This document shows, in pieces, positions 1-64,000 of a stretch of DNA of 64,000 nucleotides. Source of the DNA: Ancylobacter sp. WKF20 (GTDB lineage: Bacteria; Pseudomonadota; Alphaproteobacteria; Rhizobiales; Xanthobacteraceae); NCBI RefSeq assembly GCF_029760895.1, contig NZ_CP121679.1, positions 4,012,001 through 4,076,000 of the forward strand, written 5' to 3'. The translations under genes and the position numbers were made by a program. The notes below the pieces were generated by a model that ran no database searches, had not been told where the DNA came from, and saw only the letters and a list, made by a program, of their open reading frames with translations. Position 1 is the first letter of the stretch. The number at the start of each line of letters is the position of its first letter.

Positions 1-551
1 GCCACGCAGGCCGCCCCGCCGACATCGGCGATGCGGGCGCCTTCGCGGATGAGTTTCTGCTCTTCCGCCGACTTGATGGTGCGCATCCACATGGAGGGCT
101 GGCTGATGTCGACGAATGCCACGCCGGGCAGCGCTTCCTCGAGCTGCCGCAGGAAATCGAGGCTCACCTGATCGAACTCGATGCCGATGCGGCGCGCGCC
201 CGGGGTGAGCTGGCGCACCGCGCGGTAGAAATTGTCCCGCCGCCAGTCGGTGTAGGTGATGTTGTCGCTGGCGCTGCGCCGCCAGGGCTGGCCGCCGTCG
301 ATGCCGGCGGAGATCGTCGTCGCCTTGTCGTGGTCGATCACCATGCCGTAGCGCCGACCGAACGAGCAGTAGAGCCAGCCGGAATAGTAGTTGATGCCGT
401 GATATGAGGTGAACAGCGCCGCATCGACATCGTTCTCCGCCATCCAGCCGCGCACGGCTGACTGCCGACGCTTCATTTCGGCATCGGAGAAGGGGGAGAA
501 TTCCTTCTCGCCATTATGCCATTGCATCACATGCAGCATGTCGTCGGTCAT
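1..551 (-). CDS. Creatinase (creatine amidinohydrolase), 5' part only
   Basis: Creatinase hydrolyses creatine to sarcosine and urea in the cytoplasm. The gene starts at 551 (ATG) and runs off the left edge, leaving about 183 residues. These are the N-terminal creatinase domain, with the stretches FTSYHGINYYSG, GGQPWRRSASDNITYTDW and IKSAEEQKLIREGARIADVG, which I recognise as close to Pseudomonas creatinase. The C-terminal pita-bread domain with the catalytic histidine lies outside the window, so activity cannot be judged. It diverges from glpD. Two symmetric elements (617-629 and 654-669) lie in its upstream region. The family call is firm from the first 180 residues; a prolidase-like relative is the less likely alternative. 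Confidence 0.88.
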   Translation of the reverse strand, partial: MTDDMLHVMQWHNGEKEFSPFSDAEMKRRQSAVRGWMAENDVDAALFTSYHGINYYSGWLYCSFGRRYGMVIDHDKATTISAGIDGGQPWRRSASDNITYTDWRRDNFYRAVRQLTPGARRIGIEFDQVSLDFLRQLEEALPGVAFVDISQPSMWMRTIKSAEEQKLIREGARIADVGGAACV

Positions 552-616
552 TGCAGCGCTCCAGCCTGGACGGGGTGTTGCGCGACGCTAACGGCGGACC
601 GGGCATAGGGGTAATT

Positions 617-629
617 TATTGGAGCAATA
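617..629. promoter_or_regulatory. Short inverted repeat TATTG-N3-CAATA
   Basis: Perfect 5-bp arms around GAG, in the AT-rich stretch about 65 bp upstream of the creatinase start. It could be an operator for a regulator of creatinase. Its function is inferred from position only. Confidence 0.35.
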
Positions 630-653
630 GGAGTATTTCGGAAATTTATACCG

Positions 654-669
654 CAGCCCGATCGGGCTG
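654..669. promoter_or_regulatory. 16-bp perfect palindrome CAGCCCGATCGGGCTG
   Basis: An uninterrupted 16-bp palindrome about 100 bp upstream of creatinase and 214 bp upstream of glpD. It has no T-tract and no loop, so it fits a dimeric regulator site better than a terminator. The regulator is not identified. Confidence 0.4.
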
Positions 670-759
670 TGTCTGATCCTATGTGCCTCGTTTCGGCACG
701 GCCGATGGCGCTCACTGCGTTGGCGCGCTTTGCCATGTTTTTGTTGCATTGCACCTAAA

Positions 760-778
760 CGAAAGTTCGATTCTTTCG
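760..778. promoter_or_regulatory. Putative GlpR (DeoR-family) operator CGAAAG-N7-CTTTCG
   Basis: A perfect inverted repeat with 6-bp arms (760-765 and 773-778); the spacer contains a further TTCGA. Another CGAAAG lies at 837-842, just ahead of the glpD ribosome-binding site. Repeated TTTCG-type units are typical of GlpR sites in front of glycerol operons. No glpR gene is in the window, so the regulator is inferred. Confidence 0.5.
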
Positions 779-882
779 GATTTTTGCCCGTTGCGGCTGC
801 GTGAGGTTTCAGTTAGCGTCAATATGAAGATAAAAACGAAAGCGCTCCTGACCTAAAGGAGCCAGGCCTTGGGAGACGCCGC

Positions 883-2433
883 GTGGACGCTCGCACGCTC
901 GATCCGCTTTATGACCTTGCCATCATCGGTGGCGGGATCAATGGCTGCGGCATTGCCCGCGACGCGGCCGGCCGCGGCGCGTCTGTCGTGCTGTTCGAGA
1001 AGGGCGATTTCGCCGGCGCGACCTCTTCCGCCTCGACCAAGTTGATCCATGGCGGCCTGCGCTATCTCGAGCATTACGAGTTCCGTCTGGTGCGCGAGGC
1101 GCTGATGGAACGCGAAGTGCTCTGGAAGATCGCGCCGCACATCATCTGGCCGCTGCGCTTCGTGCTGCCGCATCATAAGGGCCTGCGCCCGGCCTGGCTG
1201 CTGCGCCTCGGCCTGTTCATCTATGACCATCTGGGCGGCCGCAAGCTGCTGCCGGCCACCCGCACGCTGGACCTGACGCGCGACCCGACCGGCAAGCCGC
1301 TGCGCGAGGGCTATAGCCGCGGTTTCGAATATTCCGACTGCTGGGTCGAGGACAGCCGGCTCGTCGTGCTCAACGCGCTTGATGCCGCCGAGCGTGGCGC
1401 GGACATCCGGCCGCGCTGCCGGGTCGTCGGCGCGACGCGGGGCGCCGACCACTGGCAGATCGAGGTCGAGCAGGATGGCGAGCGCTCCACCGTCCGGGCG
1501 CGCGTTCTGGTGAACGCCGCCGGGCCGTGGGTGCATGAGGTGCTGGCGCAGGTCGTGCGGGTGAACTCGCCGGCCAATGTCCGCCTCGTGCAGGGCAGCC
1601 ACATCGTGGTGCCCAAGCTCTATGACCATGACCGCGCCTATATTTTCCAGAACGCGGACGGCCGTATCATCTTCGCCGTGCCCTATGAGCACGACTTCAC
1701 GCTGATCGGCACGACGGATCGCGATTTCGGCCAGACCCCGGCCCAGCCGGTCGCCAGCGCGGAGGAGATTTCCTATCTCTGCGCCGCCGCCAGCGAGTAT
1801 TTCCGCGCGCCGATCACCCCGGAACAGGTGGTGTGGACCTATTCCGGCGTGCGCCCGCTCTATGATGACGGTGCCTCCAAGGCGCAGGAAGCCACCCGCG
1901 ACTATGTGCTGGAGATGGAAGAGGGCGAGGGGCGCCCGCCCTTGCTGTCCGTCTTCGGCGGCAAGATCACCACCTATCGCCGCCTCGCCGAACACGCGCT
2001 GGAAAAGCTCGGGGCCTTCCTGCCCGGCGCCTCCAAAGTGTCCTGGACCGGCAAGGAGCCGCTGCCTGGCGGCGATTTCCCGGTGGGTGAGCCGGTGCGC
2101 ATCGTCGCACAGATCAAGCGCGCCCATCCCTGGCTCGACGAACGTCTGGCTCGCCGTCTGGTCGTTGCCTATGGCACGCGTGCCCTGCGTCTGCTTGACG
2201 GGACGCGCAGCGCGGCCGATCTCGGCCGGGTGTTCGGCGCCGATCTCACCGAGGCGGAGGTGCTTTACCTGATGCGTGAGGAATGGGCTCGCACCGCCGA
2301 GGATGTGCTCTGGCGCCGCTCCAAGCTGGGCCTGCGCTTCTCGGCCGAACAGATCGCCGCGCTCGATGAGTTCATGCGCGAGAAGGCGTCGCAGCGCCCG
2401 ATGACGGTCGCGGTGCAGGGAGGCCAGTCGTGA
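883..2433 (+). CDS. glpD: Aerobic glycerol-3-phosphate dehydrogenase
   Basis: A membrane-associated FAD enzyme that oxidises sn-glycerol-3-phosphate to dihydroxyacetone phosphate and passes electrons to quinone. The 516-residue protein has an N-terminal dinucleotide-binding motif (GGGING, residues 16-21), the family stretch TSSASTKLIHGGLRYLE and a C-terminal DAO-C region, all at normal length. Translation starts at GTG 883, with GGGAGA six bases upstream. It is the first gene of the glycerol operon and overlaps glpS by four bases (GTGA). Regulation by a GlpR-type repressor is suggested by the operator-like repeats upstream. Confidence 0.95.
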   Translation: MDARTLDPLYDLAIIGGGINGCGIARDAAGRGASVVLFEKGDFAGATSSASTKLIHGGLRYLEHYEFRLVREALMEREVLWKIAPHIIWPLRFVLPHHKGLRPAWLLRLGLFIYDHLGGRKLLPATRTLDLTRDPTGKPLREGYSRGFEYSDCWVEDSRLVVLNALDAAERGADIRPRCRVVGATRGADHWQIEVEQDGERSTVRARVLVNAAGPWVHEVLAQVVRVNSPANVRLVQGSHIVVPKLYDHDRAYIFQNADGRIIFAVPYEHDFTLIGTTDRDFGQTPAQPVASAEEISYLCAAASEYFRAPITPEQVVWTYSGVRPLYDDGASKAQEATRDYVLEMEEGEGRPPLLSVFGGKITTYRRLAEHALEKLGAFLPGASKVSWTGKEPLPGGDFPVGEPVRIVAQIKRAHPWLDERLARRLVVAYGTRALRLLDGTRSAADLGRVFGADLTEAEVLYLMREEWARTAEDVLWRRSKLGLRFSAEQIAALDEFMREKASQRPMTVAVQGGQS

Positions 2434-3554
2434 CGCTTCAGCTCGAGAATGTCAGCCGCGTCGTCGGCGGCGTCACCCATATCCGCGATGTGTCGCTCAA
2501 GCTGGAGCGCGGCAGCCTCAATGTGCTGCTCGGCGCCACGCTGTCCGGCAAGACCAGCCTGATGCGCCTGATGGCCGGCCTCGATGCGCCGACCTCGGGC
2601 CGCGTGCTGGTCGATGGTAAGGACGTCACCGGCTTCACCGTGAAGAAGCGCTCGGTGGCGATGGTCTACCAGCAGTTCATCAACTACCCCGCCTTGACGG
2701 TGTATGAGAACATCGCCTCGCCGCTGCGCGTGGCCGGCCTGCCCAAGGCGGAAATCGAGTCGCGTGTCGCCGAGGCGGCTCGGCTCCTGAAGCTCACGCC
2801 CTATCTGCAGCGCCGCCCGCTGGAAATGTCCGGCGGCCAGCAGCAGCGCTGTGCCATTGCCCGCGCGCTGGTGAAGCGCGCTGATCTCGTGTTGCTCGAC
2901 GAGCCGCTGGCCAATCTCGACTATAAGCTCCGCGAGGAACTGCGCGAAGAACTGCCGCGCATCTTCGCCTCGACCGGTGCGGTCTTCGTCTACGCGACGA
3001 CTGAACCCATGGAAGCGCTGCTGCTTGGCGGCAGCACGGCGACGCTGCTGGAGGGGCGCCTCACCCAGTTCGGCCTGACCGCCGAGGTCTATCGCCGTCC
3101 GAGCGACCTCGCCACTGCCGGCGTCTTCTCCGATCCGCCGCTGAACACACTCACCGCCACCAAAAGCGCGGGCGTGGTGCAGCTGGAGACCGGCGCGTCC
3201 ATCCCGGTCACCGGTGCCTTCGCCGAGGTGCCCGACGGCCGCTACACGATCGGCGTGCGCGCGCATCATCTGCAGGTTGAGGCGGGCGGCGAACATGACG
3301 GGCACGCGCAGAGCGCCGCCGCGGCGCCGGGCGCGCGCTTCCGCCTGCGCGCGGGCGTTACCGTCGCCGAGATCACCGGCTCGGAGACCTATCTGCACAT
3401 GGAGATGGGGCAGACGCCGCTGATCGCGCTTCTGCCGGGTATCCGGTCGCTGGAGCCGGGAGCGGCGGTCGATGTGCTCGTCGATCCCAACGAAATCCTT
3501 CTGTTCGATTCCACCGGCGCGCGCGCCGGCCGCGCTCTCGACGCGGCAGCCTGA
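2430..3554 (+). CDS. glpS: Glycerol ABC transporter ATPase GlpS
   Basis: One of two different ATPases of the GlpSTPQUV-type glycerol importer known from Rhizobium leguminosarum. The 374 residues contain Walker A GATLSGKTS, signature MSGGQQQR, Walker B LVLLDEP and a C-terminal TOBE-type regulatory region. The H-loop reads YATTEPMEA, so the usual switch histidine of YVTHD is absent. With GlpT, whose signature is degenerate, this predicts one canonical and one degenerate ATP site in the heterodimer. It starts at GTG 2430, overlapping the glpD stop, and is followed 12 bases later by glpT. Confidence 0.9.
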   Translation: MTLQLENVSRVVGGVTHIRDVSLKLERGSLNVLLGATLSGKTSLMRLMAGLDAPTSGRVLVDGKDVTGFTVKKRSVAMVYQQFINYPALTVYENIASPLRVAGLPKAEIESRVAEAARLLKLTPYLQRRPLEMSGGQQQRCAIARALVKRADLVLLDEPLANLDYKLREELREELPRIFASTGAVFVYATTEPMEALLLGGSTATLLEGRLTQFGLTAEVYRRPSDLATAGVFSDPPLNTLTATKSAGVVQLETGASIPVTGAFAEVPDGRYTIGVRAHHLQVEAGGEHDGHAQSAAAAPGARFRLRAGVTVAEITGSETYLHMEMGQTPLIALLPGIRSLEPGAAVDVLVDPNEILLFDSTGARAGRALDAAA

Positions 3555-3566
3555 CGGAGACGCGCG

Positions 3567-4660
3567 ATGGCCAGCATCACCCTCGACCATCTCGCCCATG
3601 CCTACCGGCCCAATCCGCAGGGCCCGCAGGACTATGCGCTGAAGGAAATCAATCACGTCTGGCGACAGGGCGGCGCCTATGCGCTGCTCGGGCCCTCGGG
3701 CTGCGGCAAGACCACGCTGCTCAACATCATCTCCGGGCTGGTGACGCCGACGAACGGGCGCATCCTGTTCGACGGGCGCGACGTGACTCATCTGCCGACC
3801 GAGGCGCGCAACATCGCTCAGGTGTTCCAGTTCCCCGTCGTCTACGACACGATGACGGTGCGCCAGAACCTTGCCTTTCCGCTCAAGAACCGCGGCGTGC
3901 CGCGTGCCGACATCGACCGGCGTGTCGAGGAAATCGCCAGCCGGCTCGACATGAGCGCCGTGCTCGACCGCAAGGCGCAGAACCTCACCGCCGACGCCAA
4001 GCAGAAGATCTCGCTCGGCCGTGGCCTCGTCCGCTCGGACGTCGCCGCCATCCTGTTCGACGAGCCGCTGACGGTCATCGACCCGCATCTGAAGTGGCAG
4101 CTGCGCTCCTCGCTGAAGGAACTGCACCGCGCGCTCGACCTCACCATGATCTACGTCACCCACGACCAGACGGAGGCGCTGACCTTCGCCGATACGGTGG
4201 TGGTGATGCATGATGGCGCGGTGGTGCAGACCGGCACGCCGGAAGAACTGTTCATCCGCCCCGCCCACACCTTCGTCGGCCACTTCATTGGCTCGCCTGG
4301 CATGAATGTGTTGGCGGCCTCCGTCGAGGGCCGCACCGCCCGCATCGGTGGGGCGCAGGGCGTCACCGTCGATCTCGCCCGTGCCTACCCGGCCCTGCCG
4401 GTGGGGGCGAAGATCGAGCTCGGCGTGCGGCCGGAATTCGCCCATCTCGCCCCGGCGGGGACGGGTCTGCCGGTCAGCGTGACGCGCATCGACGATCTCG
4501 GCCGCACGCGCATCGCCCGTGTGGAGATCGCCGGCCTTCCCGCTGCCGTGCGGGTGCCGGAGGGCGTGAGCCCCACCGGCGCGGAAGCCGGGCTCATTCT
4601 CGATCCGCAGCAGGTCCACATCTATGCCGACGGCGCTCTGGTCGCGGGCGAAGGGGGCGC

Positions 4661-4664
<4 letters not shown>
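3567..4664 (+). CDS. glpT: Glycerol ABC transporter ATPase GlpT
   Basis: The second ATPase of the glycerol importer, 365 residues. Walker A (GPSGCGKTT), Walker B (AAILFDEP) and the H-loop (YVTHDQTEA) are canonical, but the signature motif reads LTADAKQ in place of LSGGQ. GlpT therefore offers a good Walker/H half-site but a poor signature half-site, the reverse of GlpS. The C-terminal third is a TOBE-like domain, as in sugar-importer ATPases. The last four bases overlap the start of glpP (ATGA). It is unrelated to E. coli GlpT, the glycerol-3-phosphate antiporter, despite the shared symbol. Confidence 0.9.
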
Positions 4665-6372
<1,708 letters not shown>

Positions 6373-6382
6373 GGAGGCCGGC

Positions 6383-6688
6383 ATGGACGATTTCAGCACC
6401 CGCCTCACTGAAAACACCGCCTGGATGGCGTGGACCTGGCAAACCGGCGTGTTCTTCGCGCTGATCGCCACGGTGCTCATCATCTTCACCGTGATCGCGG
6501 TGTGGCGGCCGGAGCGTGCCCGTGTCGGCGTGCTCCGCATTCCCACCACGCGCGGCGACCGGCTGTTCATCACGCTGCTCGGCAGCGCCTTCATCAATCT
6601 CGCCTGGCTCGCCCTGGTGGGGCCCGAACTCGGCTGGGCGCTCGCGCTCTGCCTTGTCTACGCACTGGCGGTGTTCCGCCTCGTGTGA
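6383..6688 (+). CDS. glpU: Small membrane protein GlpU (DUF2160 type)
   Basis: A 101-residue protein with two or three hydrophobic helices (about residues 20-40, 60-75 and 78-98). Proteins of this size and position occur in rhizobial-type glycerol transporter operons as glpU (DUF2160). The biochemical role is unknown; an accessory or stabilising subunit of the permease is an inference from its invariant location between permease and binding-protein genes. GAGG lies just upstream of ATG 6383. Confidence 0.8.
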   Translation: MDDFSTRLTENTAWMAWTWQTGVFFALIATVLIIFTVIAVWRPERARVGVLRIPTTRGDRLFITLLGSAFINLAWLALVGPELGWALALCLVYALAVFRLV

Positions 6689-6742
6689 CGCTCGCAAAGC
6701 GGCGGTAGGCCGCGACATTCTCGAATGAGACGGGAGGAAGCC

Positions 6743-8515
6743 ATGAAGACGAAGACACGCCGAACGAGACTGATGGTGGCGGCCAGCGCGCTGGCGCTGC
6801 TGGCCTTTGCCGCGCCGGTGCTTGTGTCATCCGCGCGTGCGGATGAGGCGGCGGCGAAGAAGTGGATCGATGCGGAATTCCAGCCCTCGACGCTGTCCAA
6901 GGACGAGCAGCTGAAGGAACTCCAGTGGTTCATCAAGGCTGCCGAGCCCTTCAAGGGCATGGAGATCAACGTCGTCTCCGAGACCATCACCACGCATGAA
7001 TACGAGGCCAAGGTCCTCGCCAAGGCGTTCTCCGAGATCACCGGGATCAAGCTCACCCACGACCTCATCCAGGAAGGTGACGTGGTCGAGAAGATCCAGA
7101 CCCAGATGCAGTCGGGCAAGAACATCTACGATGCGTGGGTGAACGATTCCGACCTCATCGGCACGCATTTCCGCTACAAGCAGGCCGTGCCGCTGACCGA
7201 CTGGATGGCTGGCGAGGGCAAGGACGTCACCTCCCCGACGCTCGACCTCAAGGACTTCATCGGCCTCAGCTTCACCACGGCGCCGGACGGCAAGCTCTAC
7301 CAGCTGCCCGACCAGCAGTTCGCCAACCTCTACTGGTTCCGCTACGACTGGTTCACCAACCCGGACTACAAGGCCCGCTTCAAGGCCAAGTACGGCTATG
7401 AGCTCGGCGTGCCGGTGAACTGGTCGGCCTATGAGGACATCGCCGACTTCTTCACCAACGATGTGAAGGAGATCGACGGCGTCAAGGTCTATGGCAACAT
7501 GGACTACGGCAAGAAGGACCCCTCGCTCGGCTGGCGCTTCACCGATGCGTGGCTGTCCATGGCCGGCAATGGCGATCGCGGCCTGCCGAACGGCAAGCCG
7601 GTCGACGAATGGGGCATCCGCATGGAAGGCTGCCGCCCGACCGGCTCCTCGGTGGAGCGCGGTGGCGACACCAACGGCCCGGCGGCGGTCTATTCGATCG
7701 TCAAGTATATCGAGTGGCTGAAGAAGTACACGCCGCCACAGGCGCTCGGCATGACCTTCTCCGAGGCCGGCCCGGTGCCGGCGCAGGGCACCATCGCCCA
7801 GCAGATGTTCTGGTACACCGCCTTCACCGCCGACATGGTGAAGCCCGGCCTGCCGGTGATGAACGCCGACGGCACGCCGAAGTGGCGCATGGCCCCCTCG
7901 CCGAAGGGCGCCTACTGGAAGGACGGCATGAAGCTCGGCTACCAGGATGTGGGTTCCTGGACGCTGCTCAAGTCCACCCCGGTGGACCGGCGCAAGGCGG
8001 CCTGGCTCTATGCGCAGTTCGTGACGTCGAAGACCGTGTCGCTGAAGAAGAGCATGGTGGGCCTGACCTTCATCCGCGAGAGCGATATCTGGTCGCCGGC
8101 GATGACCGAGCGGGCGCCCAAGCTCGGCGGCCTCGTCGAGTTCTACCGCTCGCCGGCCCGCGTGCAGTGGTCGCCGACCGGCTCGAACGTGCCGGACTAC
8201 CCCAAGCTCGCGCAGCTCTGGTGGCAGAACATCGGTGACGCGTCCTCGGGTGCCAAGACCCCGCAGGCGGCGATGGACGCGCTGGCGGCGGCGCAGGACT
8301 CGGTGATGGAGCGCCTGGAGCGTTCCGGCGTGCAGGGCGAGTGCGGCCCGAAGCTGAACGCCAAGAAGCCGATGGAGTACTGGGTCGAGCTCGCCAAGAA
8401 GGAAGGCAACCTCGCCCCGCAGCCCAAGCTCGCCAACGAAAAGCCCAAGGGCGAGACCATCGACTACGACGCCCTCATCAAGTCCTGGCCCGCAACACCC
8501 CCGACCAAGAACTGA
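6743..8515 (+). CDS. glpV: Glycerol ABC transporter periplasmic binding protein GlpV
   Basis: The extracellular solute-binding subunit, 590 residues, with a cleavable signal peptide (hydrophobic core about residues 10-28, followed by SARADEAAA). It is longer than typical sugar-binding proteins, as expected for this glycerol family. ATG 6743 is preferred over the in-frame ATG 6725 because GGGAGG (6732-6737) sits six bases before it and inside the longer alternative. The gene ends ahead of a strong hairpin (8534-8561) that separates it from glpK and may stabilise the upstream message for this abundant subunit. Confidence 0.9.
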   Translation: MKTKTRRTRLMVAASALALLAFAAPVLVSSARADEAAAKKWIDAEFQPSTLSKDEQLKELQWFIKAAEPFKGMEINVVSETITTHEYEAKVLAKAFSEITGIKLTHDLIQEGDVVEKIQTQMQSGKNIYDAWVNDSDLIGTHFRYKQAVPLTDWMAGEGKDVTSPTLDLKDFIGLSFTTAPDGKLYQLPDQQFANLYWFRYDWFTNPDYKARFKAKYGYELGVPVNWSAYEDIADFFTNDVKEIDGVKVYGNMDYGKKDPSLGWRFTDAWLSMAGNGDRGLPNGKPVDEWGIRMEGCRPTGSSVERGGDTNGPAAVYSIVKYIEWLKKYTPPQALGMTFSEAGPVPAQGTIAQQMFWYTAFTADMVKPGLPVMNADGTPKWRMAPSPKGAYWKDGMKLGYQDVGSWTLLKSTPVDRRKAAWLYAQFVTSKTVSLKKSMVGLTFIRESDIWSPAMTERAPKLGGLVEFYRSPARVQWSPTGSNVPDYPKLAQLWWQNIGDASSGAKTPQAAMDALAAAQDSVMERLERSGVQGECGPKLNAKKPMEYWVELAKKEGNLAPQPKLANEKPKGETIDYDALIKSWPATPPTKN

Positions 8516-8533
8516 GCGTCCTGACGTGACGTA

Positions 8534-8561
8534 CGCCCTCTCCCCGCATGGGGAGAGGGCG
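8534..8561 (+). terminator. Intercistronic hairpin between glpV and glpK
   Basis: Twelve-base perfect arms (8534-8545 and 8550-8561) around a GCAT loop, with no T-tract. A second small hairpin follows at about 8563-8578. It could be a partial terminator or an RNase barrier lowering glpK relative to glpV; the sequence does not decide between them. Confidence 0.55.
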
Positions 8562-8706
8562 CTGCCTTTTAGGGCAGGCTCTCCCGCGACTTTTCCTTCC
8601 GATCATGGCAGATGGTGCCGCCCTGCGTGCCGGCCCGCTTGCTGCCGCCCCTTGAGCGCCGGCAGGCGCCGGGCTCCGATGCGCCCGCAGCCTTCGAGGT
8701 GACGTC

Positions 8707-10212
8707 ATGAGTTCCTATCTGCTTGCGATCGACCAGGGCACCACCTCCTCGCGTGCCATCCTGTTTCGGCCCGACACCTCCATCGCCGCCATGGCGCAGC
8801 AGGAGTTTCCCCAGCATTTCCCGGCCTCTGGCTGGGTCGAGCATGAGGCGGAGGATCTCTGGCAGACCACACTCGCCACCTGCCGCGAGGCCATCGCCAA
8901 GGCGGGCGCCAGCGCCGCCGACATCGCCTCCATCGGCATCACCAATCAGCGCGAGACCACCGTTGTGTGGGACCGCCGCACCGGCACGGCGATCTACCGC
9001 GCCATTGTCTGGCAGGACCGCCGCACCGCCGAACTCTGCGCCAAGCTGCGCGCCGAAGGGCATGAGCCCATGGTGAGCGAGCGCACCGGCCTCATCCTCG
9101 ATCCCTATTTCTCCGGCACTAAGATCAGCTGGATCCTCGACCATGTGCCGGGCGCGCGTGCGCGCGCTGAGCGGGGCGAGCTCGCTTTCGGCACGGTTGA
9201 TTCCTGGCTCTTGTGGAAGCTCACCGGCGGCGAGGTCCACGCGACCGATGCGACCAATGCCGCGCGCACGCTGCTGTTCAACATCCGCACCGGGGAGTGG
9301 GACGAGGACATGCTGGCGCTCTTGCGTGTGCCGCGTTCCATCCTGCCGGAGGTGAAGGATTCCGCCGCCGCCTTCGGCACCACGCGGCCGGAATTCTTCG
9401 GCGGCGCCATCGCCATTGGCGGCATCGCCGGCGACCAGCAGGCGGCGACCGTCGGTCAGGCCTGTTTCCAGCCGGGCATGATCAAGTCGACCTATGGCAC
9501 GGGCTGCTTCGTGCTGCTCAACACCGGCGACACGCCGGTCGCCTCGTCCAACCGGCTGCTCACCACCATCGCCTATCAGATCGCCGGCAAGCGGACCTAT
9601 GCCCTTGAAGGATCTATCTTTGTTGCCGGCGCGGCGGTGCAGTGGCTGCGCGATGGGCTCGGCATCATCGGCACCTCGGCCGAGAGCGAGGCGCTGGCCG
9701 AGACTGCCGATCCGGCGCAGCAGATCTATCTCGTGCCGGCCTTTGTCGGCCTCGGCGCGCCGCACTGGAATCCGGATGTGCGCGGCGCGATCTTCGGCCT
9801 GACGCGCGCCACCACGCGGGCGGAGTTTGCGCTCGCGGCGCTGGAAAGTGTTTGTTATCAGACCTCTGACCTGCTGGAAGCGATGCGCGCCGACTGGAAA
9901 CAGGCGAGCGGCAAGGCGTCGGCGCGGGCGACCGTGCTGCGCGTCGATGGCGGGATGGCGGCCTCAAATCTCGCCATGCAGCGCCTCTCCGACCTGCTCG
10001 CGGCGCCGGTCGACCGGCCGGTGGTGCGCGAGACGACGGCGCTGGGCGCGGCCTATCTCGCTGGTTTTCAAGCCGGAATCCTGCCGGCGCCGGAGCGCTT
10101 CGCCGATAGCTGGCGGCTCGACCGGCGTTTCATGCCGACCATGGCGCCGGAGACCCGCACCGCCAAGCTCGCCGGCTGGCAGGACGCGGTGCGCCGCCTG
10201 ACGATGCCCTGA
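8707..10212 (+). CDS. glpK: Glycerol kinase
   Basis: Phosphorylates imported glycerol to sn-glycerol-3-phosphate using ATP, trapping it for GlpD. The 501-residue FGGY-family protein has the N-terminal phosphate-binding stretch [12 protein letters not shown], the family signature region around [14 protein letters not shown], and the C-terminal [12 protein letters not shown]. Length is normal. The ATG at 8707 has only a weak ribosome-binding site. It is the last gene of the glycerol operon, about 190 bases after glpV and past a hairpin. Confidence 0.95.
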
Positions 10213-10238
10213 TGACGGGTTTTCACCGCCCACGGGGC

Positions 10239-10272
10239 GGTGGAGTGTCAGTGCAGTGAGGTGGAGTGTCAG
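10239..10272. repeat. 13-bp direct repeat GGTGGAGTGTCAG
   Basis: Two perfect copies (10239-10251 and 10260-10272) spaced 21 bp apart, two helical turns, in the gap between glpK and glutaminase. The spacing would suit tandem regulator binding, but nothing identifies a protein. The rest of the 216-base gap holds no gene that I can support. Confidence 0.4.
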
Positions 10273-10428
10273 GCCAGTGTGTGCGGATGCGGCCGCGCTG
10301 TCTGGCGCGTCGCGCCGACGGCATGCGGGCTGGCGGTTGCGGCGCGGCTTGGCTATTGCAAGGGCGGATTGACGTCCGCCGCCCTTGCCCGAATCCCTGC
10401 CGACCCCTGCCAAGGAATCCCCCCGCCC

Positions 10429-11355
10429 GTGCCCGACCTCGCCCAGACCGTCCGTGAGATCGCTGAGGAGATGCGCGCCCGCCCTGATCGCGGCGAGGTG
10501 GCGACCTATATCCCCGAGCTCGCCACTGTCGATCCCGCGGCCTTCGGCATCGCCGTGGTGGACGCGGATGGGCAGGTTGCGGCGGGCGGCGATTGCGACG
10601 TGCCGTTCTCCATCCAGAGTGTCTCCAAGGTCTTCACCCTCACCTTGGCGCTGGGCAAGATCGGCGACCGGCTGTGGCGGCGGGTCGGGCGCGAGCCGTC
10701 GGGCAGCCCGTTCAACTCTATCGTCCAGCTCGAGGCCGAGCACGGCGTGCCGCGCAACCCCTTCATCAATGCCGGCGCTATCGCCGTCACCGACGCCATC
10801 CTCTCCGGCCACCAGCCGCGCGAGGCGCTGGGCGAGATCCTGCGCTTCCTGCATTTCGTGGCGGAGGACACCAACATCTCCATCGACGACAAGGTGGCGG
10901 CGTCCGAGCAGCGCACCGGCTTCCGCAACCGGGCGCTGGCCAATTACATGAAGGCCTTCGGTGTTCTGGAGAATCCGGTCGACTACACGTTGGGCGTGTA
11001 TTTCCATCATTGCGCGATCGCGATGACCTGCCGCCAGCTCGCCATGGCCGGGCGGTTCCTCGCCCATGGCGGGCGCAACCCGTCGACCGGCTATTCGGTG
11101 GTGTCGCCGGAGCGGGCGCGGCGCATCAATGCGGTGATGCTGACCTGCGGCCATTATGACGGCTCGGGCGAGTTCGCCTATCGCGTCGGCCTGCCGGGCA
11201 AGAGCGGGGTGGGCGGGGGCATTCTGGCGGTGGCGCCGCGCCGGGCATCGATCGCGGTATGGTCGCCGGGGCTGGACGCCAGCGGCAATTCCCATCTCGG
11301 GCGCATCGCGCTGGAATTGCTGACGCAGCGCATGGGCTGGTCGATCTTCGGCTGA
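10429..11355 (+). CDS. glsA: Glutaminase
   Basis: Hydrolyses L-glutamine to glutamate and ammonia in the cytoplasm. The protein is of the beta-lactamase-like glutaminase family, with the catalytic Ser-x-x-Lys motif (Ser64 and Lys67 in IQSVSKVF) and the family stretches NPFINAGAI and [10 protein letters not shown] chose GTG 10429, which gives 308 residues, the usual family length; AAGGA lies 12 bases upstream. A longer frame back to 10240 adds a cysteine- and arginine-rich segment unlike the family and was not used. It has no evident operon partner. Confidence 0.92.
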
Positions 11356-11416
11356 GCCGTTCGGTGGCCGCCGTCATCACACGGCGCGTCAGAAACCACG
11401 GCACGTCAGAAACAAA

Positions 11417-11445
11417 GAGGGCCGGACGTCAGGTCGCCGGCCCTC
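11417..11445 (-). terminator. Terminator for the DUF2735 gene
   Basis: Nine-base arms (11417-11425 and 11437-11445). Read on the minus strand the stem is followed by CTTTGTTTC. It lies 63 bases past the DUF2735 stop. Confidence 0.6.
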
Positions 11446-11508
11446 TGGGAATCGCTGCTGGTGAACGCGGTGCGCGTTGCTGTCTCATGAGGGGCACGCG
11501 GACCGATG

Positions 11509-11694
11509 TCAGTTCTTGCGCCCCGTATCTTCCTTGATCGCGTCCTCATGATACCAGCTGCCGAAGCAGATGGCCGGCACCTGGGCGGCTTCGCGCCGCG
11601 CGCGGTCGTCCGCGGAGCGGCTGGTTGCGCCGGCCCGCCCGCCGACCGGGAACTGGTAGATCGTCGCACTCTCGCGATGAACGCTGGCACTCAT
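11509..11694 (-). CDS. DUF2735 small protein
   Basis: A 61-residue protein beginning MSASVHRESATIYQFPVGGR, which matches the short DUF2735 family of Hyphomicrobiales. Its function is not known. Family members often sit next to the GSII-type glutamine synthetase gene, and here it diverges from glnII, so a role in nitrogen regulation is plausible but unproven. ATG 11694 has a good AAGGAG site upstream; a longer frame from 11796 lacks one and reaches into the symmetric element at 11779-11817. The C-terminus is charged (HEDAIKEDTGRKN). No membrane segment is seen. Confidence 0.75.
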   Translation of the reverse strand: MSASVHRESATIYQFPVGGRAGATSRSADDRARREAAQVPAICFGSWYHEDAIKEDTGRKN

Positions 11695-11778
11695 CCTGTT
11701 TTCTCCTTGTTCGGCTGCGCGTTCCCGCATCAGCCCTTGGCGGCATAATAGCACGTTCGGCATGGCGTAGGTACTAAA

Positions 11779-11817
11779 TGCACAATTTGCGATCACAAGA
11801 AGATCATAAATTGTGCA
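11779..11817. promoter_or_regulatory. 39-bp nested dyad, TGCACAATTT arms plus two GATC
   Basis: Perfect 10-bp arms TGCACAATTT (11779-11788) and AAATTGTGCA (11808-11817). Two GATC sites are nested symmetrically (11791-11794 and 11802-11805), each two bases from its arm. The outer TGCA ends resemble NtrC half-sites (TGCACC/GGTGCA) only in part. It lies 85 bp upstream of DUF2735 and about 225 bp upstream of the sigma-54 promoter. Confidence 0.55.
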
Positions 11818-12041
11818 GCGCCGAGATGGTCGGTCCTCGTGCCATCGACTAACGGCGTCCTTGGCAGTTTGGTTGCGCAGGCTTTCGCGAGGCTGGCGGT
11901 TTCCGGGTGCTATCTTGCGGAGGCGAGGCGTGTTTTGCCGGTGGCCGGTTCCGCGCGCCCGTCCGCGGGCGGATCTGGCGCTCCCCCGTCGCGTGCTCGT
12001 GAAGCTTCTGGCGGCTCATCGTGGCGCGTGCTGGCCGGAGT

Positions 12042-12057
12042 TGGCACGCGTCCTGCT
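12042..12057 (+). promoter_or_regulatory. Sigma-54 (RpoN) promoter of glnII
   Basis: Sequence TGGCACGCGTCCTGCT: the invariant GG (12043-12044) and GC (12055-12056) are separated by exactly 10 bases, as in the -24/-12 consensus TGGCAC-N5-TTGCA. It predicts a start site near 12068 and a leader of about 90 bases. Rhizobial glnII genes are known to use NtrC and sigma-54. Confidence 0.75.
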
Positions 12058-12156
12058 TGTAGTTGGCAGCCGTTGGCGGTCGACCGACTTCTCGCGCGGC
12101 CGGCGAAGTGACCGGGGGGCCTGCGGCACCGGTCTTAAGCTTGTGAGAGATACGCA

Positions 12157-13191
12157 ATGACGAAGTACAAACTCGAGTACATCTGGCTCGACGGCTACAA
12201 GCCGACGCCGAACCTGCGTGGCAAGACGCAGATCAAGGAATTCGACCACTTCCCCTCGCTCGAGGAACTCCCGCTGTGGGGCTTTGACGGCTCGTCGACC
12301 CAGCAGGCCGAAGGCCACAGCTCGGATTGCGTGCTCAAGCCGGTCGCGGTCTACCCGGATCCGGCCCGCAAGAACGGCGCCCTGGTGATGTGCGAAGTGA
12401 TGATGCCCGATGGCGTTACCCCGCACGCGACCAACACCCGCGCCACCATTCTTGACGATGAAGGCGCATGGTTCGGCTTCGAGCAGGAATACTTCTTCTA
12501 CAAGGACGGCCGTCCGCTCGGCTTCCCCGAGCATGGCTATCCCGCGCCGCAGGGCCCGTACTACACCGGCGTCGGCTACAAGAATGTCGGCGACGTCGCC
12601 CGCGAGATCGTGGAAGAGCATCTCGAGCTCTGCCTCGAGGCCGGCATCAACCACGAAGGCATCAACGCGGAAGTCGCGAAGGGCCAGTGGGAATTCCAGA
12701 TTTTCGGCAAGGGCTCCAAGAAGGCCGCTGACGAGGTGTGGATCGCCCGTTACCTGCTGCTCCGCCTGACCGAACAGTATGGCGTGGACATCGAGTTCCA
12801 CTGCAAGCCGCTCGGCGACACCGACTGGAACGGCTCGGGCATGCACGCCAACTTCTCCACGAAGTATCTGCGTGAAGTCGGCGGCAAGGAGTACTTCGAG
12901 GCTCTGATGGCTGCCTTCGCCAAGAACTGGAAGGAGCACATCGACGTCTACGGTCCGGACAACCACCTGCGTCTGACCGGCAAGCACGAGACCGCCCCGT
13001 GGAACAAGTTCTCCTACGGTGTGGCCGATCGTGGCGCGTCGATCCGCGTTCCGCACAGCTTCGTGCGCAATGACTACAAGGGCTATCTCGAGGATCGCCG
13101 CCCGAACTCCCAGGGCGACCCCTATGCCATCGCCTCGCAGATCCTGAAGACCATTTCGGAAGTCCCCACCGCGGCCGTCGCGGCGGCGTGA
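12157..13191 (+). CDS. glnII: Glutamine synthetase, eukaryotic-type GSII
   Basis: Makes glutamine from glutamate, ammonia and ATP. At 344 residues it is the short GSII type, not the ~470-residue GSI type. Visible features are LWGFDGSSTQQAEG (residues about 40-53), the catalytic-domain stretch FGFEQEYFFY, NGSGMHANFSTK and LTGKHETAPWNKFSYG. GSII lacks the adenylylation site of GSI, so control is mainly transcriptional, in line with the sigma-54 promoter at 12042-12057. It diverges from DUF2735 and is followed by three hairpins. Confidence 0.95.
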   Translation: MTKYKLEYIWLDGYKPTPNLRGKTQIKEFDHFPSLEELPLWGFDGSSTQQAEGHSSDCVLKPVAVYPDPARKNGALVMCEVMMPDGVTPHATNTRATILDDEGAWFGFEQEYFFYKDGRPLGFPEHGYPAPQGPYYTGVGYKNVGDVAREIVEEHLELCLEAGINHEGINAEVAKGQWEFQIFGKGSKKAADEVWIARYLLLRLTEQYGVDIEFHCKPLGDTDWNGSGMHANFSTKYLREVGGKEYFEALMAAFAKNWKEHIDVYGPDNHLRLTGKHETAPWNKFSYGVADRGASIRVPHSFVRNDYKGYLEDRRPNSQGDPYAIASQILKTISEVPTAAVAAA

Positions 13192-13199
13192 TCCTGAGG

Positions 13200-13228
13200 A
13201 AGGCGCCCGGCCATCGCCCGGGCGCCTT
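13200..13228 (+). terminator. First terminator hairpin after glnII
   Basis: Arms AAGGCGCCCGG (13200-13210) and CCGGGCGCCTT (13218-13228), followed by a short TC-rich run. It begins 9 bases after the glnII stop. A second, smaller hairpin (GGAGCCC/GGGCTCC, 13246-13263) follows. Confidence 0.7.
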
Positions 13229-13296
13229 TCTTCCGGCGGACTTCAGGAGCCCTCGCGGGCTCCGACAAGCTCCCGAGACGCAGCGCGTCTCCCCTC

Positions 13297-13330
13297 AAGC
13301 CAGCCCTTCGGGGCTGGCTTTTTGTTTTTG
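13297..13330 (+). terminator. Strong rho-independent terminator after glnII
   Basis: Ten-base arms (13297-13306 and 13311-13320), a TTCG loop, then TTTGTTTTTG. This is the clearest intrinsic terminator in the window and points in the glnII direction; the other strand lacks a T-tract. Confidence 0.85.
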
Positions 13331-13370
13331 ATCCGGTGGTTCGCTGCCGCCCGGTGCGCTGCCGGCGGCC

Positions 13371-14804
13371 TCAGAGATAGGGCGAGGCGAGCCAGATGGC
13401 GCGGTTGCGCAGGCGCTTGAGGAAGGGGCGCTCGCGCAGGGTTGCGAGTGTCTCCGGCGTCGCCGCCGCCATCATCGCCCCGATGCGCGCTTCCACCGCC
13501 CCGGCGATGGCGGTGTGGTACAGCTCGAGATCCAGCTCGAAATTGAGCCTGAGGCTGCGCGGGTCCAGATTGGACGAGCCGACATAGGCCCAGGTGCCGT
13601 CCACCGCCATCAGCTTGGAATGGTCGAACATGCCGCCGGCGCGCCAGACCCGGCATTCGCCTTCCAGCACCTGGTCGAGCTGCGCGGTCATCGCGTAATC
13701 GACGAGCTTGAGGTTGTTGGCGGAGGGGATGACGATATCCACCTCCACGCCGCGCCGCCCGGCCACCGCGAGCGCGCCAATGAGCTGCTGATCGGGCAGG
13801 AAATAGGGCGAGCAGATGCGCACCCGGCTCTGCGCCATGGCGAGCGCGCCCATGATGATGTTGTGGGCGCAGGCGATGTTACGGTCGGGCCCCGAAGGCA
13901 CCACGCGCACCGCCACCTCGCCGCGCGGCGGGCCTTCCGGCGCCTCCGCCCAGGCGGCGCCGTCGAGCACCTCGCCGGTGGTGAAGGACCAGTCCTGGCA
14001 GAACACGGTCAGCAGCTGCTCGACCGCCGGACCCTCGATGCGGAAATGCGTGTCGCGCGCGGGATCGTCGCCGGCATAGCGGCTGGTGAACTGCGCGCGG
14101 ATGTTCATGCCGCCGGTGAAGCCGAGTTCGCCGTCGACGATCAGCATCTTTCGGTGGCTGCGCAGATTGGCGTAGGGCAGGCGCAAGCCGATGAGATTGC
14201 CCATGAAAAGCGCCGTGGTCACGCCGCCCTGGTGCAGCCGGCCGACGATGGAGGGGCGCGAATAGCGCGCGCCGATGGCGTCGATCAGCACCCGCACGGC
14301 GACGCCGCGGCGCTGGGCGGCGATGAGGGCATCGGCGACCTCAACGCCGACGGCGTCATTGTCGAAGATGTAGGTCGACATGGCGATGTGGCGCCGGGCC
14401 GTGCGGATCGCCGCCAGCATGTCTGGGTAAGCCTCGTCGCCGCTGTCGAGCAGGCGCACCGCATTGCCGGTGGTGAGCGGATGGGTGCTCACCCGGTCGC
14501 CCAGCCGCTTCATCGCCGAGAGGCCGGGCGAGAGCGAGATGGCGATGGGCGGGCGCTCGTGATGATGGCGCCGGTGCTGGCTGGCGCGCCGCCGCCCGGC
14601 CGCCGTCTTGCGGATCCGGTTGATACCGGCAACGAGATAGAGGAAGGCGCCGATCACCGGCGAGAGCAGGATCACGCCGACCCAGCCAATGGCGGCGCGC
14701 ACATCGTCCTTGGTCATGGCGGCATGGATCGCCGCGACGACGCCGATCAGGGTCGAGACGACCAGGAAGATGTGCGGCCAGTAGGTCGACCAGAAGGTGT
14801 ACAT
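13371..14804 (-). CDS. cls: Cardiolipin synthase (phospholipase D family)
   Basis: Condenses phosphatidylglycerol molecules to cardiolipin at the inner membrane. The 477-residue protein has two N-terminal transmembrane helices (about residues 10-28 and 39-60), then two HKD phospholipase D motifs: His217-x-Lys219...Asp224 and His395-x-Lys397...Asp402, the second followed by VGSSNLDPRS. Domain order and length are typical of the ClsA/ClsB group. A histidine- and arginine-rich linker (about residues 65-84) follows the second helix. It stands alone, convergent with glnII. Confidence 0.92.
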   Translation of the reverse strand: MYTFWSTYWPHIFLVVSTLIGVVAAIHAAMTKDDVRAAIGWVGVILLSPVIGAFLYLVAGINRIRKTAAGRRRASQHRRHHHERPPIAISLSPGLSAMKRLGDRVSTHPLTTGNAVRLLDSGDEAYPDMLAAIRTARRHIAMSTYIFDNDAVGVEVADALIAAQRRGVAVRVLIDAIGARYSRPSIVGRLHQGGVTTALFMGNLIGLRLPYANLRSHRKMLIVDGELGFTGGMNIRAQFTSRYAGDDPARDTHFRIEGPAVEQLLTVFCQDWSFTTGEVLDGAAWAEAPEGPPRGEVAVRVVPSGPDRNIACAHNIIMGALAMAQSRVRICSPYFLPDQQLIGALAVAGRRGVEVDIVIPSANNLKLVDYAMTAQLDQVLEGECRVWRAGGMFDHSKLMAVDGTWAYVGSSNLDPRSLRLNFELDLELYHTAIAGAVEARIGAMMAAATPETLATLRERPFLKRLRNRAIWLASPYL

Positions 14805-14892
14805 GCGCGATCCCGGTGCGGCGGTGGAAGCGTGCGGAGCCCGCCGCTTCTAGGCTGTAGCCGGTAAGTTCCGCGCCGTCATCTGGGCGGTA

Positions 14893-14918
14893 AGGGGCCG
14901 CCGCGTCGGGCGGCCCCT
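14893..14918 (-). terminator. Putative terminator after lon
   Basis: Ten-base arms (14893-14902 and 14909-14918) located 20 bases past the lon stop. GC-rich stem with no real T-tract, so termination is likely but not certain. Confidence 0.5.
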
Positions 14919-14938
14919 CTCATATCCAGACGCGCGCC

Positions 14939-17401
<2,463 letters not shown>

Positions 17402-17415
17402 GATCTCTCCCCCTC

Positions 17416-17835
17416 TCACAGCTTGCGCAGCACGATGGCGAGGCAGCCATTGACGACGCGCGGACGCGCGACCTCGTACCGCCCGGCGGGCAGGCCGAGA
17501 TGGCGCTCGAAGCGGCCCTGCGGCAGCTCCATGCGGTGAATGGTGGCGCGGTGGAACTCGGCCGGCAGGATGCGCTCGCCGGCAATGGTCAGCACGCCGT
17601 TCTGAATGGTGGCGGTCATCCGCTCGGGATCGACGCCGGGGAGGGCGGCGAGCACGATAAGCTCGCGCTCGGTCTCCAGCACGTCGACCGGCGGCTCCCA
17701 GCAGGGCGCGCGGTGGCGCACCGGCGCCTCCGCCAGCCGCGCCGGCTGGAACATCTCGCGGTGCATGCGTTCGGCGCGATTGAGCATCTCGATCGCGTCC
17801 GACCACATCCAGGCGCGGGGGTCAGATTTCGTCAT
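17416..17835 (-). CDS. Small heat-shock protein (Hsp20 / alpha-crystallin)
   Basis: A 139-residue holdase chaperone with an alpha-crystallin domain at about residues 45-139: WEPPVDVLETERELIVLAALPG, VDPERMTATIQNGVLTIAGER and FERHLGLP. The C-terminal I-x-I-type anchor reads LAIVLRKL. ATG 17835 has AGGAG eight bases upstream. It is the first gene of an hsp20-lon pair, a logical heat-shock unit in which the chaperone holds and Lon degrades. On the minus strand GATCCCATAT (17899-17890) looks like an RpoH -10 box, but I found no convincing -35 element. Confidence 0.9.
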   Translation of the reverse strand: MTKSDPRAWMWSDAIEMLNRAERMHREMFQPARLAEAPVRHRAPCWEPPVDVLETERELIVLAALPGVDPERMTATIQNGVLTIAGERILPAEFHRATIHRMELPQGRFERHLGLPAGRYEVARPRVVNGCLAIVLRKL

Positions 17836-18290
17836 GGGGTTCTCCTGGGCGGTCCCGTCGCAAGTCCCTTGGGGGCCGCCTCTGCGCTGATATGGGATCG
17901 GATCGCGCCGCCGCCAGAGAAAGGCACGCCGCCGCCACGGCGGGCCTTCGCGGGGCGGCATATCGGCAATTCACGCCAGCGTGAGCGGGTCCGCGCGAGT
18001 TATGACGCCGGCGCGGCTGGGCCGCGCCAGTTATGGCAACTCGGCGGCAGAGCTGCGCGTGCTCCGCATGGCAGCCAACTGTGCCGAGCGGTAGTCGGCG
18101 CGGCATTGCCGCTGGGGCATTAATGAAATATTACCCAAACAGTTCTAGCCTTGGCGTGATCAGCGTCCCGCAAGGTCGATGGCCGACACGGGCGGGGGCT
18201 GTTCGCGACCGTGGATGACCTGTACAGTCCGGGTGTGACCCGGGCCGGGCCTGCTCGTCGCCTGTATCGCCATGTGAGTAGAGACGCCTG
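17836..18290. promoter_or_regulatory. Divergent intergenic region, hsp20 / DUF2778
   Basis: A 455-base gap without a supportable gene. It holds a tight GC hairpin (GGCGCGGC/GCCGCGCC, 18010-18028, 3-base loop), an AT-rich patch at about 18121-18145 likely to be near the promoter of the DUF2778 gene, and an 8-bp palindrome CTGTACAG (18220-18227). Confidence 0.5.
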
Positions 18291-19322
18291 ATGCGGCTTG
18301 TCGGAACTTTCATCCTTGGCTCGGCCAGCCTCGTCGCCGTGGCGGTGGCTGCCGCCTGGGTGTCCAGCGCTTTCGTGCCGACCCCGGCCGATGCGGCGCG
18401 CGCCGAGCCCGAGCTGCGGATGCAGCAGGCGGCTCCCGCGCCTTTCGCGGTCGAGGTTGAGGATGTGCCGGTGGCGGCGCCGCTTTTCAGCGTGACCGAC
18501 ATCCGCAATTTCTATTCGTCCGGCGAGATCGCCCAGCCCAAGGACTGGCTGTTCCGCCATGAGATCATGCCGGTGCGCCCGACCGTGATGGCCGCGCTGC
18601 CGGTGCCGGCGCCGGATGCCCCCTCCGCCGCGGCGCCGAGTGTCGAGACCGTCGTCACTGTGCCGCTGCCGCCGACCAAGCCGCTCTTCGCCGGCGGCGT
18701 GACGCCCGGTGATTCGACCGAAGACGCGCTGACCCTCGCCCCGCTGCCGCCCAAGAAGCCGGACGCGCCGGCGCAGATGGCCATGCTGCCGCCCTCGCTG
18801 CCCGAGGACGAGGCGCCGGAAGCCGCGCCCGAGACCCCGGCCGAGACGCAGCCGCTGGCCAAGGACGAGCTGCGCTACCCGACCCCCGAGGACCGGTTCG
18901 CCATCTACGACATCAAGGCGCGCAAGCTCTATCTGCCGAACGGCAAGAAGCTTGAGGCGCATTCGGGCTATGGCGACAAGTTCGACGACGTGCGCTACGT
19001 CCACGTGAAGATGTACGGGCCGACCCCGCCCAACCGCTACAAGCTGCGGATGCGCGAGGCGCTGTTCCACGGTACCGAGGCGGTGCGCCTGCTGCCGGTG
19101 GGCGACGGCAAGATGTATGGCCGCACCGGCTTCCTGCTGCACCCCTATCTGCTCGGGCCGCGCGGCGATTCCAATGGCTGCATCTCGCTCGCCGATTACG
19201 ACGCCTTCCTCGCCGCCTTCAAGAAGGGCGAGGTGCAGGAAGTGATCGTGGTCGAGGCGATGCCGAAGTCGGCCGAGCCGACGAGCCCGCTGATTTCCTG
19301 GCTGACCGGCAAGAAGAGCTGA
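18291..19322 (+). CDS. DUF2778 (Tlde1-like) envelope protein
   Basis: 343 residues: an N-terminal hydrophobic segment (about residues 5-28, signal peptide or anchor), a long proline/alanine-rich linker (about 90-195), and a C-terminal DUF2778 domain. Its key stretch, GRTGFLLHPYLLG then SNGCISLADYDAF, contains the His and the SNGC cysteine expected of an L,D-transpeptidase-like active site. DUF2778 includes the type VI effector Tlde1, which acts on peptidoglycan tetrapeptides. Here no type VI genes are nearby and the gene stands alone, so a housekeeping envelope role is as likely. The exact activity is not known. Confidence 0.7.
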   Translation: MRLVGTFILGSASLVAVAVAAAWVSSAFVPTPADAARAEPELRMQQAAPAPFAVEVEDVPVAAPLFSVTDIRNFYSSGEIAQPKDWLFRHEIMPVRPTVMAALPVPAPDAPSAAAPSVETVVTVPLPPTKPLFAGGVTPGDSTEDALTLAPLPPKKPDAPAQMAMLPPSLPEDEAPEAAPETPAETQPLAKDELRYPTPEDRFAIYDIKARKLYLPNGKKLEAHSGYGDKFDDVRYVHVKMYGPTPPNRYKLRMREALFHGTEAVRLLPVGDGKMYGRTGFLLHPYLLGPRGDSNGCISLADYDAFLAAFKKGEVQEVIVVEAMPKSAEPTSPLISWLTGKKS

Positions 19323-19493
19323 TTTCCTCGCCGTCTTGGCGTCCACGCCGACACCCCCGGTCGCGCGGCTCGGTACTGCGGCGCCGCGCGTTTTGGCTCG
19401 CGTCTTTGGTCGAATCAGGAATCGCTTCGCCGGCTCTTGAAAGCGGCCCCCTGCTGCTGCGATGCTTGTGCAATGCAGCAAGGAGGCCGAGCC

Positions 19494-20468
19494 GTGAGCG
19501 AACCCGATTTCAGCGAAGGCGCCGCCTATGTGCGCGGCCGCTTCGTGCCTCTGGCGCAGGCGGCGGTGCCGGTGACCGACTGGGGCTTCAGCCGCTCCGA
19601 CGTGGTCTATGACGTCGTCCATGTCTATCGCGGCGGCTTTTTTCGCCTTTCCGACCATCTCGATCGCTTCCATCGCGCCATGGCGGCGCGCCAGCTCGCC
19701 CCGGCCGAGAGCCGGGAGGAGATGGAGACGGTGCTGCACCGCTGCGTCGCGCTCGCCGGGCTCGACGATGCCTATGTCTCGATGATGACGCTGCGCGGGC
19801 GCCCGCGCGTGCGCGGCTCGCGTCGCCCGGCCGATTGCGACAATCATTTCATGGCCTATGCCGCGCCCTGGATCGACGTGATCCCACCGGAGGTGCAGGC
19901 GCGCGGCGCGCATCTGATGATCGCCTCCAACCCGCGCATCCCCGATGCCAGCGTCGATCCGACGGTGAAGAACTTCCAGTGGAGCGACCTCACCACCAGC
20001 GTGCTGGAGGCCCATGCGCATAATTACGACACCTCGGTGCTGTGCGACGCGGACGGCTTCGTCACCGAGGGGCCGGGCTTCAACGTGTTCATCGTGCAGG
20101 ACGGGCGGATCGTCACGCCGGACCGTGGCAGCCTGCAGGGCATCACCCGCCGCTCGGTGCTGGATATCTGCGCCGAGCTCGGCATCGAGGCGGCGATCGC
20201 CCCGGTGACCCGCGCCATGCTGGAGAATGCCGACGAGGTGTTCGCCGCCACCACGGCGGGCGGCGTCATGCCGGTCGCCCGGATCGGCACGGCTTCGGGC
20301 GTGCGTATCCTCGGCAATGACCGGCCCGGCCCGATCTCGGCGCTGATCCGCGAGGAATACTGGAAGCGCCACGAGGCCGGCTGGCACATGACGCCGGTGC
20401 GGCGGGAACTCGCCGCCCCGTTCACCGGCGATCCCGATCCGCTCGCCGACCTGCCGGCGACGCTGTAG
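19494..20468 (+). CDS. Fold-type IV aminotransferase, (R)-amine transaminase-like
   Basis: A PLP enzyme of the branched-chain/D-amino-acid aminotransferase fold, 324 residues. The PLP lysine is in DPTVKNFQWSDL, with VTEGPGFNVFIVQDG, SLQGITRRSVLDIC and TTAGGVMPVARI. From memory, these stretches and YDVVHVYRGGFFRLSDHLDRF resemble (R)-selective amine transaminases such as the Aspergillus terreus enzyme more than BCAT or D-alanine aminotransferase. The natural substrate is unknown. GTG 19494 is chosen because AAGGAGG (19480-19486) is correctly spaced; ATG 19473 would lie ahead of that site. It forms a two-gene unit with the SHMT paralogue. Confidence 0.78.
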   Translation: MSEPDFSEGAAYVRGRFVPLAQAAVPVTDWGFSRSDVVYDVVHVYRGGFFRLSDHLDRFHRAMAARQLAPAESREEMETVLHRCVALAGLDDAYVSMMTLRGRPRVRGSRRPADCDNHFMAYAAPWIDVIPPEVQARGAHLMIASNPRIPDASVDPTVKNFQWSDLTTSVLEAHAHNYDTSVLCDADGFVTEGPGFNVFIVQDGRIVTPDRGSLQGITRRSVLDICAELGIEAAIAPVTRAMLENADEVFAATTAGGVMPVARIGTASGVRILGNDRPGPISALIREEYWKRHEAGWHMTPVRRELAAPFTGDPDPLADLPATL

Positions 20469-20503
20469 AACGGGCGCGGTACACCGCCGCACAGGGTTTT
20501 CGC

Positions 20504-21763
20504 ATGTCCACGCTTCACGCCGGCTACTTCACCGACGGCCTCGCCGCCGATCCCGAACTCGCGGCCGCCATCAATGGCGAACTGGCCCGCCAGCGCGATG
20601 GCATCGAGCTGATCGCCTCCGAGAACATCGTCTCCCGCCTGGTGCTGGAGGCGCAGGGCTCGGTGCTGACCAACAAGACGGTCGAGGGGCTGGCCTATGC
20701 GCGCTATTATGGCGGGGCGGAATTCGCCGACGCCATCGAGGCGCTGGCGCTGGAACGGGCCAAGCGCCTGTTCGGCGCGCGCTTCGCCAATGTGCAGCCG
20801 CATTCCGGCTCCAACGCCAATGCCGGCGTGTTTCTCGGCCTCTTGAAGCTCGGCGACACCATCCTGTCGATGGACACGGCGGCGGGCGGGCATATCAGCC
20901 ATGGCCACCCGGCGACGCTGACCGGGCGCGACTACACCATCGTGCGCTACGGGGTGAGCCGGGAGAGCGAGCGGATCGAACTCGACGCGCTGCGCCAGCT
21001 GGCGCTGGACCACCGGCCGAAAATGATCGTCGCCGGCGGCTCGGCCTACCCCTTTGCGCTGGATTTCAAGGGGATGCGCGCCATTGCCGACGAGGTGGGC
21101 GCGCTGTTCATGGTCGATATGGCCCATTTCGCCGGACTGGTGGCGAGCGGGCTCTACCCCGACCCGCTGCCGCACGCCCATGTGGTGACCTCGACCACCT
21201 ATAAGTCGCTGCGCGGCGCGCGCGGCGGGCTGGTGCTGTGGAACGATCCCGAGCTGTCCGACCGGATCAATTACGGCATTTTCCCCGGCGTGCAGGGCTC
21301 GGTGATGATGCATGCGGTGGCCGGCAAGGCCGCCTGTTTCGGCGAGGCGCTGCGGCCGGAATTCACCGCCTATAACCGCGCCGTGCTGGAGAATGCCCGC
21401 ACGCTCGCCGCCACGCTGGCGCAGGCCGGGCTGCGGATCGTCGGCGGTGGCACCGATTGCGGGCTGATGCTGGTCGATCTTTCCCCGCTCGGCGTCACCG
21501 GCGATGTCGCGGCCAAGGCGCTGGAAAAGGCGGGGCTGGCGGTCAACAAGAACCTCATCCCGTTCGACACGCGCCCGCCCGAGGCGCCCTCGGGGCTGCG
21601 GCTCTCGTCCAATGCCGGCACGGCGCGCGGCTTCGGCACGGCCGAATTCGCCACCATCGCCGGCTGGATCGCCGCCATCTGCCGCGCCCCGCAGGACACG
21701 GCGCTGCTCGAGCGCCTGCACGACGAGGTGCGCGCGCTCTGCGCCCGCTTCCCCATCTATTAA
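20504..21763 (+). CDS. Serine hydroxymethyltransferase family protein (divergent paralogue)
   Basis: A fold-type I PLP enzyme of the SHMT family, 419 residues, with ELIASENIVSR near the N-terminus, VQPHSGSNANAGVF, and the PLP-lysine stretch TSTTYKSLRGARGG. Canonical SHMT has TTTHKTLRGPRGG; here the histidine before the lysine is a tyrosine and the proline is alanine. Such changes suggest a paralogue rather than the housekeeping GlyA, for instance an alpha-methylserine hydroxymethyltransferase or aldolase; this is inference. It lies 35 bases after the aminotransferase, suggesting a shared amino-acid or amino-alcohol pathway. Confidence 0.75.
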   Translation: MSTLHAGYFTDGLAADPELAAAINGELARQRDGIELIASENIVSRLVLEAQGSVLTNKTVEGLAYARYYGGAEFADAIEALALERAKRLFGARFANVQPHSGSNANAGVFLGLLKLGDTILSMDTAAGGHISHGHPATLTGRDYTIVRYGVSRESERIELDALRQLALDHRPKMIVAGGSAYPFALDFKGMRAIADEVGALFMVDMAHFAGLVASGLYPDPLPHAHVVTSTTYKSLRGARGGLVLWNDPELSDRINYGIFPGVQGSVMMHAVAGKAACFGEALRPEFTAYNRAVLENARTLAATLAQAGLRIVGGGTDCGLMLVDLSPLGVTGDVAAKALEKAGLAVNKNLIPFDTRPPEAPSGLRLSSNAGTARGFGTAEFATIAGWIAAICRAPQDTALLERLHDEVRALCARFPIY

Positions 21764-21766
21764 GGG

Positions 21767-23785
21767 TCAGTCCCGCGCCAGCGCCACCACCGGGTCGAGC
21801 TTGGAGGCGCTGCGCGCCGGCAGGAAGCCGAACACGATGCCGATCAGGCTCGAACAGGCCACCGCCGCGACGATGGAGGTGGTGGAGTAGATCAGGCTGA
21901 AGCCGAGCCCGGCGAAGCTGAAGGCCAGCCCAAAGGCGAGCGCCAGCGCGATGCCGAGCACGCCGCCGAGCAGGCACACCACCACCGCCTCGGTGAGGAA
22001 TTGCTGGAGGATGTTGCTCTGGCGCGCTCCCACCGCCATGCGCACGCCGATCTCGCCGACCCGCTCGGAGACTGAGACCAGCATGATGTTCATCACCCCG
22101 ATGCCGCCGACGATGAGCGAGATCACCGCGATGGCGGCGATCAGCAAGGTGAGCGCCTGCGTGGTCGCGGTGATGGTGCGGCGGATGTCGTCGGTGTTGA
22201 TGATGAAGAAGTCCTTGGTGCCGTGGCGCTGGGTGAGGAAGGTGGTCACCGCCTGCTCGGCATAGGCGCTCTCCACCTCGTCGCGCACCTTCAGCGTGAT
22301 CGAGCGCAGCGAGGTCGAGCCGAGAAAGCGCGTCTGCACGCTGGTATAGGGCAGATAGAGCGAGAGGTTCTGGCTGGAGCCGAAGCCGCCCTGCTGGGTC
22401 TGGGTGACGCCGACCACCCGCGCCGGCACGGTGCCGATGAAGATCACCTGCCCGAGCGGCGACAGGCCCAGCTCGTCGAACAGCGCCTTGCGGGTGTTCT
22501 CGTCGATGACGACATCGAGCGCCCGCTCGGCCACGCTCTGCGCGTCGAAGAAGCGGCCGGTGGCGAGCTTGGTGCCCTTGGCGGCGAAATACTGCTCGCT
22601 CACCCCGTTGACCAGCGCGCTCGCCTCCTTGGCGCCGAAGCGCACGGTGCTGGAGGTCGAGACGGTGGGCGTTGCCGCCGCGACATAGGGCTGGCGCGCG
22701 AGTTCGCGCGCATCCGCCACCACCAGCGTGGTGATCTTGCCCGAGCGCGTGTCGCCGAAATCCTTGCCGGCGAAGATCTCGATCGTGTTGGTGCCGAGCC
22801 CGGCAATGTTGGACAGCACCACCTGCCGCGAGCCCTCGCCGAGCGCGACGACGCACACCACCGAGGCGATGCCGATGATGATGCCGAGCATGGTCAGCGC
22901 CGTGCGCAGGCGGTGCGCGTTCATCGAGCGCAGCGCCATGCGGAACGCTTCGCCGAACTGGCCGAAGGCGCTGCGCCACGACAGGGAAGCGCGCGGCACC
23001 CGTGCCGGCGGCGCGGCCGGGTGCTCAATGGGGGCATCGGGCCGGGTGCGGCGGTCGGCGATGATCGCCCCGTCGCTGATCTCGATGATGCGCTCGGCGC
23101 GGTTGGCGACGCTCATGTCGTGGGTGACGATGATGACGGTGCGGCCCTCGGCGTGCAGCTCGCCGAGGATCTTCAGCACTTCCTCGCCGCTCTGCCGGTC
23201 GAGCGCGCCGGTCGGCTCGTCGGCGAGGATGACGTCGGCGCCGTTCATCAGCGCGCGGGCGATGGAGACGCGCTGCTGCTGTCCGCCGGAAAGCTGGCCC
23301 GGCCGGTGCCGCAGCCGGTCGCCCATGCCGAGCCGGCCGAGCAGGGCGCTGGCGCGCTCCTGCCGCTGCTGCGCCGAGCGGCCGGCATAGATGGCGGGCA
23401 TCTCGACATTACCCAGCGCGGTCAGCTCGGACAGCAGCTGGTAGCGCTGGAAGATGAAGCCGAAATGCTCGCGCCGCAGTGCCGCCAGCTCGTCCGCACC
23501 GAGGCTCGATGTCTCCGTGCCGCCGATGCGGTAGCGCCCGGCGCTCGCCCGGTCGAGGCAGCCGAGAATGTTCATCAGCGTCGACTTGCCGGAGCCCGAG
23601 GCGCCGACGATGGCGACCATCTCGCCGGCGCGGATGGCGAGGTTGATGTCCTTGAGCACGGTGATCGTGCCCTCGCCGGCCTGGAAGTCGCGGCGCAACC
23701 CCTCAAGCACGATCAGCGGCTCGCCCGGCGCTGGCGCACCGTCGGGCGCGGCTCCTTGGGGGGTATCGTTCAGTAGCTTTCCCAT
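21767..23785 (-). CDS. macB: MacB-type ABC transporter (ATPase-permease fusion)
   Basis: A 672-residue inner-membrane mechanotransmission ABC protein. The N-terminal ATPase has Walker [10 protein letters not shown] (61-69), signature LSGGQQQR, Walker B VILADEP and H-loop VTHD. The C-terminal half has one helix (about 285-310), a large periplasmic domain, and three closing helices with the FtsX-like stretch [23 protein letters not shown]. With MacA and an outer-membrane TolC-like protein it would export peptides, macrolides or siderophores; no TolC gene is nearby. It starts 7 bases after macA. Confidence 0.9.
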
Positions 23786-23792
23786 GGCGATC

Positions 23793-25016
23793 TCACATGC
23801 CGCCGCCAGGCGGCGGGCCGGGCATGCGCGCCGTAGCCACCGGCAGGTTCGCCGTGTCGCCGGTGACCACGCGTTCGCCCTCGTTGAGGCCCGAGCGCAC
23901 CTCGGCGAAGGTCTTGTCGTTGAGGCCGATGGCAACCTGCCGCGTCTCGACCTGCCCGGCCGAGGTGAGCACGCGCACCGCATAGAGCCCGTCCGCCCCG
24001 CGCGCGCCGAGCGCCATGGCGGGAACCAGCAGCGCGCCCTTGGCCGCGCCGGTGACGATGTGGACCTCGGCGGTCATGTAAGTGCGCAGCCGCCCGTCCG
24101 GGTTCGGCACTTCCAGCACGCCATTGTAATAGATGGCCGAGGACGAGGAGCTGGACGAGCTTGAGGAGGAGGTGCTGCTGGTGGTCGAACTGCTGAAGCT
24201 CTCATCGCTCTTGATCGAGACCGGCGCCGGCTCGATGGACAGCAAATCCGCCTCGTAGCGCCGGTCGCGGTCGCCGAGAATGGTGAACCAGGCCCGCTGG
24301 CCGGGGGCGGTCTGTACGACGTCCGCCTCGGAGATTTCCGCCCGCACCAGCATCCGGTCGAGCTGGCCGAGCACCACGATGGTGGGGGCGGACTGGCTGG
24401 CATTCACCGTCTGGCCCTGCTGGCTGACGATGGCGAGCACGGTGCCGTCGCTCGGCGCGGTGATGCGGGTATAGCCGAGATTGGCCTGCGCGGTTTCCAC
24501 CGCGACTTCCGCCTCGACGATCTGCGCCTTCAGCGCCTCGATCTGCGCCAGCGTCGCCTTCACATCCGCGTCCGCCGCCTCGTAATCGGCCTGCGAGACG
24601 ATCTTGGAGGTGACCATCTCGCTCTGGCGCTTGAGGATCATCTGGTTGCGGTAGAGCACCGCTTCCTTCTCGGCGAGCTGGGCCCGCACATCGGCGAGCG
24701 AGGCCTGCGAGGTGCGCAGCGAGTTGATCTGGGTGACCGAGTCGATCTCGGCCAGCAAGTCCCCCGCCTTCACCGTGTCGCCGAGCTTGACCAGCACGCG
24801 GGTGATGCGGCCGGACGCCTGCGCGCCGACGGCGACGAGGTTCGCCGGCTTCAGCGTGCCGCTGGCCAGCACCGCCACCTCGATGTCGCCGCGCGTGACG
24901 GGCGCCGTCACCAGGCTCGCCGCCGGATCGCGTGCCGTGTAGCGCGAGGCGATATAGCCACCGGCGAGCAGGGCCAGGACGAGGGCGGCGAGGAGAATCT
25001 TCGAGGGGCGGGACAT
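23793..25016 (-). CDS. macA: MacA-type periplasmic adaptor with serine-rich insertion
   Basis: Membrane-fusion partner of MacB, 407 residues: N-terminal anchor (about 7-24), lipoyl/barrel-sandwich halves around residues 60-90 and 175-200, and an alpha-hairpin between (about 95-175). Oddly, residues 275-293 are an uninterrupted serine/threonine run (15 Ser and 4 Thr, DNA 24138-24194) inserted in the beta-barrel region. Coding is maintained on both sides, so it is a low-complexity insertion and not a frameshift. ATG 25016 gives a normal start (MSRPSKILL). It diverges from the two-component genes at 25209. Confidence 0.88.
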
Positions 25017-25208
25017 GAGGTTGCGTCGTCTCTCCGGTCGGTCACGAGCCGAACAGATAGGCACGATGCGTGTCTCGCGTAGTTCCCATCATGGATGTGT
25101 GTTCGCGCCGGAGGCGATATTATTTCCGAAGGTTGCGATCGCGGCGCTGGCAATGCTGGTTTGCGAAATTCTCCGGCAATGGCCGACACGTCCGGCTACA
25201 GAGGGGCC

Positions 25209-25973
25209 ATGACGGACATGAACAGAGCCGATGCCGAGACCGGCCCGCACATTCTCGTGGTCGATGACGACCAGGAGATCCGCAAGCTTCTCGGACGCTA
25301 TCTCACCGGCCAGGCGTTCCGCGTGACGCTGGCCGAGACCGGGCGCGAGGCCGAGCGCCAGCTCGCCAATGGGCGTTTCGATCTCGTGGTGCTCGACCTG
25401 ATGCTGCCGGACACGTCCGGCCTCGATCTGTGCCGCTCCTTCCGCACACAGTCCAACATCCCCATCATCCTGCTCACCGCGCTGAAGGAGGATGTGGACC
25501 GCATCATCGGGCTGGAGATCGGCGCGGATGACTATCTCGGCAAGCCGTTCAACCCGCGCGAGCTGGTGGCGCGCATCCGCGCCGTGCTTCGGCGCACCCA
25601 TCTGCGCGAGGAAGCCACCAGCGAGCCCCGGCCCGGCCGGCTGCGCTTCGCCGGCTTCACCGCCGACCCGACGCTGCGCCGGGTGTGGGACAGCGAAGGC
25701 GCGGAGATCGTGTTCACCGGCGCCGAGTTCGACCTGCTGCTCGCCTTCATCGAGCGGCCCGGCCGGATGCTTTCGCGCGAGCAGCTGCTCGACATCACCC
25801 AGGGGCGCGGCTCCAGCGGCTTCGACCGCTCGATCGACGTGCTGATCAGCCGGCTGCGCCGCAAGCTGGGTGACGCCGGCAATTTCCAGATCATCAAGAC
25901 CCTGCGCAATGGCGGCTACCAGCTCGCCGCGCGGGTGGAGATCGTCGCCGGCGAGGATGGCGAGGCGGAATGA
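25209..25973 (+). CDS. OmpR-family response regulator
   Basis: 254 residues: receiver domain (about 13-125) with the acidic pocket VVDDDQE, phospho-acceptor Asp63 in VVLDLMLPD and lysine in YLGKPF, then a winged-helix OmpR DNA-binding domain (about 150-245) with SSGFDRSIDVLISRLRRKLGD. It overlaps the histidine kinase gene by four bases (ATGA) and diverges from macAB across a 192-base gap. Control of macAB by this pair is a reasonable inference from that layout. ATG 25209 has GAGGGG upstream; the ATG at 25218 is an alternative. Confidence 0.9.
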   Translation: MTDMNRADAETGPHILVVDDDQEIRKLLGRYLTGQAFRVTLAETGREAERQLANGRFDLVVLDLMLPDTSGLDLCRSFRTQSNIPIILLTALKEDVDRIIGLEIGADDYLGKPFNPRELVARIRAVLRRTHLREEATSEPRPGRLRFAGFTADPTLRRVWDSEGAEIVFTGAEFDLLLAFIERPGRMLSREQLLDITQGRGSSGFDRSIDVLISRLRRKLGDAGNFQIIKTLRNGGYQLAARVEIVAGEDGEAE

Positions 25974-27226
25974 CCAGTTTCCGCACCCGCGTCACCGCGC
26001 TGCTGGTCGGCGCGGTGCTGATCGTGGTGGCGCTGGCCACCGGCCTCTCCCTCGCTTTGCTGCCGCCGCCGCCCTTCCGCGAATTCGACGACGCCGTCGC
26101 CGGGCAGATCGCGCTGCTGATGGATCTCGCCGCGCGCACCCCCGACGCCATGCCGGACCTTGGCAATGCCCGCCTCGCCGACGCCCCGGTCGCGGGGCCG
26201 CAGGTGCCGGGCCCGCCCGACGGCATCGCCGCCGCCCTGGCGCGGCGCGGCATTGCCACCGACATACGGGTGAGCGATGTACCGGGCGAGACCTGGCCCG
26301 TCCTCTCCGCGCGCCTGCCCACCGGGCGCTGGGTCGTGATGTCCCTGCCCATGCCGCCCCCGCATGGCGGCAATGAATGGGTCTTCGTCGGCTGGGTGCT
26401 GATCATCGCGCTCGGCACCACGCTGGTCGTCGTCGCGGCGGTGCGCCGGCTCACCCGGCCGCTCGCCTTGTTACAGGAGGCCGCCGCCGCCATCGGCCCA
26501 GATGGCGAGCTGGCGCCGCTGAAGGAGAAGGGCCCGAGCGAGGTGCGCGCCGCCGCCACCGCGATCAACCGCCTCTCCGCCCGGCTGAAGGAGGCGATGG
26601 AGAGCCGCATGCGCCTCGTCGCGGCCGCCGGGCACGATCTGCGCACGCCGATGACGCGGATGCGCCTGCGCGCCGAGTTCCTGCCCGATCACGAGCGCGC
26701 CGCCTGGATCGCGGACCTTGATGAGCTCGACCGCATTGCCGACAGCGCCATCCGCCTCGTGCGCGAGGAGGTGGCCGGCGGCGCGGGCGAGGAAGTCCGG
26801 CTCGACACGCTGGTGTCGGAGGTGACGACCGAACTCGCCGTGCTCGGGATGAAGGTGACACTCGCCGCGCAGGTGCCGGGGAGCATCACCGGCCGGCCGC
26901 TGGCGCTGCGGCGGGCGCTGCGCAACCTCATCATCAACGCCGCCACCCACGGGCAGGGCGCGACGGTGCGCCTGCATGTCGACACCGCCCAGGCGGTGGT
27001 CGAGGTGGAGGATCGCGGGCCGGGCATTCCCGAGGCGCTGCTGCCGCGCGTCTTCGAGCCGTTCTTCCGCATCGACCCCGCCCGCAGCGCGCCCACACCC
27101 GGTGCCGGCCTTGGCCTTGCCATCGCCCATGAGATCGTCGCCCGCCACGGCGGCACGCTCAGCTTGCGCAATCTCAGCCCGGGCCTGCTTCAGACGGCGG
27201 TCTTTCCGCTGCGCACCGAGGCGTGA
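25970..27226 (+). CDS. Sensor histidine kinase (EnvZ-like)
   Basis: A 418-residue inner-membrane sensor. Helix 1 (about residues 8-30) and helix 2 (about 138-158) flank a periplasmic domain of about 105 residues rich in proline and alanine. HAMP is at about 159-210, the H-box has His222 in AAAGHDLRTP, and the ATPase has N-box NLIINAATHG, DRGPGIP and GAGLGLAIAHEIV. It overlaps the response regulator by four bases, so the two are a cognate pair. The signal is unknown; envelope stress or a MacAB substrate is possible given the divergent macAB operon. Confidence 0.9.
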   Translation: MTSFRTRVTALLVGAVLIVVALATGLSLALLPPPPFREFDDAVAGQIALLMDLAARTPDAMPDLGNARLADAPVAGPQVPGPPDGIAAALARRGIATDIRVSDVPGETWPVLSARLPTGRWVVMSLPMPPPHGGNEWVFVGWVLIIALGTTLVVVAAVRRLTRPLALLQEAAAAIGPDGELAPLKEKGPSEVRAAATAINRLSARLKEAMESRMRLVAAAGHDLRTPMTRMRLRAEFLPDHERAAWIADLDELDRIADSAIRLVREEVAGGAGEEVRLDTLVSEVTTELAVLGMKVTLAAQVPGSITGRPLALRRALRNLIINAATHGQGATVRLHVDTAQAVVEVEDRGPGIPEALLPRVFEPFFRIDPARSAPTPGAGLGLAIAHEIVARHGGTLSLRNLSPGLLQTAVFPLRTEA

Positions 27227-27315
27227 GCGGGACGGGCGCGGCGGAGATTGTGCGGGGCGCGCGGGGCGGCTAGAGGATCAGGCGTCCTCTCCGTCCCGCC
27301 GAAAGAGCCTGCCGC

Positions 27316-28668
27316 ATGAACGAGAACAGCCCGGCCGCCGGTGTCGCCGCGCAGCTTGCCGCGCGCATCGAGGCCAAGAGCGCCGTGATCGGCATCATCG
27401 GCCTCGGCTATGTCGGCCTGCCGCTGGCGCTGGTGGCTGTGGAAGCGGGCTTCCCGGTCATCGGCCTCGACATCAACCCGCGCCGGGTCGCCGAGATCGC
27501 CGCCGGCCGGCAGGTCATCAAATACATCCCCGCCGCGCGGATGGAGAGCGCGCTCGCCACCGGCCGCTTCACCGCGACGACCGATTTCGACCGCCTCGCC
27601 GAGTGCGACGCCATCATCATCTGCGTGCCGACGCCGCTGACCCGCCAGCGCGAGCCGGACCTGTCTTTTGTGGCCGACACTGCCCGCGCCATTGCTCGCA
27701 CCCTGCGGCCGGGCCAGCTCGTGGTGCTGGAATCGACGACCTGGCCCGGCACGACGGTGGAGGTGGTGAAGCCGATCCTCGAGGCGGGCGGGCTGGTCTC
27801 CGGCCGCGATGTCTTCCTCGCCTTCTCGCCCGAGCGCGAGGATCCCGGCAATGCCAGCTTCTCCACCGCCACCATCCCGAAGGTGGTGGGCGGCGACGGG
27901 GCGGTGGCCGGCGGGCTGGCGCAGGCGCTGTACCGTCCGCTGGTGAGCAAGGTGGTGCCGGTCTCGTCGACGCAGGTGGCCGAGGCCGCCAAGCTGACCG
28001 AGAACATCTTCCGCTCGGTCAACATCGCGCTGGTGAACGAGCTCAAGAGCGTCTACGGCGCCATGGGCATCGACATCTGGGAGGTGATGGAGGCGGCGGC
28101 GACCAAGCCGTTCGGCTTCATGCCGTTCTATCCCGGTCCCGGTCTGGGCGGGCACTGCATCCCTATCGACCCGTTCTATTTGACCTGGAAGGCGCGCGAA
28201 TTCGACATCGAGACGCGCTTCATCGAGTTGGCCGGGCAGATCAACACGCGCATGCCCTACATCGTCGTCGACCGTCTCGCCGAGGCGCTGGACCGCCATG
28301 CCGGGCGCGGGCTCGCCGGGGCGCGCATCCTCGTGCTCGGCGCCGCCTACAAGAAGAATGTCGACGACGTCCGCGAAAGCCCGGCGCTCAAGCTGATGGA
28401 GCTGATCGACGAGCGCGGCGGCCTCTGCGAATTTCATGACCCCTTCGTCGCCGCCCTGCCGCCGACCCGCCGCCACGCGCAGCTCAACGGCAAGGCCTCG
28501 CAGCCGCTGACCGTCGATCTCGTCAAGGGCGTCGATGCGGTGCTGGTCGCCACCGATCATGACGAGGTGGACTATGCGCTGGTGGCCCAGCACGCGCGCG
28601 TCATTGTCGACACGCGCAACGTCTTCACCCGCCTGAACCTGGCCCCGGCGGTGCTGGTCAAGGCGTAA
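27316..28668 (+). CDS. UDP-N-acetylglucosamine 6-dehydrogenase-type nucleotide sugar dehydrogenase
   Basis: Oxidises C6 of a UDP-sugar to a uronic acid using two NAD+. 450 residues: NAD-binding domain (IGLGYVGLPLA at about 29-40), central helical domain, and UDP-binding domain. The catalytic cysteine is Cys281 in GPGLGGHCIPIDPFYL. The pattern PGTT-x-E and SPEREDPGN fits the WbpA/TuaD-like UDP-GlcNAc or UDP-ManNAc dehydrogenase group better than UDP-glucose dehydrogenase. The likely use is an acidic sugar of a surface polysaccharide. It is convergent with a secreted polysaccharide lyase; no polysaccharide operon adjoins it directly. Confidence 0.85.
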   Translation: MNENSPAAGVAAQLAARIEAKSAVIGIIGLGYVGLPLALVAVEAGFPVIGLDINPRRVAEIAAGRQVIKYIPAARMESALATGRFTATTDFDRLAECDAIIICVPTPLTRQREPDLSFVADTARAIARTLRPGQLVVLESTTWPGTTVEVVKPILEAGGLVSGRDVFLAFSPEREDPGNASFSTATIPKVVGGDGAVAGGLAQALYRPLVSKVVPVSSTQVAEAAKLTENIFRSVNIALVNELKSVYGAMGIDIWEVMEAAATKPFGFMPFYPGPGLGGHCIPIDPFYLTWKAREFDIETRFIELAGQINTRMPYIVVDRLAEALDRHAGRGLAGARILVLGAAYKKNVDDVRESPALKLMELIDERGGLCEFHDPFVAALPPTRRHAQLNGKASQPLTVDLVKGVDAVLVATDHDEVDYALVAQHARVIVDTRNVFTRLNLAPAVLVKA

Positions 28669-28694
28669 GCGCGCGGCTCACTGGGCCTTGGCGG

Positions 28695-29708
28695 TCACTT
28701 CACCTTGGCGCAGGTCTCGCTCGACGCGACATCGGTGCAGGCCGGGCCGCGGCGGAACTCATCGTAATAGATGCGCCAGATATTATCCCGACCCGCCCGG
28801 TAGGGGCCGAATTTGAAATACAAGTGCTCGCCGAGCTGCGGGCCCTCATGGCCGATCTTGCCGGTGATGGTGGCGATCCACTGGCCGTTGACGACGATTT
28901 CGATGCGCCCATCACCCTGCGGGCCGGGTTTCACCAGAAAGACGAAATCCACCCAGCCCGAGGCAAGTGCGGGCAGGGTGCCGCCGCGCGGGGTCACGAT
29001 GAGGTCGGGCGTGCAGCCGCCAAAGCCGCCGGCGACCGCGTCGGGGCCGCCCGGCTCGATGGCGACCAGCGCGCGGAACTGGTTGTACTCGTCCGGCGCG
29101 GTGGTGACCGCCTCGCCCGGACGGCACCCCGAGGGGCGCTCGGCCGTGCCGCGCGCGGCATAGGCGCCGGTATCGGTGTCGATGGTGATGGCGAGCTTGC
29201 CCTCCATCAGGCGCAGCGCCAGCAGCGGGCTGTAATCGCCCATGGCGCCGGGATCGATCTCGCGCTTCCACTGCGCCATGACATAGCGGTGGCGCTCGGG
29301 CGGGATCGGCTCCGCCATCTTCATCGAGAAGGCGTACCAGACCGGGTCGCCATAGCGCACGAGGATGTCGGGCTTCTCCCAGACCTCGGCGCGCTCGCTG
29401 CACAGCTCATTGTCCGGCGGGCATTGCGGGCGCACCGACAGGTCGATGGCGCCTTTGCCGGAACGCACGACCTCGGACTGGAATGTGTGGGTGCCGGCGC
29501 CCTGCTCGCGATTGTTCTTGTAATAGAGGCCGCCGCCGGGCGCGAAGTCGCTGCCCTCGAAGCCGTCATAGAGGATGATGTTCTGCCCGTCCGCCCCGGC
29601 GGCCCTGCCGGCGGAGGAAAGGGATACCGAACCCAGCATGGCCAGTGCGACGAGACCGGCGAGAGGGCGGCGGGATGAGCGAAAACCGAGCGGGCGCAGG
29701 GACTTCAT
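28695..29708 (-). CDS. Secreted polysaccharide lyase-like protein
   Basis: 337 residues with a signal peptide (basic start, hydrophobic core about 17-31, then SAGRAAGADG). The mature part reads as a beta-jelly-roll of the heparin-lyase-I-like polysaccharide lyase family: ILYDGFEGSDF, EVWEKPDILVRYGDPVWYAFSMK, VMAQWKRE, WVDFVFLVKPGPQGDGRIEIVVNG, YFKFGPYRAG. Substrate unknown; it may trim the cell's own acidic exopolysaccharide or degrade an external uronate polymer. Cysteines at about 104, 111, 206, 238, 324 and 333 suit disulphides in the periplasm. It ends 26 bases from the nucleotide-sugar dehydrogenase on the opposite strand. Confidence 0.75.
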   Translation of the reverse strand: MKSLRPLGFRSSRRPLAGLVALAMLGSVSLSSAGRAAGADGQNIILYDGFEGSDFAPGGGLYYKNNREQGAGTHTFQSEVVRSGKGAIDLSVRPQCPPDNELCSERAEVWEKPDILVRYGDPVWYAFSMKMAEPIPPERHRYVMAQWKREIDPGAMGDYSPLLALRLMEGKLAITIDTDTGAYAARGTAERPSGCRPGEAVTTAPDEYNQFRALVAIEPGGPDAVAGGFGGCTPDLIVTPRGGTLPALASGWVDFVFLVKPGPQGDGRIEIVVNGQWIATITGKIGHEGPQLGEHLYFKFGPYRAGRDNIWRIYYDEFRRGPACTDVASSETCAKVK

Positions 29709-29811
29709 GCTAGCCTGTCATCATTTCGTGATGGCGCGTGCGCTTGTCAGCAGGGCTGACTATTTATGACGGTCGGAATCTTAAGCTCTCCCTAGGAAAG
29801 GCGTAAAGGCC

Positions 29812-32544
29812 TTGGCCGGTAACTTCTTCCGTTACGTCTGGCGGCACAGCCGGCGCGAGCAATTGATCGTGCTGATGTTCGTGCTCGTCTCGCTGCCCTT
29901 CTATTGGTGGTCGCTCGACGTTCCCAAGCGCATCGTCAACGAAGCCATTCAGGGCGACGTCTTCGCCCATGGCGAGACCTCCGCTCGCCTGTTCGACATC
30001 ACCCTGTCGCTGCCCGATTTCCTCGGCGGCTGGAGCTGGCACGTCACCGACGGGGTGATGCTCGCCCAGGTGCCCTATCTGTTCGCGCTGAGCATGGTTT
30101 TCCTCGTGCTCACGCTGATCAATGGCTGGTTCAAATACGTCATCAACATCCGCAAGGGCGTGCTCGGCGAGCGGATGCTGCGGCGGCTGCGCTTCGAGCT
30201 GTTCGCCCTCGCCATGCGCTTCCGCCCGGAGGATGTGCGCACCACCAAATCGGCCGAGGTCACCTCGATGATCAAGGACGAGGTGGAGCCGATCGGCGGG
30301 TTCTTCGGCGAGGCCTTCATCACCCCGGCCTTTCTCGGCACGCAGGCACTGACCGCCATGGCGTTCATCCTGACGCAGAATCTGTGGCTGGGAACGCTGG
30401 CGCTGGCGCTTATCCTCGTGCAGGGCATTGTCATCCCGCATCTGCGGCGCGAGCAGATCCGCCTCGGGCGGATGCGCCAGCTTGAATCGCGCGTGCTCGC
30501 CGGGCGCATCGGCGAGATGGTGGAGGCCGCGCCAGCCCTGCATGTCTACGGCGTCACCGGCTACACCGCCTCGGAGATCGGCAAGCGTCTCGGCACGCTG
30601 TTCGACATCCGCCTGCGGCTCTACCGCCGCAAATTCGCGGTGAAGTACCTCAACAACCTGCTGGCGCAGCTCACGCCCTTCATCTTCTACACGCTGGGCG
30701 GCTATCTCGCGCTGCAGGGCAAGCTCGACATCGGCCAGCTGGTCGCCGTTATCGCCGCCTATCGCGACCTGCCGACCCCGATCAAGGAACTGATCGACTG
30801 GGACCAGCAGCGCGCCGACGTGACGGTGAAATATGAGCAGGTGGTCGGGGCCTTCTCCAAGGAATTCCTGATGCCGAAGGAGCCGGCCGAGCCGCCGGCG
30901 CCGATCCCAGCCGACGCCCCGATCACGCTGGTCGGCCTGCGCGTCGTCAACGGGCGCGGCATCGTGCAGGTGGACCGCATGTCCGCCGCCATCGCCCGCC
31001 CGGCGCGTGTCGCGCTGGTCGGGCCCACGGGGAGCGCCCGGGACGTGATCCCCAAGGTGCTCGGCCGGCAGGTCACCGACTATCAGGGCAGCGCCACCCT
31101 CGGCAGCCACGAGATCGGCACGATGAACGACGCCGAGGCGAGCTCGGCGCTGCTCTATGTCTCCGGCGAGCCCTACATCATGTCCGGCACCATCCGGGAC
31201 AATCTATGCCTCGCCTTGCGCCGCGCGACGCCGCCGGAGGAGGAGCCGAAGGACAGCTGGGCGCGCTACTGGCGCGACGAGGCGCGGATGACGGAGAACC
31301 CCACCGTCTCCCCGGAGGCCGACTGGATCGACTATCGCGGCTTCGGCATCGAGGGGCCGGAGGCGCTCAACGCCGCCATCGTCGCCGCGCTGCGCGTGGT
31401 GCGCGGCTATGACGACATCTTCCGCGTCGGCATGAGCAGCCGGCTCGGCGACGAACTCGACCCGGCGGTGGCGGCGCGGCTGCTGGAGGCGCGCGGGGCG
31501 ATCCTCGCGCGTGTCGAGGCCAAGGGCATGGGCGGCTTTGTCGAGACCTTCATGCCCGACCACTTCAACACCAGTGCTTCGATCGGCGTGAACCTGCTGT
31601 TCGGCGTGTCCATCGGCTCGCGTTTTGCGCCGGAGAACCTGGCGCATGACCCGTTCGTGCGCTCGATCATCGCCGCCGAGGCGCTGGTCGGTCCGCTGAC
31701 CGCTATCGGGCTGAAAATGGTGGAGACGGTGGCGGAAGCCTTCCAGGGCCTCGCCGCCAACAACCCGCTGCGCGAGCGCTACTCCTTCATCGACGAAGCT
31801 GAGCTGGGCGAATTGTGGCCGCAGCTCCAGCAGACCTGGCAGCGCGGCCAGCGCCGGCAGTTCTCGCCGGAGCTGCGCGACAAGCTGATCGGCTACGCGC
31901 TGATGTATGTCGAGCCGCAGCACCGGCTGAACCTGATCGACGACCAACTCGTCGCCCGCGTGCTGCGGGCGCGGGCGAGCTTCCGCGAATTCCTGCCGGC
32001 GGCCGATGCCGACCAGATCGAGTTCTACGATCCCGGCCGGCTGATGCCGTCGGCCTCGATCCGCGACAATTTGCTGTTCGGCCGCATCCGCTACGGCAAG
32101 GTGCATATGCGCGAGAAGATCGTCGCTGCCGCCGCGCAGGTGCTGGACGAGCTGGATCTCGAGACCTTCGTGGTCTCGCGCGGCCTCGATCAGGAGGCGG
32201 GACCGGGCGGGCGCCTGCTCTCGCCGCAGCAGCGCGTGACGGTGCAACTCGCCCGCGCCATGCTGCGCCGGCCGGATATTCTCATCCTCGACGGCGCCCT
32301 CTCTAGCTTCGGAGCCGGAGAGGCGCATATGATCATGGAGAATATTTTTGCGGCGATGTCCGGGAAAACCGTCATTGCCACGCAGTCGAACGATGATGAA
32401 CTTGGTGCGTTCGATATGGTGATGACGTTCGAGGGAGCGAAACTCACCGGCATCGAACGCAAGGGAGGTGCCGAGGCGGCATCGCCCGAGGAGAGGGAGT
32501 CGGCGCCGCAGGCGGCGTCCGTTCCCAAGGAGGCTGTGAAATGA
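29812..32544 (+). CDS. ABC-exporter-like pseudo-ATPase with split, degenerate NBD
   Basis: 910 residues. Residues about 15-340 are a six-helix ABC exporter domain; about 375-480 begin an ATPase fold, but Walker A is GPTGSARD (residue ~402, no lysine). A ~290-residue region (about 480-740) without ATPase motifs follows. The fold resumes at about 745 with signature LLSPQQR (~802), Walker B DILILDGAL (Gly where Glu is expected) and H-loop ATQS (Gln for His). The stretch SGTIRDNL (~455) is echoed as SASIRDNLL (~743), as if the domain were split or duplicated. It should not hydrolyse ATP normally; a regulatory or channel-like role is likely. TTG 29812 start with AGGAAAGG upstream. It overlaps the next gene by four bases. 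Confidence 0.8.
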   Translation: MAGNFFRYVWRHSRREQLIVLMFVLVSLPFYWWSLDVPKRIVNEAIQGDVFAHGETSARLFDITLSLPDFLGGWSWHVTDGVMLAQVPYLFALSMVFLVLTLINGWFKYVINIRKGVLGERMLRRLRFELFALAMRFRPEDVRTTKSAEVTSMIKDEVEPIGGFFGEAFITPAFLGTQALTAMAFILTQNLWLGTLALALILVQGIVIPHLRREQIRLGRMRQLESRVLAGRIGEMVEAAPALHVYGVTGYTASEIGKRLGTLFDIRLRLYRRKFAVKYLNNLLAQLTPFIFYTLGGYLALQGKLDIGQLVAVIAAYRDLPTPIKELIDWDQQRADVTVKYEQVVGAFSKEFLMPKEPAEPPAPIPADAPITLVGLRVVNGRGIVQVDRMSAAIARPARVALVGPTGSARDVIPKVLGRQVTDYQGSATLGSHEIGTMNDAEASSALLYVSGEPYIMSGTIRDNLCLALRRATPPEEEPKDSWARYWRDEARMTENPTVSPEADWIDYRGFGIEGPEALNAAIVAALRVVRGYDDIFRVGMSSRLGDELDPAVAARLLEARGAILARVEAKGMGGFVETFMPDHFNTSASIGVNLLFGVSIGSRFAPENLAHDPFVRSIIAAEALVGPLTAIGLKMVETVAEAFQGLAANNPLRERYSFIDEAELGELWPQLQQTWQRGQRRQFSPELRDKLIGYALMYVEPQHRLNLIDDQLVARVLRARASFREFLPAADADQIEFYDPGRLMPSASIRDNLLFGRIRYGKVHMREKIVAAAAQVLDELDLETFVVSRGLDQEAGPGGRLLSPQQRVTVQLARAMLRRPDILILDGALSSFGAGEAHMIMENIFAAMSGKTVIATQSNDDELGAFDMVMTFEGAKLTGIERKGGAEAASPEERESAPQAASVPKEAVK

Positions 32545-33056
32545 CCATCGAGGACGAGGTCCGGTCCCTCCAGAAGTTCCGGATGTTCCACAATGTCGAG
32601 ACCGCCAAGCTCAAGCTGATGGCGATGATCGCCGACCGGGTGGTGTTCCATCCCGGTGAGGTGATCTATGCGCAGGGCGATGCCTCGGACGCGGTCTACA
32701 TCGTGCTGGACGGCCAGTTCAAAGTGTCGCTCAACACCAGCGCCGGCGTGATCGACTTCGCCGAGCATGTGCGCGGCGCGCTGCTGGGCGAGGCGGGCGT
32801 GCTGTGCGACCAGGTGCGCATGGCCACCATCACCGCCGAGACGACGGTGACGGCGCTGCGCATCGACCGCGAGCCCTTCCTGCAGCTGCTGCACGAATCC
32901 CAGCCCTTCAACCATGCGGTGATGCGCGAGCTCGGCCGGCAGATCATGGACCTCAACAACATCTGCGCCCAGCTGGTCCAGCGCCTGCCCAAGGGCACGC
33001 CGGCGGCCGATGCGGGGCGCCACATCGCCGCTCCACCGACATCGCCGGTGCATTGA
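32541..33056 (+). CDS. Stand-alone cyclic nucleotide-binding protein
   Basis: 171 residues forming a CAP_ED domain (about 10-140): FHPGEVIYAQGDASDAVYIVLDG then the phosphate-binding cassette GEAGVLCDQVRMATITA, with the Glu and Arg that bind ribose and phosphate retained. There is no C-terminal helix-turn-helix, so it is not a Crp-type transcription factor; a disordered tail (about 150-171) follows. It is translationally coupled (ATGA) to the pseudo-ABC gene and lies 7 bases ahead of the cyclase gene. The likely role is the cyclic-nucleotide receptor that acts on the pseudo-ABC protein (inference). Confidence 0.85.
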   Translation: MTIEDEVRSLQKFRMFHNVETAKLKLMAMIADRVVFHPGEVIYAQGDASDAVYIVLDGQFKVSLNTSAGVIDFAEHVRGALLGEAGVLCDQVRMATITAETTVTALRIDREPFLQLLHESQPFNHAVMRELGRQIMDLNNICAQLVQRLPKGTPAADAGRHIAAPPTSPVH

Positions 33057-33063
33057 CCGCTCC

Positions 33064-34803
33064 ATGGCGCTGACCTCGACCACTCCCCCAGCCGAGGCGG
33101 CGATTGGAACGCGCGGGGATCTGCGCGATCTTCCCTGGGCGTGCATGGCGCGGCTGTGGTCCGGCATCGTGCTGTTCGTCTTCGTGCTGACGCACCTGTT
33201 GAACCACGCTGTCGGCATCTTCGGCGTCGGGGCAATGGAATATGCCCAGCAATGGCGCTGGCTGCTCTGGCAGTCCTGGCCGGGCACGGTGCTGCTCTAT
33301 GGCTCGGTCGCCATCCACATGGTGCTGTCCGCCTACCGCATCACGCTGCGGCGCACCTGGCGGATGCCGAAGGACGAGGCATGGCAGATCGTCTCCGGCC
33401 TCGCCATTCCGTTCCTGATCGTCGGCCACATCGTGAACACCCGCGTCGCCGGCTCCTGGTTCGGCGCCGATATCGGCTATCAGGGCGTGCTCGTTCGCAT
33501 GTTCCCGGCGGCGGTGTTCTCGCAGTCCATGCTGCTCATCATGTCGTGGAGCCATGGGGTGATCGGCCTGCACCACGCGCTGCGCTACCAGCACTGGTAT
33601 CGCAGCGCGCGGGTTGCCGGGCTCGTGCTGGCGGTGCTGATCCCCTTCCTCGCCATGGCGGGCTTCATCGCCGCCGGGCGCGAGGCAGCGCAGGCCGGCC
33701 CGCCGGCGCCGCGCACGCCCGAGCAGCAGGCCGGTCTCGACCGCATCGACATGATGCTGACCAGCGGCGTCGCCGGCTTCGCGCTCGGCTTTGTCGGGCT
33801 GATGGGCGTGTTCTACATCCGCCGCCGCGTCGGCAACACCATCACCATCACCTATCGCGGCTACGGCCCGGTGGACGTGCCCTCCGGCACCTCGGTGCTG
33901 GAGGCGAGCCGGATGCACCACATCCCGCACCCCTCGACCTGCCGCGGCCGCGGGCGCTGCTCGACCTGCCGGGTGCAGATCCTCGCCGGCGCCGATGAGC
34001 TTCCCGAGCCCTTCGGCGCCGAGCGCGCGGTGCTGGCGAGCATCGGCGCGCCCAGCTCGGTGCGCCTCGCCTGCCAGATCCGCCCGGCGCACAGCCTGTC
34101 GGTGCGCGTGCTGATGCCGGTGCTCGGCCATCGCTTTGGCGGCGATCTCGACGCGGAAGCGCGCGAATGGGCGATGGAGCGCGATGCCACCGTGCTGGTG
34201 CTCGATGTGCGCGCCTTCACCACGCTTACCCATAACCGCCTGCCCTATGAGATCGCCGTTCTGGTCAACCGCTTCTCCGCCGAGATGACGCAGACGGTGG
34301 AGAGCCATGGCGGGCGCGTCGACCAGATGTTCGGCGACGGGCTGATGGCGGTGTTCGACGCCTCGGACAAGCCGGCAAGCGGCGCCCGCGCCGCGCTGCG
34401 CGCCGCCCGCGACATGGCGCGGGTGCTCGATCTGCTGAACTCGGAAATGCGCGGCGTGCTGCCGATCCCGATCCGTGCCGGCATCGGCGTGCATACCGGC
34501 TCCATCGTGCTGGCCCGCGTCGGCGACGGGCTGGATGACAATCTCATCCGCGCCATCGGTAATACAGTGGCGGTGTCCTTCGCGCTGGAAGCGGCCTCGA
34601 AGGAGTTCCTGGCCGATTACGTGATCTCGGCCGAGACGGCCAAGGCATCGGGTTTCGATTTCTCGCAGCTGCAGCCGCGTGAGGTGACGGTGGATTCCAA
34701 CGGCATGAGCGTGACCGCCTATGCGGTGCCGGACGCGGCGACGCTCGACGCGGTCATGGCCGGCGGGGTAATGCTCGGTATGCTCGGAGCGGCGAGGGGC
34801 TAG
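33064..34803 (+). CDS. cyaC: CyaC-type membrane redox cyclase (diheme anchor, 2Fe-2S, class III cyclase)
   Basis: 579 residues in three parts. Six transmembrane helices (about 30-255) carry His44, His48, His85, His122, His164, His170 and His171, as in the diheme anchor of succinate-quinone reductases. A ferredoxin domain (about 260-350) has Cys293, Cys299, Cys302 and Cys337. A class III cyclase domain (about 375-560) follows. The order matches Sinorhizobium meliloti CyaC, a quinone-responsive adenylate cyclase. Metal-binding Asp381 and Asp425 are present, but the ATP-selecting Lys is Gln421, its partner Asp is Asn500, and the transition-state Asn and Arg are Ala503 and Ala507, so activity and product are uncertain. 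ATG 33064 lacks a clear ribosome-binding site; the longer 33010 frame overlaps the previous gene. Confidence 0.82.
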   Translation: MALTSTTPPAEAAIGTRGDLRDLPWACMARLWSGIVLFVFVLTHLLNHAVGIFGVGAMEYAQQWRWLLWQSWPGTVLLYGSVAIHMVLSAYRITLRRTWRMPKDEAWQIVSGLAIPFLIVGHIVNTRVAGSWFGADIGYQGVLVRMFPAAVFSQSMLLIMSWSHGVIGLHHALRYQHWYRSARVAGLVLAVLIPFLAMAGFIAAGREAAQAGPPAPRTPEQQAGLDRIDMMLTSGVAGFALGFVGLMGVFYIRRRVGNTITITYRGYGPVDVPSGTSVLEASRMHHIPHPSTCRGRGRCSTCRVQILAGADELPEPFGAERAVLASIGAPSSVRLACQIRPAHSLSVRVLMPVLGHRFGGDLDAEAREWAMERDATVLVLDVRAFTTLTHNRLPYEIAVLVNRFSAEMTQTVESHGGRVDQMFGDGLMAVFDASDKPASGARAALRAARDMARVLDLLNSEMRGVLPIPIRAGIGVHTGSIVLARVGDGLDDNLIRAIGNTVAVSFALEAASKEFLADYVISAETAKASGFDFSQLQPREVTVDSNGMSVTAYAVPDAATLDAVMAGGVMLGMLGAARG

Positions 34804-34806
34804 CGC

Positions 34807-36711
34807 GTGGCAAGGCCGGGAGAAGAGGACAAGGTGATGCCATCCTCGGGGGCGGGCACGGATGTGCTGCGCATCGAGGATCTGAGGATTTCCTTCGTCA
34901 CCCATGGCCAGCTCACCGAGGTGGTCAAGGGCGTGTCGCTGCGCGTGCCGGCCGGCAAGACCGTGGCGCTGGTCGGCGAGAGCGGATCGGGCAAGACCGT
35001 GATCTCGCAGGCCATCATGGGCCTGCTGCCGCGCAACGGCGTGGTCGAGGGCGGGCGCATCCTGTTCGCCGATCCCGCCCCCGGCGGCAAGACGCTGGAC
35101 ATCGCCACCCTCTCGCGCGACGGGCGGACCATCCGCAAGCTGCGCGGTGGGCGCATCGGCATGATTTTCCAGGAGCCGATGTCCTCGCTCTCGCCGGTCC
35201 ACACCATCGGCAACCAGATCGAGGAGGCGCTCCAGCTTCACCGGCCGCATCCGCGCCGCGACGCGCGGGCGGTGACGGAGAAGATGCTGGGGCTGGTGGG
35301 CTTTCGCGACCCGCACCGCTCCTATGACCAGTACCCATTCGAGCTGTCCGGCGGCCTGCGCCAGCGCGCCATGCTGGCCATGGCGCTGATCTGCCAGCCG
35401 GCGCTGCTCATCGCCGACGAACCGACCACGGCGCTCGATGTCACCATCCAGGCGCAGGTGCTCAAGCTGATGAAGGATCTCCAGGCCGAAATGGGCATGG
35501 CGATCCTCCTCATCACCCATGACCTCGGCGTCGTCGCCAACATGGCCGACGAGGTGGTGGTGGTCTATCGCGGGCAGGTGATGGAAGCCGGCACGGTGGA
35601 TGACGTGTTCCGCCACCCGGAGCACCCCTATCTCAAGGCGCTGCTGAAGGCCTCGCCGGATTTCGACATGAAGCCGGGCGAGCGGCTGGTGGCGCTGCGC
35701 GAGGTGGCCCCCGTCCTGCCCAAGGGCTTCGGTCGCCGGGAGACCAACGCCAACACACCGGCGCTGCTCACCGTGCGCAACCTGCGCAAGAGCTATGGCG
35801 CGAAGAACAACCGCGTCGTCGCGGTGGAGGATGTCAGCTTCGACGTGGCGCGCGGCCAGTGCCTCGGGCTGGTCGGCGAGAGCGGCTCGGGCAAGACCAC
35901 GGTCGGCCACATGATCATGCGCTCGCGCAGCGCCGATGGCGGCTCGGTCGTGTTCAATGACGGGTCCGGGCCGGTGGATGTGCTGGCGCTGAACGAAGCG
36001 CAGCTGCGCGATTTCCGCCCGCGCATGCAGATGATCTTCCAGGATCCGGTGTCCTCGCTCTCCCCGCGCATGACCGTGCTCGACATCATCCGCGAGCCGC
36101 TGATCATCCAGAACCGCGGCACTGAGGCCGAGCAGAAGCGCCGGGCGGTGGAGCTGATGGAATGCGTCGGGCTCGATCCGCGCTTTCTCAGCCGCTACCC
36201 GCACAGCTTCTCCGGCGGCCAGCGCCAGCGCATCGGCATCGCCCGCGCCCTCGCGCTCAACCCGGACCTCATCATCTGCGACGAGCCGGTCTCGGCGCTC
36301 GACGTCTCCGTGCAGGCGCAGGTGCTGAACCTGCTGAAAGACCTTCAGGCCTCGCTCGGCCTCACCTATTTCTTCATCTCGCATAATCTCGCGGTGGTGC
36401 ACTACATGGCGGCGCGCATCGCGGTGATGGCGCGCGGGCGCCTCGTCGAGATCGGCCCGCGCGAGGCGATCTTCCACCGCCCGGCGCATCCCTATACGCG
36501 CACCCTGCTCAAGGCCGTGCCGCTGCCCGATCTCGACCGGCGGCTGGATTTCGCCACCTGCGTGCCCACCGGCGGCGCGTCCGACCCGGCCAGCTGGCCG
36601 GAGGAGTTCCGCCCGGCGGGGGCGGGGCGGCTCGGGCTGATCGACCTCGGCGGCGGCCATTGCGTGCTGGCCGACCAGGACTGCACCGCCCGCGACCTGA
36701 CGGCGGCGTGA
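34807..36711 (+). CDS. Peptide-type ABC importer, fused dual ATPase
   Basis: 634 residues with two complete ATPase domains, equivalent to fused OppD and OppF. Domain 1 (about 18-290) has [16 protein letters not shown] and LLIADEP; domain 2 (about 318-580) has [16 protein letters not shown] and LIICDEP. Both end in oligopeptide-transporter C-terminal regions ([22 protein letters not shown]). Both sites look active, in contrast to the pseudo-ATPase upstream. The start could be GTG 34807 (GAGGGG upstream, three bases after the cyclase stop) or ATG 34837. It is co-directional with the cyclase genes and probably in the same transcript. Confidence 0.9.
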
Positions 36712-36718
36712 GGGCGAC

Positions 36719-38662
36719 ATGCGGCGGTGCCTTCCCCTGAGCCTGTTACTCGCTTTTCTCGCGGCGCTGACGAGCGTGCGGGCAGAGGCGCGCGGGCGCG
36801 ACCTCTCCAAGGAGCCGCCGGTCTTCGTGCGCGCCATTCTGGAAGGGCAGCTTCCCCCGCTGGCCGAGCGCCTGCCGGAAAACCCGCGCGTGATCGACCT
36901 GCCCGCCCTGGGCCGCACGCCCGGCCACTATGGCGGCACGCTGCGCATGCTGATGGGCGACCAGAAGGACATCCGCTTCGTCACCATTTACGGCTATGCC
37001 CGGCTCGTGGTGTTCGACACCCAGGGCAACCTCGTGCCGGACATTCTCGACAGCGTGGACGTGCAGGAGGGCCGGATCTTCACCCTGCATCTGCGCAAGG
37101 GCCATCGCTGGTCGGACGGCGAGCCCTTCACGGCGGAGGACTTCCGCTACTGGTGGGAGGATGTCGCCAATAATGACCGGCTCAGCCCCGGCGGGCCGCC
37201 TATGCAGATGGTGGTGCAGGGCGAGGCCGCCCGCTTCGAGGTGATCGACGCCACCACGGTGCGCTACAGCTGGTCGATGCCCAATCCGGGCTTCCTGCCG
37301 GCGCTGGCGGGCGCGCAGCCGCTCGTCATCGCCATGCCCGCCCATTACATGGAGCAGTTCCACCAGAAATACGCCGATCCGCTTAAGCTCTCGGCGCTGA
37401 TCAAGCTGGAGCGGGTGAAGGACTGGACGGCGCTGCATGACCGCATGGCGCGCGCTTACCGGCCGGAGAACCCGGATCTGCCGCTGCTCGGACCGTGGGT
37501 CCCGAAGACCGAACCGCCGGCGGAGTTCTTCATCTTCAAGCGCAACCCGTTCTACCACCGGGTGGATGAGGAGGGCCGGCAGCTGCCCTATATCGACGAG
37601 ATCACCATGTCGATCGGCACCTCCTCGCTGATCCCGGCCAAGGTGACGGCGGGCGGAGCGGACCTGCAGGCGCGCTACATCTCCTTCGCCGATTACACCT
37701 TCCTCAAGGCCGCCGAGGCGCGCGGCCATTACAAGGTGCGGCTCTGGGAGCGCGGCGAGGGCGCCTTCGTGGCGCTGGCGCCCAATCTCAATGTGAAGGA
37801 CGCGACGTGGCGCGCGCTGCTGCGCAATGTCGATGTGCGCCGCGCGCTCTCCGTGGCGATCAACCGGCACGACATCAACCAGGTGATCTTCTTCGGCCTC
37901 GGCCATGAAGGCGCCAACACGGTCATCCCCGGCAGCCCGCTCTACAAGGAGAGCTACGACCAGGCCTGGTCGCAATATGACCCGGCGCTCGCCAACAAGC
38001 TGCTCGACGCCGCCGGCCTCGACAAGCGCGACAGCGACGGCTTCCGCCTGCTGCCCGACGGGCGGCGGGCGGAGATCACCGTGGAGACCTCCGGCGACAA
38101 CATGGAGGAGACCGACATCCTCGAACTGGTCGCCCATGACTGGTACAAGGTCGGCATCCGCCTCTTCGTGCGCGGCACCCAGCGCGACCTGCTGCGCCGC
38201 GGCGTCATCGCCGGCAATGTGATGATGGCGGTGTGGCCCGGCATGGACAACGCCATTCCCGGCCCGGACATGTCGCCCGACGCGCTGGCGCCGACCAATT
38301 CCATGCAGTTCCAGTGGCCGCTCTGGGGCCAATATGTCGACAGCAGCGGCCGCGAGGGCGAGAAGCCCGCTCTGCCGGCGGCGCAGGAACTGATCGACCT
38401 CGCGAAGAAGTGGCGCCAGTCCATCACCAGCGCGGAGCGCGCCGCCATCTGGACGCGGATGCTGGAGATCAATGCCGACGAGGTGTTCACCATCGGCATC
38501 GTCAACCGCATCTCCCAGCCGGTGATCGTCAGCGACAAGCTGCGCAACGTGCCCGATGTCGGCATCTACAGCTTCGAGCCGGGCGCCTATTTCGGCATGT
38601 ACATGCCCGACACCTTCTGGTTCGACGACGGAACCTCCACGCTCGACGTGACCAGGGATTGA
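36719..38662 (+). CDS. Family 5 extracellular solute-binding protein
   Basis: Periplasmic substrate receptor of the peptide-type importer, 647 residues, with a signal peptide (core about 6-20, then RAEARG). It has the family 5 features: LRMLMGDQKDIRF, the GHRWSDGEPFTAEDFRYWWEDV signature at about 117-138, and the C-terminal WPLWGQYVDS. At 647 residues it is longer than DppA or OppA (about 540) and nearer to YejA-like or MppA-like members. Substrate unknown; peptides, opines or glycosides are transported by relatives. The order ATPase, binding protein, permeases is itself a little unusual. It starts 7 bases after the ATPase gene. Confidence 0.88.
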   Translation: MRRCLPLSLLLAFLAALTSVRAEARGRDLSKEPPVFVRAILEGQLPPLAERLPENPRVIDLPALGRTPGHYGGTLRMLMGDQKDIRFVTIYGYARLVVFDTQGNLVPDILDSVDVQEGRIFTLHLRKGHRWSDGEPFTAEDFRYWWEDVANNDRLSPGGPPMQMVVQGEAARFEVIDATTVRYSWSMPNPGFLPALAGAQPLVIAMPAHYMEQFHQKYADPLKLSALIKLERVKDWTALHDRMARAYRPENPDLPLLGPWVPKTEPPAEFFIFKRNPFYHRVDEEGRQLPYIDEITMSIGTSSLIPAKVTAGGADLQARYISFADYTFLKAAEARGHYKVRLWERGEGAFVALAPNLNVKDATWRALLRNVDVRRALSVAINRHDINQVIFFGLGHEGANTVIPGSPLYKESYDQAWSQYDPALANKLLDAAGLDKRDSDGFRLLPDGRRAEITVETSGDNMEETDILELVAHDWYKVGIRLFVRGTQRDLLRRGVIAGNVMMAVWPGMDNAIPGPDMSPDALAPTNSMQFQWPLWGQYVDSSGREGEKPALPAAQELIDLAKKWRQSITSAERAAIWTRMLEINADEVFTIGIVNRISQPVIVSDKLRNVPDVGIYSFEPGAYFGMYMPDTFWFDDGTSTLDVTRD

Positions 38663-38665
38663 GCC

Positions 38666-39667
38666 ATGCTGCTGCGCTACATCCTCCGCCGCGTGCTCAT
38701 CATGATCCCGACGCTGCTGGTCACCAGCGCGCTGATCTTCACCGTGATGGAGCTGCCGCCGAGCGACTATTTCGAGACCTATGTCGCGGAAATGGCGGCG
38801 CAGGGCGAGAAGGCGGACACCAGCCGCATCGAGTTCCTCAAGCGCGAATATGGCTTCGACAAGCCCGCCATCGAGCGCTACTTCCTCTGGGTCACCGGCT
38901 TCGTGCAGGGCGATTTCGGCTACTCCTTCGAGTACGAAATGCCGGTGCGCGACGTGGTCGGCGAGCGCCTGGCCCTCACCGTGCTGGTCTCGGTCTGCAC
39001 CATCCTGATGACCTGGGCCGTCGCCTTCCCGATCGGCATCTATTCGGCCACCCACCAATATAGCTGGGGCGATTACGGGCTGACCTTCCTCGGCCTGCTC
39101 GGCATCGCCGTGCCGCACTTCCTGCTGGCGCTGATCTTCATGTATTTCGCCAATGTGTGGTTCGGCCTCTCCATTGGCGGGCTGATGGACCCGGTCTATT
39201 TCAACCAGCCGATGAGCTGGGCGAAGGCGCAGTCGATCCTCGCCCATCTCTGGATTCCCGTCATCATCATCGGCGCCGGCGGCACCGGGACGATGGTGCG
39301 CGCCATCCGCGCCAATCTGCTCGACGAGCTGCAGAAGCAGTATTACGTGACCGCCAAGGCCAAGGGCCTGCCGCCGGGCAAGGCGCTGCGCAAATACCCG
39401 CTGCGCATGTCGCTCAACTTCTTCGTCTCGCACATTGGCGACGTGCTGCCGAGCATCGTCTCCGGCTCGGAGCTGACCGCCGTCGTGCTCTCGCTGCAGA
39501 CCACCGGGCCGCTGCTGCTGCGCGCGCTGCAGAGCCAGGACATGTATCTGGCCGGCTCCTTCCTCTTGTTCCTGTCCTGCCTCACGGTCGTCGGCGTGCT
39601 GATCTCCGACATCGCGCTCGCCTTCCTGGATCCGCGCATCCGGCTTCAGGGGGGCAGCACGAAATGA
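38666..39667 (+). CDS. Peptide-type ABC permease, DppB-like
   Basis: 333 residues, inner-membrane permease of the DppB/OppB family, starting MLLRYILRRVLIMIPTLLVTS. The first helix (about 10-30) is followed by a periplasmic region containing EYGFDKPAIERYFLWVTGFVQGDFGYS, then five helices. The ATPase-docking loop is in YVTAKAKGLPPGKALRKYPLR. It begins 3 bases after the binding protein gene and overlaps the next permease by four bases (ATGA), consistent with one heterodimeric channel. Confidence 0.9.
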   Translation: MLLRYILRRVLIMIPTLLVTSALIFTVMELPPSDYFETYVAEMAAQGEKADTSRIEFLKREYGFDKPAIERYFLWVTGFVQGDFGYSFEYEMPVRDVVGERLALTVLVSVCTILMTWAVAFPIGIYSATHQYSWGDYGLTFLGLLGIAVPHFLLALIFMYFANVWFGLSIGGLMDPVYFNQPMSWAKAQSILAHLWIPVIIIGAGGTGTMVRAIRANLLDELQKQYYVTAKAKGLPPGKALRKYPLRMSLNFFVSHIGDVLPSIVSGSELTAVVLSLQTTGPLLLRALQSQDMYLAGSFLLFLSCLTVVGVLISDIALAFLDPRIRLQGGSTK

Positions 39668-40863
39668 GCGCGCCCGCCGCCCCCGATCTCGCGTCCGCCT
39701 TGCCGCCGGCCGGCGCGCCGCTGCCGCATTACGTCGCTACCGGCGCCTTCGACCCCAAGGCGATGGAGCCGATGACCCCTGAGCAGGAGCGGGTCACCCT
39801 CGCCTCCCAGCTCACGCTGATGTGGTGGAAGTTCAAGCGCCACCGGCTGGCGCTCGCTTCCGGCATCTTCCTCGCCGTGCTCTATGCGGCGATCCTGATC
39901 TGCGAATTCCTCGCGCCCTATAACTACCAGGAGCGCCATACCGACTTCATCCGCAGCCCGCCGCAGGCTATCCACCTGTTCCATGAAGGCAGCTTCATCG
40001 GGCCGTTCACCTATGGGCTGAAATACAAGCTCGACATGGACACGCTGCGCCGGACCTACACCGAGGACACCAGCCGCGTGTACCCGGTGCGGTTCTTCTG
40101 CCGGGGCGACCGCTACCAGTTCTGGGGGCTCATCGAAGGCAACCGGCACCTGATGTGTCCGGGCGAGGGCGGCACGCTGTTCCTGCTCGGCACCGACCGG
40201 CTGGGCCGCGACATGCTCTCGCGCCTCATCTATGGCGCGCGCATCTCGCTGACCATCGGCCTCATCGGCATCGCCGTGAGCTTCACGCTCGGCGTCGTGA
40301 TCGGCGGTCTCGCCGGCTATTATGGCGGGCTGTTCGATCTTCTGGTGCAGCGGGTGATCGAGGTCGTGCAGTCGCTGCCGCATATCCCGCTCTGGCTGGC
40401 GCTCTCTTCCATCATGCCGCCAAGCTGGAGCCCGATCGTGGTCTATTTCGGCATCACCGTCATCCTCGGCCTGATGGACTGGACCGGGCTCGCCCGCGCC
40501 GTGCGCTCCAAGCTTCTGTCGCTGCGCGAGGATGATTATGTCGTCGCCGCCCAGCTCATGGGCGCGCGCACGCCGCGCATCGTGTTCCGCCATCTCGTGC
40601 CCGGCTTCATGAGCCACCTCATCGCCATGGCGACCATCGCCATTCCCTCGATGATCCTCGGCGAGACCGCGCTGTCCTTCCTCGGCCTCGGCCTGCGCCC
40701 GCCGATCACAAGCTGGGGGGTGATGCTGAACGAGGCGCAGAACATCAACATCGTCGTGCTCTATCCCTGGCTGATCCTGCCGGTGGTGCCGGTGATCGCG
40801 GTGATCCTCGCCTTCAACTTCCTCGGCGACGGCCTGCGCGACGCGGCCGACCCCTATCGCTGA
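39664..40863 (+). CDS. Peptide-type ABC permease, DppC-like, with enlarged periplasmic loop
   Basis: 399 residues of the DppC/OppC family. After a cytoplasmic N-terminus and helix 1 (about residues 57-78) comes a periplasmic stretch of about 100 residues (about 80-178, including RSPPQAIHLFHEGSFIGPFTYG), longer than in typical DppC. Then come the conserved LGTDRLGRDMLSRLIYGARISL and the docking loop YVVAAQLMGARTPRIVFRHLVP. The start at ATG 39664 overlaps the upstream stop; a longer frame back into the previous permease is not real. The enlarged loop may fit the large binding protein. Confidence 0.9.
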   Translation: MSAPAAPDLASALPPAGAPLPHYVATGAFDPKAMEPMTPEQERVTLASQLTLMWWKFKRHRLALASGIFLAVLYAAILICEFLAPYNYQERHTDFIRSPPQAIHLFHEGSFIGPFTYGLKYKLDMDTLRRTYTEDTSRVYPVRFFCRGDRYQFWGLIEGNRHLMCPGEGGTLFLLGTDRLGRDMLSRLIYGARISLTIGLIGIAVSFTLGVVIGGLAGYYGGLFDLLVQRVIEVVQSLPHIPLWLALSSIMPPSWSPIVVYFGITVILGLMDWTGLARAVRSKLLSLREDDYVVAAQLMGARTPRIVFRHLVPGFMSHLIAMATIAIPSMILGETALSFLGLGLRPPITSWGVMLNEAQNINIVVLYPWLILPVVPVIAVILAFNFLGDGLRDAADPYR

Positions 40864-40876
40864 GTTGGGAAACCGC

Positions 40877-41398
40877 ATGTCCGAAATCTCGACGTCTGGC
40901 CTGTCGCGCCTTGAGAAGACGCTGTTCCGGCTGGAGGCGCAGCATGCCTGCCTTGGCTATGCCTTTGACGCCATCGCCACTCTCCCCGGCCCGGTGGTGG
41001 AATTCGGCCTCGGCCTCGGTCGCACCTTCGATCACCTGCGCCGCCATCTGCCGGACCGGGAGATCTACGTCTTCGACCGGGTGAACAAGGCCTATTCCGA
41101 CTGCCAGCCGGACCCGGCGCATCTCATCCTCGGCGAGATCGAGGAAACGCTGCCCCCGCTCGCCCTGCGCCTTGCCGGGAGAGTGGTGCTGGCCAATGCG
41201 GATCTCGGCTCGTTCGATCGCGAGAGCAACCGGGCGGTGGCGGCGATGTCCGCCCGCCTGCTGCCGCCGCTCATCGCGCCGGGCGGGTTCATCATGTCCG
41301 ACCTGCCGCTGGAACTGCCCGGTTTCGAGACAGTGCCGCTGCCGGCCGGGGCGCGCGAGGGGCGCTATTATCTCTACCGGCGTCCGGTCTCAAGCTGA
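40877..41398 (+). CDS. SAM-dependent methyltransferase-like protein
   Basis: 173 residues with a class I methyltransferase-type motif I (VVEFGLGLGRTFDHLRRHLP) and motif II (DREIYVFDR), then ALRLAGRVVLANADLG and LIAPGGFIMSDLPLELPG. It resembles the small S-adenosylmethionine methyltransferases of the Methyltransf_17 type. The substrate is unknown. ATG 40877 is preferred to TTG 40865, with GGGA six bases upstream. It is the last gene of the eight-gene run and its 3' end overlaps the convergent glycosyltransferase gene by 25 bases, which may couple their expression. Confidence 0.7.
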   Translation: MSEISTSGLSRLEKTLFRLEAQHACLGYAFDAIATLPGPVVEFGLGLGRTFDHLRRHLPDREIYVFDRVNKAYSDCQPDPAHLILGEIEETLPPLALRLAGRVVLANADLGSFDRESNRAVAAMSARLLPPLIAPGGFIMSDLPLELPGFETVPLPAGAREGRYYLYRRPVSS

Positions 41399-43320
41399 TC
41401 GCCCAGCGCGACGAAGCGCGCGGCGCCTGAATCCAGCAGCCGGCCGATCATCGTGTCGAGGAAGCGGTCGATCCAGCCATCATGCACGAGGTGGTGGGTG
41501 AGCAGGCCGATAGGCTCCAGCGTGCCCGGCGGTGATGCCAGTTCCTCGGTGATGAGGCCGGCCATCAGGTCGATCAGCCCGGCCTCGTCGGCGAGTCCGC
41601 CGCCGCCCTTCCAGTCGATCGGATCCCAATGGGTGTTGAGCGCGACCAGCCCCGGCGCAGCCTCGCGCGTCGTGCGGCGCTTGAAGGTGGAGAGCGCGGC
41701 ATAGCCCTCATTCGCCAGCATGGGCAGGAGCGCCGGCGCGATGCGGTTCCAGGGCGGCACGAAGACCGGCAGCGCCTGCGCGCCGAACGTCGCCTCGATC
41801 CGTTCGCGGGCGCTGTGGGCTTCGACGGCCATCACCTCGGCAAGGCGATGCGCGCCGAATTCGGCCTTCTTCTGATCGGCCGGGGCGTGGTTTTCATGGG
41901 CGAGACCGTGCACGAGCACGTCGACGCGCCGCTCCTCCCGCAGCCGTGCGGCCAGCGCCGGGGTGGCGCGGGCGGGGATGACGGCGAGCGAGAGCGGCAC
42001 CTGCCAGCGGGCGGCGCGGGCGAGCAGCGCGTCGAGCGCCGGGGTTGGAGCCACAGCGTCATCGTCGCGCCACCAGAAATCGAGGATGCGCCCGGCCGCG
42101 CGGGCTTGCGCGAGCACAGCATCCAGCCGCTGCCATGCGGCCTCCACCCGGTCGCGGTGGGCGAGAAGGTCGCTCAGCACGGTCGCGGTGCGGGAGGCGC
42201 CGTCGCGGCCGATGGCGGACCAGTCGGGCCGGGGGGCGGCGAGGAGATCGCGAGCGGCTTCGGTCAATGCCGGCGCCGTCAGCGTCTCCAGCGCCAGCAC
42301 GCGGGCAAGGCCGCGCCGGGCGAGTTCGCCGGCGCGCAGGGTCTGTTCCTTCTCCGCCCCCTCCGCGAAGGGCACGAGAATGGCGCGCGCATTGGCGGCG
42401 GCAAGGTCCAGCACCGTGTTGTAGCCGGCCTGACTGATCGACAGCGCCGCGCGGGCGAGCAGCGCCGGAAAGTCCGGTCGCGCCCGCTCCACCACCATAT
42501 TGAGCGGGGCAAGCGTGGCGAGCGCATCGAAGGCTTCCGGCGAGACACCCGCGCCGATCAGCAGGCGCCAGCGCCGCTCCGGCATCAGGCGGGCCGCCTC
42601 CACCGTCAGCCGGGCAAGCGGCAGGCCGGCCGCCGAGCCGCCACCGGAGACGAGAATCTCGTCGGTGCCGTCAGGACCGGTCGCCTCTGCCGCCCGCGCG
42701 CCGTCATGCACATAGCCGGTCTCGATCAGCCGCCGTTCCAGCGCCGGCGTGCTCGGCCAGGAGGCGCTGAGCGGCACGACACCGGCGGCGCCGTGGAACA
42801 GCACGCCGTCATAGAAGGCCCCTAACTTGGCGAGGGCCTGTTCCGCCCGGTGCGGCCGCGAGGGCGGGTTCAGCACGTCGCGGATCGAGCCGAGGATGAG
42901 CGGGCGCGGCGTCTGGTTCTGGGCATGGGCGAGCAGGGCGTCGAACTCCGACGCCAGCGAGCGGCGGCCGAGCGGGTAGAGCTCGGTGATGAGCACATCG
43001 GGTGCCGCCGCATCGAAGGCGGCCAACAGCGCCCCGCGCCGCGCGGCGAAGTGGCCTGCATCCGCCAGCACGCCCGGCGCCGCATAGAGCGTGGCGAAAT
43101 CCGTGCCGACGCAATGGACCGGGGGAAGCTGGACGAGGGTGCAGCCTTGCGTGTTGACGGTCGCGGCCGGGCGCCCGCCCGAGACCAGCGTGACCGCCCA
43201 TCCCGCGCCGGCTAGCGCGCGTCCCACCGCCGCCATGCGGGCGAGATGGCCGACGCCGAGCAGATGCGTCACGGCGATCAAGAGGCGCGGGCGGCGGGAT
43301 GAATCTGTCATGGGGCTCAT
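41374..43320 (-). CDS. Glycosyltransferase fused to polysaccharide-deacetylase-like domain
   Basis: 648 residues. Residues about 10-385 are a GT-B glycosyltransferase of MurG/GT28 type (LLGVGHLARMAAVGRAL near the start, EILVSGGGSAAG, SQAGYNTVLDLAAANARAILVPF). Residues about 405-640 look like a NodB-type carbohydrate esterase: WWRDDDAV (metal Asp), HGLAHENH (His-x3-His) and VPPWNRIAP. The fusion suggests one protein both transfers and deacetylates an N-acetylated sugar. Last gene of a four-gene minus-strand cluster, coupled (ATGA) to the gene upstream. Neither signal peptide nor helix is seen, so it probably works on the cytoplasmic side. Confidence 0.8.
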   Translation of the reverse strand: MSPMTDSSRRPRLLIAVTHLLGVGHLARMAAVGRALAGAGWAVTLVSGGRPAATVNTQGCTLVQLPPVHCVGTDFATLYAAPGVLADAGHFAARRGALLAAFDAAAPDVLITELYPLGRRSLASEFDALLAHAQNQTPRPLILGSIRDVLNPPSRPHRAEQALAKLGAFYDGVLFHGAAGVVPLSASWPSTPALERRLIETGYVHDGARAAEATGPDGTDEILVSGGGSAAGLPLARLTVEAARLMPERRWRLLIGAGVSPEAFDALATLAPLNMVVERARPDFPALLARAALSISQAGYNTVLDLAAANARAILVPFAEGAEKEQTLRAGELARRGLARVLALETLTAPALTEAARDLLAAPRPDWSAIGRDGASRTATVLSDLLAHRDRVEAAWQRLDAVLAQARAAGRILDFWWRDDDAVAPTPALDALLARAARWQVPLSLAVIPARATPALAARLREERRVDVLVHGLAHENHAPADQKKAEFGAHRLAEVMAVEAHSARERIEATFGAQALPVFVPPWNRIAPALLPMLANEGYAALSTFKRRTTREAAPGLVALNTHWDPIDWKGGGGLADEAGLIDLMAGLITEELASPPGTLEPIGLLTHHLVHDGWIDRFLDTMIGRLLDSGAARFVALGDQLETGRR

Positions 43321-44438
43321 TCTGCACAGCCCTGCGGCAAGGCGATGTCACAGGCGCCAAATGCCGCCTTCAGGGTCGCTGCCGCCTTGGGCAGGTCACG
43401 CTCGGCGGCGATGAAGCGGGCGGCGGCCTCGCCCATGGCGCGCCGGCGCGCCGGGGTGGTGATGAGGTCGATCAGCGCCGCGCGGAAGGCGGGGATGTCG
43501 CCGGCGGGAGTGATGAGGCCGGTCGTGCCGGGGAGCATCGTGTCGGCGATGCCGCCATAGCCGCTGGCGAGGCAGGGCAGGCCATGCGCCTGCGCTTCCA
43601 GATACACCGCGCCGAACGCCTCGTTCACACCCGGCCAGACGAAGACATCGGACGCATGGAACAGGGCGCCGAGCGCCGCGCGATCGGTGATTGCGCCATG
43701 GAAGCGCACGCGGCCCCCGAAACGCACGAAGGCGGTCTCGACCTCGGCGCGCGCCGGGCCGTCGCCGATGATGTCGAGCGTCCAGGGCGCCTCGACGCCG
43801 GCCAGCGCCTGCGCCAGCTGGCGGTAGGAGGCGAGCTTGTCGCCCGGCCGCATCATGGCCAGCGTGACGAGGCGGGTCGGCCCGGCGTCGCGTGGTTCGG
43901 CAGCCGCCCCGGCCAGGGGCCAGTCGGCAAGATCGAGGAAGGGCTTGAGATCGATGACACGCTGATGCAGGGGGCGCAGCCGGTCCAGCACCTCGCGGTC
44001 GGCGGCTGTGGGCGTGAGGATGAGCGTCGCCGCGTCCATCGCCGCCTCCGCCCGTGCGTGGCCTTCCGCGAAGGGGCCCGTCGCGCGCTTCGGGGCGCGC
44101 GAAGCTTCCGCGATCACATAGGGCACGCCGAGTTGTGCCGCGAGGGCGGGGCCGATCAGGTCCGGCGCCTTGTAATAGACGTGGTAGGTGAAGACGCAGG
44201 CGATCTCCGCCGGCCGGGTGGCGGCGAGGATGCGCTCCACCTCCTGCGCCGCTTCCCGCTCCAGCGCCGCCCAGTCCACCCGTGCCGGATCGGTATGGAA
44301 GCTGCGGAAGGGGGAGGCCAGCTCCGCCTCATAGCCGCTATGGCGCAGCAGCTTGAGGAACAGCCGCGCCATGGTCCTGTCGCCCGAGGGCACCGGGTGG
44401 TCCGGCGATTTCAGCGGCGCGAGGAACAGGCAGCGCAT
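43317..44438 (-). CDS. GT4-type glycosyltransferase
   Basis: 373 residues, GT-B fold. The C-terminal half has GDGPARAEVETAF, VRFHGAITDRAALGALFHASDVFVWPG, NEAFGAVYLEAQAHGLPCLASGYGG, the donor-binding E-x7-E type motif of GT4 enzymes. The N-terminal half has MRCLFLAPLKSPDHPVPSGDR. Donor and acceptor are unknown. It sits 3 bases downstream of another GT4 gene and overlaps the fusion gene that follows, so the four proteins are probably made together to build one surface glycan or glycolipid. Confidence 0.85.
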   Translation of the reverse strand: MRCLFLAPLKSPDHPVPSGDRTMARLFLKLLRHSGYEAELASPFRSFHTDPARVDWAALEREAAQEVERILAATRPAEIACVFTYHVYYKAPDLIGPALAAQLGVPYVIAEASRAPKRATGPFAEGHARAEAAMDAATLILTPTAADREVLDRLRPLHQRVIDLKPFLDLADWPLAGAAAEPRDAGPTRLVTLAMMRPGDKLASYRQLAQALAGVEAPWTLDIIGDGPARAEVETAFVRFGGRVRFHGAITDRAALGALFHASDVFVWPGVNEAFGAVYLEAQAHGLPCLASGYGGIADTMLPGTTGLITPAGDIPAFRAALIDLITTPARRRAMGEAAARFIAAERDLPKAAATLKAAFGACDIALPQGCAE

Positions 44439-44441
44439 GGC

Positions 44442-45806
44442 TCAGGCGCGGGCCGGGGCGGAAGGCGCGTCGGCCGACTGCCGCATCCGGGTCTCCAGCC
44501 GGTCTATGCCTGCCTCGAAGGTGAAATCGGCGACGAGCCGCGCCCGCGCCGCCTCTCCGAGTTCGCGTCGCCGGTCGGGAGCGGCGATCAGCGCTGCCAG
44601 CGCCGCCGCCAGCGCTGGCGCGTCGGCCGGCGGCACCAGAAGGCCGTTCTCGCCATCGGTGACGAATTCCGGCACGCCGGCAAAGCGGGTGGAGACGATG
44701 GGCAGCGCCTGCGTGGCGGCTTCCATGATGACATTGGGCAGGCCGTCGCGGTCGCCATCCTCGCCCGGCTGGCTCGGCAGCACGAAGAGATCGGCTTCGC
44801 GCAGCGCGGCGATCACCGCCGTCTGCGCCTGACTGCCGCGCCACTCGATGCGTCCGGCAATGCCGAGCCGCTCCGCCTGCTCCTTCAGCGGCGCGATGAG
44901 CGGGCCTGTGCCGATATGCACCAGCCGCCAGTTGAGCGCGGGCGGAAGGCTGCCGAGCGCGGTGAGCAGCGTGTCGAAGCCCTTCTTGGCGACGGCGCGC
45001 CCGACCGCGACCAGCCGCACCGGGTCGGCGGGGTCGCTGCCATCCGCTTGCCGATCGCGCACGGGCGGGGCGGGGAAGCGGTCGAGATCGAGGCCATGAT
45101 AGACCAGCTCGACCTTTCGGGCCGATGTGCCCGCGACGCGGGTGAGCTCGCGCCAGCCATCGGCGGTGCAGGTCACGCCCCAGGCGGCATCCGCGATCTT
45201 CTCGCGCCGTTCCCATTCCGGGGTGGTCCAGATGTCCTTGGCATGGGCGGAGAAGGAGAAGCTGCGCCCGGTCAGCAGCGCCGCGTAGCGCGTCACCGAG
45301 CCCGGCGTGTGCAGAAAATGCACATGCAGATGGCTAATAGCGGGATCCAGCTCGCGGGCGAGCACGCAGGCCTGCCCGAGCCGCCGCATCCGGTTCGGCG
45401 TCGGGTCGCGGGCGAGATCGCGCAGGAAGACCCGCATCAGCTCGCGAAAGCGCAGGCGGCGCACCGCATGGACAAAGCCCTTGAGGACGCGGCGCGGATC
45501 GTCCTTCAGATATTCCGGCAAATAGAGCAGCCGCGCGCTGATCGCCTCATGCATCGGGTGCCGGTAGCGATCGGTCGGGCGGCGCAGCGACCAGATGTCG
45601 AAGGCGAAGCCCCGCCGCTCCAGCTCCAGGATTTCCTGGGCGATGAAGGTCTCGGACAGGCGCGGATAGCCCTTCAGCACGATGGCAAGGCGCGGGCCGG
45701 GCGGGGCATCCGGGGCAGGCTCGGTGGGCCGGGCGCCCTCCGGGCGCGCCGTTCCCGGCGGGGAACGCTCGAGCAAGTCAGCCCCCGACGCCGAGCGACG
45801 CGGCAC
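44442..45806 (-). CDS. GT4-type glycosyltransferase
   Basis: 454 residues, GT-B fold. After a proline-rich N-terminal tail come RLAIVLKGYPRLSETFIAQEILEL (family start), then VGRAVAKKGFDTLLTALGSLP and a GT4 donor site DRDGLPNVIMEAATQALPIVSTRFAGVPE. Start uncertain: GTG 45806 overlaps the upstream gene by 29 bases, whereas TTG 45776 would follow its stop directly and remove ten residues of low conservation. The stretch HVHFLHTPGSVTRYAALL resembles exopolysaccharide glycosyltransferases of the colanic acid type. Confidence 0.85.
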   Translation of the reverse strand: MPRRSASGADLLERSPPGTARPEGARPTEPAPDAPPGPRLAIVLKGYPRLSETFIAQEILELERRGFAFDIWSLRRPTDRYRHPMHEAISARLLYLPEYLKDDPRRVLKGFVHAVRRLRFRELMRVFLRDLARDPTPNRMRRLGQACVLARELDPAISHLHVHFLHTPGSVTRYAALLTGRSFSFSAHAKDIWTTPEWERREKIADAAWGVTCTADGWRELTRVAGTSARKVELVYHGLDLDRFPAPPVRDRQADGSDPADPVRLVAVGRAVAKKGFDTLLTALGSLPPALNWRLVHIGTGPLIAPLKEQAERLGIAGRIEWRGSQAQTAVIAALREADLFVLPSQPGEDGDRDGLPNVIMEAATQALPIVSTRFAGVPEFVTDGENGLLVPPADAPALAAALAALIAAPDRRRELGEAARARLVADFTFEAGIDRLETRMRQSADAPSAPARA

Positions 45807-47052
45807 GCTGCGCCTGCGCCCCCAGATGCGGGCCGAGATGGTCGGCGATGCGGGTGAGGCCGTCCAGCACGCCGGGCATATTGGCCTGCGAGGGGGCGGG
45901 CTGGCCGCGCAGGGCGGTGAGCGCCTGCGCCATCACCAGCGGGTCGCGCTCGGCCTCGCCGGCTTCCACCGGATCGACCAGCATGCGCACGAGGCCGAGC
46001 TTTTCGGCGCGCGTGGCGCGGATGAGCTGTTCTTGGCGCGGGCGCGAGCGCGGCACCAGCAGCGCCGGCTTGTCGAAGGAGAGGATCTCGCAAAACGTGT
46101 TGTAGCCGCCCATGGCGACCACGGCGGTGGCCCGGCTCATCAGCCGCTCGATCTTGGGATCGAAGGTGATGGCGTCGACCTTGGGCAGCCGCTCGATGCG
46201 CTCCATGAACTGCCCGCGCTGCTTGTTCGACAGGAAGGGGCCGAAGGTGATGACGGCGGGCAGCGGAATGTCCGGCGCCGCCTCATAGGCGGAGATCACC
46301 CAGTCGATCAGGCCGGCGCCGTCGGCACCGCCACCGGTGGTGACGAGGATGAAGGGGCCCTTGGTGGCGCGCGGGTAGCGCATCGCGGCGGCCCCGCCCG
46401 GCACGGAGCGGCGCAGATAGCCGGTATAGACGATGCGCGAATGCAAATCGGCCGGCATGGGGATGCCCTCGAGCGGGCGGTAGAACTCCTCGGCGCCATA
46501 GACCAGCACGTCGTCGTAATAATCGGTCATGGCGCGGATGGCGCCCTTGTCGTGCCACTCGGCGCGAATGACGTCCGGGCTGTCCAGCACGTCGCGAATG
46601 CCGATGATGCGGCGCGTGCCCATGCTGCCCATCAGCTTCAGGCTCGGCAGCAGCTCGCCGCGAAAGCCGGCGGGCTCCTTGTCGGCGATGAAGATGTCCG
46701 GCCGGAAGGATTCCGCCGTCTGGCGGATCAGCGCCTCGCGGATGGCGGTGACCTCGGCGACGTCGAGCCGGAGATTGGCGCTGGCGTAGCTGCCATTCTC
46801 GCTCTTGGCGACGCCCGGCACATGCACGAAGTCGATGCCCGGCGCGAAATTGAAGCTGCCGGCGAGCGAGGAGCCGGAGATGATGAGCACCGAGAGGTCA
46901 CCATGGGCCGCGACCAGCGCATTGGCGATGGCGCGCGAGCGGCGGATGTGCCCCAGCCCATAGGTGTCGTGGCTGTACATCAGGATGCGCGGCGTCCCGC
47001 GGCCCGGCCGGGAGAGCTCAGGCTGGGGAGCGGGGACGGGTGCGCGTTCCAT
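45778..47052 (-). CDS. Predicted glycosyltransferase (COG4671-like)
   Basis: 424 residues. The start RILMYSHDTYGLGHIRRSRAIA and the C-terminal GGYNTFCEILSFDKPALLVPR are MurG/UGT-like, and the glycine loop VTTGGGADGAG fits nucleotide-sugar binding. It matches the COG4671 predicted glycosyltransferases often clustered with GT4 genes. First gene of the four-gene glycan cluster. ATG 47052 gives a short leader before the conserved region; an ATG at 47118 would add 22 basic residues. Neither has a strong ribosome-binding site. Confidence 0.78.
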   Translation of the reverse strand: MERAPVPAPQPELSRPGRGTPRILMYSHDTYGLGHIRRSRAIANALVAAHGDLSVLIISGSSLAGSFNFAPGIDFVHVPGVAKSENGSYASANLRLDVAEVTAIREALIRQTAESFRPDIFIADKEPAGFRGELLPSLKLMGSMGTRRIIGIRDVLDSPDVIRAEWHDKGAIRAMTDYYDDVLVYGAEEFYRPLEGIPMPADLHSRIVYTGYLRRSVPGGAAAMRYPRATKGPFILVTTGGGADGAGLIDWVISAYEAAPDIPLPAVITFGPFLSNKQRGQFMERIERLPKVDAITFDPKIERLMSRATAVVAMGGYNTFCEILSFDKPALLVPRSRPRQEQLIRATRAEKLGLVRMLVDPVEAGEAERDPLVMAQALTALRGQPAPSQANMPGVLDGLTRIADHLGPHLGAQAQRAASLGVGG

Positions 47053-47384
47053 CAAGATACCCAATAGAGGATCGTCGCGGCTGCCCGGCCTGCACCCAGC
47101 GAGACGGCGACAATCCATTCCGAGATTAAGAATGATCGTAAGACGAGGGGCGTGCCGCTGTCGAGACTATCGGGAAACCGCGCCTTGCATAACTGCTAAA
47201 CATTTTATCAGCGTGTCCGCGCGGCACTGCACAGCGGCGTCAGCGAAGCCGCACGGCAGTACGATAACCGCCCGCCGCGCGGGTGCATGCCGACGTTTCG
47301 ACTTCGCACGGCGACGGTTGCTTTTCCCCGCGCGGGCGGCGATCGATGTGTGCAGACAGGATCACACAGCAAGGAGACAGCCGG
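47053..47384. promoter_or_regulatory. Divergent intergenic region, glycosyltransferase cluster / FAH gene
   Basis: A 332-base gap with no supportable gene. It is moderately AT-rich at 47120-47150 and 47190-47212 and probably holds both promoters. AAGGAG at 47371-47376 serves the FAH gene. I see no clear operator or terminator. Confidence 0.5.
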
Positions 47385-48230
47385 ATGAAGCTCGTTCGCT
47401 ACGGTGAGGTCGGCCGGGAAAAGCCGGGCCTGGTGGATGGCGCCGGCGTGCTGCGCGATCTCTCCGACTACATTGCCGACATCACCGGCGAGGCGCTGCT
47501 GCCGGAGAGCCTCGCCCGCCTTGCCGCGCTCGATCCGGCCGAATTGCCGGCGGTGGAGGGCTCCCCGCGCCTTGGGGCGCCGGTGGGCGGCATCGGCAAG
47601 TTCGTCTGCGTCGGCCTCAATTATTCCGACCATGCCGAGGAGGCCGGCATGCCCATCCCCACCGAGCCGGTGCTGTTCATGAAGCCGACGAGCTGCATCG
47701 TCGGGCCGAATGACGATGTGGAAATCCCGCGCGGCTCGGAAAAGACCGACTGGGAGGTCGAGCTCGGCATCATCATCGGCAAGCCCGCAAAATATGTGGC
47801 GGTCGAGGACGCCTATGCCCATGTCGCCGGCTACTGCATCGTCAATGACGTCTCCGAGCGCGCCTTCCAGCTGGAGCGCGGCGGGCAGTGGGACAAGGGC
47901 AAGGGCTGTGACACTTTCGGACCTATCGGCCCATGGCTGGTCACGACCGACGAGATCCCCGACCCGCACGTGCTCGATATGTGGCTGGAGGTGGACGGCA
48001 GGCGCTTCCAGAGCGGCTCGACGCGCACGATGATCTTCAGCGTGCCGTTCATCGTCTCCTATATCAGCCAGTTCATGAGCCTCCAGCCGGGCGACATCAT
48101 CACCACCGGCACGCCGCCGGGTGTCGGGCTCGGCCACAAGCCGCCGGTCTATCTCAAGGCCGGACAGACCATGCACCTGTTCATTGCCGGCCTTGGCGAG
48201 CAGCGCCAGCGGGCGGTGCCGGCGCGCTGA
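47385..48230 (+). CDS. Fumarylacetoacetate hydrolase family protein
   Basis: 281 residues. FAH-fold enzymes cleave or hydrate 2-oxo acids using a divalent metal. The metal site is visible as DWEVELGIIIGK with an upstream Glu, and the family core is KFVCVGLNYSDHAEE, FMKPTSCIVGPNDDV, GYCIVNDVSERAFQ and GDIITTGTPPGVGLG. Members with this sequence style include ureidoglycolate lyase and 2,4-diketo-3-deoxy-L-fuconate hydrolase; I cannot tell which reaction applies. ATG 47385 with AAGGAG at 47371-47376 gives the normal length. It has no operon partner. Confidence 0.85.
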   Translation: MKLVRYGEVGREKPGLVDGAGVLRDLSDYIADITGEALLPESLARLAALDPAELPAVEGSPRLGAPVGGIGKFVCVGLNYSDHAEEAGMPIPTEPVLFMKPTSCIVGPNDDVEIPRGSEKTDWEVELGIIIGKPAKYVAVEDAYAHVAGYCIVNDVSERAFQLERGGQWDKGKGCDTFGPIGPWLVTTDEIPDPHVLDMWLEVDGRRFQSGSTRTMIFSVPFIVSYISQFMSLQPGDIITTGTPPGVGLGHKPPVYLKAGQTMHLFIAGLGEQRQRAVPAR

Positions 48231-48238
48231 ACGCTCGC

Positions 48239-48697
48239 TCACGCGGCGGCCGGCCTCAGGCCGAGCCGCGGGGCGAGGAGATGGTCGAGCGAAAACCGGC
48301 CCGGCCCATAAGCGAGGATGATGAGCAGGCAGGCGGCCCAGGTGCCGTGGGTCGGCCAGGCGCCGGGATAGACGAGGAGCTGGATCACCAGCGTCATGCC
48401 GAGCAGCGCCAGGGCTGAGAGCCGGCTGGCGAGGCCGAGTACCAGCAGCACCGGGAACAGGTGCTCGGCCAGCGCCGCGAGATGCGCGGCGATGACGGGG
48501 CTGACGAGGGGGAGCTGGTACTCGGTCTCGAACAGGAAGACCGCGCTGTCGGTCACCATGAAGCCGTCCACCTTGGTCTGGCCGGACTGCCAGAACACGC
48601 CGGCGATGGAGAGCCGGGCGATGAGCGCGATGAGATCATCAGGGATTCGCCCGGCGAGGGCGCGGCCGGTCAGGAGCAGGCGGGCAATCTCAGTCAT
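48239..48697 (-). CDS. DoxX-family membrane protein of the bufferin operon
   Basis: 152 residues with four predicted helices (about 22-42, 65-88, 90-110 and 115-135). DoxX/DoxD-like proteins are the usual fourth gene of bufferin (and HvfABCD) operons, where they may handle electron transfer or thiol chemistry; the role is not settled. Its start overlaps the bufC stop by 8 bases and a GGAG lies upstream. The presence of DoxX strengthens the assignment of this cluster as a bufferin operon. Confidence 0.82.
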   Translation of the reverse strand: MTEIARLLLTGRALAGRIPDDLIALIARLSIAGVFWQSGQTKVDGFMVTDSAVFLFETEYQLPLVSPVIAAHLAALAEHLFPVLLVLGLASRLSALALLGMTLVIQLLVYPGAWPTHGTWAACLLIILAYGPGRFSLDHLLAPRLGLRPAAA

Positions 48698-49460
48698 GGG
48701 ACGCTCCGGTGAAAGCCCCGCTGGCGAGGGTGAGCGCGAGCGTGGCGGACAGATCAAAAGCGGCGGTGGCCTGCGCTCCCAGCGCGACAGCGTCCGAGAG
48801 CGTGAGGCCCTCAGTCAGCGCGGCGATGAAGGCGCTAGCGCCTGCCGGCAGGCGGTGGATCTCGACGGTGAGATGGGGGCGGGTGACGAGCGCGTCCTCG
48901 CCCTGCCAATGCTCGATCGGGGCGGGCGTGATCTCCCCGGCATTCATCGCCCAGATCGTCACCACCGGATGGTGGGAGCGCAGAAGGGCGAGTGCGGGGT
49001 GCGGGGTGAAGCGCAGCCCCGCCACCTGCTCCGGCGCCAGCCCGGCAAGCATCGCCGGATCGAGCGGGGCGGCGTCGGCGGCGTGGTAAGCGCGGCTACG
49101 GGCCTCTTCCAGCCGGGCGACATCCGGCAGATAGGGCAGGCTCTCCGCCGGCTCGAAACCGTTGAGAAAATCCGCGAACTCACCGCCATAGGTCATCATC
49201 AGCGGCGAGCGCGGGGGATGGGCGCCGACATAGAGCCGGGCGAGGGCGGCGAAGAAATCGTCGCCGACAATGGCTTTCACCGCCGGATAGCGGGCGCCGA
49301 GCGCCTCCATCAGGCTGACGGTGACATTGTTGCGGTAGACCGCGAAGCGCCGCGCAGGCGTGCCGCCATGCCACGCGGCCAGGCCGTCGGGCACTGGCTG
49401 CGCCGGGTCGGCGAGGGCGGCGGCAAAGGCGGTCTGCGTCGCGGCGGGGTCGAGGTTCAT
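48690..49460 (-). CDS. bufC: BufC-like partner protein (DUF2063)
   Basis: 256 residues of the DUF2063/HvfC family, starting MNLDPAATQTAFAAALADP and containing RRFAVYRNNVTVSLMEALGARYPAV and DVARLEEARSRAYHAADA, both hallmarks of the family. BufC acts with the oxidase BufB in maturing the bufferin precursor, probably by guiding it. The gene begins 7 bases after bufB and overlaps the DoxX gene. The old label 'putative DNA-binding domain' for this family has no support here. Confidence 0.87.
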   Translation of the reverse strand: MNLDPAATQTAFAAALADPAQPVPDGLAAWHGGTPARRFAVYRNNVTVSLMEALGARYPAVKAIVGDDFFAALARLYVGAHPPRSPLMMTYGGEFADFLNGFEPAESLPYLPDVARLEEARSRAYHAADAAPLDPAMLAGLAPEQVAGLRFTPHPALALLRSHHPVVTIWAMNAGEITPAPIEHWQGEDALVTRPHLTVEIHRLPAGASAFIAALTEGLTLSDAVALGAQATAAFDLSATLALTLASGAFTGASHD

Positions 49461-49467
49461 GGCCGCC

Positions 49468-50319
49468 TCACGCCGCCTGCCGCCGGGTTCGCGCGAGCAG
49501 GGCGTCTGCCGCTTCCGCTTCGGCCCGCAGTACCGGCCAGTCCGGCACGTCATTGTCCCATTCGATGAGGGTGGCGATGGGGCCGGTGCGGGCGATCACC
49601 TCGGCATAGAGCGCCCAGACCTCGTCCGTCACCGGTGTATCATGGCTGTCGATCAAGAGCGGCGCGCCATGGTCGTCCACCGTCGCGGCATGGCCGCTGA
49701 GATGGATCTCGCGCACCTCGGCCAGTGGAAAGCGCGCGAGATAAGCGCGCGGGTCGAGATGATGGTTGGTGGCGGCGACAAGCACATTGTTCACGTCGAG
49801 CAGCAGCCCGCAGCCGGTGCGCCGCGCGAGCTGAGCGAGGAAATCGGTCTCCTCGATGGTGCTGGCGGCGAAGCTCACATAGGTCGCCGGGTTCTCCAGC
49901 AGCATGGGGCGGCCGAGCGTTTCCTGCACGAGGTCGATGTGATCGGCGACGCGTTCCAGAGTCTCGCGCGTATAGGGCAGAGGCAGCAGGTCGTTGAGGA
50001 ACACGCTGTCATGGCTCGACCAGGCGAGATGCTCGGAAAAGCTCTCGGGCTCGTAGCGGGCGCACAGCGTGCGCAGCCGGCTAAGATGATCCCGGTCCAA
50101 CGGCTGCATCGAGCCGATGGAGAGGCCCACGCCGTGGATCGACAGGGCGTAATCGGCCCTGAGGCGTGTGAGCTGGGCGTGGGGCGGGCCGCCCGCGCCC
50201 ATGTAATTCTCCGCATGAACCTCGAAGAAGCCGAGTGGCTGGCGCTCGGCAGTGATGGCGGCGAAGTGCTCCGGCTTGAAGCCGACGCCGGGACGCGGGG
50301 GAAGGATGCTCGGGATCAT
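49468..50319 (-). CDS. bufB: BufB-like multinuclear non-haem iron oxidase (DUF692/MNIO)
   Basis: 283 residues with a TIM-barrel MNIO fold. Candidate iron ligands appear in [62 protein letters not shown] and LIEWDND. In Caulobacter, BufB converts the two central cysteines of the bufferin precursor into 5-thiooxazoles that bind copper. It is separated from bufA by a strong stem-loop, and directly followed by bufC. Assignment rests on the operon as well as the sequence. Confidence 0.9.
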
Positions 50320-50345
50320 GGCGGTTCGCTCGCGTGAGTGGGACG

Positions 50346-50382
50346 CGGCGCGGCATTGTCGCCACTGGACAAGGCCGCGCCG
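50346..50382 (-). promoter_or_regulatory. Stem-loop between bufA and bufB
   Basis: Nine-base arms CGGCGCGGC (50346-50354) and GCCGCGCCG (50374-50382), extended inward by a TTGTC/GACAA pairing past a single unpaired base. No T-tract. It may stabilise the bufA message or reduce read-through so that far more precursor than enzyme is made. Confidence 0.55.
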
Positions 50383-50412
50383 CCGGGTGTGCGGGCTGAG
50401 CGGGGCGCGACC

Positions 50413-50694
50413 TCAGGTCGGGGCCGGGCCGGCCGTCAGCGAACCCATGCCGTTCGGGGTCTTCATGGTCGTGCAGGTGCCGGCGGGAACCAGCTTCCAG
50501 GCGTTCTTCTGGTAGTCGACCTTGGAGGTGCCGGCGCAGGTGGTGCCGGGGCCGGCGGCGCAGTCATTCTGCCCCTTCAGGGCGACGCCGAAGCACTTTT
50601 CCTTGTCGGCGGCATGGGCGGCGGGCGCGGCAAGGGTGGCGATGGCGGTGGCGAGCGAACCCGCCAGCGCCAGGGTGGCGACGCTGTTCTTCAT
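50413..50694 (-). CDS. bufA1: Bufferin precursor (BufA1-type, DUF2282), copper-binding RiPP
   Basis: 93 residues with a signal peptide (core about 5-22, then AAHAADKEK) and four cysteines: Cys34, Cys45, Cys53 and Cys74, in the typical setting [30 protein letters not shown] and WKLVPAGTC. In the characterised Caulobacter bufferin the two central cysteines become copper-binding thiooxazoles and the outer two form a disulphide. The product should act in the periplasm as a copper buffer. ATG 50694 follows an ECF-type promoter by about 36 bases. Confidence 0.9.
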
Positions 50695-50739
50695 GGGATG
50701 ATCTCCGTTGGGATCGGCCATGGCGGGCCGACACCACAG

Positions 50740-50767
50740 CTACGCGGGCCCCCCATCCGTCGTTACA
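50740..50767 (-). promoter_or_regulatory. ECF-type promoter of the bufferin operon
   Basis: Minus strand: TGTAAC (50767-50762), 17-base spacer, CGTAG (50744-50740). It predicts transcription from about 50730, 36 bases before bufA. The motif pair matches the one at 50865-50892 in sequence and spacing. Confidence 0.65.
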
Positions 50768-50864
50768 CTGGCACCGCGAATCTTTTTTCAGCGCGTGGGA
50801 TCGGGCGCCCTGCCGGCTCCTGCCGGGAGCCCGCGGCCTCGGCTCCACATAAAGTTCATGGGCC

Positions 50865-50892
50865 TGTAACAATGTGCCGCCCGCCCGCGTAA
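50865..50892 (+). promoter_or_regulatory. ECF-type promoter upstream of the sigma factor gene
   Basis: TGTAAC (50865-50870), 17-base spacer, CGTAA (50888-50892): the same architecture as the bufferin promoter on the other strand. It suggests autoregulation by the encoded sigma factor. The start site would fall near 50900, so either the mRNA is nearly leaderless for GTG 50903 or translation starts at ATG 50942. Confidence 0.55.
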
Positions 50893-50902
50893 TGGGGATG
50901 AC

Positions 50903-51460
50903 GTGACGCAAGCGAGCCGGGAAGCGGAGTGGGCCGAATGGATGCGCCGGGCAAACGCCGGTGACAGCCACGCCTATCGCTGTTTCCTCGCAGCGGTGAC
51001 GCCGCATCTGCGCGCCATTGCCCGCCGCCGCTGCCGGGCGTTCGGCGCCTCGGAGAGTGACGTCGAGGATGTCGTGCAGGAGGTGCTGCTGGCGGTGCAC
51101 CTCAAGCGCGGGACGTGGGATCCCGCGCGCCCGATCGGGCCGTGGCTCTCGACCATCGTGCGCAACAAGCTGATCGACAGCCTGCGGCGGCGCGGCCGGG
51201 AGGCGACGACGCCGATCGATGACGTCATGGAGATATTGGAAGCCGAGCCGGCCGCCGATCCCGGCGACCGGATCGACGTGGAACAGCTGCTGGAGCAGCT
51301 CAAGGATCCGCAGCGCGACATCGTGCGCTCCATCTCGCTCAAGGGCGAGGGGGTGCGCGAGACGGCGGCGCGGTTGCAGATGAGCGAGGGCGCCGTGCGC
51401 GTGGCGCTGCACCGCGCCTTGAAGACGCTGGCGCGGCTTTACCGGAGTGAGGAAGCGTGA
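50903..51460 (+). CDS. sigF: ECF RNA polymerase sigma factor (SigF-like)
   Basis: 185 residues. Region 2 (about 17-85) contains SDVEDVVQEVLLAVHLKR and WLSTIVRNKLIDSLRRRGR; region 4 (about 125-180) contains ETAARLQMSEGAVRVALHRALKTL. It is coupled (GTGA overlap) to an NrsF-type anti-sigma gene and diverges from the bufferin operon, the arrangement expected for Caulobacter-type SigF control of bufferin genes. Start ambiguous: GTG 50903 (GGGG at 50894-50897) or ATG 50942, which fits the promoter position better and gives 172 residues. Confidence 0.88.
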   Translation: MTQASREAEWAEWMRRANAGDSHAYRCFLAAVTPHLRAIARRRCRAFGASESDVEDVVQEVLLAVHLKRGTWDPARPIGPWLSTIVRNKLIDSLRRRGREATTPIDDVMEILEAEPAADPGDRIDVEQLLEQLKDPQRDIVRSISLKGEGVRETAARLQMSEGAVRVALHRALKTLARLYRSEEA

Positions 51461-52092
51461 AAACCGACGAGCTGATCAGCCTGCTGGCGCAGGATGCCCC
51501 GGTGAGGGGACGCCTCGGCGCGGTCCTCGCGCTCGCCCTCGCAGGCGGGGCGGCGGCGGCGCTGGCGCTTCTGGGAGGGACGATCGGGCTACGGCCGGAC
51601 CTTGCCAGTGCGCTGGAGACCAGCCGTGTCCTGTTCAAGATCAGCTTCACGCTGCTGCTCGCGGTTCTCGCGGGCTGGGTATTGTTCCGTGTCGGGCGGC
51701 CGGGCCTGAAGCTGCGCCCGCGCCTGCGGCTTCTGTTTCTGCCGCTCGGCCTGCTGCTTCTGGCCGTGTCGGCCGAGCTCGTGGCGTTACCCCGCGCGCG
51801 CTGGATGGAGGGCTTGGAAGGGCTGCACGCCAGTTTCTGCCTTGTCTTCATCCCGCTCGTATCGGTCGCGCCTCTGGTCGCGATCCTCTGGGCGCTGCGG
51901 GCCTCCGCGCCGTCCGATCCCGGCTTTGCCGGCGCGGCGGCCGGGCTGGCGGCGGGTGCCATCGGTGCGGCGGTCTATGCGCTGCATTGCCCGGATGACA
52001 GCCCGCTTTTCGTCGCCACTTGGTACAGCCTCGCCATCCTGATCGTCAGCGCCGCCGGCTATGTGGCCGGCCGTCGCCTGCTGCGCTGGTAG
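51457..52092 (+). CDS. nrsF: NrsF-type membrane anti-sigma factor (DUF1109)
   Basis: 211 residues with six predicted helices (about 22-42, 57-78, 91-110, 128-148, 158-176 and 187-204). Two cysteines, Cys128 and Cys178, sit near the ends of helix 4 and helix 5; Caulobacter NrsF has two such conserved cysteines needed for responding to heavy metals. It likely holds the sigma factor at the membrane until metal stress releases it. Start GTG 51457 overlaps the sigma factor stop. Confidence 0.88.
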   Translation: MKTDELISLLAQDAPVRGRLGAVLALALAGGAAAALALLGGTIGLRPDLASALETSRVLFKISFTLLLAVLAGWVLFRVGRPGLKLRPRLRLLFLPLGLLLLAVSAELVALPRARWMEGLEGLHASFCLVFIPLVSVAPLVAILWALRASAPSDPGFAGAAAGLAAGAIGAAVYALHCPDDSPLFVATWYSLAILIVSAAGYVAGRRLLRW

Positions 52093-52098
52093 ACGCAG

Positions 52099-52125
52099 AA
52101 AGGCCGGCCCCAGGGGCCGGCCTTT
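52099..52125. terminator. Bidirectional terminator after nrsF
   Basis: Symmetric AAAGGCCGGCC (52099-52109) and GGCCGGCCTTT (52115-52125) with a 5-base loop. It lies 6 bases past the nrsF stop and 20 bases past the hydrolase stop on the other strand, so it may serve both. Confidence 0.65.
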
Positions 52126-52145
52126 CGTCATCGCGGGGGCGGGGG

Positions 52146-53138
52146 TCAGCCCTTGATGAAGGCGAGGATGTCCGGGTTGACGACATCGGCATGGGTTGTG
52201 AGCATGCCGTGCGGGAAGCCCGGATAGATCTTGAGCGTCGGGTTCGGCAGCAGCTTCGCCTGCAGTTCGGCGGCCTCCTTGTAGGGCACGATCTGGTCGT
52301 CATCGCCCTGCAGCACGAGGGTCGGCACGGTCATCGCCTTGAGGTCGGCCGTCTGGTCGGTCTCGGAGAAGGCCTTGATGCCATCGTAATGCGCCTTGGC
52401 GGCGCCCATCATGCCCTGGCGCCACCAATTATTGATCACGCCCTGCGAGACCTTCGCGCCTTCGCGGTTGAAGCCGTAGAACGGCCCGGCGGCGACATCG
52501 AGGAAGAACTGCGCGCGGTTGGCGGCGAGCGCGGCGCGGAAGCCGTCGAACACCTCGATCGGCAGGCCACCCGGATAGGCCTCGGTCTTCAGCATGATCG
52601 GCGGCACGGCGGCGACCAGCACAGCCTTGGCGACGCGGCCCTGCGGAATGCCGTACTTCGCCACATAGCGCGCGACCTGCCCGCCGCCGGTGGAATGGCC
52701 GATATGGACGGCGTTCTTCAGGTCGAGATGCTCGACCACGGCCGAGACGTCGGCGGCGTAGTGGTCCATGTCATGACCGTCGCTGACCTGCGACGAGCGG
52801 CCATGGCCGCGGCGGTCGCTGGCGACCACGCGGTAGCCATTGGCCAGGAAGAACATCATCTGCGTGTCCCAGTCGTCCGCCGAGAGCGGCCAGCCGTGGT
52901 GGAAGACGATGGGCTGGGCGTTCTTCGGACCCCAGTCCTTGTAGAAGATTTCGACGCCGTCCTTGGTGGTGACGTAACCCATGGTCGTGGTCCTTTCAGC
53001 GGAAGAGGAAGAGGTGGACGCCGTGGTGGCGGCGAAGGCCGGCAGGCTCGGCAGGGCCGCAAGGGCGGCGGCGCTGGCACCGAGCGCGAGAACGTCGCGG
53101 CGGGAGGCGGCGGGCAGGGCAAGGTGCGGATCGGTCAC
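52146..53138 (-). CDS. Alpha/beta hydrolase, chloroperoxidase-like, Tat-exported
   Basis: 330 residues. The N-terminus has a twin-arginine signal (SRRDVLALGASAAALAALP, about 12-30) and a serine/threonine linker. The mature domain from about residue 53 (MGYVTTKDGVEIFYKDWGP) is an alpha/beta hydrolase of the non-haem chloroperoxidase type: VFHHGWPLSADDW, nucleophile Ser in GHSTGGGQ, and the acid and His in LQGDDDQIVP and GFPHGML. Members usually act as esterases or perhydrolases, and most lack a signal, so export is notable. GTG 53138 has GGGAG seven bases upstream. An AraC gene lies upstream. Confidence 0.83.
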   Translation of the reverse strand: MTDPHLALPAASRRDVLALGASAAALAALPSLPAFAATTASTSSSSAERTTTMGYVTTKDGVEIFYKDWGPKNAQPIVFHHGWPLSADDWDTQMMFFLANGYRVVASDRRGHGRSSQVSDGHDMDHYAADVSAVVEHLDLKNAVHIGHSTGGGQVARYVAKYGIPQGRVAKAVLVAAVPPIMLKTEAYPGGLPIEVFDGFRAALAANRAQFFLDVAAGPFYGFNREGAKVSQGVINNWWRQGMMGAAKAHYDGIKAFSETDQTADLKAMTVPTLVLQGDDDQIVPYKEAAELQAKLLPNPTLKIYPGFPHGMLTTHADVVNPDILAFIKG

Positions 53139-53255
53139 GGTTCGGCTCCCGGTGCGGGTCTGTGGAAGAGGTCGCGGAACGGGCCGGGTGATGGGACGCC
53201 AAGGTAGGGCGCGGGCCGCGGCCGGCAATCCGGCGAAAGGTGCGGCGGCGGTACA

Positions 53256-53282
53256 CCTGAGGATGAGGATACCATCCTCAGG
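53256..53282. promoter_or_regulatory. 10-bp inverted repeat between AraC gene and hydrolase
   Basis: Perfect arms CCTGAGGATG (53256-53265) and CATCCTCAGG (53273-53282), 7-base spacer, 12 bases past the AraC stop and 118 bases before the hydrolase start. It may be the AraC terminator or an operator for the hydrolase. The ATACC/GGTAT pair overlapping it recurs upstream of the AraC/EmrB gap (54229-54240). Confidence 0.45.
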
Positions 53283-53294
53283 TATGAGGCCGGT

Positions 53295-54119
53295 TCAGCC
53301 GCGGCCGCGATTGGCCGCGCGCCACTGATAGGGCGTATCGCCGACGAAACGGCGGAACACGGTGGTGAAGTGCGCCTGCGTCTGGAAGCCGACCGCCAGG
53401 GCGATCTCCACCAGCGGGTCGCGGGTCTCCACCAGCATCTGCTGGGCGCGCTCGATGCGCTGGCGCAGCAGATATTCATGCGGGCGCAGCCCGGTCAGCA
53501 CACGGAATTGGGCGGCGAAATGCATCCGGCTGAGCCCGGCGGCGTTGGCCATGTCGGCCAGCGTGATGCTCGTGCCCAGATGCTCCTCGACATAGGCGGC
53601 CACCCGCTTGAAACGCCATTTCGGCAGGCCGGATTTCGGCCGGCGCGGTTCGCGGATGGGGGCCTCGGCGTCGACCTGCGGCTCGGGGGCGACGAAGAGG
53701 GGGGCGCCCGACAGGTCTTCGGCATCGCTGCCCGCGAGGCGGGCGACGATGGCTAGGCGCAGCGCATCGGCGTAGAGCCCGCCGAAGCCGCCGGCGGATG
53801 CGGCCGGATCGCTCCCGATCTCGTCCAGCGCGCGGGACAGACGGCGCACCACCGGGTCGCTGGCGCTTGCCAGTCCGGCGCGCTCGCCGTCGGTGAACAG
53901 GCCGAGATAGCGGTCGAAGGCGGCCGGCGGCACTTCGAGGCGGAGCCTGGCGTCATCCGCCGGCTCGCGCCGGGCGCCGGGCGTGGAGATCGCCACCACG
54001 ACGCCCATATGGCCGAGCTCGACCGACAGGCGATCGCGGCCGGGACGCGCGGCTGCGTGGGACGGATAGGTGGCGAGAGGCAGCGGCGCGGGCGGCGGGG
54101 GCGCGACGTGGAGTGACAT
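53295..54119 (-). CDS. AraC-family transcriptional regulator
   Basis: 274 residues. The C-terminal 100 residues are a double helix-turn-helix AraC domain (HLGTSITLADMANAAGLSRMHF and ALAVGFQTQAHFTTVFRRFVGDTPYQWR). The N-terminal part (about 30-150) is unlike the AraC sugar-binding cupin and shows no clear ligand motif; relatives are found beside hydrolase or efflux genes. ATG 54119 has AAGGAG upstream. It lies between the hydrolase and an EmrAB-type pump on the same strand and could regulate either. Confidence 0.85.
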   Translation of the reverse strand: MSLHVAPPPPAPLPLATYPSHAAARPGRDRLSVELGHMGVVVAISTPGARREPADDARLRLEVPPAAFDRYLGLFTDGERAGLASASDPVVRRLSRALDEIGSDPAASAGGFGGLYADALRLAIVARLAGSDAEDLSGAPLFVAPEPQVDAEAPIREPRRPKSGLPKWRFKRVAAYVEEHLGTSITLADMANAAGLSRMHFAAQFRVLTGLRPHEYLLRQRIERAQQMLVETRDPLVEIALAVGFQTQAHFTTVFRRFVGDTPYQWRAANRGRG

Positions 54120-54264
54120 GGCGGGAACTCCTTGATCCTCATGCGGTGTGATCAGAGAGTATTTCCCGGGGCCAGAAGCTCCATTCTACGGTGGGTTCCG
54201 CCGCCTATATGATGAGTGTGACGTACAGATACCTTGGTATGAAAAAAGGTATTCAGTTACTTAT

Positions 54265-55899
54265 TCAGCGCGGAGTCAGCGGCCCTTTGGGTGCCGCGCC
54301 CATGAAGGCGACGACCAGCAGGCCGGCCAGCGCCGCCCAATAACTGACGCGGAATCCGTCGATATAGGCGAGCACATTGGCCTCGCGCGCCACCAGTTGG
54401 GCGAGTGTGCCGATGCCGCGCGCGGTGGCGAGCTGGCTCGACCCGCCCGCGCCGCTGAAGCTGCCGGCGAGCCCCTGCACTGCCCCGTCCACCGTCCCGC
54501 TCGACGCCGAGACGTGGAGGCCGAGGAGATAGGAGTGCAGCTGCTCGCGCTGGCGCAGCAGCGTCGCCATCAGGCTCAGCCCCATCTCCGCCCCGCCGAG
54601 CCGGAGCACCTGCACATGGGCGGCGACCGAGGTGGAGAGCTTCGGGTCGGAATTGGCGAGGATGTAGACGACGGCGGCGAGGAAGGTGAAGGCCTGCCCG
54701 ACGGACTGGATCAGCAGGATGGGCAGGAAGGTCCAGGGCGACCATTCATGGGTGATCGTCGTGCCCAGCTCGCCCGCCACCGCGAAGGCGGCGAAGCCGA
54801 TGAGGAGGCTGAGGCGGGCGTCGAACCGCCTGATCGCCATTACCGCCACCGGCATGAGCAGGACCAGCGGCACCGCCGTGCCCAACACCAGCGGTCTGCC
54901 GATCTCCTCCGGCCGCAACCCGGCGACCGCCACGAGGAAGTTCGGCACCAGATAGCTGTTGGAGATGCTGGCGACGTCGAAGCAGAGGATGGCGAGGAAG
55001 GCCAGCAGCACGTTGCGGCTGGCGATCACCGTGTGGCTGGCCCAGGGATTGGCCACCAGCTGCTCATTGATGAAAAAGCCGATGACCAGCGCGGCGCCCG
55101 CCGCCAGCAGCGTCAGGATGAGGCCCGATTGCAGCCAGTCGAGCCGGTTACCCTGGTCGAGGGCGATATAGATCAGCGCCCAGCCGGTGCCGAGCAGCGC
55201 CATGCCGCCCCAGTCCGCCCGCTCCAGCAGGCCGATGTCGATGCGGGCCGGCGGCGTCCCCGCACGGATCAGCAGGCCGATGAGCGGGGCGAGGATCACG
55301 TCCTGCCAGTACACCCACTGCCAGCCGAGATGCTCGACATAGAACCCGACCAGGGCGACGCCCACGCTCTGCGAGAAGGCGAGGCGGAAGCAGTAGATGG
55401 CGATGGCCGGCACCCACCAGCTGATCGGCAGCCGGCGGAAGATGATCATGATGGTGGCGGGTATGAACACGCCGAGCAGCAGCCCGCGCAGCGCATGCAG
55501 CACGACCAGCATCTCGAAGCCCTGCGCCGACGGGATGATCAAGCAAAGCAGCGCATAGGCGAGGCTCGGCCAGAACAGCACGCGCCCGACGCCGAAGGTG
55601 GCGGCGAGCCAGGGCACAGCGGGCGCGATGAAGATTTGCGGCGCGGTGGCAACCGTGCTCAGCCAGGCGCCCTGGTCGAAGCTCAGCTCGAAGGCGCCGC
55701 GCAGATCCGGCAGGCCGATGGAAAAGAGCCGCGTGTCGAAGCCGACGATGAAGGAGCCGAGCAGCACCGCCGCCGCCGCCAGCACCGGCTGGATCAGCGG
55801 CTTGGCGTCAGGGGACAGCAAGGGGCCGCTGATGATCAGCCCGGTGCGGCCGGTGAGCCGCCCCCACAGCACGGTCAAGGGGCGAGCGGCGGCGCTCAT
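54265..55899 (-). CDS. emrB: EmrB-type MFS drug exporter (14 helices)
   Basis: 544 residues with about 14 transmembrane segments, DHA2 family. Early motifs LGSFIVGFDTRLFSIGLPDLRGAF and DQGAWLSTVATAPQIFIAPAVPWLA fit EmrB/FarB-like exporters. It should use proton exchange to move hydrophobic drugs or fatty acids into the tunnel formed by EmrA and an outer-membrane factor. The start overlaps the emrA stop by four bases (ATGA). The 145-base gap downstream, before the AraC gene, is AT-rich near 54230-54260. Confidence 0.87.
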   Translation of the reverse strand: MSAAARPLTVLWGRLTGRTGLIISGPLLSPDAKPLIQPVLAAAAVLLGSFIVGFDTRLFSIGLPDLRGAFELSFDQGAWLSTVATAPQIFIAPAVPWLAATFGVGRVLFWPSLAYALLCLIIPSAQGFEMLVVLHALRGLLLGVFIPATIMIIFRRLPISWWVPAIAIYCFRLAFSQSVGVALVGFYVEHLGWQWVYWQDVILAPLIGLLIRAGTPPARIDIGLLERADWGGMALLGTGWALIYIALDQGNRLDWLQSGLILTLLAAGAALVIGFFINEQLVANPWASHTVIASRNVLLAFLAILCFDVASISNSYLVPNFLVAVAGLRPEEIGRPLVLGTAVPLVLLMPVAVMAIRRFDARLSLLIGFAAFAVAGELGTTITHEWSPWTFLPILLIQSVGQAFTFLAAVVYILANSDPKLSTSVAAHVQVLRLGGAEMGLSLMATLLRQREQLHSYLLGLHVSASSGTVDGAVQGLAGSFSGAGGSSQLATARGIGTLAQLVAREANVLAYIDGFRVSYWAALAGLLVVAFMGAAPKGPLTPR

Positions 55900-57062
55900 G
55901 GCGCAGCCGGCGTGGCCGAGGCGACGTGCTCCTCGACATGGATGCGCGCCTCCACCGACATGCCGGCGCGCAGGCGCGCCACCAGCGGCTGGCCGGGATC
56001 GAAGGCGATGCGCACGGGGATGCGCTGCACCACCTTGGTGAAATTGCCCGTGGCATTGTCGGGCGGCAGCAGGGCGAAGACCGCGCCGCTGGCCGGGGAG
56101 ACGCGCTCCACATGGCCGGCGAGGGTCTGGCCGGGGAAAGTGTCCACCGTCACGTCCACCCGCTGACCGGGCGCCACATGGGTCAGCTGGGTCTCCTTGA
56201 AGTTCGCGCGGACATAGACGTTGGGGATCGGCACGGCGGCGATCAGGTTGGTGCCGACGTTCACATAATCGCCCACCTGCACCAGCCGTGCGCTAACCGT
56301 GCCGTCGAACGGCGCGACCACCGTGGTGTAGCCGAGCTTGAGCTGGGCTGTCTGCAGGTTGGCCTTCGCGCCGTCGAGCGTTGCGTGCAGCGCGCCTTCC
56401 TCACCGATGAGCACGTCGAGCTGGCGCTTCTGCGCCTCGATAGCGGCTTCCGCCTCGCGGACATCGGCATTCGCCTTGGCGAGATTGGCGGTGGCCTGCT
56501 GGAGACGCTGCTGCGTGCCGGCGATGCCGCCATCGACGAGGGCCTGCTGGCGGTTGAACTCCTCCTCCATCTCGGTGGCGACGGCCTTGGCCGAGACGAA
56601 CTGCGCCTGTGCCTGCACGATGAGGGCGCGCTGGAGTTCTTCCTGATTGGCGAGGTTGGCAAGCGCCGCCGCCGCGCCGTCGACGCTCGCCTGCGCGCCG
56701 GCAAGGCTCGCCTGATAGTCGGCGGGATCGATCTCGACGAGCGGCTGGCCGGCCTTCACCGTCTGGTAGTCGTCGACCAGAACCTTCAGCACATTGCCGG
56801 TGATGCGGGCGCTCAGCGTGGAGACGTCGGCCTCGACATAGGCGTCGTCCGTGGTTTGCGTCGGCCGATTGCTCGCCCATTGCGCCCAGTTGCCATTGGC
56901 GAAGGCCAGCAGCGCGCCGACGAGGAGAATGGCGAGCAGCGGGATGGCGAGCCGCTTCAGCCCGGCCCCCACGACATTCGCAGGCTCCGGCGCGGGCGGG
57001 CTGGGGGACGGTGTCTCGCGAAGGGTCGTGTCGGCGGCAGGCATGGCAGCAGGTCCGTTCAC
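55896..57062 (-). CDS. emrA: EmrA-type membrane fusion protein
   Basis: 388 residues, HlyD family: cytoplasmic tail rich in proline, one helix (about 34-54), then barrel-sandwich halves (about 70-105 and 240-275, including GYTTVVAPFDGTVSARLVQVGDYV) around a long coiled hairpin (about 110-235). Together with EmrB and a TolC-like protein it would span the periplasm. Start uncertain between GTG 57062 and ATG 57044; neither has a clear ribosome-binding site. A hairpin at 57068-57095 lies immediately upstream. Confidence 0.87.
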   Translation of the reverse strand: MNGPAAMPAADTTLRETPSPSPPAPEPANVVGAGLKRLAIPLLAILLVGALLAFANGNWAQWASNRPTQTTDDAYVEADVSTLSARITGNVLKVLVDDYQTVKAGQPLVEIDPADYQASLAGAQASVDGAAAALANLANQEELQRALIVQAQAQFVSAKAVATEMEEEFNRQQALVDGGIAGTQQRLQQATANLAKANADVREAEAAIEAQKRQLDVLIGEEGALHATLDGAKANLQTAQLKLGYTTVVAPFDGTVSARLVQVGDYVNVGTNLIAAVPIPNVYVRANFKETQLTHVAPGQRVDVTVDTFPGQTLAGHVERVSPASGAVFALLPPDNATGNFTKVVQRIPVRIAFDPGQPLVARLRAGMSVEARIHVEEHVASATPAAP

Positions 57063-57067
57063 ATGAC

Positions 57068-57095
57068 GAGGGCCGGACCACCCGGCCCGGCCCTC
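57068..57095 (-). terminator. Hairpin between MFS gene and emrA
   Basis: Arms GAGGGCCGG (57068-57076) and CCGGCCCTC (57087-57095), the same arm sequence as the DUF2735 terminator at 11417-11445. It lies 81 bases past the MFS stop, so it may end that transcript, but its closeness to the emrA start also allows a role in emrA translation. Confidence 0.5.
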
Positions 57096-57175
57096 GCATT
57101 ATGACGACCTCGCCGGATGACCCTTCCGGGATGCCACTTCGCCGGCGCGCCGTGCGGGCGGAAAATCGCCCGGTC

Positions 57176-58390
57176 TCACCGGGCGTGGCGGACGACGACC
57201 TGCCAGAGCTGGATCGCCGCACCGATGGCGGCGAAGGCGAGGCCGGCGAGGCTGACCAGTTCCCAGCCGCCGCGCTGCCAGGCAAGCGTCGCCACTGCCG
57301 AGCCGATCGCGCCGCCGAGGAACATCGAGCCCATCAGCACGGTGTTGAGCCGGGCCCGCGCGGCCGGGCGCAGGGCGAAGACGATGTGCTGGTTGGAGAC
57401 CAGCGCGCCCTGCAGGCCGAAATCGAGCAGCACGACGCCGACGATTAGTCCGGCGAGCGAGCCCCAGAGGCCGAACACGATCCACGACGCCAGCGTGATG
57501 ACCGCACCGGCGACGACGGCATGCGTCGGGCCGTGCCGGTCGGCGAAACGGCCGGCGAGGGGGGCGGCGAGGACGCCGGCGGCGCCGATCAGGCCGAACA
57601 GGCCGGCGACATCCGCGCCGAGACCGAATTCCGGCTGCTCCAGACGGAAGGCGAGGATGGTCCAGAAGGCGGTGAAGGAAGCGAACAGGGCGGCCTGGGT
57701 CAAGGCGGCGAGGCGCAGCGCGGGGAATTCGACCCAGAGATGGCCGATGGAGCGCAGCAGGCGGCCGTAGCTCAGCGTTGAATCCGGCGCGCTGTGCGGC
57801 AGGATCATCGCCATGAGCCCGGCGGCGGCGAGCGCCAGCGGCACGGCCAGCCAGAACATGTCGCGCCAGCCTGCATGGGTGGCGACCAGCCCGGCCAGCG
57901 TGCGGCTGAGCAGGATGCCGGTGAGCAGCCCCGCCATCACCGTGCCGACGGTGGCACCCCGGCGTTCCGGCGCGGCCAGATGCGCGGCGAGCGGGACGAT
58001 CTGCTGCGCCACCGTCGCGCCAACGCCGACGGCGAAGGAGGCGGCGAGGATGAGTCCGGCGCTCGGGGCCATGGCCACGAGGGCAAGGGCGAGGGCGATG
58101 AGGACGAACTGGCCGACGATGAGGCTGCGGCGTTCGATCAGGTCGCCGAGCGGCACGATGAGGAACAGGCCGGCGGCATAGCCGAGCTGCGTCGCCGTCG
58201 GGATCGCGGCGGTCAGCGCGCCCGGCAGGTCTTGCTCGATAACCGCGAGCATGGGCTGGTTGTAATAGATGTTGGCGACCGCGAGGCCGGCGGCGGCCGC
58301 CATGGCGAAGGTGGTGCCGGTGCCGAGGGTCGCCTCGCCAGCGGAGGCCGGGGTGGGCGCCATCTCGTGGGCGGTGTTCGGGGTGGACAT
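57176..58390 (-). CDS. MFS transporter (12 helices, DHA1-like)
   Basis: 404 residues with 12 predicted helices. The stretch [18 protein letters not shown] after helix 1 and [14 protein letters not shown] (motif A region) fit the YdhP/AraJ-like group of drug or sugar exporters. Substrate unknown. ATG 58390 has AGGAG upstream. It diverges from a LysR regulator gene across a 159-base gap with a clear symmetric site, so it is the probable target of that regulator. Confidence 0.87.
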
Positions 58391-58480
58391 GGGTTTCTCC
58401 TAGGCCGGGCGCCGGGGATGGGGAATCCCGCGCGGCGCCGTCGCTGTTTCGGCCATGGAGATAGAGCTAGCGCGCCCGGC

Positions 58481-58514
58481 GTTATAGTGTCTTGTTCAGA
58501 TACACGACTATAAC
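58481..58514. promoter_or_regulatory. LysR-type operator between MFS and lysR genes
   Basis: Perfect arms GTTATAGT (58481-58488) and ACTATAAC (58507-58514), extended by inner GTGT/ACAC with a one-base offset. It lies 36 bp ahead of the lysR start and 91 bp from the MFS start. LysR proteins commonly bind such sites in divergent promoters; the pairing is inferred. Confidence 0.6.
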
Positions 58515-58549
58515 GGATTGCGTTACACGCCGTTTGAACGGGTCAGGGG

Positions 58550-59434
58550 ATGCTGGATCTCGCCGCCGTCACGTTGCTGGTCGAGCTTGCCGCTGCCGGG
58601 AGTCTGGCGGGCGCGGCGCGGCGGCTGCATCTCTCGCCCATGGCGGCGAGCCGCCTGCTGGCCAAGCTCGAGCAGGAGCTGGGTGTGCGGCTGGTGCAGC
58701 GCACGACCCGCTCGCTCTCCTTCACCGATGACGGCCTTGCCTTCCTGCCGCATGCCCAGACTTTGGTGGAGGATCAGGCGGCGGCGCTCGCCAGCCTGCG
58801 CGGGCGTAGCGCGGCCCCGAGCGGGCTCTTGCGCGTCAGCGCCTCGCTGGCCTTCGGGCGCAAGGTGCTGGCCCCGCTTGTCGTCGAGTTCATGCAGGCC
58901 CATCCGCGCATCGAGGTGGAACTGCAACTCAGCGATAAGGTGGTCGACATCGTCGCCGAGGGGCTCGATATCGGCATCCGCATCGCCGATCTCCCCGACA
59001 CCAGCCTCATCGCCCGCAAGGTCGCCGACAGCCCGCGCCTCTTGCTCGCGGCGCCCGCTTATCTCGCCCGCGCCGGCGCCCCGCAGCGGCTCGACGATCT
59101 TGCCGCCCATACCTGCCTCACCTCCAGCATCATCCCGCACTGGGTGTTCCGGACCGAGAGCGGGCGACGGCGGATGAGCGTGCGCGGCCGCTTCTCGGCC
59201 AATTCGCTCGATGCGGTGCAGGAAGCCTGCGTCGGGGGGCTCGGCATCGCCTATCTGTCGCATTGGCACGCCCGCGAGGAACTGGCGAGCGGGCGGCTGA
59301 CCGACATTGCGCTCGTGGATGCGCAGACCGAGCCGCTGACCATCTGGGCGGTCTACCCGACACGGCGGCTGGTCCCGGCCAAGGTGCGTCTGTTCATCGA
59401 CGCGCTCGGCGCCTGGCTGGCGCGGCAAGGCTGA
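58550..59434 (+). CDS. LysR-family transcriptional regulator
   Basis: 294 residues. N-terminal winged helix-turn-helix (about 3-62: LAAVTLLVELAAAGSLAGAARRLHLSPMAASRLLAKLEQELG) and a two-lobed effector domain (about 90-290) of the kind seen in regulators of small efflux or oxidation genes. It diverges from the MFS exporter gene and ends 1 base from the convergent histidine kinase stop. Autoregulation through the site at 58481-58514 is likely. Confidence 0.9.
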   Translation: MLDLAAVTLLVELAAAGSLAGAARRLHLSPMAASRLLAKLEQELGVRLVQRTTRSLSFTDDGLAFLPHAQTLVEDQAAALASLRGRSAAPSGLLRVSASLAFGRKVLAPLVVEFMQAHPRIEVELQLSDKVVDIVAEGLDIGIRIADLPDTSLIARKVADSPRLLLAAPAYLARAGAPQRLDDLAAHTCLTSSIIPHWVFRTESGRRRMSVRGRFSANSLDAVQEACVGGLGIAYLSHWHAREELASGRLTDIALVDAQTEPLTIWAVYPTRRLVPAKVRLFIDALGAWLARQG

Positions 59435-59435
59435 T

Positions 59436-61346
59436 CTATTCGGCGAGGCCCGCAACCAGTGCCGGTAGCCGGATCGCCACGCGCCCGCCGCCGTCCGTCT
59501 CGTCCGCCGGGATGATGACGATCTCGCCGTCATGCGCACCAATGATGGTGCGGCACATGGCGAGGCCCAGCCCCATGCCGTTGGCCTTGGTGGTGAAGAA
59601 CGGCTCAAAGGCCTTGGCGGCAGCCTCGCTGGTGAAGCCCGGGCCGGTGTCGCTCACCTCGATGGCGATGCCGCGCGCCGTGCGGCTGGTGGTGAGCCGG
59701 ATCTGCCGTTCGGCGCTGCCGCTGCCGGCCATGGCCTGCGCGGCATTGACCATGAGATTGATCAGCACCTGCTGCAGCAGGATGCGGTCGCCGCGCACCA
59801 GCGTGCCGGGGGCGGCAAGCGTGGGCTGCAGCGTCACGGCATGGGCCGCGAGCTCCGGCTGCACGAGATGGATCGCTTCCTCGATCAGCGGGTCGAGGTC
59901 GAGCGGCACGCGGTCGGGCTCCACCTTGCTCATGAAGGAGCGCACCCGGCGCACCACCTCGGAGGCGCGGCGCGCGGCGATGGCCGCCTCGCGGATCGAG
60001 GCCCGCACCTCGTCGAGATCGGGCGGGTTGCGGTCCATCCAGCGGCTGGCCGCGTCCGCGTGAAGCGTGATGGCGGCGAGCGGCTGGTTGATCTCATGGG
60101 CGATGGAGGCCGAGACCTCGCCGATGGTCGCTGCGCGCCGCGTATGGTCGAGCTGGTCGCGCGTGCGCTGGAGCGTCTCCTGCACTCGCACGCGCTCGGT
60201 GATGTTGAGGACGCTGGCCTGCACGCAGTCCAGCGCGCCGTCCGGCGGGAAGTTGAAGGCGACAATGACGCGCAGCAGATCGCCGGCGCGGGTGCGCAGC
60301 GTGGCCTCCGCCTCCCAGGTCGGCACATTGGCGTCGAGCGCGATGAGGAAGCCGGCGAAGCGGGCGACGTCGTCTTCGAGGAATTCATGCAGCGAGGTGA
60401 AGAACTCCTCCTTGGAGCCCACACCCATCATGCGCAGCGCCGTGGTGTTCACGTCGATGATGCGCACGGAATTGCGCATGCGCCGCACGAAGTCGGGATT
60501 GTCCGCCAGATAGGCCGGCAGATCGTCAACGCCATTGGCGCGGAGCGCCTCCAGCTCCGCCTTCATCGGGCGCAGATCGTGCTCCCAGATCGCCACGGCG
60601 AGATTCTCGAAGATGGTGCGGTAGCGCCGCTCGCTGCGGCGCAGCGCCTCCTCGGCGGTCGTGCGGGTGGTGATGTCGGTGTTGCTCTCCAGCGTGCGCC
60701 CGCCGCGTCGGCCGATATCGGCGCGGCGCAGCCAGCGGCTGAGCGCCCGGACCTCGCGCCCTTCGCGTGTCGTCTGGGTGATCTCGCCTTCCCACGCCCC
60801 GGTGAGGGCAAGGCTGGCCTCGATCTCCTCGCGGGGCTGGGGAAAGCGCGTGGCGAGCAGCTCATGCGCGTCACGCCCGTGAACCTCGTCGAAGCTCCAG
60901 CCATAGAGCCGTTCCGCGCCGCGATTCCAGTAGATCACCCGTCCCGCCGCGTCGCTGAGGCAGATCGCGTCATGGGTGACGTCGAGCAGCTCCGCCTGGC
61001 CTTCCAGCGCCCGCTGGTCGGCATGGCGCGACAGCATGAGGAAGCTGGTGGCGATAAGCGCGGCGAGGCTGATGAGCAGGCGGAGCGAGGCATCGAGATG
61101 GCCATGCAGGCCGTGCATGAAGGCGAAGCTGGAGAGCGTCAGGATCGCGCAGAGCGCCGCGGACGTGAGAATGGCACGGCGCGAGCCGCCTTCGCCGACG
61201 ATGATGAGCACGAGCACATAGAGCACCGCCACCGCGCTGCCGAGCGTGGTGAAGGTGTCGATGGCGAAGATCGTGCCTGCCAGCAGAAAGGCACCTGCAT
61301 AGCGGCATCGTGCGGCGCGCGAGTCCGGCGTCGTCCCCCGTCGCAT
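59436..61346 (-). CDS. PAS-domain sensor histidine kinase (FixL/DctB-like)
   Basis: 636 residues: three or four N-terminal helices (about 18-50, 58-80 and 88-106), one PAS domain (about 115-220), a second PAS-like domain (about 235-385, starting RRYRTIFENLAVAIWEHD), then a kinase core with His417 in SASIAHEINQPLAAI, N-box NLMVNAAQAM, DTGPGF and GMGLGLAMCRTII. No haem-PAS histidine is evident to me. The partner is probably the FixJ-type regulator cut off at the right edge or the receiver at 63366-63737, since no full response regulator adjoins it. Confidence 0.85.
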   Translation of the reverse strand: MRRGTTPDSRAARCRYAGAFLLAGTIFAIDTFTTLGSAVAVLYVLVLIIVGEGGSRRAILTSAALCAILTLSSFAFMHGLHGHLDASLRLLISLAALIATSFLMLSRHADQRALEGQAELLDVTHDAICLSDAAGRVIYWNRGAERLYGWSFDEVHGRDAHELLATRFPQPREEIEASLALTGAWEGEITQTTREGREVRALSRWLRRADIGRRGGRTLESNTDITTRTTAEEALRRSERRYRTIFENLAVAIWEHDLRPMKAELEALRANGVDDLPAYLADNPDFVRRMRNSVRIIDVNTTALRMMGVGSKEEFFTSLHEFLEDDVARFAGFLIALDANVPTWEAEATLRTRAGDLLRVIVAFNFPPDGALDCVQASVLNITERVRVQETLQRTRDQLDHTRRAATIGEVSASIAHEINQPLAAITLHADAASRWMDRNPPDLDEVRASIREAAIAARRASEVVRRVRSFMSKVEPDRVPLDLDPLIEEAIHLVQPELAAHAVTLQPTLAAPGTLVRGDRILLQQVLINLMVNAAQAMAGSGSAERQIRLTTSRTARGIAIEVSDTGPGFTSEAAAKAFEPFFTTKANGMGLGLAMCRTIIGAHDGEIVIIPADETDGGGRVAIRLPALVAGLAE

Positions 61347-61370
61347 GCTGATCGATCGGTCCCAATTGCA

Positions 61371-61401
61371 GCGTGCGCGATAATAACGCGTCCGCGCACG
61401 C
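61371..61401. promoter_or_regulatory. 9-bp inverted repeat upstream of the PAS kinase gene
   Basis: Arms GCGTGCGCG (61371-61379) and CGCGCACGC (61393-61401) with a 13-base AT-containing loop. It lies 25 bp upstream of the kinase start and 80 bp past the DsbA-like stop, so it may end that operon or regulate the kinase. Confidence 0.4.
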
Positions 61402-61480
61402 CGTCATGCTCTGCCCGCGGATGGTTTCTCTATCTCAAAGTATAGGTTTCCCGAAGGAGAGCCAGCGTCGGCCTGTCCGG

Positions 61481-62035
61481 TCAGGCGGTTGCGCGGGCGA
61501 CCGCGCGCAGCAGGTCGACGAGGATGTCGACCTCGCGCGGCCCGTCATAGCGTTCGCCGTTGATGAACAGGCTCGGCGTGCCGTTCACGCCGCTGCGCAC
61601 GCCGCCGATGAAGTCGCGGCGCACGGCCGCGTCATGGCTGCCCTCCAGCGTCGCGCGGATGCTGGCGGCGTCGAGGCCGACGGCGGCGCCGTAGCGGGCG
61701 AGACTGGCAGTGTCGAGCGCATCCTGGTGCTCATAGAGCAGGTCGTGCATCGGCCAGAACTGGCCGATGCCGGCCGCCGCTTCCGCCATGCCGGCCGCCT
61801 GCACCGCGTGCGGATGGGCCTCGGCCAGCGGGAAGTTGCGGAAGACGAAGCGCAGCTCGTCGCCCATCAGGCGCTGCACTTCCTTGAGGACCGGGTAGGC
61901 CTCGCCGCAATAGGGGCATTCATAGTCGCCATATTCGACAAGGGTCACCGGGGCGTCGGCGGGGCCCTGCGCGTGGTCATGCGGGCCGACCGGCGGGGTG
62001 AGGGTGCCATGGGCGATGTTTCCCTGCGCGCTCAT
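61481..62035 (-). CDS. DsbA-like thioredoxin-fold protein
   Basis: 184 residues with Cys40-Pro-Tyr-Cys43 in YGDYECPYCGEAYP and the cis-proline region NGTPSLFINGERYDG. This is the DsbA/FrnE-like group. There is no signal peptide, so it probably works in the cytoplasm on protein or low-molecular-weight thiols. It is coupled (ATGA) to the peroxiredoxin gene upstream, suggesting it may reduce that enzyme or share an oxidative-stress role. Confidence 0.88.
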   Translation of the reverse strand: MSAQGNIAHGTLTPPVGPHDHAQGPADAPVTLVEYGDYECPYCGEAYPVLKEVQRLMGDELRFVFRNFPLAEAHPHAVQAAGMAEAAAGIGQFWPMHDLLYEHQDALDTASLARYGAAVGLDAASIRATLEGSHDAAVRRDFIGGVRSGVNGTPSLFINGERYDGPREVDILVDLLRAVARATA

Positions 62036-62538
62036 GTTGTGGTCTCCTTCTGTGGCGCGAGGGCCTCGAGGGCGGTGAGGATGCCGTCGGCGCCGGGGTT
62101 CAGCCCGACGGGAGAGACGTAGCTCCAGCGGATGACGCCGGCGCCGTCGATGACGAACAACGCGCGTTCGCTGGTGCCCTCATGGGGGCGATAGACGCCA
62201 TAGCTCTGCGCCACGCCGCCCTTCGGCTCGAAATCGGCGAGCAGCGGGAAATGCAGGCCGCGATCATGGGCGAAGGCGGCGTGGCACCAAACGCCATCGG
62301 TCGAGATGCCCACGAGATGCGCGCCATGGCGACGGAATTCGGGGAGGATCTCGTTATAGAGGCCCATCTGGTCGCCGCAGACCGGGCTCCAGTCCGCCGG
62401 GTAGAAAGCGAGGATGACCGGGGAGCCGGCGAGGTCCGACAGGGACAGCATCTGGTCCGGCGTCGAGGGCAAGGTGAAGTCGGGGGCCGCGACGCCGGCG
62501 GCGAGCGCGGTGGCGCCGTGCGTGTGGAGCGCAGTCAT
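62032..62538 (-). CDS. Peroxiredoxin (AhpC/TSA family)
   Basis: 168 residues. Peroxidatic Cys54 lies in YPADWSPVCGDQMGLY (P-x3-S-x2-C, with Ser in place of the usual Thr). A further cysteine in DGVWCHAAFAHDRG could be the resolving residue. The protein reduces hydrogen peroxide or organic peroxides; the DsbA-like neighbour is a candidate reductant. First gene of a two-gene operon and 91 bases downstream of the dps gene. Confidence 0.9.
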   Translation of the reverse strand: MTALHTHGATALAAGVAAPDFTLPSTPDQMLSLSDLAGSPVILAFYPADWSPVCGDQMGLYNEILPEFRRHGAHLVGISTDGVWCHAAFAHDRGLHFPLLADFEPKGGVAQSYGVYRPHEGTSERALFVIDGAGVIRWSYVSPVGLNPGADGILTALEALAPQKETTT

Positions 62539-62603
62539 GCACGCCTCCTATGCGGTGGTGCGGACTCTTGGGTGGTGCGGTGTCGCCCGCGGGATGAGGG
62601 GAC

Positions 62604-62627
62604 GGGGCGGCCGGGACCGGCCGCCCC
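62604..62627 (-). terminator. Terminator-like hairpin after dps
   Basis: Arms GGGGCGGCCGG (62604-62614) and CCGGCCGCCCC (62617-62627), immediately after the dps stop. Very GC-rich with no T-tract, so termination strength is uncertain. Confidence 0.5.
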
Positions 62628-62629
62628 GG

Positions 62630-63145
62630 TCAGTGATTGGAGCGCGTGGTCTCGTAGAGGAACCAGCTGCGGCGCTCGGCCTCGTCGATCCAGACCTCGA
62701 TCAGGCTGGTGGAGGCGACGTCGTTATATTCCTCGCACACCGCATGGGCCGCGCGCAGGAAGCCGGTGAGCCGGCGGTTGTCCTCGGCGAGCTCGGCCAG
62801 CATGTCCGGCGCGGTAACGTAATCGGCGTCATTGTCCGACAGGCGCTGCAGGCGGGAGATGTGGCCGATGGAGCGCAGCGTGGTGCCGCCGACCTTGCGG
62901 GCCCGTTCGGCCAGCGCATCGGTGGTGGCGAAGATCTGGTCGCCCTGCTCGTCCAGCATCAGGTGGTAGTCGCGGAAATGCGGGCCGGACAGGTGCCAGT
63001 GGAAGTTCTTCGTCTTGAGATAGAGCGCGAACATGTCGGCGAGCACGCCGGTGAGGGCGGCGGCGATGTCGCGCGTGGCATCCGCGCCGAGATCGGTGGG
63101 GGTGCGCAGCGGCGCCATCTGGCGGGTCTTTGCCGTGTCGGTCAT
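62630..63145 (-). CDS. dps: Dps-family DNA-binding ferritin-like protein
   Basis: 171 residues. A dodecameric iron-storage protein that oxidises Fe2+ with peroxide and protects DNA. The ferroxidase residues are visible in TKNFHWHLSGPHFRDYHLMLDEQGDQIF (His, His, Asp, Glu). The N-terminal tail (TAKTRQM) is short, with few lysines, so DNA binding may be weak. ATG 63145 gives the family length; the upstream in-frame extension is proline-rich and unlike the family. It lies with peroxiredoxin and DsbA-like genes in a small oxidative-defence group. Confidence 0.92.
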   Translation of the reverse strand: MTDTAKTRQMAPLRTPTDLGADATRDIAAALTGVLADMFALYLKTKNFHWHLSGPHFRDYHLMLDEQGDQIFATTDALAERARKVGGTTLRSIGHISRLQRLSDNDADYVTAPDMLAELAEDNRRLTGFLRAAHAVCEEYNDVASTSLIEVWIDEAERRSWFLYETTRSNH

Positions 63146-63315
63146 GGGTCTTACTCCGGGAGCGGATCGTGCGGCGCCGGGTGGCGGATGACACCGCCCC
63201 GGCCCTGACACGACACAGGCTAGGCGCCCTGCCGGCGGCCCGAAATCGGCTCTAGGGGTGCCGGTCTCATACTTGGGTGTGCCCGGCACCCGCTCGTTGA
63301 GCCGCAGAAACAAAA

Positions 63316-63338
63316 ACGCCGGCACACGGTGCCGGCGT
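63316..63338 (-). terminator. Rho-independent terminator after the receiver gene
   Basis: Ten-base perfect arms (63316-63325 and 63329-63338), 3-base loop. On the minus strand it is followed by TTTTTG. It lies 27 bases past the receiver gene stop. Confidence 0.8.
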
Positions 63339-63365
63339 GAGGTGGACGGGAGGAGGAGAGAGGGG

Positions 63366-63737
63366 TCAGTGCGTGCCGAGCGCCGCGTCGAGGCAGGCGA
63401 TCATCTCGCTGCCGTCAAAGGGCTTGGCGAGGAACCCGACCGCGCCGGCCTCGGTGACCTGACGGCGGATGCGGTCCTCGGGGAAGGCGGTGATGAAGAT
63501 CAGCGGCGTCGACCGGCCGCGGGCGCGCAGCGTCGCCTGCAGCTCCACGCCGCTCATGCCAGGCATCTGCACGTCGGTGATGACGCAATCGGGCGCTTCC
63601 TCGGCCTCGGCGCGCAGGAAATCCTCGGCGGAGGCAAAGGTCCGGGAGAGCAGGCCCAGCGATCGGACGAGGCTGGCGGTCGCCACGCGAACCGACTCGT
63701 CGTCATCAATGATCGCGACCATCGGGAATTGGCGCAC
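63366..63737 (-). CDS. Single-domain response regulator (receiver only)
   Basis: 123 residues forming one FixJ-like receiver: acidic pocket AIIDDDE (9-14), phospho-acceptor Asp55 in CVITDVQMPGMSG and Lys105 in FLAKPF. There is no output domain. GTG 63737 has AAGGA eight bases upstream; ATG 63722 is an alternative that removes five residues. It lies next to a LuxR/FixJ-type regulator gene and near a PAS kinase, so it may act as phosphate sink or relay in that pathway. A clear terminator follows. Confidence 0.88.
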   Translation of the reverse strand: MRQFPMVAIIDDDESVRVATASLVRSLGLLSRTFASAEDFLRAEAEEAPDCVITDVQMPGMSGVELQATLRARGRSTPLIFITAFPEDRIRRQVTEAGAVGFLAKPFDGSEMIACLDAALGTH

Positions 63738-63845
63738 GATGAAATCCTTTCAGCCCGGCGCTCGATGACCCACGGTCTCGTGCCGAACCTTCGTCTTTAT
63801 GGCGCCCCCGCCCGTGGAAGGAAATCATATCAAGGTTTGCCGGTG

Positions 63846-64000
63846 TTATCTTTTCGCCCCCGAGAGCCCCAGCGTTTCCGCCATGCGCACGAGATCGGCC
63901 AGCGAGCGGGCGCCCATCTTGCGCATCACATGGCCGCGGTGAATCTTCACGGTGATCTCACTCAGCCCGATCTCGCCGGCGACCTGCTTGTTCATGAGGC
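63846..64000 (-). CDS. LuxR/FixJ-type response regulator, C-terminal end only
   Basis: The last 51 codons, reading in from the right edge: [20 protein letters not shown], then [16 protein letters not shown] and a stop. This is the helix-turn-helix of a LuxR/NarL-type domain as in FixJ. The receiver domain lies outside the window. It ends 108 bases upstream of the single-domain receiver gene on the same strand; together with the PAS kinase they suggest a FixL/FixJ-like system split over this locus. Confidence 0.8.

Follow-up and report, generated by a model that had tools for sequence, protein, structure and literature searches.

A CyaC-type protein with a degenerate cyclase domain, encoded with a cyclic-nucleotide-binding protein and an ABC-exporter-like putative pseudoenzyme beside importer and glycosyltransferase genes in Ancylobacter

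In SUR1 and SUR2 of the KATP channels, an ABC exporter fold acts as a regulatory subunit instead of a pump and has retained nucleotide binding. Pycsar systems pair a cyclase with a membrane effector that binds a cyclic nucleotide (cNMP). TIGR03896, a bacteriocin-type transport-associated protein with two cyclic-nucleotide-binding (CNB) domains, is encoded near ABC transporter genes, and the transporter is an ordinary one. CyaC of S. meliloti (SMc01818) joins a six-helix anchor, two haem B groups and a 2Fe-2S cluster to a class III cyclase and responds to respiratory quinones (PMC10463352).

The DNA analysed here is a stretch of 64,000 nucleotides, called the window, at positions 4012001-4076000 of the 4.63-Mb single-contig genome of Ancylobacter sp. 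WKF20. It contains three adjoining genes that resemble parts of these systems:

29812-32544, + strand: ABC-exporter-like (pseudo-ABC) protein, 910 aa, TTG start (ORF and Pfam)
31240-32046, + strand: codons of the insert in its pseudo nucleotide-binding domain, about residues 477-745 (hhalign)
32541-33056, + strand: stand-alone CNB protein, 171 aa (ORF and Pfam)
33064-34803, + strand: CyaC-type protein, 579 aa, ATG at 33064 (ORF and Pfam)

The pseudo-ABC and CNB genes overlap by ATGA (32541-32544), and the CNB stop lies 7 bases before the ATG at 33064; both were read in the sequence and confirm the tight packing on the + strand reported in the preliminary description, whose domain assignments for all three genes also agree with Pfam. 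The CyaC-type reading frame can also be read from an upstream ATG at 33010, for a protein of 597 aa. All frames are open at full length in the 14 congeneric genomes (14/14) that carry the module. A premature stop in G024 was considered and dismissed, since the single reported TAA is the codon right behind the open frame (L011). Pairwise dN/dS values for all segments range from 0.04 to 0.68 in four comparisons. The module genes are real and under purifying selection.

The 910-aa protein combines an exporter fold with a degenerate ATPase. Pfam places ABC_membrane at residues 90-315 and ABC_tran at 743-829. A type IV exporter transmembrane domain occupies residues ~1-345, and the nucleotide-binding domain (NBD) is interrupted by a helical insert of ~270 aa (~477-745). 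This insert holds two diverged copies of one unit, each ending in a Q-loop-like 'ASIxxNLLFG'; hhalign of residues 500-640 against 641-780 gave a probability of 98.3 and an E value of 1.6e-14, and a transmembrane control segment gave about 0.1. SUR2 chains appear among the matches behind the description of the fold. In the NBD, the Walker A Lys and Ser/Thr are replaced by R410 and D411, the Q-loop Gln by G452, the signature LSGGQ by LSPQQ (803-807), the Walker B Glu by G828, and the H-loop His by Q858. The earlier statement that all ATPase motifs are lost is correct for these positions and goes too far for the Walker B Asp (D827), which is kept. No GK[ST] Walker A was found in 99 aligned pseudo-ABC relatives, and no catalytically intact founder of the family is present in these rows; the best-preserved of them (L103) has three of the six motifs that were scored. 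Four rows (L195-L198) proved to form a transmembrane-divergent side branch that is equally degenerate and has no CNB match nearby. Another member of this branch, L199, has a CNB match of 49 bits in a 359-aa ORF that starts 0.9 kb downstream. In L223 and L224 the similarity is confined to the transmembrane part.

One alternative is that the 910-aa protein is still a transporter, which would take its energy from an active ABC protein paired with it as a heterodimer, or from a gradient. The type IV transmembrane domain and the NBD fold of an ATP-driven ABC exporter are indeed present, but the catalytic motifs are not, and the fused paralogues described below lack them too. In addition, the genes tested in 29812-47118 include no other subunit of exporter type, and the importer encoded there (34807-40863) has its own permeases. 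We regard continued transport as distinctly improbable.

The 171-aa protein matches the Pfam cNMP_binding domain alone, and no DNA-binding domain was found by Pfam, as had been stated from the reading frame. The Glu and Arg of the phosphate-binding cassette are present in the window protein (GEAGVLCDQVRMAT). Ancylobacter CNB proteins keep both pocket residues, so that the ligand in this genus may still be a cyclic nucleotide. TIGR03896 matches the protein weakly, scoring 38 bits where the cut-off is 161.

A search of gene neighbourhoods with the 910-aa protein as query, proposed earlier as a check, revealed a stable association with CNB. Of 588 confirmed matches in genome contigs, the best 80 were compared, a set dominated by near relatives and including some near-identical strains. 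CNB adjoins the pseudo-ABC gene in 79 of these loci, and its ORF ends 436-585 bases past the pseudo-ABC ORF. In the one exception (L110), CNB is absent and the CyaC-type ORF directly follows the pseudo-ABC gene. Another 47 regions came from the searched genomes, with L126, L127 and L222 excluded as below the scoring threshold; a few genomes occur both among the 80 loci and among these genome (G) regions. CNB is adjacent in 25 of the 47 and fused at the C-terminus in 15, making 40/47, and the other seven are transmembrane-divergent or transmembrane-only relatives. The predicted structure of one fused protein (L122) has a mean pLDDT of 77.8 and a pTM of 0.61, values given with no inter-domain confidence. 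These counts support pseudo-ABC plus CNB as a recurrent module.

The third protein had been described as a CyaC-type redox cyclase, and the description fits its sensor and its fold but not its active site. Pfam places Fer2 at 288-359 and Guanylate_cyc (PF00211) at 392-530. The residues of a CyaC-type sensor are all present, namely H62, H66, H103, H140 and H182 in the anchor and C311, C317, C320 and C355 in the ferredoxin domain. Each of them is conserved in at least 43 of 44 aligned rows, from which L043 was left out because its contig ends within the gene, and all nine sensor residues (five His and four 2Fe-2S Cys) occur in 118 of the 120 best-listed window-type relatives. The anchor histidines presumably bind haem, and the protein probably carries haem and 2Fe-2S cofactors. 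By analogy with S. meliloti CyaC, it may respond to the quinone pool.

The cyclase domain is degenerate. Where active class III cyclases have D-K-D-T-N-R, the window protein has D-Q-D-R-A-A (D399, Q439, D443, R514, A521 and A525 in 597-aa numbering), and hmmalign and MAFFT agree on this. Both metal-binding Asp (D399 and D443) are present; the substrate-defining Lys and Thr/Asp and the transition-state Asn and Arg are all replaced. In S. meliloti CyaC, the variants K410/T484A and R495A/N491A serve as inactive forms or are silent (PMC10463352), and their numbers were matched to the window residues by spacing, without aligning that protein. None of the 120 best-listed relatives has the Lys; 108 are without Asn, 50 without Arg and 41 without any of the three, and the two metal Asp are retained in 113 and 107. 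As a control, the active-site residues are complete in 117 of the best 120 listed for the intact relative L107. The homologue sets are the best 120 of 4319, 4873 and 1141. All 14 Ancylobacter orthologues are without Lys and Asn, and 12 of the 14 are also without Arg. As Arg is still there in 70 and Asn in 12 of the 120 best-listed relatives, altered chemistry instead of death is possible for these proteins. Judged from its residues, the window domain is predicted to be a pseudocyclase. It is under selection, with dN/dS of 0.08-0.27 in four pairwise comparisons, and is therefore kept for something. That the three genes are decaying and have no function is scarcely credible; the loss of several catalytic motifs is what such decay could leave behind, but the full-length frames in every congeneric carrier, the dN/dS of all segments and the retained sensor residues go against it, and the selection pattern contradicts it.

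No PF00211 match other than the degenerate domain occurs in the genome, and PF01295 and PF01928 have no match in it. The same holds for PF00211 in 7 of the 14 congeneric module-bearing genomes, this one included, where the degenerate domain is the sole match. With the active-site Lys, Thr, Asn and Arg absent and no further match to these three profiles, the step from quinone redox state to cyclic nucleotide that had been postulated is not supported for the window. In the window lineage, the chain must run without cAMP from the CyaC-type protein. The CNB protein might instead bind a cyclic nucleotide of another source, made by an unrecognised cyclase class or taken up, with the pseudocyclase in a tuning role or as an ATP sensor. 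The intact Glu and Arg of the Ancylobacter pocket agree with this, as do three more PF00027 matches in the genome (one of them CNG-channel-like) and the two metal Asp of the cyclase domain. The missing PF01295 and PF01928 matches and the degenerate state of the lone PF00211 match disagree with it, and decay of the CNB pocket elsewhere in the clade suggests that the ligand is dispensable there. We consider such a ligand unlikely, but worth keeping in view.

Linkage of the pseudo-ABC/CNB pair to cyclase genes was part of the same proposed check. It does recur, with class III cyclase domains found repeatedly near the pair, attached to several different sensor parts. Seven congeneric genomes (G004, G005, G016, G020, G022, G024 and G027) carry further pseudo-ABC paralogues. 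CNB fusion is seen in all five such genomes whose loci were fetched (L123, L130, L122, L125 and L120/L121), and the fused paralogues are likewise without ATPase motifs; in G024 and G027, long open frames of 1111 and 1309 aa were seen. Among 30 congeneric genomes, exactly the seven with a paralogue have more than one PF00211 match. A cyclase domain lies at most 3 kb from the 44-59% identical paralogue in five of the seven and at most 7.5 kb away in all seven. This cyclase is intact and has a CHASE2 sensor in G020 and G022 (L121), is of dCache-HAMP type with Asn and Arg kept and Lys lost in G004, G024 and G027 (L123), and is without Lys and Asn in G005 and G016. It is well supported that the pseudo-ABC/CNB pair is linked to class III cyclase genes, although many of those cyclases are unusual themselves.

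The chain originally proposed has an active CyaC that senses quinones and makes a cyclic nucleotide, a CNB protein that reads it, and the pseudo-ABC protein as output. Intact CyaC-type cyclase residues do stand beside canonical CNB pockets and pseudo-ABC in four loci (L062, L066, L094 and L107), and the coincidence of extra PF00211 matches with paralogues, most of them close to a cyclase, points the same way. The four replacements in the window protein (Q439, R514, A521 and A525) and, by spacing, the inactive or silent S. meliloti variants count against it, and so does the state of the paralogue-linked cyclases, which are intact in two genomes and lack Lys, or Lys and Asn, in the other five. 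As an account of the window, this chain is improbable.

The gene string does not end with the three genes. Only 3 bases lie between the CyaC-type stop at 34803 and the first possible start of the next ORF (GTG, 34807), so that it continues into an importer, which is followed by glycosyltransferase genes:

34807-36711, + strand: dual-NBD ATPase of an oligopeptide-type importer (solute-binding protein (SBP) family 5), from the first possible start
36719-38662, + strand: solute-binding protein, family 5 (PF00496)
38666-40863, + strand: two importer permeases (BPD_transp_1), the second inside ORF 39157-40863
41374-43320, - strand: glycosyltransferase family 28-like protein b
43317-44438, - strand: glycosyltransferase, GT4-like
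44442-45806, - strand: glycosyltransferase, GT4-like
45778-47118, - strand: glycosyltransferase family 28-like protein a (GT28a)

The unit is larger than three genes and includes the importer and four glycosyltransferases (34807-47118). Similar neighbours occur in other genera, with order and strand varying between them, and GT28a is 55% identical to a homologue that is divergent from pseudo-ABC-CNB in Microvirga (L070). In a census of 100 loci flanked by 6 kb or more on each side, GT28 was matched in 74 (by a profile that picks up both GT28-like genes), GT4 in 60 and SBP-5 in 63; the fetched flanks of the other 26 of these loci held no GT28 match. The count of 79/100 for the dual ATPase is inflated, since in some loci it takes in further ABC ATPases or the pseudo-ABC protein, and the SBP-5 count is safer. 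This neighbourhood also bears on Pycsar-like defence, that is, a cyclase with a cNMP-binding membrane effector. At the level of single domains, CNB and cyclase show similarity to Pycsar or TIR-effector models of PADLOC, with E values from 8e-15 to 9e-5, but the catalytic residues of a competent cyclase are absent, the pseudo-ABC protein has no PADLOC match, and linkage to importer and glycosyltransferase genes extends over many genera. A defence role is very improbable indeed.

Inheritance of the locus is block-wise. The pseudo-ABC gene (at least 70% identity), PF00211, GT28a (at least 71%) and the SBP (at least 71%) all have the same distribution, being present in 14 of the 30 congeneric genomes; apart from a 33% SBP relative in G003, the other 16 have none of the four parts at the thresholds used. 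On a one-gene tree, made from a housekeeping serine hydroxymethyltransferase paralogue and including several weak branches, the presence pattern requires at least five gains or losses, and grouping all 14 genomes in a single clade is rejected (p-AU 0.0026). It follows that the parts are gained and lost as a set. The pseudo-ABC protein, earlier named as the target of the signal, is probably part of that target and not the whole of it, given the co-inherited glycan and importer locus.

A quick tree of the pseudo-ABC family was made from 74 rows, picked from 127 scored loci to thin Microvirga, Bosea and Ancylobacter. It places the degenerate-CyaC loci in one clade of 29 with SH-aLRT 99, in which L043 and L058 have no scored CyaC. 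The four loci with intact CyaC lie outside this clade, and the minimum number of changes between intact and degenerate CyaC is one. Their state, with an intact cyclase and a canonical CNB, is taken as ancestral. Inside the clade, the CNB pocket Arg has been lost in three groups (L043 with L050, the Bosea group, and L042 with L045), and L110 has lost the CNB gene itself. Pocket Glu is replaced as well in the Bosea group, L042 and L045, and is kept in L043 and L050, where Arg has become Tyr. L211 has lost Glu and kept Arg. Three loci outside the clade that were scored as lost (L202, L206 and L216) have Asp for Glu and keep Arg. A sign test for loss of the CNB pocket after loss of the cyclase fits in direction, with two independent pairs, too few for significance. 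The pattern is consistent with the ligand site having decayed later than the enzyme that made the ligand.

Our tentative reading, to which we give a little less than an even chance, is that the locus is a co-inherited glycan/SBP-5 importer unit controlled by a three-protein redox-sensing pseudoenzyme module. The CyaC-type protein would keep its redox sensor, a CyaC di-haem-type anchor with a 2Fe-2S domain, and its cyclase domain would no longer make cAMP but serve as a redox- and possibly nucleotide-responsive output. The CNB protein would be the partner of the CyaC-type protein and would also regulate the pseudo-ABC protein as its subunit; in other lineages, CNB is the C-terminal domain of the pseudo-ABC protein itself. 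Unable to power transport, the pseudo-ABC protein may be a membrane scaffold or gate that is set by its CNB subunit and regulates the neighbouring glycan and importer machinery. We infer the physical relay, in which pseudocyclase, CNB and pseudo-ABC protein would touch one another, and the absence of enzyme activity; control of glycan assembly or import is suggested by neighbourhood and co-inheritance. A more specific version, which is possible although we would sooner doubt than accept it, is that the module hands the respiratory redox state on to the surface-glycan/importer machinery through direct contact between proteins and without a diffusible messenger, as a pseudoenzyme relay that evolved from a cAMP circuit. 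CNB would then have lost cNMP binding in several lineages, and the ancestral parts would survive in sister lineages.

An ABC-exporter fold with attached CNB looks like an undescribed effector type in cyclic-nucleotide signalling. The locus may also offer a stepwise view of how an enzyme-based second-messenger circuit becomes a pseudoenzyme relay while the redox sensor is kept, and the transition is directly testable because related lineages have the system intact, half decayed or fully decayed. The module and its neighbours point to an undescribed route of a respiratory signal to the cell surface, and would give a first handle on an unassigned alphaproteobacterial glycan locus.

In the open-access literature, no title was found that deals with a CyaC-type pseudocyclase or with pseudo-ABC and CNB as a module. 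A cyclase with a cNMP-binding membrane effector is a known kind of system; this effector type and the pseudoenzyme state were not found described in that literature. CyaC of S. meliloti has the same domain plan as the window protein. However, it is an active cyclase that belongs with the TetR-type CycR and Clr, is encoded beside a TetR and a LysR gene, and binds transcription factors (PMC10463352), whereas in the window protein the residues of the active site are missing and its gene neighbours are those for CNB and pseudo-ABC. The window CNB protein shares with TIGR03896 its place near ABC transporter genes, but scores far under the cut-off. From Pycsar the module differs in its missing catalytic residues, its different effector and its glycan-gene neighbourhood. 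Compared to the type IV (ABCB-like) exporters MsbA, BmrA and McjD, the 910-aa protein is without the Walker A Lys/Ser, Q-loop Gln, signature, catalytic Glu and switch His, and has gained a duplicated NBD insert of 270 aa and a CNB partner or domain. SUR1 and SUR2 keep their nucleotide binding, whereas in the window protein the motifs are gone and a CNB subunit stands in the regulatory place.

Two-gene and one-gene forms of the pseudo-ABC/CNB pair exist; a single open frame of approximately 1020-1250 codons joins the ABC-exporter-like pseudo-ABC protein and the cyclic-nucleotide-binding (CNB) protein at L119-L123, L125, L130, L205-L208, and L215-L218, which are loci of pseudo-ABC relatives in other genomes. 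In the vicinity of the fused genes of L121 and L123 are class III cyclase domains that are joined to sensors of other kinds (CHASE2, dCache-HAMP). A divergent side branch (L195-L199), with open frames of 863-1016 codons, has the same degenerate nucleotide-binding domain and insert as the pseudo-ABC protein, and its transmembrane part gave either no profile match or a bare one. No adjoining CNB match was found for L195-L198; L199 does have one, in an ORF of its own that is 0.9 kb away from the side-branch gene.

Envelope and sugar genes accompany the module. In the window, two of these lie upstream of it:

28695-29708, (-) strand, PF14099 polysaccharide lyase, transcribed divergently to the module
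27316-28668, (+) strand, UDP-sugar dehydrogenase, farther upstream than the lyase

The lyase position is occupied by a gene of one cluster in 20 loci, including those of Ancylobacter and some Bosea. At the Microvirga locus L070 (13241-14413) and many other Microvirga loci, a transglycosylase-SLT protein gene follows approximately 170 bases downstream of the CNB gene, which provides a further link to the cell envelope. Nine long ORFs of the window (18120-20492 (-), 47208-48242 (-), and 48396-61442) were tested and had no Pfam match; a few of these overlap other ORFs, and the overlapping ones may be spurious.

No intact cyclase was recognised in the window's own genome. At L133 and L134, this genome encodes a CNG potassium channel look-alike and another stand-alone CNB protein with the pocket GEMALLTETKRPAT. 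Among loci where a CyaC-type gene was not scored, genes belonging to one neighbour cluster recur beside the module (L046, L075, L114, L116, L117, L118, and L121); the one at L118 encodes a hydrolase of the MBL fold (Lactamase_B_2), possibly a phosphodiesterase. At L110 (9878-14449), the CNB gene is absent and the pseudo-ABC ORF is followed directly by a CyaC-type ORF, an arrangement in which nature itself offers a test of direct coupling.
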